A stretch of DNA of 50,187 nt from Spirogloea muscicola (Eukaryota; Streptophyta; Zygnematophyceae; Spirogloeales; Spirogloeaceae). The DNA lies in the NCBI GenBank assembly GCA_009602725.1, contig WELB01000167.1:172521-222707 (forward strand), written 5' to 3'. Shown here one piece after another: positions 1 through 50,187 of the stretch. The position numbers and the translations under genes are program-made. Under the pieces are notes generated by a model, which did not search any database, was not told the origin of the DNA, and saw only the letters and a list, made by a program, of their open reading frames with translations. Position 1 is the first letter of the stretch, and every line of letters begins with the position of its first letter.

Positions 1-2970
1 CTGTGCAGCGGTCCCTAGCTTTTGCGGTCCACTTGCGCGCAGGCCGCGCTCTGGCGGCGGCCTCCGGCTTCCGTCAGGGCGACGTCTTTCCGCCTGCTAG
101 CTACTCAGACTTGCATCTACTGACGAGAGGTTACTGAGAGTTCGCTTACTGCTGTCTCAGTCCTTAGCACTCCGACTCCTTCAGACCTTGTCCATTCTTT
201 TGGGCTGGCCTCTCCCAGCCACCAGTTAATCTGGCCGCGCTTGCTTCAACGCTCCCTTGCCCACGCCGTCCACACGCGCGCAGGCCGTGCTATGGCCGCC
301 GCCTCTGGGCGGAGTGCCTCTTTCCCTGCAGCGAGCTACTCAGACCTGATGTTGCTCACTCGTGGGTACTGAGCTTTCCTCTGCTTCGTTTCTGTGTTCT
401 GCAATGTTTTGTAGTGTAGTCCTTTCTCCGGCTCCTCTTTCTTCGGCTTTGGACATTGTCCATTCTTTTTTGGGCTGGCTTTGCCAGCCCCTCTTCTCTA
501 TGGGCGCGCACTTCTGCCTGCACGCAGGTGCAGCGCGCGGGCCATAGACCTCTGCAGCGAGACGGCCAAGCGCATGGTTTGAGGCAATTCAGCTGCCCGG
601 CCAACATGGGTGGCTCAGAGCGTCGGGCTTATTGCTCTGAGCATGTGACCGCATCTGCTTAACAGAGAGAAGGGCTCGCCCATTGACAGCGGGCTGCCGT
701 GATGGCATCCATCGGCGTATTGGGCGGGCCCCACCCGCCGGTCTCCGGCCGGCCGGCCGGCCGGCCGGCCAGCCGGCCGTGCCGTCCAGGTTGACGATGG
801 AACCCGTGGGCTCCTCCAGCCCTTTTAGCATTTGGACATTGTCCATTCTTTTTTGGGCTGGTTTTGCCAGCCCCTCTTTTCTACGGGCGCGCTCTTCTCT
901 TTTATCAAGCGCGGCCAGATTAACTGGCGGCTGGGAGACGCCAGCCCAAAAGAATGGACAAGGTCTGAAGGAGTCGGAGTGCTAAGGACTGAGACAGCAG
1001 TAAGCGAACTCTCAGTAACCTCTCGTCAGTAGATGCAAATCTGAGTAGCTAGCAGGCGGAAAGACGTCGCCCTGACGGAAGCGAGAGGCCGTTGCCCCCA
1101 TTGGGAGTGCCACTTCTTCTTTGAAGAAAGGGCTCGCCCATTGAGGATAGGGGCTGGAAAAGCCAGCCCAAAAAAGAATGAACAAAGAACGAGAAGGGGG
1201 CCAGGGGAAGCGCAGGGGAAGCACTTCTTTGAGGGCCTGCGGACGTTGTCCATTCCTCTCTAGCGGTATCGCGTCAACGCTCCCTTGCCCACGCCGTCCG
1301 CACGCGAGCAGGCCGTGATATGGCCGCCGCCTCTGGGTCTCGGCGGAGTGCCTCTTTCCCGGCAGCGAGCTACTCAGACCTGATGTTGCTCACTCGTCGC
1401 TACTGAGCTTCCCTCTGCATCGCCCATGTGTTTTGCAGTGCTTTGTAGTGTAATCCTTTTTCCGGCTACTCTTTCTTTTGGGCTGGCCTCTCCCAGCCAC
1501 CAGTTAATCTGGCCGCGCTTGCTTCTTTCTTTGGCTTTGGACATTGTCCATTCTTTTTTGGGCTGGCTTTGCCAGCCCTTCTTCTCTGTGGGCGCGCACT
1601 TCTCTCTTTTCTGGGCTGGCTTTGCAGCGGTCCATGGCCCACGCCTTGCATCTGCGTGCTGGCCGTGCTCTCGCTGCGGCCTCAGGCTTTCGGCAGGGGC
1701 ATAGTTTTCCAGCAACTAGTTTGTCGGATTTGAGGCTCCTCACTCGTAACTACTGAGTGGTCCATCCTCCCCCGTTCTGACATGGCATCTTCAGGCCCCT
1801 TCGTAGCTGCTTAGCGCTTTTTTAGGCCCCTCCGTCATTTGGCCCCTTTGCTAGCCCCTCTTCTCTCAAGGCGCGCCATTCTTCCTTTACGTCTGCAAGT
1901 CTGACATGTGGCTGCTGTATCGGGGTTACTAAGCTCCCATCGCTGCAGTCCCTTGCATAGCTTCTACTTGAGGTCTGCCGACTTTGTCCATTCTTTTCTG
2001 GGCTGGCTTTGCTAGCCCCTCTTTGTCTATGGGCGAGCCTTTTCCTGTTCTACTTGTTCCAATCTGCACTTGCTGACTAGGGCTTATTGAGCGCCCACTT
2101 GCAGATGACTTGACAGGAGAATCCTGCTTTCTGCTCCTTCCGGCCCATGGACCTTGCACGTTCCTTCGGACTGGCCTCTCACAGCTATTGCCTTACATGG
2201 TAAAGCTGTTTCTCTCACACTTTGCATATTTTGTAGACCTTGTTCATTCATCTTTCTGGGCTGGCCAATAACGTCGGTCTCTACATCTTTCTCCTTGTAC
2301 ATCCCTTCGTTGCATTACACCAGCCCTCGCCCAATTGGATGAGCTAACTTCCTTTGGGCTGGCCTCTCACTGGCTTAGCTGCCGCTTCTCGCTATTCTCA
2401 ACGGGACAACTTCTGGCGGCTAGTCTTTCTGACATGCGGCTGCTAGACAGAGGTTACAGTGTTATCATGCTTCGTGGTACCTGCTTAATTGTGTGTTTCG
2501 GCCCCTTCGAATCTTGTCCTTCCTTTTCGGGCTGGCTTGTCACAGCCCTCGCTCCCTTTGGGTGTGCTTTCATTCTCACAGCCATTGCATTACTCTGAAG
2601 AGCTTATCTTTCATTCCACGACTCCGATCGTGCTTCAGACCTTGTCCGTTCCCTTTCTTCGGAAGCAAGCTCATCCAAGGGGCGTTCGGCATGCGGCTCT
2701 CCATCTTCAGTTTGACATTCCCAGGCTCATGCAGTGCACTTGCGGGCAGGCCGCACGCACTTTGGCTGCTGCTTCTGGGGATTCTCAAGAGACTCTTTTC
2801 CTTCCGCCTTCCGGCTTTCAGACTTAATATCCTCCAGCAGTCCTTGGCTAAGGCCTTGCATCTGCGTGCTGGCTGTACTCTAGCTGCGCCCTCTGGCTTT
2901 CGTCAAGGAGACTGCTTCCCAGCAGCTAGCCTTTCTAACTTGCGGCTGCTAACCAGAGATAAGAAAGTGA
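1..2970. mobile_element. Cluster of 5'-truncated non-LTR retrotransposon 3' ends
   Basis: This block is a mosaic of many short copies of one element. Several plus-strand copies encode the same C-terminal peptide, running from a QRSLA-like start through LRAGRALAAASGFRQG to a LLTRGY-stop end: bases 6-137, 247-372, about 1268-1406, about 1620-1756, and damaged copies near 2730-2830 and 2845-2965. One copy is reversed (about 905-1090). A larger copy at the right end of the window joins this peptide to a reverse-transcriptase-type C-terminal region, so these are read as LINE-like 3' ends. Each ORF tail is followed by a 3' untranslated tail with a hairpin, for example 472-490 and 1560-1578 (GGGCTGGC, 3-base loop, GCCAGCCC). 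Nested and inverted copies suggest repeated insertion into earlier copies. A (GGCC)n run lies at about 743-776. The family assignment is inference; the repeat structure is seen directly. Confidence 0.7.
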
Positions 2971-3368
2971 ACAATTGTTTCTTTGTGATCAAAGAACTTT
3001 CGAATTACAGGGGTGTTACTTGTGTCCGTGTGCACTAAGCTGAGTGTGCATGTCTTGTGCCCTAAATCCTGCGCTCTGCGATACCTGTTACTTTTCATGC
3101 CCTTCACAATTTTCGCCAAAGCACCACGTCTCCGATACTGTCAGCACTTCTTGTGCAGCAAATGCAAAACTTCATCCCCCAGGAGCGCTTGGTGGTGTCC
3201 GTGCTTCTCAAGCAAGGCAAGCGGCAGACGAGACCAACATCGCAGGTTGGATAAGCACGTAAATGAATGCTGCAAAGTAAAACCTGCTCATCCTTGATGA
3301 GAGACACAGGCATCCTGTGCAGTATGCTGCAGCCGCACGCGTCATGCTCTGGCGCAACGGCTGGAGGC

Positions 3369-4171
3369 CTAAGTCCTTCTCCTGGCAAGCACCTTCTTGG
3401 ACGGCTTGGGCTTCTTCGCGCCGGCCTTGATAACGCGGAAACTCTTGTGGATGGCGCTCAGCCGCGCCATTGCGGCCTTCTTGAGGTCCGGCCGGTACCG
3501 GTTTGTTACAACCTATTGTACGTGGCACGACATCATAAGTGCAGGGCCAGTCAGAAGCTTAGGCCACTGCTGCAACCAAATCTTCCAGATATTGTCTGTC
3601 AGCTCGAATGATCACAGGAAGGAGCAAGAGGCCATCGGACCAAGACACGCACAGTGGCTACCGCTACGGCTTCAGTGGAACAGAAGGTGATCTAGCTCGC
3701 CCTCTGTGGCATTTGATGCGAGTGCCCAAGTAACTGGCAGGGGAGGCCGCCACACCTGGTTGATGACGGCCAGCGCAACCTTGCGCGTGTCCTTCTTCAT
3801 CAGCGACCGGTTCTTGGACGACCTCGGCAGATTTCCCTTCTTGGTCTTCGTGGTACAGAGCTCGACGTGGCCATCGCCTGCAGCCGTGAGGCCGACCGTC
3901 TTCTTGTTGGCCAGCCCTGGCGCAGCAATGGCACATACCCAGCGGCTACCGTCAGCGCCACGGCGCCGCGGCGGCGCGACACAGGCGATGGCGGCGGGGA
4001 GGGCGCAGGCCCGCGGCGCTCACCAGAGTACTTGAAGCTGTGCTTGTTGAGCAGGTTGTTGGGCTCCGTGCTGAACTGCACGGACGAGGAGTTGTTGCCG
4101 CCGCGCTTCACTAGGAACTTGTGCTGCTTCCGCAGCAGCAGCCAGAGGAGGTCCGACGACGGCGCCGCCAT
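3369..4171 (-). CDS. RPL28: 60S ribosomal protein eL28
   Basis: This is a structural protein of the cytosolic large ribosomal subunit. There are three exons on the minus strand: 4171-4024, 3916-3756 and 3512-3369, with GT-AG introns of 107 and 243 bases. The joined frame gives 150 residues, close to the usual 135-150. Diagnostic stretches are FLVKRGG near the start, [17 protein letters not shown] across the first junction, LANKKTV and TTKTKKGN in exon 2, and [20 protein letters not shown] in exon 3. The basic tail ends [15 protein letters not shown]. The start is the only ATG that fits, just inside a GCC-rich leader. CRR7 is divergent on the other side of about 950 bases. No key part is missing. 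Confidence 0.93.
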
Positions 4172-4182
4172 GCCTGCGCTTG

Positions 4183-4188
4183 CCGCCT

Positions 4189-4222
<34 letters not shown>

Positions 4223-4223
4223 A
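4183..4223. repeat. (GCC)n triplet array in the eL28 leader
   Basis: This is a near-perfect GCC triplet run directly upstream of the eL28 start codon, so it probably lies in the 5' UTR. Similar arrays lie at the 5' ends of several other genes in the window. Confidence 0.8.
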
Positions 4224-4269
4224 GGCGCCGCAGGCGGGCGCGGGCAGGCTGGCTGCAAACCACCAGCCC

Positions 4270-4305
4270 TAATTCTTAAACCCCGACCCCGCACCCTAAA
4301 CCCCC
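4270..4305. promoter_or_regulatory. Telo-box-like motif upstream of eL28
   Basis: The stretch holds CCCTAAT and, at 4294-4302, CCCTAAACC, about 125 bases upstream of the eL28 ATG. Plant ribosomal protein promoters often carry a telo-box (AAACCCTAA). The match here is partial and short, so the regulatory role is inference. Confidence 0.35.
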
Positions 4306-5127
4306 ACGTGGACCGGACGGGGCTCGCCTACTCGCCCTTGAGCGTTAACTGGCTGTTAGTGACTGACTCGGGGGTCAGAGATCATCCTGATTGCTGGATT
4401 TATTGCTCTTTATATTGCCTATTAAAGCAAATGGGTTCCGTTTTATTAAACCCTGTCTCACATGTCGCCGTCACTCTGAGGCGGCTCACCCGAAAGCCGC
4501 CCGATGCACCTGATCGGAGGGTCGTGACCGAGCCTGCGGCAGTTTGCCTGGTCAACGGCCCCGTTGGTCCTCCGCAGCGTTGGGCCCCCGGTGGCGCGTA
4601 CATGGGCGCGGTTTGACCACCGTCCCCTTGACTTCCGCTGACCACTGTGACCCTCAGCCCTAGGGCCCCAGCCGCTGCCCTAACTCGAACCCAGGACCTC
4701 TGGACTCGGCCAGAAGGAAGCCCTACACTGATGCGACCTTGACTGGCTGGAGACGAGCCCAAGATGCACGCTCCGGCCCTCGTCGACAGCCGCCGCTCCA
4801 AGACCGCCTACACGTTGCCGTGACCGGCAGTCGCCCACGTGGGCCGGGCTTGAGCCGCCTCGAACGACCATTGCTGTCAAGTTGGCGCTGCCCCGTGCTC
4901 GCCGTAGCGTGCAAGCGCATGGGTAGCCCAGTGGCGGTGGCTGGCTGGCTGTCAGCGCAGAGCGCAGCGCTCGGCTCTCGACTTGGCAGCCGCGGAGGTG
5001 GCTGCCGCGCCCAGCATCAACTGGTGGCAACGCCTGAGTGTAGGAGCCTGCCCACTTCGACGCCTGCAAACTGCAGGCTGTCACCTGCCGTCACTGCTAA
5101 AGGCAGCAGCAGCCTGCAGCAGCTGAC
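4306..5127. other. Intergenic, eL28 to CRR7
   Basis: This region lies between two divergent genes and should hold both promoters. Open frames here look like chance products of GC-rich sequence. I recognise no further gene. Confidence 0.4.
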
Positions 5128-5941
5128 ATGCAGCAGCTAGCAGCTGCCCAATGCACGTCGAAACAGCCATTTCGCTGGACCCTCGGAGACCGTTATCCCA
5201 TCTGCAGCGGTTCTGAGTCATGCCTGGCAGTCTCTGACGGCGCCTCTCCTTCGTCCCCTCTCGTGGGGCACGCAGGCTGGCGGCAAAGGGATCACGGTGC
5301 CAGGCTCTGCTACTGGGCCGGCTCGGAGCATTGCGACCGGGAGCACCCAACCTTGCAGCGGACGCAAGTGGCGGAGAGCCACAGCGGCTGCAGAAGGCTG
5401 GCCACTGTGGTGAGCACCAATTGGGGTAGGGAAGTTGATCAGAAATGTAGGCGCTGGCTCACAAACTTGCACTTATGTCTTAGTGAGGACTTAAAAGTAA
5501 AGTAAAGATCATGAGTTACTGAGTGTTATCTGAAATCGGCAAGGTGAGATTGATTATAGCAGATCGTGCCAGTCGCTCTGCGCATGCCCATCAGACTTCT
5601 GCTTGCCTACTTGAAACCTGGCGCTATTGTGTTACCAGGTGGCGAGCTCCAGGAGCGAGAGAGGGGGCCTCTACCGTGGCGATACCGACTCATATGTGCT
5701 CCTTGCGCCAGGCGCGGACGAGGAGTTTGTGACAGCAGCGCAGCTACGCGACCGGCTGGTGGCTGCGCTGGCTCCTTTGCAGGCTGAGGGCAGCAGTGGC
5801 CGCGGCCGGGGCCTGCCAGCAGATTTGGCTGCATTCAGGAGCCCTGAGGCGGCAGCCGACCACCTCATGGCCGTCGCGTGCGAGCTCGACCTTGGCGGTG
5901 GTCGCGGCGCGATGCAGTGGTTCGAGGTGCGGCTGGAGTGA
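5128..5941 (+). CDS. CRR7: CRR7-like NDH complex assembly factor
   Basis: CRR7 is a small stromal protein needed to assemble or stabilise the plastid NADH dehydrogenase-like complex, with relatives in cyanobacteria. The conserved domain is in the second exon (5639-5941). It contains DTDSYVLLAPG, then EEFVTAAQLRDRL, then LPADLAAF, and ends ACELDLGGGRGAMQWFEVRLE before TGA. That ending is the family signature. Upstream I propose exon 5128-5409 (94 codons), with donor GTGAGC and acceptor TTACCAG at 5638; phases agree. It would supply a chloroplast transit peptide, giving about 194 residues. Exon 1 is weaker: it rests only on frame, splice sites and length. The finding matters because many chlorophytes have lost plastid NDH. 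Confidence 0.72.
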
Positions 5942-6650
5942 ATGGATGCTGGCCACTCAGTGAAGCTGCTTGCGAGTCGACTTCTAAGCCCAGAAAAACA
6001 CATTTTGATGCATGGCCCTCAGCGGTGATCCTCTGAGTGGCATATGCCCTTAAACCCTGGAATCGGCACCCTCAGTCGTTGCTTTTATACCATGACGCTG
6101 TGCCCAAGCTTTGACTGCGGGCAAGCCACGGCGGCACAATAGCAGTCAGTGCATTTTGGCCTACTTGCTGCACGGATGCCGTTGCTTGACACAGAGCTGG
6201 CGAGGGAAGGCCGCCGTGTTCGCCGTTGTAGGATGCATCCTTAGCCGAGGTGACTGGAACGGGAGACAAGCCATTTAACAGCCAAGCCCGCAAGGACTTC
6301 GCATGCAACGCACAAATGTCTACTGGGGCTACTGGGCGCTACAAAGAGTGGCGGGGCCAGCGGCGGTGTCGACGACGGTGGCAACGGCAGTGGCGGCGGC
6401 CCGTGTGCGGCAGATACAGCACCAGCACCCGCCGAAAGGCGGTGTGGCTCGCCACATTGCCACTCGCGGGTTACGCGTCAGCCACGGCTACCAGCCTGGC
6501 GCCATGGTCACAGTGGCTGCTGCAAAGGCCGCGGCCTCGACAGGGCCACCGGCGGCGGAACCACCTCGACACTGATTTCCCAATGGCACGAGGAAGAGGG
6601 GCAGAGGTGAGGAGGGAGGGAGGAGGAGGGTGGAAGTAGGTGGTGAGCTC
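5942..6650. other. Intergenic, between convergent CRR7 and Alfin-like genes
   Basis: This must hold the 3' ends of two convergent genes. Overlapping open frames in the GC-rich middle have no recognisable protein. Nothing else is seen. Confidence 0.4.
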
Positions 6651-7408
6651 TTAGGTGCGTGCCTTTTTAGCGCATGACGGGCACTTGTAGTGCTTGATGT
6701 GCTCCGCCTTGACGGGCGTGATCTTCACGCACTTGCCGTGGTACCACTTCTCGCAAGCGTCGCAGCTGCGCGGCACAGCCGCAGAGCAGGGTGAAGCCGC
6801 AGTCAGCGCCGCTCTCGTGGCCTGGAAGAGCACCAGAATGGAGACCAAAGAGTTCGCTCACCCAATCCAGAACTCGTTGGCGCCATACGGCCCGCCGCAG
6901 ATGCCGCAGAAGGTGTCGCCGTGCTCTTCGTCCTCCTCCTCTGCATCGTCCTCCTCCTTCGTCGGCTTCGAGCTGGCCTTCCCCTCCCTCTGCGCCAGCC
7001 ATCCGGACGTGCCATCAAACTTCAACAGCTCATCCCCAGACCACCAGGCTGAAACGCACGCTCGTCTTTGGCAAAGTTCGGACGCTCTCCGTCCTTGGTT
7101 GCAGGTACGTCAGCAGCGACAGCGCAAGAGCAGTAGGCGATGCATTTCTGCATCATGCATTGGGCAAACGAGAGGGGAGGGAGAGTGGGCGAGAGAGTCG
7201 AGCGAGCAGGAGTGAGGGAGGAGGGAGAGAAGGAGCAGGGAGGAGGGGGGGAGCCGTCGCACCGCCTTGCCACTGGACTTGGCCTTGCTGTTGTTGGTGG
7301 CCGGCGTGGAGTTGCTCTCCTTTTTGGGCGCCGCAGCCTTCTTCCCCGTCACCACGTCAAACACCGTCGGCAGCTCGTTGATCATCCCGAACAGCCGCTT
7401 CCTGCGAA

Positions 7409-7458
<50 letters not shown>

Positions 7459-7764
7459 GGCAAATCAGCTGAGCAGCCGGCGACCAGGCGCACGACAGCA
7501 CATGACCCGCTGCAGCCATGGCCAAGTGGGCGCCCACTCACCGCTCGGCCTTGTCGAAGCGGGCGCCGTAGTAGAAGGCGACGGCGAGGAGCCAGGCGTC
7601 GGAGTGGACGGCGACGAGGGAGAGCCAGTCCTTGCGCTGCATGCCGTCGCGCGCGAAGTTGATGCCCAGCGCCGGCTCCGGCAGCTCCGGCGGCACCTCC
7701 TCCGCCGGCAGGTTCACCTCCCACGTCTCGTCCGAGTACCCGTAGAGGCAAAGGTTCTCCTTTT
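6651..7764 (-). CDS. Alfin-like (AL) PHD-finger protein, first exon missing
   Basis: Alfin-like proteins are plant nuclear chromatin readers that bind H3K4me3 through a C-terminal PHD finger. Four minus-strand exons join in phase: 7764-7542, 7401-7263, 6989-6862 and 6765-6651. The first gives the AL domain ([47 protein letters not shown]). The second starts [19 protein letters not shown] and continues into a Lys/Ser/Ala linker. The third has an acidic run and the first PHD cysteines (CGICGG). The fourth gives [15 protein letters not shown] and YKCPSC before TAA, completing a C4HC3 finger. The roughly 40 N-terminal residues of the family are absent: upstream there is only a GCC array and the N at 7823. 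Exon 1 probably fell in that gap. Confidence 0.9.
7413..7457. repeat. (CCG)n triplet array in an Alfin-like intron
   Basis: A run of about 15 CCG triplets lies just upstream, in gene direction, of the [12 protein letters not shown] exon. A second run (about 7766-7797) lies next to the N gap. Confidence 0.85.
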
Positions 7765-7822
7765 CTGCGCCGCCGCCGCCGCCGCCGCCGCCGCCCTGCC
7801 GCGCGTCAGGCGGCCGCGGCGT

Positions 7823-7823
7823 N
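7823..7823. other. Assembly gap (single N)
   Basis: A single N sits between a GCC-rich Alfin-like sequence on the left and unrelated, less GC-rich sequence on the right. It coincides with loss of the Alfin-like first exon. It is also the best candidate for one end of a mis-oriented segment (see the NUP188 finding). Confidence 0.8.
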
Positions 7824-9384
7824 CAAGCTTTCGCTTAAATCAAGAGTGACCTTCTGGTATCTGCATAATGGATGCTGGCCACTGCTCAGCTACAACAATT
7901 CCGTGCAAAACTGTTACAAGCAAGTCCTCCTGCACCTGCCATACGTCGTAAAAGCACTGGATACATCGCAGTGTTCATTGGCACCTCTTGATTTTGAGCC
8001 TAATGTGTACCTGGCTAGCTTCTTTGTCTTGGGGAAACCTGCTTGATCACTCTGCTTGACTGCAAGTGCAGTTTTCATCTTGTGCTGACATGCCGCGTCA
8101 CATCACTGAAGTCAGGCAGTCGATGCAGAAGGATGTGTGGCTGCCAAGCTTGAGAGCTACGCCTGGGTTACCTTGTATGAGCACGCAGTGCATAAGAACG
8201 CTGCTTGTCTTACCAGAAATTCAGTCGCGTCATCTGCAAATTAAGCACCAAAAGAGCACCTCAACAAACTAGCCCCTTTCGGCATGCCACGGCTTAGGTG
8301 AACAAATCATCCAATGAAGGCTTTCATCTTGTCTCTAATTTGTCTTGCGCAAGATAGTGGAGAGTGCCAGTCTCACCATAAAGAATGCTGACTTTCCGAC
8401 TGTAGATCAGCACAATGCCCCCTGCAATAAATGACCAAATGACCAATGTGATGAGCATCAAACTATGTCAAATAGCCAGTGAAGCTTACTATTAGTCATC
8501 TACCCATCCTTAGTAAGAAGTAGCAGTCACAGCCTCCTGAGTAAACATGCTCACCCATAAGAATTCCAGACAGTCGCAGTGCAAGGGGCACCTGTGGCCG
8601 AAGTATCTGCATGCTTGACGATTGCAGAATCCATTTCCAAAGTGAGCAGATTTATCTGCACTTTGCTTTGCAATTGCTTGGCAGAATTGGTTGGCAGACT
8701 GCATGCTGCCAAAGCCCACCCCATGGCCAGTCGTATGCACTTTGCACTACAGTCCAAACATATCGGGAATACCAGCTGTCACTGATGTCAATCTGATCTG
8801 CTCTCCTACGGTTGATCTTGGCATGCAAAGTCGCAGCAATCCTGCAATATCGTGCCAAAAAGGCCAGCAGCCCACAAGCTTCAGATATGATTGCGGTCTG
8901 TGAAACAGTGTAATGCAATCACTCCCAAGCAGTCCAGCATCAACAATATTGCACAGCTCTACATTCAGGTCTCATTAATCCTCCCACCAGATTTGGCCAA
9001 GGGGGCCCTTCTTTGACAGGAGCTGGTGTGAGTAGAACATCTTGCTGGTAACTTATACTGCTCGAGAACACCGCTGCAGATGCGCAGTACCAAAGATACT
9101 TGAATCTGGAGTCTAGGGGCATGCTTGCGACACTGCAGAGCAACACGCATGGCGTAGTGAAGCAGGATTGGCAGCTTGCGGCAACGCGACTGCAAGCTTC
9201 AAGTCTAAAAATCGACTTGGCCGTCTCACATGTGGACCTGCGGCAACGAGCTTCTAGTCGGTCTGGCGAGGATGGCGCCGGGGCAGCGCGGAAGAGGCCG
9301 GCGGGCCTGGCCTGCAAGGGGGACCAGGCGTCGGGCTCGAGCGACTGGCGAGGCCGCCGCCGCTGCAATGCCCGTCAGTGTCAG
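7824..9384. other. Unassigned sequence before the NUP188 C-terminal exons
   Basis: I recognise no complete gene here. Compared with plant NUP188, a short stretch of roughly 20-40 residues between the minus-strand part and the plus-strand part is not located, and an exon for it may lie near 9050-9380. Open frames at 8510-8920 on both strands match nothing I know. Confidence 0.4.
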
Positions 9385-12300
9385 GTCAGAGGCCTCCGCC
9401 GGGGGCGCCTCGACCGCCGCCGCCGCCGCCGCCGCCGTGCCGGGATGTGGCCAACCGGCGACCTCGAGGCGTGCCTGGAGGCCACCGCTGCAAGCCTCCG
9501 TCGGCGGCCGCCGCCGCTCGGCGACCCAGCTGGCGCCGCTGCCGCCACTACCGCCGCGGCGCACCAGTGCCGCCTCCTCCTGGTGCTCCTGCGGGCCTGG
9601 CGCGACTCGTTGACCGCTGGCGGCGGCGGGCCGGCGGCGGAGGAGGCCGTTCACCGCGTCTGCCGCCGCGTCGTCGCCACAGCGCTTGCCGGCCTCGCGC
9701 AGCTCCACGAGGGCCATGCCGGGGCGGCGCCCGGCCAGGAGGCCGCCGTGCGGCCCCTCCTCGCGTGCCTCCTCGTCGCGCTGAGCCTCCTCCGTGCCCA
9801 CAACGAGGCGCGCGGCGGCGACCTGGATGCGGCGGCTGAGGACGGCAGCGCAGCATCCTTGGACAGCCAGGATGCCTTTGCTGAGGTAAGCTTGCACCTT
9901 CACAACGTTGTAGCTCAGGCTCACTTCCCGAGGTCCAGCTCCGAAGTCCAATGCCCTGCTTCACCTCCCCTCATCTCGGCGTTCTGCTGGCCCCCATTGA
10001 CGAACGCCACTACCGGCTGTCTGCATTGAGTTCCTGACCATGGTCAATGGTTAGGGTTAGGGCAAGACGGTTAAGGCAAGACGGTTAGGGCAACATCAGG
10101 ATTAGGGCAAGGTTGTGGTTGAGGGTTTAGTGAGGGTCTAGTTAGAACTAGACTGACGGCGCTGCTTGTGTGGAGCGCGCTGGCCAGGTGGCGCTCCTGA
10201 TGCTGGGTGCTCTTCCGGGCCTGTGCCTTTTGGCGGCCGCCAGCGCCAACGCCTGCGGTGACCTGGCGCTCGCCGCCGTGGATGCCACCATCGGCGGCTT
10301 GCTCGCCCCCCCGACGTGGCTCCCAGTCCTTGCCGCCCTTTTCCCGTTCCAGGCGATCCTGGCGCGGCCGTCTGGCGCCACCGCCGTCTTCCTGCGGCTC
10401 TGCCTCACCGTCGTCCAGTCGCAGCGCGGCCTGGAGCTCCTGCTCGATGCTGGCCTGCTGCGGCAACTGACGCGGCCTGCCCACCACCTCGCGGCAGCGG
10501 GCAACAAGAGCAGGAAGTTGGGCGGTGGCGATGGTGGCTCCTCGCCCATTACGGCGGATGCCAAGTGGACCCTGGTTCTCGCCCTCGTGACGGCGGTGCT
10601 GCGGTCGGCGGCTGATGTCAATCAGAGCGCCGACTCCGCCGCCGAGGCCTTTGGCAGTGGCCGCGACAGCATTGTGGAGCAGGCGCTGGACTTCGTGGAG
10701 GAGCACGGGAGCCGGATGCTTGGCGTGCTCGAGCCGCCGGCTAGGTCATGGCAGCGGCAGGCTGCCGTGCCGCGGTCGCTGGGCCTCAACAAGCGGGCCC
10801 GCGCGCAACAGTGCGCGCCCCTCTCGCTGGCCGCCCTCAAGGTTGGCCCCACTCATACGCTCTCAACAGTACAGACCCAATTCCAAACCTCTTCTTCTTC
10901 TTCTGAGAGACCTAACTGATGTTCTTGTTAGCTCCAATTATGTCTTGCTTCAGCCATGAGCTCTTGCGTGCGTCCACTGCAGTCACTTTAGCGTCTCAGA
11001 GCACCTGGACTTCTTTATGTGGAGCTGGGGACTGTGCCCTTGCAGCAGCCAGTTAGCCTAGGCACAGTACAGTGGAGCTTGCTTGGTCATGCATGTCACA
11101 CCCTTGAGGACACCCTGGCCTTGATCGCACTGTCAAGACATCACACTCTGGCCCTGTACTTTGGAAAGGCTTTGTACACACTCACACCCTAATCAAGATT
11201 ACTTACACATGGCCTAGCGTGGATTTCACGTCCTTCACTCTGATACTCCACGGTTGATGTAGCAAAGCTTGGACGGTCAAGCAGCAGCTGTTGGTGCTGA
11301 CTCAGGCCCGCCGGTTTGGTTAAGATCGCAGGAGGTGGAGCATGTGCTGATGCTGCTGGTTGAGCTCGCACGCTGGAGCGGCCGCTGGGCACGGCGCCTT
11401 CCGGGTCTGGTGCCGGCTTTTGCCGAAGCAGCAGCGCGCCACCTGGCATTCATTGCACGGGAGGGCGCACTATGGCTCGCCGATGCTCCGCCGTCGGGCA
11501 GCGGCCTGGACCTGCCCTTTCGCAGCTCGCCAGAGTCAGCGGTGGAGCGCGCAGGGGTAGCGAGCCCGGCAGCAATTGGCAGCACTCGGGGCTGGTTTGC
11601 GCTTGCAGCGCACGCCTGTGCCGACCTGGCGCTGCCACCGCTGGCTGCGGCAAACGGGCCACCTTCGCAAGGCGGAACAGCTGCTGCTGCTGGTGATGTC
11701 CTTCCAAGCAAGCTGGCACTGGGCGCCGTTGCGGTTGAGGGCTTACCCTGTCGCCCTAGCGGTTACAGCGAAGAGTTGGCCATGGCAGTGTACAAGACCG
11801 CTGGCTGCGCCTTGCGGTTCACTTGCGAGCTCATCATGCAGGCCATTGGCCCTGTCGGTGGCGCCCCAGTCGACTGTCGCTTGCTGCCCGACATGCCGTC
11901 TCCGGAGATACTGCACAGCCTGCAGGTCCGCTCCCCAGCCCTATCAAGTGCACCTCTTATTCCAACTCTGACTGGTCGAGTCCATCTCATTCACATGCTC
12001 AAGCATGGTGATGTTGAGTGCACTGAAGCTGTCCGTGGCCTTGTACACTCTGGTGCCGCTTGGTCTCTCCATGTTCCACCTTCTTGGGCCAGCTGCAGAG
12101 TAATTGCAGCTGCAGAGTAGACACATTATCTAGGCCCATACATTCTGAAGCTGGTCCTTTGAAGCAGAGCCAGTGGCACATACTCTGCGTGGCAGTGATG
12201 AGTCACAGCCCAAAATCGTCCTCATTTTTTCCACCTCCGATCCTGACCGTCAAATTCTGCGGTGCACTTATGAGCTACCCTTTACTGTATCATGCAGCAA

Positions 12301-13013
12301 ATACTCCACGAGATAGTAAGTGGTTGAAGTCCAGCGGACCCACTTCACAGACCCACAGTTCGGGTGTTTGCGTGATTGTGGCCTTGCAGGAACAGGGTAT
12401 AGTCATCTTGACCGAGCTGCTGTCGAGCGGACGGCGCGGGCCACAGATCGACGAGGCCTGCCGCCTGCTCCTGTCTATTGTGGATCAGGCACTCCTCGTT
12501 GAGGCCTGCATTGTCAGGGCATGCGGTGTGCCGCCGTCCCCCATCCACACGGACCTCTTCATCAAGGGTTTGCAGCCCCTGCAAGCAGGTCAGCGTGCTT
12601 CCATTAGGTGCTACATCCGAGGTCATCATATCTGGATTGCACCAATACATGCCATGGGCTACGTTGCAATACTCTGCTCATGTAAGAGTTATATGAGGGC
12701 CAGCCTGAACATGTGACTGTGACCGCTTGATCAGCAGGCAACCAAGAGATTTGCACATTGTTTGAGTATTTATGTATCTTGTACCTGGCATGCTCCCAAG
12801 TTACCCTCAGTAAATGGGTGTAGCCTCAGCGAGGTTAGAGGCTGGTGTTACGTGGAACTTGCGTGGTACGCCCAGAGGCAGTGCTACAGCCAAAGTTAAC
12901 CGTCAGGGCTGCTGGCTCTTATGTCATCAGCTGTGCAGAAGGAGGGGAGGCTGGAGCCGTTGCTTCTGGAGCTGCAGACGTCCGCTCTGTTGGTACACGC
13001 GTCCCTCACCTGA
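9385..13013 (+). CDS. NUP188: Nuclear pore protein NUP188, C-terminal part
   Basis: NUP188 is a large alpha-solenoid scaffold protein of the nuclear pore inner ring. Five plus-strand exons are seen: about 9385-9885 (start unsure), 10152-10841, 11332-11925, 12390-12588 and 12931-13013. Phases agree and the frame ends at TGA. Stretches fit the plant protein in order: VDATIGGLL, LRLCLTVVQSQRGLELLLDA, WTLVLALVTAVLRS, VEHVLMLLVELA, HLAFIAREGALW, RGWFALAAHA, MPSPEILHSLQ, VILTELL. No start codon or N-terminal domain belongs to this piece: it begins in the middle of the family protein. The rest of the protein is on the opposite strand at 17537-28879. Donors after 10841 (GTTGGC) and 11925 (GTCCGC) are weak. 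The first exon is unusually rich in Ala and Arg because of a CCG run. Confidence 0.82.
10049..10113. repeat. Degenerate 14-base telomere-like minisatellite
   Basis: Units of the form GGTTAGGGCAAGAC repeat with changes inside the first NUP188 intron of the C-terminal part. They contain TTAGGG words, including GGTTAGGGTTAGGG at the left end. About four to five units are visible. Confidence 0.7.
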
Positions 13014-13299
13014 CCAGACTGCCTTTGGTGGAGCCAAAAGCGAAGCTTATGGTGTTTGGACATTGCGCACATTGCGCCTCATTCTTTTGGATGCTGTGAG
13101 GACTCAAGTCCACCTGATATGTTCACGCCTCCATGCTGGCACACATCGCAATTCGGCGGGGATGCTTGCAATGCGCAGTTGCACCTCAAGACGTGGGAGA
13201 AGCATTTCACATACTGGATTCGTATTCGAATTTGGAACCTTCAAGCCTGCACTGCATAGGCAGGCGAGTATAAGTACAGGTTGGGATTGACTTGACGAC

Positions 13300-13790
13300 G
13301 CTAGGAGGAAGAAAAGGCACTGCTCTCACAATGGCTGTGAGAGGCCGGCGCAAACGAAATGAACAAGGTCTGGAATAAAGAAACAGCTCCTCTAATGTAA
13401 CGCAATGGCTGTGTGAAAGCAAGATCATCCGAAGGGGGCGAGGGCTGCGAAAAGCCAGCCCGAAAGGAATGGACAAGGGGCCGGCAAGAGCTGAAACCCA
13501 CAACTAAGCAAGTACTACAAAGAGCAATCGCGGCCAGATTAACTGGTGGCTGGGAGAGGCCAGCCCAAAGGAATGGACAAGGTCTGAAGGAGCCGGAGTG
13601 CTAAGGGCTGGCCTCTCCCATAGCCTCTTCAGGCCCCGCAGTCGCTGCTTAGCTCGTAGTTTGGCCCCTTCGAACCTTGTCAATTCTTTTCGGGCTGGCT
13701 TCTCACAGCCCTTGCCCCCTTTGGGAGAGCCACTTCTCCCAGCCACCAGTTAATCTGGCCGCGCTTGCTCTAAGGACTGAGACAGAGGAT
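13300..13790. mobile_element. Retrotransposon 3' tails, two orientations
   Basis: The left half is in minus orientation (about 13300-13600). It holds the reverse complements of the GGGCTGGC tail and of the ACCAGTTAATCTGGCCGC end. The right half (about 13605-13790) is in plus orientation and closely matches the tail at 49395-49575, including the words CCTCTTCAGGCCCCGCAGTC and CTGCTTAGCTCGTA. No ORF part is kept. The inverted arrangement lies between NUP188 and the processing peptidase gene, so it is a possible rearrangement or misassembly point. Confidence 0.7.
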
Positions 13791-14182
13791 GGTCACCTAG
13801 AGGCCCTCTAGTCAAGAAGAAACAGCTCTCAGTGGCAGCCGCATGTCAGATAGAGCAGCAGTCTGAGAGAGCCGGAGGAAAGCCAATTTGGGACTGTCGG
13901 CTGGCGTCATCGGGGGTGACGCTGGCAGGACCCGCAGGCACGGAATCCGGTCGGGCAGCGGGCGGGGGGCTTGCCGGAGCCGTCGGATCCGCAAGGGCCT
14001 TGTGAACGGCTCCGATCCCGGACACGAGCTTGATCCAATGGCGTGCCGGCGGGGTGCATCCGACGGCCCGTGGCCCATCCCGGCAACCTAACGGGGGCGG
14101 GCAGCGCCGTCAGCGCACCCAGCGCGCCACCGTTTTAGATCCCCTCCGGCCTCCCTGCCGCCAGTGCCAGCCCGCTGGCTCT

Positions 14183-14222
<40 letters not shown>

Positions 14223-14354
14223 GAGAGCCCGCTGCCTCGCCGCGGCGCCGCGGCCTGCCGCTGGTGGAGGCCCCGCGATGGCTTTTACGGCGGCGGCCCT
14301 GGTGTTCGGTGCCTCCTGATCTGGCTCTCGCGTGTAGTAGGCCGCACCCTCGCC
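13791..14354. promoter_or_regulatory. Upstream region of the processing peptidase gene
   Basis: This GC-rich stretch precedes the start at 14355 and carries a (CCG)n array at about 14185-14221. It should hold the promoter and 5' UTR. I see no TATA box at a convincing place. Confidence 0.35.
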
Positions 14355-16715
14355 ATGGCCCTCCGCGCGCCCCTCGCGCCCTGCCGCCGCCATTGCCCCG
14401 CCTCTCCGCCGCCTCCTCCGCGAGCTCCGCTGCCGCCGCCGCCGCCGCTCCGCAGCAGCGCCGCCGGGAGCTGTAGACGCAGCCATGGTGTAGCGCACCC
14501 CCGCCACCCCGTGTGCCGCCAGCCATGGCCGTCCTCCACCGCCACCCCGCCTCCCTCCTCCGCTCCGCTTGCCGCCGTTCGCCAGCAGTCGACTGCGGCG
14601 CTTGGATCCTGTCGACAGCCGCCGCTGCCGAAGCTCGCCACCAGCATCACAGCGCGGGAGCGCAGGCTTCCGGCGTGTGCCAGCGGCAGTCTGCGGCGAG
14701 CGCCGCGGTCGTCACCGACGCCGTCGCCGCCGAGCTTGGAGGGCAGCCAGATGGCATTCCTCTTCTTCAGGTCGCAGCGACGCCCACCGCAGCCGCAGGT
14801 CACTGTCGCCGCCATGTGGGGTGCCTCCGCCCTCCTATGGCCGCTGCGGCAGTGGCTCCCCGCTGGCTCGGCGGAGCCCGATGCGGCGAACCAGCACTGG
14901 ACGCCGTCGGCTGCTGGCCGGCGTGGCCTGGTTGCGCCGGACCTCCGACGGGCTCCTCGGTCCTGCCAAGCGGGGGCCGGGCCGGAGCCCGCCGCCGGAT
15001 ATAAGCGTGACGGTGGCGCTCTGGCCGAGGAGGAACGCTTGGCTGCTGTAGCCAAGCGGCCTGCGGAGCTCGGCGGAGCGGGCTGCGGCGGCGTTGGCAA
15101 TGCCAACTCCGAGATGCCGATCTCAGAGAGCGGCGAGCGTAGCAGCCCAGAGGCTGGGAGCGACGGCGGCTCTGGCGACCGTCCCAGCTGGCTGCCAAGC
15201 TGGCTCAGCCTCACGAGCGATGACGGTCGCACGGTGATCGCGGCATTCGTCTTCTCGCTCCTCTTCCGCTGGCTCATCGCTGAGCCGCGCTTCATCCCAT
15301 CCCTCTCCATGTACCCCACCTTCGAAGTTGGCGATCGCATCATCGCCGAGAAGGTGAGGATGGGCAGCAGTGCTTTGGCAATGTAGTCTCGGCGATGGCG
15401 TGACTCACATTGTCTCTGCATTTAGTATGGCTGATGAGAGGCTCTGGCAATGGTTGCTGCTGCAATGGCGGCAGGTCTCCTATCACTTCCGCAACCCGGA
15501 CATAAATGACATTATCATCTTCAAGGCCCCAAAGGTGTTGCAGGTAAGCAGGACTGTAGCAGCAGTTCCTCCTCCCCCATTCTCCTCCCTCTTCCCTTTC
15601 TGCGCCACCCATCCCTGTGGTGTCTGCTGACTGGCAGCTGCCTTAAGTGCCTCTGCAGACCATTGGCTCTGGTCCATCAGCCGTCAGCCTTATTGACCTG
15701 CCGCTTGGGCTGCCGCTTGGGGTGCCGCTTCCGGCGGGCAGGACCGGGGCTACGATTCCAGCGAGGTTTTTATCAAGCGGGTTGTGGCCAAGGCGGGGGA
15801 CCTTGTGGAGGTAAGCTGCCGGGTGTCTTGACTGCGACTGCATGACTTCTCTACCAAGCCGCCTGACTGCAGACAGCATAACTCGTGCTTGCTGGCTCGC
15901 GCTCTTGCTAGCTCACCACGTCGCTCAATGGCGGCGGCATATGTCAGGTGCATGGCGGCAAGCTGCTGGTAAACGGCGTGGCCAAGGACGAGGACTTCAT
16001 CTTTGAGGCGCCGACGTACGACATGGGCGTGGTGGTACGTGCTTCATTCCTTTCTAAGAGCAGAGACAGCTCGTCCTTTATCCAGGAGAAAAGCCTTCAA
16101 GGCTTCCAAGGCCTTCAAGGCTTCCAAGGCTAGAAGAGGGCACAGTGCTATAATGTGCCAATGTAGTATTGTAGCACTCTTTGGCGCCAGAATCATGGTC
16201 AAAGAGGTGAGCCTAAAGACTATGTCTTAGAACAGGCAATTGAGCAGGTGTTTAGACTTGATGGGCTGGTGTGATGTTTTTCTGAGTGCAGCATGTCCCA
16301 GCCGGGCACGTGTTTGTAATGGGCGACAATCGCAACAATAGCTATGATTCCCACGTCTGGTAATCACTTTACCCCCACACTTATCCAATCGCAGGTTTGC
16401 TATGGATTGAGGGGATGATATCGAAGAGCGCCAGCAGCCCTTGGCTTCGGGTGCATCTGGGTCTGCCAGCCAGCATGCACATGTCCTTGGAGGAGTGACT
16501 TACATGCACTAGTGTTGCTGATGACTCTCATCTTGATTGGTTTCATCTAAGTGGTCAACCTTCAATTCTTGCTCTTGTGAAGGGGTCCGTTGCCGGCCAA
16601 GAATATTCTTGGCCGGTCAGTGGTACGCTACTGGCCAGTCAATCGCCTCGGCTCCACCGTCACAGACTTGCACCCTGCCGAGTTGCCCCAGCTGGTGACA
16701 GATGCAATTGCATGA
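14355..16715 (+). CDS. TPP: Thylakoidal processing peptidase (type I signal peptidase)
   Basis: This membrane-bound Ser/Lys peptidase removes thylakoid-transfer signals from lumenal proteins in the chloroplast. Six exons join in phase: 14355-15353, 15475-15543, 15742-15810, 15948-16034, 16292-16359 and 16583-16715 (TGA), giving 474 residues. A membrane segment ([18 protein letters not shown]) precedes the catalytic box PSLSMYPTF with nucleophile Ser318. The general-base Lys is in [11 protein letters not shown] (Lys368). Box E is [18 protein letters not shown] from residue 418. The end is [12 protein letters not shown] plus a short tail. The first roughly 280 residues are a low-complexity, Ala/Pro/Arg/Ser-rich region, far longer than a normal transit peptide plus linker. 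An inner ATG in frame at about 14750 could be an alternative start. The gene lies between the two opposed halves of NUP188. Confidence 0.9.
16093..16130. repeat. 18-base tandem repeat in a peptidase intron
   Basis: The unit CCTTCAAGGCTTCCAAGG occurs twice in a row, just after a related partial unit, in the intron following exon 4 of the processing peptidase. Confidence 0.75.
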
Positions 16716-17536
16716 ACGGAAGGCGGCTCAGGAAGCTGGAAATTGTGGCAAAGGGCAACAATTGCCAAGCAGCCCCATGGCAGTCTCTTGTACTCAACGC
16801 AGGCACACTTATGTAGCCATGGACTGGGCATGCACGTGGCGCCCTCAGAGCTCAACGGCAGATTCTTGTTCTCAGATCATGAGATATGTCCATGGCTTGT
16901 GGACACGACATGGCCCACTAGGAGGAGCACCAGGGGCCAGTCTGGGGTCCTGGCACTCCAACTTCACTTTGACCACTGGGCGGTAGTCACAATGCAGGCG
17001 GTGTGATGTGAATTTGCAACTCGCATTGAGGATTGTGAGAGATGCAGATACCTCTCAGGCGCTTAGCAACATCGCCGCATGTGTGCATATTGCCAATAGT
17101 GGCAGCACACAACAGAGGGCAGTATTCATCAGGGACTACAATCCTGACAATGGCCTCTGGCCGACCGGGCAGGTTACCTACTGGGCAGCGCGCCATCGCG
17201 CCACCCTCCCTGGAACATATAATTGGACCACCTTTGGCACTTGTAAGCCGAGTGCCACAGCTTGCATGCTGCAGCGTAGGCCATGCAAGCTTATTTAACA
17301 TTGGCAAAGGCAACTGGTCGCCTGGGACTGGAGAGTGGCAAACTTTGTAGTGGCAAATTTGAGTACCAAGTACAGCTGCATTGCTAGGCAGCTGATCATA
17401 GTGACATCATTCTTTTCCAAGATATTATTGAAGAGCATGATACTGTCTTGCGAATATGATGGTCTTGACTGTCAGTTGTGTGTCAGAAGTTGCCATCCTT
17501 CACATTGTTTGCAGCCGCATTAGCGAAACAGCGAGG
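16716..17536. other. Intergenic, processing peptidase to NUP188 N-terminal part
   Basis: No gene is recognised. If the NUP188 split is an assembly or genomic inversion, one junction may lie here, because the last minus-strand NUP188 exon ends at about 17537 and nothing matching its continuation follows on the minus strand. Confidence 0.4.
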
Positions 17537-20500
17537 AGGTCTGTCCAGGATGCAAGCACACGTTGCCGGGCGGCCGCGAGCGAGGCCGTTGAGGTCGCCA
17601 GCCGGAAGCCCTGCAGTGCTGCCTCAGTGTGCTGCCGCTGCAGGGAGTCGGGCCACCATTCCATGCCAAGCGCCCTGGCAGACAAGCAGCAGAAGTCGAA
17701 GCACGCATTGAAACGATGTAAGCTGAATCAAAGTCAGCTTGACTGCATGCCTGACTTCAAGCCCTACCTCCAGAGAGTAGTTTGCATTCCCCGTACCTTT
17801 CAAGGAGCGTGCAGGGCCAGCTGGCATCAACGCCGTCATTGAGCTGCAGCGCCGGTGCCCCAACCCTCAGGAGCTCCTCCGGCTGCAGGGACACCACAAC
17901 TTCCAGTAGCCGGCGAAACGAACCCGCCGGCACGACGCGCCCGTCCTCCAACTCTCCAGTCAGGTGCTGATAGAGGTCGTTCACAATCAGCGCTTGCAGG
18001 TCCTCGTCCCGCCTGCAAAGACATATAGTACGGAGCCTGATGAGGCTATAGCCTACTGGTGGAGCTCAACCTCACTTCTGCAATGTCGGGCATCGGCAAC
18101 TGCAAGGCCCAACATAGAAATTGGCTGTCGGCAAGCTTGCCAAAGTTTGCCTCAAACTTGCCAGGCAAGCGCGACCTGTAATTTGGTGCATTGGCTCACT
18201 TTCAGAGAAGCTGGCTAGTTGGCATCAACCAAGATGCAAGCGGAGAAAGAGCTGATGTTTGAGCTATGCACTGAGCTTAAACTGGAGAAGAACAAGTCGG
18301 TCATAAGAAACGGAACAGCAGGCAGGGGAGCTGACGACCTTCACGACGCTGTTGGACTAGGAGTGCTCACCCATATGCACGATACTGCTGCAGGAGCTCC
18401 TTGGCGTCAGGTGACAGAAATAGCTGCATGAGAGACACGGAGTCACTCAGATCTGCTGTACATGTTACACCCTTGTCTATGTTGCAGGGACAAACATGTC
18501 CTATGTGTGCCTTTTCGAGTTGCTCATCTTAGCAGTATGTCACCAGGCTGTATCCATAAGATAGGGTAGGTAAGGCCGTGCCAAATCTGGCTGCCGCTTG
18601 AGACAATGACAGCCTTAGGACATTCATTCTGAGAAAGTCGTTTCCCTGTTTGCCGACATGGCAAAACCCCTCATTACTTCACTCATGTCCACTAAGGCAA
18701 CTTGACAAGCTCATGGGCGTCCGAATGGCACCTTTGCCGCAACTCCTTGTACACAAGCCACGAGGTTCTCATCAAGGCCATCCTTGTCGTCCTCCAGCAC
18801 CTTGCTCACGAGCCCAACAAGCACAAGCTGGGAGTACTTCTGCAAACAGCCACAGCACACTTCACTGCCAATGCTGCCATTGTCCTGCAACAATCATAGT
18901 CTTATCAGGCACTGTCTCGCCAATATGTCATCTGCAATGCCCTCGCAAGCCGGCCGAATTTCAAGAAGCTTACATACACCTCTTTCTTATGACACCCACA
19001 ATCTGATTGGGTAGGCCACTACCTTGCTCTGGTGAAAGATGTCAGCATGATCATCCTGCACCTCAGCGAACCTCGCCGTGGCTGCCTGGGGCCCCGTACC
19101 CGCCAGCTTGTGCCAGTCGCGCAGCACCTGCAGCGCACCCGACTGCCCAACAGCCCTGGAGGTATCACCATTGCACGTCGCCGACTCGGCTGGCACCAGC
19201 AGCCGAGCCTGCAGGAAGACGTCGAGCACCATGAGCTGGAAGGCCAAGGCTTCGCACGTCAGATGCAGCGCCTCCTTCTCCATCTCCTGCACTCACAAAC
19301 ATCACCAGCTAGAGGCACTTAGACCTCGGTATGACGGTGTTCAACATGACGAAAATTGCATTGCTCGTCCCAGACTGACATCCATCTGATCAAGTTGATT
19401 ACAATTTGCTGGCAGCAACAGCTATGCACTGAGAATGGTCTCAAAAACCAAGCACCTAGCATGACAATCAGGGATTATTGCGCTAGAATCAGGTCTTGAG
19501 CAGTCGACTCACCTCACAGCTCTTTGCCACCTGCATGCTCTTATCATCAGCGTCAGCAGACAATGACGGAGCATTGACGGCTCTGGAAGATGTGAAGAGG
19601 CTGGCCGTGGCAGTCAGCCAGAAAGTTGGCTTGGTGAGCAGCCACTGAACAACACTGTAGCAACCCACAGGCTCGTTCCAGATGCGGACGAGCAGGGTGA
19701 GCACCCTGGCCAGCACCTCGCCCAAGTCACTGCAGAATGACTAACGAGAGAATGATCTACATGGTAATATATCCATGACTCAAGCAAATTAATAGTCAAA
19801 ATACTCCTACACCAACGTTTGCCGCTCCTGATTCGGAAATTTCCAAACATCCTGTTCACACTCGGCTGGCTTACACAGCCGCCTCATCATATCAGCAGCC
19901 GCTACCACGTGATGCTATTGTCCTAAGGGGCCCAACTTGTTGGGCATCACTGTGACATTGATTTAGGCACCTTGAATGCATCCAAGCTAAAATGTAGGAC
20001 ATGCCAGGAATAGAGACCTTGCCAAGAGCACAGCGGACTGCTGGACCAGCGCCCAGAGCGCCTCCAGACCCTTGCCCTCACCCAAGTTGTCCTCCTTGTC
20101 ACTGTTACACCTGGACGGGTCTGGGGGCGAGAGGAAGAAGTCCACCAAGGCTGGCTGAACAAGTGCAGTCAGAGTCTTATGATCAGCAAACCGCTGCATG
20201 CTGCTTTGCCTGAAATCTGATGTTCTGTTTGAGGCGTTCTGCAATAGTATACAACATAAGCAAAAATACAAGCAGAAGGAAAGATTGGTACCTGCCCGGG
20301 AACAGCATCAATGAGGAGGTCCAAAGCTGCCAGTGTCAGATCCGGGTACGCTGCCGCTACGTCCTTGGCCAGAAGCCCAGCAAAATAGCTGCTCAAGTGC
20401 GCCACCTGTGAGGTCCACCATATATTTGAATCCAGCATCCACTACCATAATCAGCCTGGAGGATGGCATCCCCAGAGGCAAACAGGGAGCAACATATTTC

Positions 20501-23500
20501 GGTCTTTGTACTGACCACAGTTGCACTGACCATAGTCGATCATTTGGGTACCTGACTGCTGTCAGGAGAAGCGATGGAGAGGCTGACGGGCATGGGCAGC
20601 TTGGAAAGCGCCTGCAGTGCTCGCAAGCTGGCCTTCTGCATGCTCTGCATCCGACGATCCACAAGAAACAGCCATGACACACAAGTATTAGGTGCTTGCA
20701 GGCTTGAATCTTCTTATAGCAACTATATTAGCTGCTGATGGCAGCTTTCAATTGTGGGTGCTGTCAAACTGTCCACTGAGATTATGAGCCTGTTGAGCAT
20801 GCCCTTTCCGTCTGACAGTAATCTGCTCTGACCATTTCTACATGTGTAGACGAACCTGGTTGCGCTCACACTTGAGCAGGGACGCGATGGGCCCGACCAC
20901 TGCACCCTTGTGCAGCATCTCTGCCAAGGAGGCATGTGCCTGTTTTTCCAATAACAAACCGATGTGAATTGACTTTGACAACAAGCTCCAAGGCTTCACT
21001 GGGAGGAGATGCAATAACAAGAAGAACTGATGTGAAAGTGCAACTGAGTTTCTGGAGGGCAATTCTGAAGAGGATTGGTGCCATTTGCAATATGGGCAGG
21101 GGACTTTGCAGCTCACTGTAGCTGGCCTGCTACTGCACACTGCCTCAATGAGATTGTGCAGGAGGGCTAGCGAGCAGAGCAACGCCTCCTCAAAGGCACC
21201 ACTCTCCTTCCTCCCAACTGCGGGGTCCGACTGGAACTTCTGCACCAGCACAAGAAGCTTGTCAATGCTCATACAAAAATTGCTCGCATAGTGCCCATCC
21301 AGTAAGCTTGCTCCAGCACTGTTAGGGCTTGATGACTCTAGATTGCAATCAGGAAGGAAGCAACACCTCTGCAAGTACTACTAGGAGCTACTACAACACG
21401 AAATGTATCTTGGCACGATTCTTCATACATTGACAGGCTGTTGGGGTGAGAGGTGCAGAGCTTCTAGTATGAGCAATTGTGGCAAATCGCATCCACCAGG
21501 CCTGCTGCATAGAATTCTGTTGTGAATGAGGATTGCAGAAAGTTGACCTCGAGTATGGGCATTGGAACTTCGGGTGCCTACCTGCAGAGCTGAGAAGTCG
21601 ACCACAAGGAGGCGAAAAAGGGCTCCTTGAAGTCCAGAGTCTGTCAGTAGCATCTTCAAGACCGGTGAGCAGATCAGGTCATCTCTTTGGTTGGGCACTT
21701 GTTGCCTGGCAGTCCAGCTGACCCGCGAAAGTGCGGCCATAATTGCTCTCATTGCCTGCAGATGTACATTGCACAAATCATCAGTCCTTGATACCTGCCA
21801 GTATGTGCAAACCTCATCAGATCCAAGTGTACTGATTACTTGTATTGCAATCCAATGATTGTAAACATGAGATTCAGCATCTAGGTGAATAGTAAGATTG
21901 AGTACTCTGAGTTGTAGTCCGTGCCACAGATGCAACAAGCAATAAATGCCTGTATTGCTGAGATCGAAGCAGACTGGTAGGTACCTTAGCGACGACCTGC
22001 CAACGCTGCACCCGGTCGTTGTATCGCCACGTCGCAGCATGCTCCAGAACATGGAGGGCCAGCTGGCGCAGCAGGCTGACTACCCACTCCGAGGTTGATC
22101 CCTTCTCAATCAGAACTTGCAACAACGCAAGAACTGCGGGCGATGGGCTGTTACTTACACATCAAAGACTACCAAGCAACAGAGGTGGGATGCCTAAACA
22201 AGCTCGCAACTGTTGATTAACAGGCATTGACTGCCAAGAGCAATATTTTGTGAAGCGACTATGAGATTTGGATCACCTGAGAGCGTGAGATCATACTCTC
22301 CAGCAGCCTGCTCGCCTCTGAGCAGCTGCTGAAGCATTGCCCCCCCAGCACTGCATCAAATATGCGATTAGATGACTACAATAAGATATGCAGTGGGTGT
22401 GACACTGTGGCTCCACCTTGCAAATACATAGACTCCTTAGCACACAGTGACGAACAAAGGAGCTTGTAGGCCAACCCCGTCAAGAAATCAAGGGGAATGT
22501 TGAGGACTACTCAGCCTGCCAATCGCTTGAAATAGTAATGAGCTACTTGATATCTGAGCAAGTATGTAGACCAAAACAAGGCCCAGATTGAGCATATTGC
22601 AAAGGTTGCTCACCCAGCACTATCCTGCTCTGACAGTGGGCTGCTCTGCAACTCTTTCAAGACCGATCCAGGGCAACTGTGGCAAAGGCACACATGACGA
22701 TGAGCACCAGGCCTCAACTCAATGCAAAGAAGGAATGCGAATACAGCAGAATCGAGCTCAGAATTAATGTAGGAGGTGTAACTCCATCAGCAAATCATGA
22801 TACTCAACGTAGGCATCCCTACCAGTGTGCGATGTGGGCAAGATTCGCAGTCACCAATGCCAATGTAGCAGCATCAGCTTGGCTTCTTGACAGCTGCCTC
22901 ACTAATATCCCTAGGAAGGGGATGAGCTCCATTCTGCACATAGTCACAGAACAAGCTATGAGTATGGTCCAATGACACGAATTTGATACCTCTCCTTTAG
23001 CACACCAGGTGACTTACTTAGTCACAAGCTGGCAGACTATATTCCGTCATTTGGATGATGCTGGAAGCTGTCCCAGCAACATGTCGCGATGACCATGCTT
23101 ATGTCGACAGGCTGATAGCAGGGTCGAAGAAGCAACCTGGTTGCAAATTGTTGTACCTGGCGGTGGGCTGCATTCGTCCATGCGATCGCTCAGCAGCAAC
23201 GCTTGGGTCCCGATCTACTGCCAGCAAGACTTGTACAAGCTTCTGCACATCAAGCGGAGAGGACCCGATACAACCTGGTCATACATCTGTCTTGTGCTTT
23301 GCCTTTCTTTAGGTGTTTACAACACAGCAAAATTTAAGTACCAGTCCATCTTTCAGACTTGTGGCCTATTCATGGAGGTCGTGTGACCTCAGGCTTACCC
23401 TGTTGGAAGTGAGAATGCGATCAACGAGCAGCAGCAGGAGCCGTATCTCTCTCCTCTGACTCTTGGTTGCATTCCCGAGATTTGAAGCCACCGTCGCGCA

Positions 23501-26500
23501 TCGCAGCATCAGGACAACGATGCAGACATGCTGAGCCTGCAGATGCGGGCCACAACCCAGAGATGCTGCATGGCTGAGGTCGGACTCAAAGCATGATGAG
23601 CAGCATGGTGGCAGCGAATTCCAGCAGTGTAAGTTGCAGTAAGTCAAGGGAATGCCTTGTTTCACTCGCCCAGATCAACATATGTCAGCACACCCCAAGG
23701 CTGCAGTGAAGACTTGGTGACGAGTATTGGCGGTTACGCTGTTCTGTCTCCTCAAAGACTGACCTCCCAGCGAACAAGTGCCTCGCTGCTGTCCAAAAAC
23801 TTCACAATCTGGCCTCTGGTGCCGGCTGGGGCACGAAGCATGGGAGCCAGAGGGACGGGGACCCCGTCGCCAGCAGCCTCCACTTCGCTGCCCACCTCCT
23901 CGGGTGACTGCGCTGTCTCCGCCGAGAGCTGGTAGGGCGTGGCCACGTGCACAGGCCGAAGGACATACGCGCACCTGAGCAGCAATGGGTCCAATGACAA
24001 CCATTGTTGGGGGTCTGCCGCACAGCTCACAGGAAGGTCGTCTGCATTGGAGGCCCGAAGGCCTTGCATCTGGCTGGCGACAGCATCTAATACAATTGAG
24101 TGAATATGCTGTCGTCTTTGTGCTCAATGATGACGTCAATGGCTTCTGTGTTCGGATAGGTATGCCGTGTTTGCAGTCTATCAGTGAATTGTTGATCAAA
24201 GTACAAGCAATTCACAAGATATGATTTCTTAGGAACTGAACAGTAGTCCTCAGCAGGAGCGCCCGGCAAGGGTGACCCGGCCTAGATGCAAACATTGCTA
24301 GCCTCAGACAACAGTGACCTGCTCCTAAGGTTTCCTTACACGCATTCTGCAGGCCAATGTCCCTCAGACAGTGATGATAGGAAGCGCAGGAGGAGGTCCG
24401 CATTGTCAGGGAACACGTCGAGAAGCGCCGAGAGGAGCGCTCGAATGGGTGCGTCCAGCAACTTGCGGCTGTCCCAGAAGTCGCAGCACAAGTCAGCCTG
24501 CTCGCACCAGCAAGAATATTGCTCAGCAATACAACATGTACGATCAAGGTGCGCAAGTCTCAGCAGAGAGCTGCTCAATGACGTTGTACCTTCAAAAGAA
24601 CTCAACTTGCACAAACACATCCATGCCACTCTCACACATTAATTCTCCAGCGACAAGCTTCCGCAACCAAGCTCTTTTTTAGCTTATAGAGTGCATGGCA
24701 CATAAGTAAACAAAAATAGACCGCCTGACCTCGCCAGCATAGATTTCACTGAGGATGTCGACGACCACTCGAATTTCATCCAAGTTGACCTGGGGCGTAG
24801 GGGGTTAAGATCAGCGGCGACTTCAGTGAAGCTGAACTACGAGGGCTAAGTACAAATTGCCTGTATGCCTTGTAGTAAAGCATCGGGAGTGAATGTTTTC
24901 CCATGCAGCCCTTCAGCATCTTATATGTTGCAAGTTTGAAGAACCACCAAATGATGTACCTGGTTTTTCACCTCAAAGGTTGCGAGGAAGGCACCTATGA
25001 GCATCTTCAAGATCCTCTTATACTCCCCGCTGTCCAACTGCGCCAGTATTTGCAGACAAGCGCATACGCAGTTGCTTGTGCCATGAAAACGGCACTGGCG
25101 GCAGAAATATCCTAATGTAGCAACGGTTGTAGAGCCTTCGACTATATGAAGAGCCCACAACAGGTTGTCCTGTTGTAGGCTCTGGCCTCTGGAGAAAGTG
25201 CCTCTGGAGCTCCCAAACATCACTGTTCCCACTTAATGCTTATTCACTCACTGTACTTCGAAGTCTTACCAAGAACTGAAGCAATTAAGGGTCTGCCCTT
25301 CAACGAAGAAGTCAAACCTGGACCTTAATCCTAGGCTCCTGGACCCTGACGCAAGGCTGCTAACTCTACTCGTGAGCCCAGTGCCTGACCTCGGGGTTCT
25401 GGCAGGTTGAGCTCTGCAGGAGGCCAAGGATGTAGGCAAAGGCACGTCCCTGATGAGCCCTCCACATGGTCTCGGCGGGATCTGCGAGCTGCCAAAGATG
25501 GCGTCAGCATCTGAGGCCAAAACCCAGCATTTATCGAAGGTAAGTAGCTGGCAACCCGCTTCTTCACCGGAAGATTGTCACGTACGAGCGCCAGCTAGGA
25601 TGCATCCATGAAGAAAGACCATGGCTGGCATTACTCTTCGATTTCAGTACAAGGGGGTTGGTTACATCGTGGAGGCAAGAGAGTTCGGGGCTGACCTGGA
25701 GGGGGCAGCTGGAAGCGTGCGGAGGCAGCGCAGCGAGGAGCGAGGAGAAGGATGCCCAGGCCAGCAGCAGCGGCGCAGTCTCTGGGTGCTGGCGCGGGTC
25801 TGACTCCACGATTGCTGCACCCAGCTGGCTCACGTCCTCAACACCCAGATGATGGGCTCCCTGGCTGCAAGCGGAGGAGAAACCCAGGTGTCCTTCATGA
25901 GAAGTGCTTGTTGAAAGCTAGAGGCACATGAGTAGAGCGTATGATTGTATACCAACAAGAGGCTACCGCCCAAGCTGGATTGGATGCATTCACCCTTCCT
26001 GTCTCTGTAACAATTCAATCATGCAATCTGCATCTTCTAAGGTGGTGATGGACAGAAGAAAATGGACTTCATACGTGAAGGCCGGTGTTCCAGCCTGGAG
26101 CATGGCAAGGAGGCCCTCAAGATGCAGCCCATCGATCAGCAAGAGCAAGGCCAGGTTGCGTGCCCGCTGGCGGTCGCCAGTGTCAATGGCTGGCAGGAAA
26201 AGGTGTTTCTGCACCATCCCACGTCAAGAACGAAGCTGACAAACACCATGCCATGTGCTTTGCGAAGCTGAGGGTATTGCAAGCGGCAGCAGCGCTAGAC
26301 ATCCCAGCAGACTGCTAAATAGTGTCAATCTAGTGCTAGCAGTACGTGTAAGCTCAAACCTGGAAAACTTGGTGGAGGTCCAAGAACGCGGCAGCTGTGA
26401 GCTTGTCAGCGCTGGGGGGCACAGAGTGGAGCGTCAGGAGCAGGTCCAGAAGGAGCACAAGCTCAGCATCCCATTGCTGCTGCCACGCCTCCGCCTCACC

Positions 26501-28879
26501 ATGCACCTGGCCAAAGATCATTTAATGCGGTTTCCAACTTAGGGTGCAAGTCCAGGCTTCTTATACACTGTAAACGAGGTGAGCAATTTCTATCATGGTG
26601 CCACCTGCAGCAGGGCCACTCCAGCTTTTGAAAGCTCTGAAGCTGTGTGAGTTCAGGAGGGTATTTCCTCAAATCAATGGCTTTTGGCCTTTTGAAGTGT
26701 ACGTAAGGTATGCTTCTGTCATCATCTTGACCTTAGGACTTTAAAGGGCTCATGATGTGCAAGGGTTCTGGAGTTGTGCCAAGCACTGCGACAAGGTGGT
26801 AAGACAGCCAATGACTTCATAGCTTGTGCCCTATATGAGCAGCTAGCTGAGGAGTAGCTATTTGGCATGCTTCTGAGGTCACATTGCAGTGCTCAAGTGA
26901 ATGAAGAGTGTACTTTAGTAAACAAGGTACAGGCATCTTAGTGAGTCTGGAAGCATGCAAGGGGGAGAACGAGATGGCTTTCTTCCAGAAAGAGGTAGAG
27001 GTGGTATGAAATTGATCCTTAGCACAACTGAGCATGTTAATCTGCACATGGTATCTATAGAATTAGCTTCAGAATCTTAGCTTTCTTGCTTTCTGGGCTA
27101 TTATAAGGCCTGCAGCAGAAGCAGCAAGATGGACTCTGGAAGCCCACCAGGTGCTTCGATGCTTTGCCAGTGAGCTGGCGCACAACCAGATAGACAACAT
27201 TGGCCGCCAGGACCTGCTGCACAAGCTCAGCCGCTTCTTGGACCACCTTTGAGAGCGCATCATCTCCTCCGAAGTAGCCATCACCCTCTGCCTCCACCAA
27301 CATCCTTATGTTACTGTGACAACTCAGCATTGTTGGTGCGGCCCAGGGCGGTGATGCCTGCGCATGCCTGCTTCGTCAAATATGGGTCTGGCTTTCAAAG
27401 CTTTTGTGTGGGCTGGCGGAACCCAAAGCTGTGAAGTTTGCATCTCCAACCTCTGTTGTCGGCCAGCGTACTGGCAGATGACATACCTGGCCGGAGCATG
27501 ATCAGAAGTCGGACGCACTTGAGGAGACACTGGCGCTCTTCAAAGTAGAGACTAATGGCCTGGCACGAGAAGCAAAGATTAAGGAGATTTGATGGATGTG
27601 ATGCAACCAAGGGTCTGTCAACAAGTTGAAGGCAAGGACGAGAGAAACCGATATGGCTAAGAACCTACAAGGTCAGGCCTCTCACTCAGCAGTAACTGCT
27701 GCTTGCAAGGAAGGCTGCAGAGCGGGTGTGCTGACATTCGACAATATAGTCACTAGGATCATAGGGAGTTTGGGGGTTTCAGAATCACAATAAGAAGTAT
27801 TTGTGATGTCGGCCACCTTCTGCAGGACAGCGGTGTCATCATCAACGCCACCTCGGCCGGCAGGGGCGGCGGTGCGGGAGATAAGCAGGTAGGCTTGCAC
27901 CTCGTCCAGGAGCTGCACAATGTCAGCAGCATGCCCACATTAGCATTGTGGCCAAATGGCACAGCTTTGCATATTGAGTGCAACCTTGAGACCGCTGTGA
28001 TGCCACTAGAGAGCTCTGGCGACTTGCATCCATGATGAACAGATTCTTAATGGACAAGAGGATCAGAGGGGTTACAAAATATGTGAAAGTTTAGGGCTAA
28101 AGCAAGCATTACAGGCAAAGCTAGTGAAGCGGGTCTGCAGGGCTTAGCTTAGGCTCCATGCCAGAGTAAGAGTGGGCCATTTCTAATGGGCCAATACTGA
28201 CCAGGTAATCGCTGGCCTTTAGCGCAGAGGCGCGAAGCGCAGGGTCAACCTTGAGCTCCTGACTGCCTAGCTGCACAGACGTGCCCTCAAGCGCTACCCG
28301 AGAGCTACTGCTGGGCGACAGGAAACCATCGAGCGTGGCCAAGAGCCAGTGGCGGTGCTCGCCCAGGCTCTCAGCCTGCCGCAGGTGATTGCAGGCGCCA
28401 GGAGGATGCAGGACGTCAGGTAACACAACTCTTAGGCTCTTGATTTACACCTGGCCTTAAATCCTAGACCTTCGACCGAACCCTAGCTCCTACACCTTGA
28501 TCAGCTTGACGCGTTCAAGAAAATCAAAAGACAATGTCCAATCTGCATTGTTAGATGGTATTGAGGTGGGGGCCCAGGGGCTGGTGGCAACAATGCAAGC
28601 AACGATGGCCTGGGCGCAGCCTACCAGCTCTGATGCTCGCCTCCTGAGCAGAACCTCTCGGGCCTGCTGGAGTGCCGCAGGCTTCTGGGCGCCCTCACGG
28701 CGTGCGTTGTCCTCTGCTGCTGCGCAAAGACCGTCCAGCGAAGCTAGAAGGCCGCTAAAGGGGTCCCACCACAACTTGGCATCGGCTGCCGCCCGGCTGC
28801 AGCTCGTGGCCAGAGCGTGGGCAGGTGCAGCACCGGCTGCCGGGGAGCCTGATCCTGCAACTGTGGCGGCCACCGCCAT
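17537..28879 (-). CDS. NUP188: Nuclear pore protein NUP188, N-terminal and middle part
   Basis: This is the scaffold nucleoporin of the pore inner ring. The minus-strand ATG at 28879 opens exon 28879-28625 (85 codons; KLWWDPFSGLLASLDGL). Then come 28375-28202 (EHRHWLLATLDGFL), 27912-27817 and 27559-27487 (FEERQCLLKCVRLLI). Further exon cores, less exactly bounded, are near 27300-27100, 26515-26365, 26217-26080, 25860-25690 (APLLLAWASF), 25490-25390, 25050-24950, 24790-24725, 24505-24336 (LSSLSEGHWPAECV), 24090-23770 (GTRGQIVKFLDSSEALVRWE), 23500-23395, 22350-22270, 22140-22005 (TWRYNDRVQRW), 21760-21595, 21290-21130, 20945-20860, 20650-20560, 20420-20290, 20160-20000, 19735-19505, 19290-19025, 18890-18700, 18015-17805 (DLYQHLTGELEDGR) and 17700-17537. 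Order matches plant NUP188 throughout. The last quarter of the protein is missing here and is found on the plus strand at 9385-13013. Confidence 0.85.
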
Positions 28880-30634
28880 GGTGGCTCACAGGTACGCCGC
28901 CCACAAAGCTGCTGCGTGTGCCGCGACCTGGCGCATGTGAGCTATCAGCTGCGGGACAGCAAGGAATTTTAGAGATGCCGAACTGCAAGAAGGGCCGCCA
29001 TTGTGCAGAACGACGAGGTCGTGCGCATGCCTGCTTGTATGGTGATCCTCATAAGCTGTGCTCGCTGTGCCGCGATGTTGTCGTCCCGACGAGTCAGGAA
29101 GCGTGCAGCAGCAATGGCTGCCAGGAGCTCCGAAGAGCCCCGCAGGCCAGATGCTGTGCGCACATTGCCCCCCCCAGTCAAGGCACTGCGCTGGTGTATC
29201 GCCGTCGTCGCCGCTCGTGGCGTAAGTGGCATGCAGGCTTGGCGGGCGCTCAGTGGCAGCTCAGCCATCGCCGCATCGTGTGCGCCAAGCCTGGTCGAAC
29301 TTGTACAAGGACTTGGAGAAGGGAGCGGAGGGAACTGAGACTGATCAAATCTGCAGCGGGCACGCCCTGATAGTACTACGTCAACTGATGTGGCTAATTG
29401 ATCGCTAACCATCAGTCGCACGGGGGCTGGCTACCCACGCAAAGGTGGCGGCGCGTTGGCTAAAGCGCAACTTGTTAGGATATCGTAGGCTGTCCTAAAG
29501 CCCCGACATGTGAGGGCCGCTGCGATTGTGAGGACAATTGCATTCGAATGAGTCTCACATACATGTGATCTGAGCTTTGTAAGATGCAAGAGGACACTGT
29601 TTATAGCTATGAACATCAGTAGGTCACAAGCCCACCTCTACTATTCTCACTGTCTTATCTTGCCAAACCCCGACCTCAACAAAGTAGCATGGCAAGCTGG
29701 AATGTTGAAGTCACCGTAAGTTGCTGATAGAAACTACAGTAAGTCAATGATGTGTTTCAAAAATGCACGTCAACACTCCGCAGGGGCAACTAGTCTGCTA
29801 TTCCCCTGATCAAGACCTCCGGCAGTGCCAGGAACTTTCATGTACTTGAAACAAACGAAGGCCAAAATGGCTTAGTACAAAGGCAAGCACATCTTGGACT
29901 ACCCCGGCCCTTGTACTGCCGTTACTGTTGGCTTGCTTGCACAGCACGAGCATTATAATGGTCAGAATCTAGGCCGCAGTGAGGATGTGCAGCAATGGTC
30001 AGATGTCGTACTTGAACAGGACAATATCGAGCCAGCACTACGTACACGATTCTATGCTATGCCTTGTGTACGGCTTCTGCGATGCAATCGAGTTGGAGAC
30101 AAATTCAAGCTCCCAAGAGGAACCCTGCTAGTGTAAGGGAAATGCTTATGCATCTGTGCAAAATTGTAACCTCAACTGGTCCGCAGCACTGCACCTGCAC
30201 GGGTTCGCTATCATGTGCTATGCTGGTACCAAGTGCCGAAGCAGTTCCTCTGGGCACATCTTGCGGAGTGCATGAAATGCAAGGGAGGCCAATCCAAGCC
30301 AATACATTGTTCAGGCAGAGTCTAGAGCAAATTAAACAAGGCTACATAATACGGAGACCTACACTAAGGTGCCTACGGTGACAGACAGAAGAAAAACAAA
30401 AATGGAGTGTGTATTGAGTGATGGAGGGCTTGAGTGGCCAAGTACAATGGCAAGCACAACGATGGATGTACAAGAAGAAGAAGGCTTACATAAGCCAACC
30501 CTCAAAAGAATGAGCCAAGTTCAACAAATTCCGGAAATCGCCCATAGCAATCAGTGCAGGCACATGTGCAGATTGTTGAAGTCCGTTCGGAGAGGAATGA
30601 GAATGATGAGAGACGAAATTTTTTCTCATAAAGG
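28880..30634. other. Unassigned region upstream of NUP188
   Basis: It includes the NUP188 promoter side. An open minus frame at 28969-29421 (150 codons) and plus frames at 29894-30381 match nothing I recognise. A dispersed repeat copy lies at 30271-30385. Confidence 0.4.
30271..30385 (+). repeat. Dispersed repeat, copy A
   Basis: This stretch is alignable with 43363-43470, sharing CATGAAA, AGGGAGG, a TTCAGGCA block, AAGGCTACAT and CTAAGGTG in the same order and spacing. Both copies lie within a few hundred bases of a GGCTGGCCTCTC-type retrotransposon tail fragment. Confidence 0.6.
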
Positions 30635-31306
30635 CTAGGCCCAGACGAATGAAGATTCATGAACGGCAGCTTCACGAGATCGTGGTGAGCTCTTCTTGTA
30701 CACTCCTTGGGGCTGGCCTCTCTTAGCCATTGCCTTACTGCTTCCATTTTCAGGGTGCATGTCAAGGCAAGTGTTCAGGTGCAGCGCCTTGAGCTTCGAG
30801 AGAGGGCGATGGCTATGATTGGCCAGCCCAGATAGAAGATCCGTGAGGTAAGAGCGCCCTGTTTGCCTAGCCTGTGGCTCCGCTAAGATCAGCAGCCGCA
30901 TTCTCACCTTCTTACTAATGTACTTATGAACACCCTCTGTTTGCTCCCGGCTGGCTTTCACAGCCGACTTGGAACATGCAAGTGAGCAACCAAAGAGATC
31001 CGTGAGGAGATAGTGGAAGCAGAGCCATGTCTTCGGACTGTCGGCAGCAGTCCGACGATTAAGGCTGAGTGAGGGCTCTAGCCGGTCGACGTCCAACTGG
31101 AGCAGGGAACCAAGAATGCAAAAGACAGGCGACAGATGTCTCAGGTTCCTGCTGACAGGCGGTGAGGAGGCAGACGTAAATGGCCGTGGCAGTAAGACCA
31201 GACAAGCAGCAGCAGTTGGAGTGATTGCAGAATTTGCAAGACCATGGGTGGCGAGCTTTGAAACGAAACCTGAGAGGTTTGCGGGAGACCAACGTCTGGC
31301 TGACAT
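30635..31306 (-). CDS. Possible C-terminal part of the F-box/LRR locus
   Basis: An open minus frame of about 220 codons has leucine-rich stretches (NLRHLSPVF, LLQLDVDRLEPSLSL, LSKLKALHLNTC) that resemble decayed LRR units, and it lies downstream of the F-box/LRR locus on the same strand. Its end runs into a retrotransposon tail fragment (about 30690-30770), so the final residues are probably not original. The link to the upstream LRR exons is inference; splice sites between them were not resolved. Confidence 0.3.
   Translation of the reverse strand: MSARRWSPANLSGFVSKLATHGLANSAITPTAAACLVLLPRPFTSASSPPVSRNLRHLSPVFCILGSLLQLDVDRLEPSLSLNRRTAADSPKTWLCFHYLLTDLFGCSLACSKSAVKASREQTEGVHKYISKKVRMRLLILAEPQARQTGRSYLTDLLSGLANHSHRPLSKLKALHLNTCLDMHPENGSSKAMAKRGQPQGVYKKSSPRSREAAVHESSFVWA
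30690..30775 (+). mobile_element. Short retrotransposon tail fragment
   Basis: The fragment contains GGGCTGGCCTCTCTTAGCC followed by ATTGCCTTAC, the same order as at about 2170-2200. It is an old, short remnant. Confidence 0.45.
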
Positions 31307-31982
31307 TCAACGGAGTGGGAGATATGTGGTGAGCTGGGGGGATTGCAGTGCAGGTTGGACTGGAAGTTTGGACGACACAAATTGGTCACGAGCTATCTGT
31401 TTATTTTGATAGATGTAGAGGTTTGCTGAATTTGGCTGATCTCCAGTCAAGTGGAAACGTTGAGGTTGATGAAGTTATCAACCTCAGGTTTTCAAGTCGA
31501 AGGAGCGGATTAGGCTGGGGGACAGTAAATCAGCGAGTAGGCTGCAGGAGTGCTCACATTGAGAATCGGATGCCCAGCACATCGGCTTGATTGTCTGAAG
31601 CTAGGCTGCCATCCACCCTGGATGCGGGCAGAGCCTATGCATCTAGTCTGATGTAGCTTTGCCGCCATGGATGTCGAGAAACTGCAGCACTTACACTACA
31701 CCTAGAGGTGCAACAGCAAGAGCAGCCAGATACAACGATCCAATACAAATGATTCTGTATTGACATAGGCCCAGCCTCAGTCCGCAACATTTGGCATTGT
31801 CCTTCATGACATCCTCTCTGCACGACGTGGACTTCCAAACATTTGCCCGAGTCGCTACTTGGAACTGTTCTACATGTGCAATATATCACATCCAGCATAC
31901 CTTCATGTACAAAAGCATGCTTGTGATGCGGATGGCTGACATGTTTAGGCGTCAAATCTCTACGATAGTATTATGCTGGGCC
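31307..31982. other. Unassigned sequence within or below the F-box/LRR locus
   Basis: No gene is recognised. A 9-base inverted repeat (GAGGTTGAT/ATCAACCTC, 6-base loop) lies at about 31464-31487. Minus frames at 31635-31955 look non-coding. Confidence 0.35.
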
Positions 31983-33867
31983 TTAAATTGATCGATGAAG
32001 CCTATACTTGTAGTCAAATGGTACTCCTACACTTGGTTCCCAATTTCCACCTACAACTACATGCACCCTCTCAACTTCACTGCCTCCATATGTGAGTGGA
32101 CAATCTCTCATGCCAACCCAAGTTTCTGAAGCAAAAGTGTCCCTGTCCTCGACTCTGAGAAGCTTCAGTCTAGGGCATGAAGAGAGAAAGCTATGTATGG
32201 CTTGCATGTCAATAGCTTGGCAATCACTTAGTCGCAATTCTTGCAGATGTGGGCTCGCCTTTCCCAAGGTTATGAAGTGATCCTGTAGCACGCTTTGGCA
32301 AGCGAGAATCCTGAACGCTTGGAGTGGACGACATATCTGTGAAGGCCGGAACTCAAGTGCACTGACTCTGAAGAATTCTCCTCTTCCGCAGGTGATACTA
32401 GAGGTGAAAACGAGGCGTGCAACGATGCCAGATTGGGGCACCATGAACCCAAGTCCCAGAAATGACGCACTTGTCCAGTGAGGCAATGACATTCAAGGGG
32501 GCGGAGGGAAAGCTAGGCGGATAGCTCCCCAATGGCACCGACTAGCTTGCAATTCAGTAGGCTCGGTGTCTTCAAAGCAGGACAATAAGCGAGGAGATTC
32601 CAAAAGGATGCTGCATTGATGTGAGATCGGCACAAAGTCAACTCCACAAGCAGCAATGTACTGGGATCACTCTCCAGAAGGTCGGGCCTGATCACAACCT
32701 CCGATGTGGCTCGCAGAAAGAGCTCATGTAGCCGTGGGCATGATGATGCCAAAGTTGCCATGGTGGTGAGGGCACCCTCTCAACAATCGGAGGGTATGCT
32801 CAGATGCAACATCTCCAACTGCGATAAGTGGAGGCTGCCGTTCTCCAGCCAGGATTTACCCCAGCTTCGCTCAAGGTCACACCGCAGCCTCCTCAACCCA
32901 ATGCAACCCCTGCTGATCGCGTAAACTGATTGTACAGAAACTTTGGAGCAACCACGTATGCTGACATCCTGCAGTAGTGAGCACCCGGTAGCCAGTTGCT
33001 GGATGCCAACGTCTGTAATGAACCAGTTAACGAACACGTGAGAAGTACGAAGCTTCGGTAATAGTGTGGCAAGTGACTGCAAGCCTGAGTCAGTAACTGT
33101 AGCCAAGTAAGTCGTAGCGCAGCTTAGCCTGAGCTCTGTGAGGTGCTGGCAACACGTAGCAAGGACTTCAATGTCCCAAACTGCACAACCAATGCAATGA
33201 TACCAATGCTCACCGTATCTGAGGACAACATTGGCAACTGCAATGTTGTGTCGTGAGATGCTAACGGACGGCAAACATGTAGCAAGAGGGGGAGGGCATA
33301 ATACCAGCAGAGTATGAGTTGAAAAGGGAGAGGCTCTCCAGAGCCTTGAAGCTGGCCACGTTCTCGATATTGAAGGGCAAGATGCGTTAAGTCTCGCGCA
33401 GAGTCAGCGATCGTAGCACGTTGCCAAGCGTCTGGAGTGTCCGGAAGGCTTGCCGGAGGTTGTCTTTGTCCTTCTTCATGCACTTTGGGTGCCTCACCAC
33501 GCTGACTCGCAAGTCCGTAAGCGCCGGGATGGCCGTCAAACAGAGAGGTCGTCGTGCGGGACGTAGAGGAACTCGAGGCTGAGGCGCGTCAGGGCCGGGA
33601 AGGCGGCGGCCAGCGCCGGGCTGAGCGGCTGCGCAGGCTCGCCCTGGCCGACAACGCGGCCCGCTCGCTCTTGCAGGGAGACCGCTGTGATCGCGGCTTT
33701 GGCCAGCCGGCGCCAGCGGTGGCAGACGGCCACGATGGCGGCCCAAGCCGCGGGGCCTTCTGAGCAGCGGCGCTCGGATCGGAGGGCGCCGTCCGGCATC
33801 TTGTGGCGGCGCAGGTCAGCACCGCCACCAGGCACAGGTCTGGCAGGTCGTCGATGGTGGCCTCCAT
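31983..33867 (-). pseudogene. F-box / leucine-rich repeat (AMN1-type) gene, probably decayed
   Basis: F-box/LRR proteins are substrate adaptors of SCF ubiquitin ligases. A minus ATG at 33867 opens DDLPDLCLVAVLT, an F-box start. The rest of the F-box (AAIVAVCHRWRRLAKAAI) is in another frame, and PALTRLSLEFLYVPHDDLS then IPALTDLRVSVV needs a second shift. LRR units follow: FKALESLSLF, CCQHLTELRLSC, LATGCSLLQDVSIRGCSKVS, CIGLRRLRC, LSQLEMLHLSI, SSCPRLHELFL, ASPHLQELRLSDCQAID, LSSCPRLKLLRV. An in-frame TAA (33387-33389) and an in-frame TGA (32780-32782) interrupt consecutive LRRs. Two apparent one-base losses plus two stops fit a pseudogene better than missed introns, though sequencing errors in the GC-rich 5' part are possible. 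The N at 33918 lies just upstream of the ATG. Confidence 0.6.
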
Positions 33868-33875
33868 CGTCGCCA

Positions 33876-33953
33876 GCCGCCGCCGCCGCCGCCGCCGCCC
33901 GCCGCCGCCGCGGCCGCNCCGCCGCGGCCGCCGCCGCCGCGCCGGGGAGAGTG
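33876..33953. repeat. GCC/CGG triplet-rich tract with assembly gap
   Basis: GCC triplets run up to and beyond the single N at 33918, in the divergent promoter region between the F-box locus and the CX9C gene. Array length here is not reliable. Confidence 0.75.
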
Positions 33954-34192
33954 CCAGTGCAACTGCGATCATGCAAGCTCGAGGGGAAGAGGCGGAGTTA
34001 GCTTAACGGTAAGTTGGCGCACACTCAACTGCGAACGGGAGCAGTCAGGCTAAGCTCGGGGGTATCAAGGGCCTCCACCCTAAAATCCAGAGCCCCTGCA
34101 GCTGAACCCTAGATCAAGGCCCCCTGTGCCAGTCGTCCCTTGGGGCCCTGCCGCGAGCTGCGGCGCTAGCGGCGGCGGCGGCGGCGGCGGCC

Positions 34193-35657
34193 ATGGCGGA
34201 GGAGACGGTGCTCACGGCGGACGACCTCATGGCGGGCCCGCCGCCTCCGCTGGTGCTCGAGGAGCTCGCTGACGCTGCGCTCGCCGGCCTCGACCTCTGC
34301 AACCACCAGCTGCGCGTGCTCTTCGAGTGTGAGTCGCCCGCCGTCACCCGCCGCCCTGCCGCGGCTCATGCTGCGGGCCTTCCTTGGCCGTGGCACGGCG
34401 CGGCCATGGCCGCTGGCTCCAGCTGCAGTGGCAGGATCGACGGCGGCTGCCAGTACGTATGCGGTCGAGACTTTGCTTTGGCGAGAGCACTTCAGGACGC
34501 CACCAGCGATTCGCCTCTCTATTCCAGCCGGCATTTTAGTGGCAGCTGAGCAGGAGGAGCTGCCATGCCAGGGAAATGCTTGCAAGGATGCGCCATCGCC
34601 TTGCTACGTCTAATGTAGCCTTAAGTACTGGTACCAAGCAGGCCTGCACCGGCACGACATCGAGCCCTTCTGCCAGGAGGAGATTATTCGCTTCCGGCGC
34701 TGCAGCCAACAACGGGTTTGTACATAAAAACCAAGTCCTCATCAGATTCCAACAGACAAGCCATATCATTCAAAAGCTCACATCTCAACTCTTCATTGAC
34801 ATGTTCACGAGACTTATGTTTGACAACGGGATGATCCCGTAAGTGCTAACGCTAGGACATCCTTTGCATTGCTGCTAGGATTGCAATGCTCGCTAATCCA
34901 CCAGCAGACATTATGCTTATCAACTACTCCCATCCCACTTGCTGCAATACTGTAATAACCTGGGCCGCTGGTGTGAAATCGGCAGGACAAGGAGCTCCGG
35001 GAGCGGTTGCTGGGTGCAGAACAGGCGTACAGTGCCAAGCTCAGCAGCGAGGACCGGCGGCAGAGGAGCGAGGAGCTGGAGGCTCTCATCAATCTTCTGG
35101 ATAGGTGCACAATTCACGCACTTTGTTATAGCCGTGACCGCCTGCTCCAAAGAGCACTCAGCCCTCCACCCTGCAGTCATGAGCACTGTACGAAGCTCAC
35201 GGCTGCTGTCACAGGCGACTCATACTGGCAACTGGCATGGAGGGCATGGCGGGCTTCAAGCAGCGTTGGCAACTCAACGGCCAGCTGCACGACGCAAGGT
35301 GCGACTTACTGCGAGCTTCGCAAGCAGGCTGCTGACGCACACTGGCGACAAGTCACAGAATTATACCAGCTTCCCAAGTATGTTGACAACAGGTGGCCGA
35401 GGGTCACCACAGGACAAGGACAAGCTCATAGGGCCACCAGAAAACAAGGACAAGCTAATAGGGGCTAGCCTACAGGTATTGATGAACAAGACACACGGCC
35501 AACACTTACAGGCTGTGTCTGTCTGCGTGCTCCCAGGTCGCGGCTGCAGGTGTTGAAAGACGTAGATAAGGCCGCTATTGCCACCACTGCTACTGCTGCT
35601 CCGCATGCAGGCGAGACGTCAAGGCGTCGGCAGTGGTGGCAGCCTTGGACTACTTGA
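34193..35657 (+). CDS. Small twin-CX9C (CHCH-like) protein
   Basis: I do not recognise the exact family. Exon 1 starts at 34193 (MAEETVLTADDLMAGPPPPL), gives LCNHQLRVLFE and stops at a strong donor GTGAGT near 34330; the split codon starts with T, as expected for Cys. Exon 2 (to 34715) gives YWYQAGLHRHDIEPF then CQEEIIRFRRC. Exon 3 is 34986-35104 (DKELRERLLGAEQAYSAKL, then EELEALINLLDR, coiled-coil-like). Exon 4 is 35537-35657 (RLQVLKDVDKA and TGA). Together this gives C-X9-C, a loop and C-X9-C, the pattern of proteins oxidised by Mia40 in the mitochondrial intermembrane space or of respiratory-chain subunits. The exon 1-2 acceptor is unresolved: AG at 34617 or at 34625 does not give the ideal phase. 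Function is unknown. Confidence 0.55.
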
Positions 35658-36054
35658 TGCAAGGCAGTTCGATGTCTATTGCGGAGCTGCTGGCAACTCT
35701 GAGCAGTCGCCGGCTGCATCACAGCAAAACGGCCGCCTGTCATTATCAAGGACAGAATGACCAGCGCATATCGATCAGGCAGAACCCTTGCACTACTTCC
35801 TCTACGCAGGATGCCTTTCTTTGAATAGTTGGAGCACTTGAACACCAAGCAACCCATCCACTGCAGCGGCTGCCCAGCAGCCACCAAAGGCAAAGTGGCT
35901 AGCCAAAAGGATGCACAGCTCAACGTGGCAGTTATGAAGCAAACCTGGCGTGTGCAGCTGCAAAGCCGACGATGGTAGTAGCTTTAGCCAAGCCGGCTTC
36001 TTCTCAAGGCTCTGTTGCGGCAGGCAGTGCAGCAAAAACTCCCCACTGGCCAGC

Positions 36055-37399
36055 TCAGAAGCCCAAGAAGTGGTCAATAGCTGCGGCGTAGTTGCCGGCC
36101 TCGGCAGGTGGGTATGGCTGGAGCACCGCGTCGTCCATGGCCTCAAGGGCCTCAACCAGCGTGGCAGGGCTGGCGCAGGCGCAGTGGCCGCGCGCTGCAA
36201 GCTCATCAGCAAGTTCTCTCTGGTGGTTGTCCATCAGCGCCTCGTTCACGACGACGAGCAGCCGCTTGCCTGCTCGCAGAGCCTCAAAGATGCTGCCAGA
36301 TCCTGCCGGGGACCACAAGGAAGATGTAAGTCAATGCTTGAGCTGAAGCAGATGTACTGCCATTATCTGCTGCAGTTGATGCCACATTACAAGCGCTGAT
36401 GTGATTGCTGTGGTTGTGTAGTGCAAAAGAAGACTTGCTGCTGTTGTCTCAGCGCTTGTTGCAGTCAGATCCATTGAGTGATGCTTAGGCAGGCCGAGAC
36501 GTTGGCCAGAATAATTGAGGAAGGCTCACCAGCGTGGCTGATGACAAGATCGGCCGCCACCATGAGCTCGTGCAGCGAGGGCGCGAATGCGAAGTGCTCA
36601 ACAATGAGGTCGATGGCGTCCTCTTTTCCAACCTGCATCACGACCATCAGTCAGCATTTTCCGACGATGAGATGACTTGTCTGACACAGTCTGTTGAGCA
36701 GCAGGCGAAGACGCAGCTGCAGCTTTGAGATAGAGCAAGCCACGGCGTCTGCACTGTGAGCCAGTATGACCAAGCCGCAGCTGCAGGGTGCCCCACCGTA
36801 CTAAGCATCAAGACACATAGGCATGAGGACTGGATGTACTACACTCCTGCTGTGCTGCATATCCAGTGGCCCCCATTTGAGCTTGCGGGTAGCTACTGAG
36901 CACTCAGAGATTGATAGAGACTGATTGCACGAGGGGTCAGCACTTACGTCCTAAAATCTGTGACTCGTTGGATTTACTAGGTCTTGATACTTAGGGTACT
37001 GGTTTGGGGTTGGTGTTGACATCAACCACGTGTCTCCTCACCACCGCTCCACTTTCCCACAGCCAGATGAAGCATGCTGAAGGCTCCAATGGCGGCTCGG
37101 GCAAGCTCGCTGATAGGGAGAGCCGCTAGCGGGGTCTGCATCCATCGTGATATTGGGTTGGCAGTGCGAACCTGCTGTACAACAGCGTTGGGGACGAATG
37201 TGCCAGAGCCAGTCTGCAGCGTGAGCCGGGAGAAGCCGCGCGCCGCCAGCGCCCGCCGGAAGGCCGGCGCAGTCGCCGCCCGCACGAGCGCGTCAAAGGA
37301 CGTCGTCCCCACGGTGACGAAGGCTGCTAGGCCGCTGGCTCCCGGCGGCGGCAATGCCGTAAGCGACGGCTTCTCCCTGCTGTCCACCGCCTGCGTCAT
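36055..37399 (-). CDS. ALG13: UDP-GlcNAc transferase subunit ALG13
   Basis: ALG13 is the cytosolic catalytic subunit that joins membrane protein ALG14 at the ER and adds the second GlcNAc to dolichol-PP-GlcNAc in N-glycan assembly. Three minus exons join in phase: 37399-37172, 36632-36530 and 36302-36055 (TGA). Exon 1 has the family start AFVTVGTTSFDALV and LTLQTGSGTFVP. Exon 2 has FAFAPSLHELMVAADLVISH. Exon 3 has AGSGSIFEALRAGKRLLVVV, NEALMDNHQRELADEL and ends YAAAIDHFLGF. The length with the ATG at 37399 is 192 residues, near the usual 165-200. The same frame stays open to an upstream ATG at 37588, which would add 63 residues; I prefer the shorter form because it fits the family. It is a single-domain form without fusion. 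Confidence 0.9.
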
Positions 37400-37588
37400 C
37401 TCCGGCGGCTTGTGCGGCGCCTGAAGCTCGCGCGGCAGCCCCGGCGGCGCGGGCGCCACGGTCGCCGCCGCCGCCTCCCGCGGCGCCAGTCGCGGGCGAG
37501 ACTTCTCGATTAGACCGGCTTCCCTCGGAGTTAGCAGCGTAAAGAGAGATGTGTTAAGAGTAATATAACGGCACCGAGAACAGGCCAA

Positions 37589-38012
37589 AAGCCCGCCCCG
37601 ACGGCCCGTCGCCGTCGGCGGCGGGCTTGCCCTACGCCTGGTGAGCTGCCTGTCTAACTCGGACTGAGCTACACTTTAGCGGTGACTCAGCTGAGCAGCT
37701 CTCTGAAGGCCCACATTGCCACACAGGAAGATATCGGGAAGTAACCGCTGGTTTCGCTCCCGAGATTGAGCCCCGTCGGGAGCCGACGGACACGAACCTT
37801 CGCGGCGTCGGTTGGAGTGACACGTCTCCGGGCGGGGCCATTAGGAGGGGGGGCGACGTGGCCGCCTGCGGGGTGGCCGCGGGGGCCCGGTAAGAAGCTA
37901 CGATATGCCGGCCCCTTAGCCGCTGAGGGCGCCGCGCGGCCCCCCGAGCCCTGGTCACAGCTACTTACTCCGAGGACCCCTCCCACCGGGACCTTAACTC
38001 TCTGCGCCTCTC
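37589..38012. other. Region between ALG13 and FtsH up to the N gap
   Basis: It should contain the ALG13 promoter and perhaps the FtsH promoter. The frame of FtsH exon 1 stays open leftward across the gap but has no ATG before it. The very GC-rich sequence at 37800-38012 matches nothing I know and may not be contiguous with the FtsH gene. Confidence 0.4.
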
Positions 38013-38013
38013 N

Positions 38014-41968
<3,955 letters not shown>

Positions 41969-43362
41969 ACTGGATGGATGCCAGCCTAGTCAGTCACCTT
42001 GTCATTGCTGCCACTCTGTTCCCAATTGCCCTGCTGCGCTAGCCTAGACATGCTATTTGCATGACAGTGCGGAGCTTGCACGCTCTTGCGTGTATTGGAC
42101 CAGCGTGACTACAGTCTACACAAAGAAATCCTCTTTGTGGGCCTTCTATCTCTGGCCTTCTGGCCTTCTATCTCACCTCATAGCATTGGTACATCTCGCT
42201 CTTAGAGGAATGTACAAGTATCTGAGTCTGAGCTTTCAATGGCATATGTATAACAACTGCTTTTATGGCTCTTGCTACAGCTTCACATAGTCACATGTGC
42301 ACCAACGCCCTTGTCTCTAGCCTGCTCGTTGGTGCTGCATATATCTGCACTTCATGAGAGGCTTGTGTGTGGGGGGAGGGAGGGGAAGGGATTGCTCTGT
42401 TTACGTTGTCATGAATAAACTTGTGTGGCCTAGTGGTTGTGATATATTATGCAGGGTGGTCGTCGATGCTCTGAGCAATTTGTTAACGCCTGCACAGATA
42501 CATGCACTTGCCAGATGAGCTTATGCCAGCTCTTGTCACACACAGCAGGGGGCCTTTGCGCTCTGCACAAGCAGCCCCTTGTTACTCCTCAAATCTAATG
42601 CTGTCCCTGATGTTATGCTCACTGCTTGGCACTTAGTTGCTTGTGCTCGCACTCTCATTTGCATCTGGAAACATTAGCACGCACAGTCGTCCAGTAAGGA
42701 GCGCACTTTCCAATCAAGTAGTGGGGACTTGCCTGAGTTTGTAGCCACTAAGGGCCATAGGAGTTGTCATGGCTACTAGTGTCATGAGAGCTCTCATGGC
42801 CTGCTAAAGTTTCGTATTGGGTTGCCTAGTAAGGGATTGCTGAGCAGTCAGAAAGTACTTGGTATCCTGCATGGTATCTGCTAGTGAACTTTTGAACGTG
42901 GTCAATCTTCTGAGCGCTGCCCTCCACAGCCCTCGCCACTTTGGAGGAGCTGCTACTGCTTACGGACATGGAAATAAGACAAGGTACATATGTGGGCGGT
43001 TGAGCGTGGGAGCAAGAGTGAGTGAGGTCCTCGTAAACGAAAGCGGCTGCTGATATCAAACGACAGGGTGACTCCCTTCCGGCTGCTAGAGTTTTGCGAA
43101 CTGCCTAGAATTAATGTGTGGCAATCTGTAGTAGTTGCTTGCTTTGCTTTCCTGAACGGTTTGTGCTTTCGTGCCCCTTTGAAGAATCTTTCTCTTTATA
43201 CCTTGTCTTGATCTTTGGCTAGCCTTTCACAGCCATTACCTCCTGCTAGAAGAGCTGCTCTATTCAGCTGGTGACAGCTTTCCCATGATCGGTGGTTGTT
43301 TTCTAAAATGCTGAGGAGGTTCTGTACATAAATGAGACAGAGAAGGCGCACGGTGCGCATGA
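41969..43362. other. Intergenic, FtsH to the decarboxylase-family gene
   Basis: No gene is recognised. The left part is the FtsH 3' region. A weak retrotransposon tail remnant (GGCTAGCCTTTCACAGCC followed by ATTACC) lies at about 43215-43245. Confidence 0.4.
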
Positions 43363-43470
43363 CATGAAAGGGAGGTCAAATTATGCCAATACCTTATTCA
43401 GGCAAACATCAGTGCAAAACTCAAGGCTACATGATTCGAAGCACTGTGCTAAGGTGGCTAAGGTAACAGT
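43363..43470 (+). repeat. Dispersed repeat, copy B
   Basis: This is the partner of 30271-30385, with shared blocks CATGAAA, GGGAGG, TATTCAGGCA, AAGGCTACAT and CTAAGGTGGC. It lies about 120 bases from a retrotransposon tail remnant. Confidence 0.6.
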
Positions 43471-43983
43471 GTGACGTCAGTACCCACAGGTGTAGCACAT
43501 AATAGAAGCATCCCAGGGCTGACCTCCGGGATCACGAGTTCTCTGACTCCATAACCCGTGAAGTTCAGCTGACCAGCCCAGCCAGACTTTCCTTGTCAAG
43601 CACTCCAAGCCTGACCATTGTGACGCTTCTGTAGCCAAAGTGGCCTCAGGAACGGCCGCGGTCAGGCTCGTGCGGCAACACCGCAGGAATCAGAGCTTGT
43701 GCGCTGCGCTTGCCGCTGCTTCTGATTGGAGCCATGTAAGTTGTGCACTCTGCGCAGCCTGCTGCTGCCGCCGCCAGCGAAAGCAGCAGATCCTTGCAGT
43801 CTGCCTGCCAATCTTGCACCAAGCTCAGACCCAGCGCAAGCGAGGGCTGTGACGCCCGCTCATCATTGCAAGGGCCAGCTCCTATTGCATTGGTGCAGCT
43901 TGCCGACGCCGCTGTGATGGAGGCGTGTCTCCAGGGGCGAGGCAGCAGCAGCAGCAGCGGCGGCGAAGGCTGTGGGAGCCGAC

Positions 43984-46900
43984 ATGCAGCTGCTGGACCC
44001 CGAGGAGTTCCGGGCAGCGGCGCACCGCATGGTCGACTTCATTGCCGATTACTACGCCGCCGTCGAGCACTACCCCGTGCGCAGCCAAGTGGAGGTGGGT
44101 GCGCTGCCGCCGAACCCACATGCCCGCCTCCCCTGGTCGGAGCTCGGACTCCGCCTGCAGCGGCCTCCATGGAGTAGCTACAGCAGATTAGCGTTTCCAC
44201 TAGGAAGCGATCGAGGGCCTCATTGCTAATATATCAGAGGCAGTCGCTGTTGCAAGCATGCCTTCCCATTTTGTTTTCCGCAGCTGTGCCTGCTCGGAGC
44301 TGCCTGAGAGGGCTGCTAGCTGGAGACTCAGGAGTCGCATGCAGCTGCCATGCCGCCAAGACCGAGATTCATAGCCTCAATCCTTGGCTGATATTCTGGA
44401 TCACAGCCCGGCTACTTGAAGCCCCTCCTGCCGAATGAAGCCCCCGACACGCCGGAGCCCCTGGAGCGTGTCCTGCAAGGTCCACATCAATTCCCCAACT
44501 ATGGCTGGGACTCTCCCTTGAGCACAGTGACACCTTGCGGAGGTTGCAGCTGCTGTTAGTCAGCCCACTGCGGCCTACAAAAAGACGCTGTCATGTGGGA
44601 GCTGCTAGCCTTGCGAACTCTGGGCACTTCTGCTGCTAACCATTGCTGGGGTCAGCATTCTTGGGTTGGGTTCTGCCTAAAAGGTTGATCGTAGAGTCTA
44701 GTGCAAGAAATGAAAACAACAATGACGAAGGCAGAGGATTTGTGCGTGTGCTGGTTGCAGCCTCAGTCACTGTTGCAGCTGCTCACGCTTGCTGCCCTTG
44801 TGTGGTCGAGCTTTGATACATCCGCAGATGTACAGAGCAAGATCATGCCAGGCATCACACACTGGCAGAGCCCGAGCTTCTTCGCTTACTTTCCTGCCAA
44901 CAGCAGCACGGCAGGCTTCCTGGGGGACATGCTCTCAGGCGCACTCAACGTCGTCGGTTTCTCCTGGATCGGCTCACCCGCCGCCACCGAGCTCGAGACC
45001 ATCGTGCTCGACTGGCTTGCCAAGCTCCTGCAGCTGCCGCCCGCCTTCCTGAGCAGCAGTGAGTTCCACCCATCCTACTGCCTTGACTTAGTCTAACTTT
45101 GCCCTGCACTTGGCTGACTGGCCTCGCCATCTCCTTACCAAGGCTCCTCATTAGACATCTTACCATGTGTGCCACTTGAAGCAGACTGTTGACCTTGATG
45201 ATCTAGTTGGGAAGCCTAACTTCCTTGACCGTCCATTGCTTATGTAATGTGCTTTGAGATGGGTGCTCTGTGCAGGCGGGACAGGGGGCGGCGTCATCCA
45301 GGGCACGGCCAGTGAGGCAGTCCTGGTCGCAATGCTGGCGGCAAGGGAGCGCGCTATCCGGCGCTTGACTGCCAACGGGGCCCTCTCGCATGCAGAAGCG
45401 CTCGGCAAGCTTGTGGCGTACACCTCCAACCAGGCCCACACCTGTGTGCAGAAGGCCTGCCAGGTTTCCATATAAGAGGCCTTCGCCTGTATATATGTAC
45501 TGCTTGACTCTGCCAGCACGGTGCTAGAGTCATTGCCGCTAATGTTGCTATGGATAGACTACCGGCCTTCTTATCATTTGCAAGCTGCAGATCGCTGCAA
45601 TTGACCTCAGGAACTTCCGGGTGATCCCTGCGGACTCCTCCACAAGTTATGCAGTCAGACCAGAGTTGGTAGCGGAGCAGATTGCTGCTGATGTGGAATC
45701 TGGCCTTGAGCCATTCTTCCTCTGTGCTTCAGTGAGTCTTCAGTGACGGTCTGTCAAGATTGACTTTAGGTGGAGTTAGTAGTGACCTAAATACGGCCAT
45801 TGTGCCTCTGTGAGTCCTCACGCCCATGTAAGAGGAGCTTGCAGTCGCTGGAAGCTGTGCACAACCTACTTGATTGTCTCAAGCACAACATGGTCGTGAA
45901 AAGTGAGTCAAAGGCAAGAAGCTTAACATCCAGTGCTTGAGCTGCGAGCTGCACTGAGTGATGCATTCCTTTACACAACCTCACGCCTTGTGTGACCAGG
46001 TTGGGAGCACATCGTCGACCGCAGTGGACCCCGTGGCCGAGCTTGGAGACATCGCACAGGTGTGCTCAGATTAAGAAGGGCGCATCCTGCTTGATCAGAC
46101 TTGCCTCAATTTCCCCGCAGCTCTGCTCAAGGCTTGAGGCTGTGTAACAGCTTAGAGGTCTAAGAAGAGATTCTACGTGCTTGTCTGATACAGACAGTAC
46201 TGCATTATCTTGACTTGCAGAAGCACGGGCTGTGGTTACATGTGGATGCCGCATATGCGGGCGCGGCGGCAATCTGCCCCGAGTTCCGTCCGTACCTGGA
46301 CGGCGTGGACAGAGCCGACTCGTTCGCATTCAATGCCCACAAGTGGCTCCTCACCAACTTCGACTGCTCCGTACTGTATGTCAAGGTATGGCTGGCTGTG
46401 TGGCAACAAGGACCACCAATGACATGTCTATGTACAGCCCTGACACTCTTCTGACTTGGCAGCTCGCTAAGATCTAGACATCATCAAGAGGCTGGAGATA
46501 ATCCTACAGTATAGTGTAGCAAAGTGCCCTGCAACAAGGTATCAAAGATAGAACCCTTTCTTGATCTCTGTCTCGTCAAGCAGGACTCGGGATCTCTGGT
46601 GACTGCCCTGTCCTGCCAGGCCGAATTCTTCAAAAACAAGGTGCACATGCATGGAGACAATACATCAGTGCATGATCATAGATCCACTCATTTGGAAGTG
46701 TCCGTCAGATGACAGAGAATGTGCGTATTAGTCCATTTGCTAGTAGCCTCATATCAAGCAGAAGCTTATCCTTTTGGTAGATGCCTTACACTCCCTCACA
46801 TCAGTTGGTAGCATACTGCATCACCTGTAGACTTGCAGCTGCTGAAACATGGGTTTGATGACCTTGTAATCGGAAAATGAAGAGCAGGCTTCAGATGGCC

Positions 46901-48249
46901 GGCAGGTCGTCGACTACAAAGATTGGCAGGTCCCACTCGGGCGCCGCTTCCGGTGAGGACAGCTTTGCCTCAAGTCTATATTGAGTATGTTCCGCAGATC
47001 CTGAGTGCACTGTTATTGCTTACTCTGCCTTCTTTGACAAAATTGGGTCTGGCTTCTTCCCCAACCCCAAACCCAGTTGCAACTGTAGTCAAAATCGGAC
47101 ATGTAGAAAGTGATGGCCCAATGCCTCTTCACATCCTCCTCCTCCGCACCTCCCCCTCTTGTGGGGATGCTTTGGCAGGGCTCTGAAGCTGTGGCTTGTA
47201 ATGCGTTTGTATGGCGCGGACAAGATGCGAGAGTATCTCAGGAAGCACGTGGCCTTGGCCAAGCACTTCGAGTCGCTTGTACGAGCTGATGCACGCTTTG
47301 AGGTCAGCAGATTAATCAGCACAATGTCGCTAGTAAATTTAGGCACAGAGTCAGCAGCCTTCCAGCACTTGTGTTATTGTGGGCCTGCATTCTTGTGAAT
47401 GCTCAAGGGAAGAGATGCAATGGGAAGGTTAGACACATCATCTACACTTTGAGAATCCAAGAGATGTACAAACTCCCCTGCCTACTTAACACTTATCAGT
47501 ACATAGGGGCAGGTGTATACAGAGCAAGCAAGAGCAGCTTGCACGTTGATTGATCAAATGAGCCGCCTCAGCAACACGTAGAGCGCAGCAGGTCATGGCC
47601 ATTCGAAGACATTTATGATCTCAGGACCCCTTCCTGTGCACTGCGATAATGTTAGGAGCAACTTCCAGCGGCTGCAGGTGATGGCGCCCACAATCTTTGG
47701 CCTCGTCTGCTTCCGGCTCAAGCCTCCGAGTGAGGCAGATGACAACGGGAAGTCACTCAATGCAGCGCTGGAGGACAAGGTCAACAGCTGCGGCAGCATC
47801 TTCATTATCCACACGGTTGGCTTATTACCAGGCTATTGTGTTCTGGTCACTCTGCAACTTGCTGTTACATTGCTGTTTGCTCTCAAGGCAGAACAGATGA
47901 TACACTGCTGCCTCCACTTAATCTGCAACCCTCTCATCACACGCATGCGTTTTCTTGTAAAGAAGGCTCTAAAGAAACCCCTAAAAGCGGCTCTGAAGCA
48001 CTGACCCAATGAATGTGAACTGAGGTGTTGCAGAAGAAGCCACCATAGCAATGAATCATAAATATATGCACAACCATACCTCAAGTCTCACTTAATAATG
48101 CACAGGCGCTGAGTGGCGTGTACACGCTACGGATGGCTATCGGCGCCGTGAGGACGGAGCAGCGCCACGTGGACGCCGCTTGGAAGCTGATCCAGGCTGC
48201 TGCCACAGAGCTGCTGGCAGGCAGTCATCCCAACCCTGCAGTGAAGTGA
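43984..48249 (+). CDS. Aromatic amino acid decarboxylase family; probable aromatic acetaldehyde synthase
   Basis: This is a PLP-dependent group II decarboxylase-fold enzyme acting on Tyr, Phe, Trp or DOPA. Twelve exons join in phase: 43984-44094, 44407-44479, 44828-45058, 45276-45463, 45591-45731, 46000-46059, 46221-46385, 46581-46640, 46885-46952, 47179-47302, 47678-47815 and 48106-48249 (TGA), giving 500 residues. Landmarks: [51 protein letters not shown], the stacking His in [20 protein letters not shown], and NAHKW with PLP Lys309. [13 protein letters not shown] and the C-terminal domain follow. At the mobile-loop position where plant decarboxylases have PEY, this protein has AEF (Phe339). 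Tyr-to-Phe there is the known switch to oxidative decarboxylation-deamination. No transit peptide is seen, so it is probably cytosolic. Confidence 0.92.
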
Positions 48250-49194
48250 CACGTCCAGTCACTTTCAGTGCTTTGAGCCCATTCTTCTGGTAAGGTGCTG
48301 GCAAGCAAGCAGCTCGGCACGCCACTCTGCTAGTGTTCTGCATGTATCCAAATTATTGCGACACATGCCAGCAGCTCGTCTATGCGCAACCGTGCGCTGG
48401 TTCACTAGTGTATTCATAGTGTACTATCAGATCCAGGATATTTATATCACTGCCAAAGTCCGTTGGCCATGGTGCATTCGCCATTGTCTTGTGGAAGCCA
48501 CAGCTGTTGCCGTGGTTGTAAATCTAAAGGAGCGTAGGCCTTGCCGCCTTCAGTCCTGGTACCTTTGCCACCAGCCAGCATGGTGCCAGCATGCTGGCTA
48601 CTCTTGACGAGTTAGGCTCAGCGACATTACTTACGGGAGCCAGGGTGTGATGTTGCAGCCTGTATTGTCTACTATTTTGTTGCCAAACTATCGGTCAAGG
48701 CTCAAGAAGGAGTTAGTACTGAAGGCAAATTGCTTAGGGCAGATGTACGAGCCCCTTGTGTCTGAGGTGTGACTGTAAGTGGCAAGGACTGTGATTTGCA
48801 GTTCAAACACATTTAGGAAACCCTTGGATGGCAAACACCTGATCCCCTGCAGAAAAGCCGAGAGCGAAATATGTTGTAGAAAACCTTCATTCGCAACTCT
48901 CCATGGAAACTGCCATCGATGTCTCCTTGCCGCGGTTGTCTGTCCTACTTACCTTGCATTTGGGCTTGCTTGGCAGGCCTGCGGCGTGTCTGGTAGCAGT
49001 TCGATCCCTTTAGCGCTTCTCAAGCAGGCAGCAAAAACCGAGCTCCCGCACGCCCGCAAGCAGTCGTTCACGCCAGCATTCCAGCACTGGGATTCAGAGT
49101 ATTGGAAGCGCTCGGAGGCAAGGGCAGCAGCACATGTTTGGTGTCGCGCCACCCCATGCTTGGAACGTTGTGGCGGCAATCGAGCAGATTTCGC
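48250..49194. other. Intergenic after the decarboxylase-family gene
   Basis: The left part is the 3' region of that gene. A plus frame from 48779 ends in a retrotransposon peptide tail (LTDLHLLTRGY) but is otherwise unrecognised. Nothing else is supported. Confidence 0.4.
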
Positions 49195-49900
49195 GAGGGC
49201 TCCTCCATTCAAATGTCTTACAGACTTGCATCTACTGACTAGAGGTTACTGAGAGTCCGCTTGTGCTGTCTCAGTCCTTAGCACTCCGGCTCCTTCAGAC
49301 CTTGTCCATTCCTTTCGGCTGGGGATAGTTTTCCGGCAGCTACTCTGTCGGATGTGAGGCTCCTTACTCGTAACTACCGAGTGGTCCATCCTCCCCCGTT
49401 CTGCCATAGCCTCTTCAGGCCCCGCAGTCGCTGCTTAGCTCGTAATTTGGCCCCTTCGGACCTTGTCAAATCTTTTCGGGCTGGCTTCTCACAGCCCTTG
49501 GCCCCATTGGGAGAGCCACTTCTTCTTTCGGCTGGCCACTCCCAGCCACCCGTTAATCTGGCCGCGCTTGCTTCCAAATGTCTTGGTGTGGCCCCAACCT
49601 GTCGCTGGTATACATATTAGCAGTCGGCAAGCTGCAGCCACATCGTCCGGGCTCCTCGGAGTTTGGTTATCCTTTTGGCTGGGCTGGGCCACTGACAGCC
49701 ATCGCCCTTTTCTGGCAGAAGCAAGCGCGGCCAGATTAACTGGTGGCTGGGAGAGGCCAGCCCAAAAGAATGGACAAGGTCTGAAGGAGTCGGAGTGCTA
49801 AGGACTGAGACAGCAGTAAGCGAACTCTCAGTAACCTCTCGTCAGTAGATGCAAATCTGAGTAGCTAGCAGGCGGAAAGACGTCGCCCTGCCGCAAAGGA
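49195..49900. mobile_element. Retrotransposon 3' tails in both orientations
   Basis: The plus-strand ORF end LTDLHLLTRGY with TGA lies at about 49220-49252. A second plus ORF end follows (about 49320-49380, LSDVRLLTRNY, stop codon changed to CGA). Its tail at 49395-49575 carries GGGCTGGC-type hairpins and ends TTAATCTGGCCGCGCTTGC. A minus-strand copy fills about 49720-49900 and is nearly identical to the reversed copy at about 905-1075. Recent copies (near-identical) and old copies occur side by side. Confidence 0.7.
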
Positions 49901-50187
49901 GCGCAAGTACTCAGATCACCCGGTAGGCGACGAGTTTATCCCACTCGCCGTCGACGTACACGGCGCCTTTGGCGCCAAATGGCTGGACCTCCTTCACCGC
50001 CTTGCGCGGCGAGCAGCGGCCCGCCGCGACGGGCAGCAAGGCGAGCAGCCTGGCTTCCATGTCGCCGGGTCCCTCGCCCAAGTTTACCGGATGCGCCTGG
50101 CCGTCTCTTTGCAGCGGTCCCTAGCTTTTGCGGTCCACTTGCGCGCAGGCCGCGCTCTGGCGGCGGCCTCCGGCTTCCGTCAGGGCG
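49901..50187 (+). mobile_element. Non-LTR retrotransposon ORF, C-terminal fragment running off the window
   Basis: An open plus frame reads ERKYSDH, then EFIPLAVDVHGAFG, a helical LLHRLARRAAARR stretch, and RMRLAVSLQRSLAFAVHLRA, and continues past the window end. The pattern K-KY then F-PL-V-x-x-x-G-x-G, followed by a basic helix, is what follows the reverse transcriptase domain in LINE-type ORFs, especially in algae. The frame is the same as the peptide at bases 6-137. It abuts a reversed copy on its left, so the two are head to head. The reverse transcriptase domain itself is outside the window. Confidence 0.6.

Follow-up and report, generated by a model that had tools for sequence, protein, structure and literature searches.

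In the genome assembly of Spirogloea muscicola, the coding sequence of the nuclear-pore scaffold protein NUP188 is divided between two genes of opposite strand that flank a signal-peptidase gene, and this arrangement was found at each of three loci (on contigs C167, C184, and C239 together with C52). We think it likely that this is a real and old split of NUP188, in which an inversion of ~8 kb in the ancestor of the three copies would have produced two genes encoding partner proteins of the nuclear pore. The window, that is, the whole stretch of DNA analysed, comprises 50,187 nucleotides (C167:172521-222707, C167 being contig WELB01000167.1) of assembly GCA_009602725.1, which holds 153 Mb in 471 contigs. 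Positions given without a contig name are those of the window, whose features at this locus are as follows.

7823, no strand: single N joining two assembly pieces
7824..9437, plus strand: chimeric segment, foreign to the locus, a copy of C196:26047-27660
9413..9437, plus strand: CGG/CGC repeat just upstream of the NUP188b ATG, where the sequence switches to foreign DNA
9445..13013, plus strand: NUP188b, the C-terminal ~1/3 of NUP188 (exon model with ATG and stop, 5 exons, 656 aa)
9445-9885, 10188-10841, 11332-11925, 12390-12588, 12931-13013, plus strand: NUP188b exons (exon model)
13397..13814, no strand: dispersed repeats in the spacer from NUP188b to the peptidase gene (repeat families with matches on at least ~30 contigs)
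14355..16715, plus strand: signal peptidase I gene (exon model, start codon approximate), between the NUP188 genes and tail-to-tail with NUP188a
16716..17499, no strand: intergenic, peptidase stop to NUP188a stop, lying in continuous alignments to C184 (positions 16233-22490) and C239 (positions 13815-21126)
17500..17674, minus strand: NUP188a last exon, ending ...WTDLLAVSL(M/T)RLQT(M/K/N)-stop across the three copies
17500..28879, minus strand: NUP188a, the N-terminal ~2/3 of NUP188 (exon model, 30 exons, 1369 aa; ATG at 28879, TGA at 17502-17500)

Three copies of the locus and their gene models

An exon of the plus-strand NUP188 part was located at three places in the assembly, with identities of 100, 95 and 94%. 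Positions 9413-29843 aligned to C184 at 84-89% identity and positions 9537-25644 to C239 at 81-87%, with order and strands unchanged in both alignments, and C52 carries on the C239 copy from position 25651 onward. On these alignments the window locus (W), C184 (copy A) and C239 plus C52 (copy B) are read as three presumably homeologous copies of the NUP188 locus. A threefold pattern was also seen in C196/C9/C67 and in C10/C162/(C239 + C52), and a search of the assembly gave no threefold counterpart of positions 3600-7380.

Coding segments were recognised from substitution patterns among the three copies, and exon models were then built by a dynamic-programming script with an intron cost of -3 for NUP188a and -4.5 for NUP188b. 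The exon-finder scores on the gene strands were 304 (NUP188a) and 153 (NUP188b), versus 33 and 40 for the best opposite-strand models of the same stretches. Exon number varied with intron cost: at costs of -1, -2, -3, -4.5 and -6 there were 42, 37, 30, 29 and 27 exons in NUP188a and 9, 6, 6, 5 and 5 in NUP188b, whose last small exons differed among models and whose start and stop were unchanged at all five costs. When left free from position 9413, the exon finder chose 9445 as the start of NUP188b; the start near 9385 given to this half by the first-pass annotation lies in the foreign segment and has to be moved to the ATG at 9445. For the minus-strand half, the same annotation had proposed a span from 28879 to about 17537, of which the ATG at 28879 was retained and the end was replaced by the in-frame TGA at 17502-17500.

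In copy A, all 30 exons of NUP188a and all five of NUP188b are in frame, with GT/AG splice sites and without an internal stop, a cleanness that is partly built in because these same three copies served to fit the models, as is the low dN/dS reported below. In copy B, 29 of the 30 NUP188a exons map cleanly, exon 20 being interrupted by a 1556-base insert, and four of the five NUP188b exons do so, exon 1 running off contig C239. Both genes have complete reading frames in W and A; in copy B the start of NUP188b is not reached and NUP188a is interrupted. The NUP188b ATG is present in both of the copies that extend to that point (W and A; 2/3).

Identity of the two halves and position of the split

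In phmmer searches of PDB sequences, the NUP188a product matched residues 35-1274 of chain 9sob_B ('Nucleoporin (DUF3414)', 1965 aa) in two stretches (E 8e-91) and the NUP188b product matched residues 1486-1958 (E 3.3e-29). This was the sole significant chain for either product: the next match of the minus-strand product had an E-value of 0.24, and the plus-strand product gave no other chain up to E 10. A phmmer search with residues 1-198 of NUP188b alone gave no match. We take 9sob_B to be Arabidopsis NUP188 (At4g38760/F4JUG3), partly from its length. The other basis for this assignment is the naming of NUP188 as F4JUG3_ARATH in the portion of PMC12626886 that was available. Provided that 9sob_B is NUP188, homology to the two halves covers most of the length of a known NUP188; there it is one polypeptide, whereas here it is divided between two opposite-strand genes.

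The Pfam matches of the minus-strand product were PF11894 (3.7e-12, residues 70-205) and PF21093, Nup188 N-terminal subdomain III (3.1e-7); the plus-strand product had no Pfam match above cut-off. As between Nup188 and Nup192/205, the products point to Nup188, the searches having matched no chain of Nup192/205 at E-values up to 10 and PF21093 being matched, the Nup192/205 family PF11894 nevertheless having the better E-value of the two in the minus-strand product. Spliced models were needed for these matches, a Pfam scan of single exons having given no nucleoporin match, and the PF10487 profile was uninformative, being silent in the genome and in controls alike. The NUP188a region ...APAGTRGQIVKFLDSSEALVRWE aligns to 9sob_B and may be the SH3-like insertion, an SH3-like domain of the N-terminal half being described in the accessible parts of PMC3679522 and PMC9061825.

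The two halves are collinear on 9sob_B without overlap, and their summed length is 2025 aa against 1965. The seam between the matched intervals contains ~82 + 143 residues (~225) here versus ~211 in 9sob_B, and these residues are too diverged to align to it even with the halves joined. The first-pass annotation had described NUP188 as two collinear opposite-strand parts that do not repeat each other, which the 9sob_B intervals of the minus (35-1274) and plus (1486-1958) products bear out; its further statement that the plus half resumes at nearly the next residue agrees with the lengths but not with a residue-by-residue alignment of the seam. The split position is ~68% along the protein. Because two genes on opposite strands, and not a single continuous polypeptide, were found at all three loci, the locus is called a split NUP188 and not an ordinary member.

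In protein searches of the assembly, in which some stretches were masked as N, every one of the 50 matches of NUP188a lay on C167, C184, C239 or C52 (34 of the 83 first-look candidates scored), and the 15 matches of NUP188b were confined to C167, C184 and C239 (16 of 16 candidates scored). No intact NUP188 was found among the candidates scored in these searches (34 of 83 for NUP188a, 16/16 for NUP188b); a second intact gene elsewhere, which would make both parts remnants, thus did not appear.

Assembly structure around the split

The left edge of the locus is faulty, as had been suspected from the N at 7823. The 1614 bases that follow it are 99.9% identical to C196, versus 85-86% to C9 and C67, and C196, C9 and C67 are collinear with one another on both sides of the copied segment. 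In all three copies the assembly breaks at the CGG repeat or just inside exon 1 of NUP188b: C184 starts at the repeat after a long run of Ns, and C239 ends at the match of position 9537. Because the chimera at 7824-9437, the N run of C184 and the end of C239 all fall at this place, what stands to the left of 9413 is unreliable as the flank of NUP188b, and the real 5' flank of this gene is missing or wrong in 3/3 copies.

To the right, the sequence is continuous. There is no N at positions 7824-33917 of the window or in C239 from 155315 to the contig end at 178790, W and C239 being ~81-87% identical, and the interval 16716-17499 is collinear and free of N in all three copies. The gene that separates the two halves had matches to PF10502 (8.4e-5, just over cut-off) and TIGR02227 (3.3e-5, below cut-off). 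Its link to NUP188b is gap-free in W and B only; in copy A it crosses a single N at C184:198392, beyond which the sequence is identical to C239 up to ~199500, so that copy A is not independent at this link. W carries an extra dispersed repeat at positions 13523-13814, in place of which C239 has 155 bases (flanks 174793/174637), so that the link from NUP188b to the peptidase gene is independent of any one repeat copy.

These data bear on an assembly error in all copies, in which there would be one true gene whose NUP188b block had been flipped via the CGG repeat on one side and the repeats at 13300-13815 on the other. Such an error would fit the N gap and the chimera at the left edge, the repeats at the junction of NUP188b and the peptidase gene, and the N at C184:198392 within that junction. 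It would, however, need the same false join to have been made separately in two gap-free contigs that are ~15% diverged, and the resulting single gene would need an intron of ~4 kb containing an antisense peptidase gene, together with skipping of a stop that is present in 3/3 copies; we regard it as quite unlikely. The first-pass annotation, which preferred a scaffolding error, had offered two right-hand ends for it. A flip or misjoin at 16716-17537 is contradicted by gap-free collinear sequence in W, C239 and C184, and the alternative at 13300-13790 is crossed by gap-free sequence in W and in the diverged C239. With the same arrangement at 3/3 loci, no intact gene found and both halves constrained (below), the ranking is reversed, and a genuine inversion that split the gene, which had been placed second, is now the better reading.

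Constraint on the two genes

Coding and intron changes were compared for exons of at least 130 bases only (16 of the 30 in NUP188a and four of the five in NUP188b). For NUP188a, the values were 0.191 (W-A) and 0.200 (W-B) in introns, and 0.058/0.050/0.111 (W-A) and 0.061/0.052/0.113 (W-B) at codon positions 1/2/3; for NUP188b, they were 0.119 and 0.147 in introns, and 0.051/0.028/0.104 and 0.063/0.032/0.115 at the three codon positions. Introns thus change two to five times faster than codon positions 1 and 2 in both halves. The dN/dS estimates for W-A, W-B and A-B were 0.296, 0.290 and 0.282 in NUP188a (1367, 1369 and 1367 codons, the copy B insert set aside) and 0.276, 0.314 and 0.283 in NUP188b (655, 509 and 508 codons, copy B being without exon 1), figures that lean low because the exons were picked by conservation, and that are weak as a test. 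In a control, wrong-strand models gave synonymous/nonsynonymous counts of 54/42 and 29/32 versus 129/125 and 52/47 for the real models, and since the share of synonymous changes was similar, the intron comparison was added as the fairer test. To judge from these rates, both halves are constrained, as under purifying selection.

Decay of both parts as remnants of a NUP188 that is no longer needed would draw on the state of copy B, in which NUP188a is broken by a translocation-like junction in addition to the 1556-base insert. C52 carries exons 1-8 of this copy and C239 carries exons 9-30, and the sequences past the C52 and C239 junctions adjoin each other within a few bases in C10 and C162. A balanced reciprocal translocation in intron 8 would look like this; an assembly cause is possible instead, because Ns lie near the junction (~315 bases past it in C52 and ~280-300 bases past the corresponding point in both C10 and C162). 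Against decay stand codon positions 1 and 2 that are much slower than introns in both halves, and the open frames and splice sites of NUP188a in W and A and of all mappable NUP188b exons, and we consider it very improbable that the genes are remnants.

Ends of the two genes

The stop of NUP188a is at the same place in 3/3 copies. Its exact C-terminus is nevertheless uncertain, because the last exon is fast-changing (6/9, 4/11 and 4/6 synonymous/nonsynonymous codon changes in the three copy pairs) and because models with intron costs of -1 and -2 shift the end of the gene by taking as donor the GT after 17562, which is found in all three copies. TGTAA and AATAAA-like signals after the stops were inconsistent between copies and were uninformative on separate 3' ends.

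A donor in the last exon would be of use to a trans-splicing mechanism, in which two opposite-strand transcripts would be joined into one full-length NUP188 mRNA and the arrangement kept in three diverged copies. The halves complement each other with hardly any sequence lost or duplicated, the last exon of NUP188a is weakly constrained, and the GT favoured by the low-cost models is shared by all copies, as such a mechanism would have it. Conversely, the in-frame stop is present in 3/3 copies while the GT that overlaps it, present in the window and in C184, is absent from C239, and the NUP188b ATG comes right after the CGG repeat with no AG between the two. Nuclear trans-splicing of opposite-strand transcripts to make one housekeeping protein is, moreover, rare in general. 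Because the stop of NUP188a and the start of NUP188b are shared among copies, trans-splicing is less likely than two separate genes, and on the whole we hold it to be improbable.

Proposed origin and comparison with known NUP188 proteins

The preferred reading, a real split with two separate genes, would start from an ancestral state in which an intact minus-strand NUP188 was followed by the peptidase gene. An inversion of ~8 kb, from ~9413 to ~17500, would have taken place in the ancestor of the three copies, with one breakpoint inside NUP188 at ~2/3 along the protein and the other just 3' of the signal-peptidase gene; the first-pass annotation had the geometry right in that inverting one segment gives a continuous minus-strand NUP188. 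The 5' part would have acquired a stop and become NUP188a (1369 aa), and the 3' part would have acquired an ATG and presumably a promoter and become NUP188b (656 aa). Two separate mRNAs and proteins would be made, and their helical-solenoid pieces would stack non-covalently in the inner ring in place of one NUP188. We infer the inversion event, the separate transcription and translation and the non-covalent pairing from the arrangement described above.

Gene fission by a small inversion is a general evolutionary mechanism, and, as in such fissions, both halves are retained and constrained here. The closest parallel at the protein level is fungal Nup188 (1827 residues), for which the available text of PMC3679522 describes two crystallised fragments, the first reaching to residue 1160 and the second starting at 1445, which a helical connecting segment separates, and reports that the protease-cut protein still behaves like the full-length one in gel filtration. 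By proportion, the split in S. muscicola would fall in the equivalent of this connecting segment, which, together with the full-length-like behaviour of the cut fungal protein, makes end-to-end stacking of the two proteins plausible. As is proposed here, the fungal parts (1-1160 and 1445-1827) fold separately and are cut in the middle helical segment, but, going by the same portion of PMC3679522, they are in vitro laboratory fragments whereas here the split would be a natural one of the gene itself.

NUP188 is reported to be present in the Chlamydomonas genome in the accessible section of PMC6006428, which mentions no split, and the available portion of PMC12626886 likewise describes Arabidopsis NUP188 as present and is silent on any split. 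The likeness of the Chlamydomonas case lies in the presence of a green-algal NUP188, as described in that section of PMC6006428. Searches of the open-licence PMC literature turned up neither a split or fissioned NUP188 nor such a fission in any scaffold nucleoporin, and we rate the fissioned scaffold nucleoporin as new as a case, gene fission itself being known.

Nup188 is among the largest and oldest nuclear-pore scaffold proteins, and, if the split is real, a lineage that makes it permanently from two genes would be a natural split-protein experiment. Such a lineage would imply that the solenoid can do without covalent continuity, would mark where a break is tolerated, and would make the N- and C-terminal functions separately removable. 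At this locus, automatic annotation may call NUP188 truncated or missing.

Ploidy and copy number

Each of the three sets of loci examined was represented by three diverged copies (dS of 0.13-0.16 among the copies at NUP188), which suggests that the genome is triploid or hybrid. At odds with this threefold pattern, window positions 3600-7380 were without counterparts: only two short matches of 72 and 53 bases, both on contig C275, were found elsewhere in the genome at the DNA level, and in this near-absence of matches the segment differs from positions 9413-36500.

Structure of copy B

In copy B of NUP188a, the minus-strand N-terminal portion of the split gene, intron 8 is broken across two contigs, C239 and C52, and exon 20 carries an insert.

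C239:161217/161218 and C52:124726/124727, copy-B junctions; counterpart in the window at 25644-25651
C239:165792-167347, insert of 1556 bases within exon 20 of NUP188a, copy B

The flanks beyond both junctions are neighbours in C10 (152717/152720) and C162 (149365/149368), and the division resembles the outcome of a balanced reciprocal translocation that affected this copy alone; assembly may instead have caused it. The insert showed no similarity to the window, and a single 33-base match to it was found elsewhere within the compared stretch of C239.

Contig joins and dispersed repeats

Several of the contig ends or switches encountered here coincide with a CGG repeat or a single N. Window positions 7824-9437 are foreign, copied from C196 and joined at the CGG repeat directly upstream of the NUP188b ATG. 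Positions 7410-7796 are 99.7% identical to C197:189710-190096 and are probably another contig-end duplicate or chimera; beyond that stretch, C197 runs into N at a CGG repeat of its own. On C184, which carries copy A, the sequence following a single N (198393 to ~199500) is identical to copy B on C239 and thereafter returns gradually to its own divergence: the haplotype switches where a contig ends. Dispersed repeat families also occur in the window.

1-2953, 49221-50187 and 13397-13793, dispersed repeat families, direct and inverted copies

One of these families is present on at least about 30 other contigs, and the 81 bases that open the window match the 81 that close it at 99% identity.
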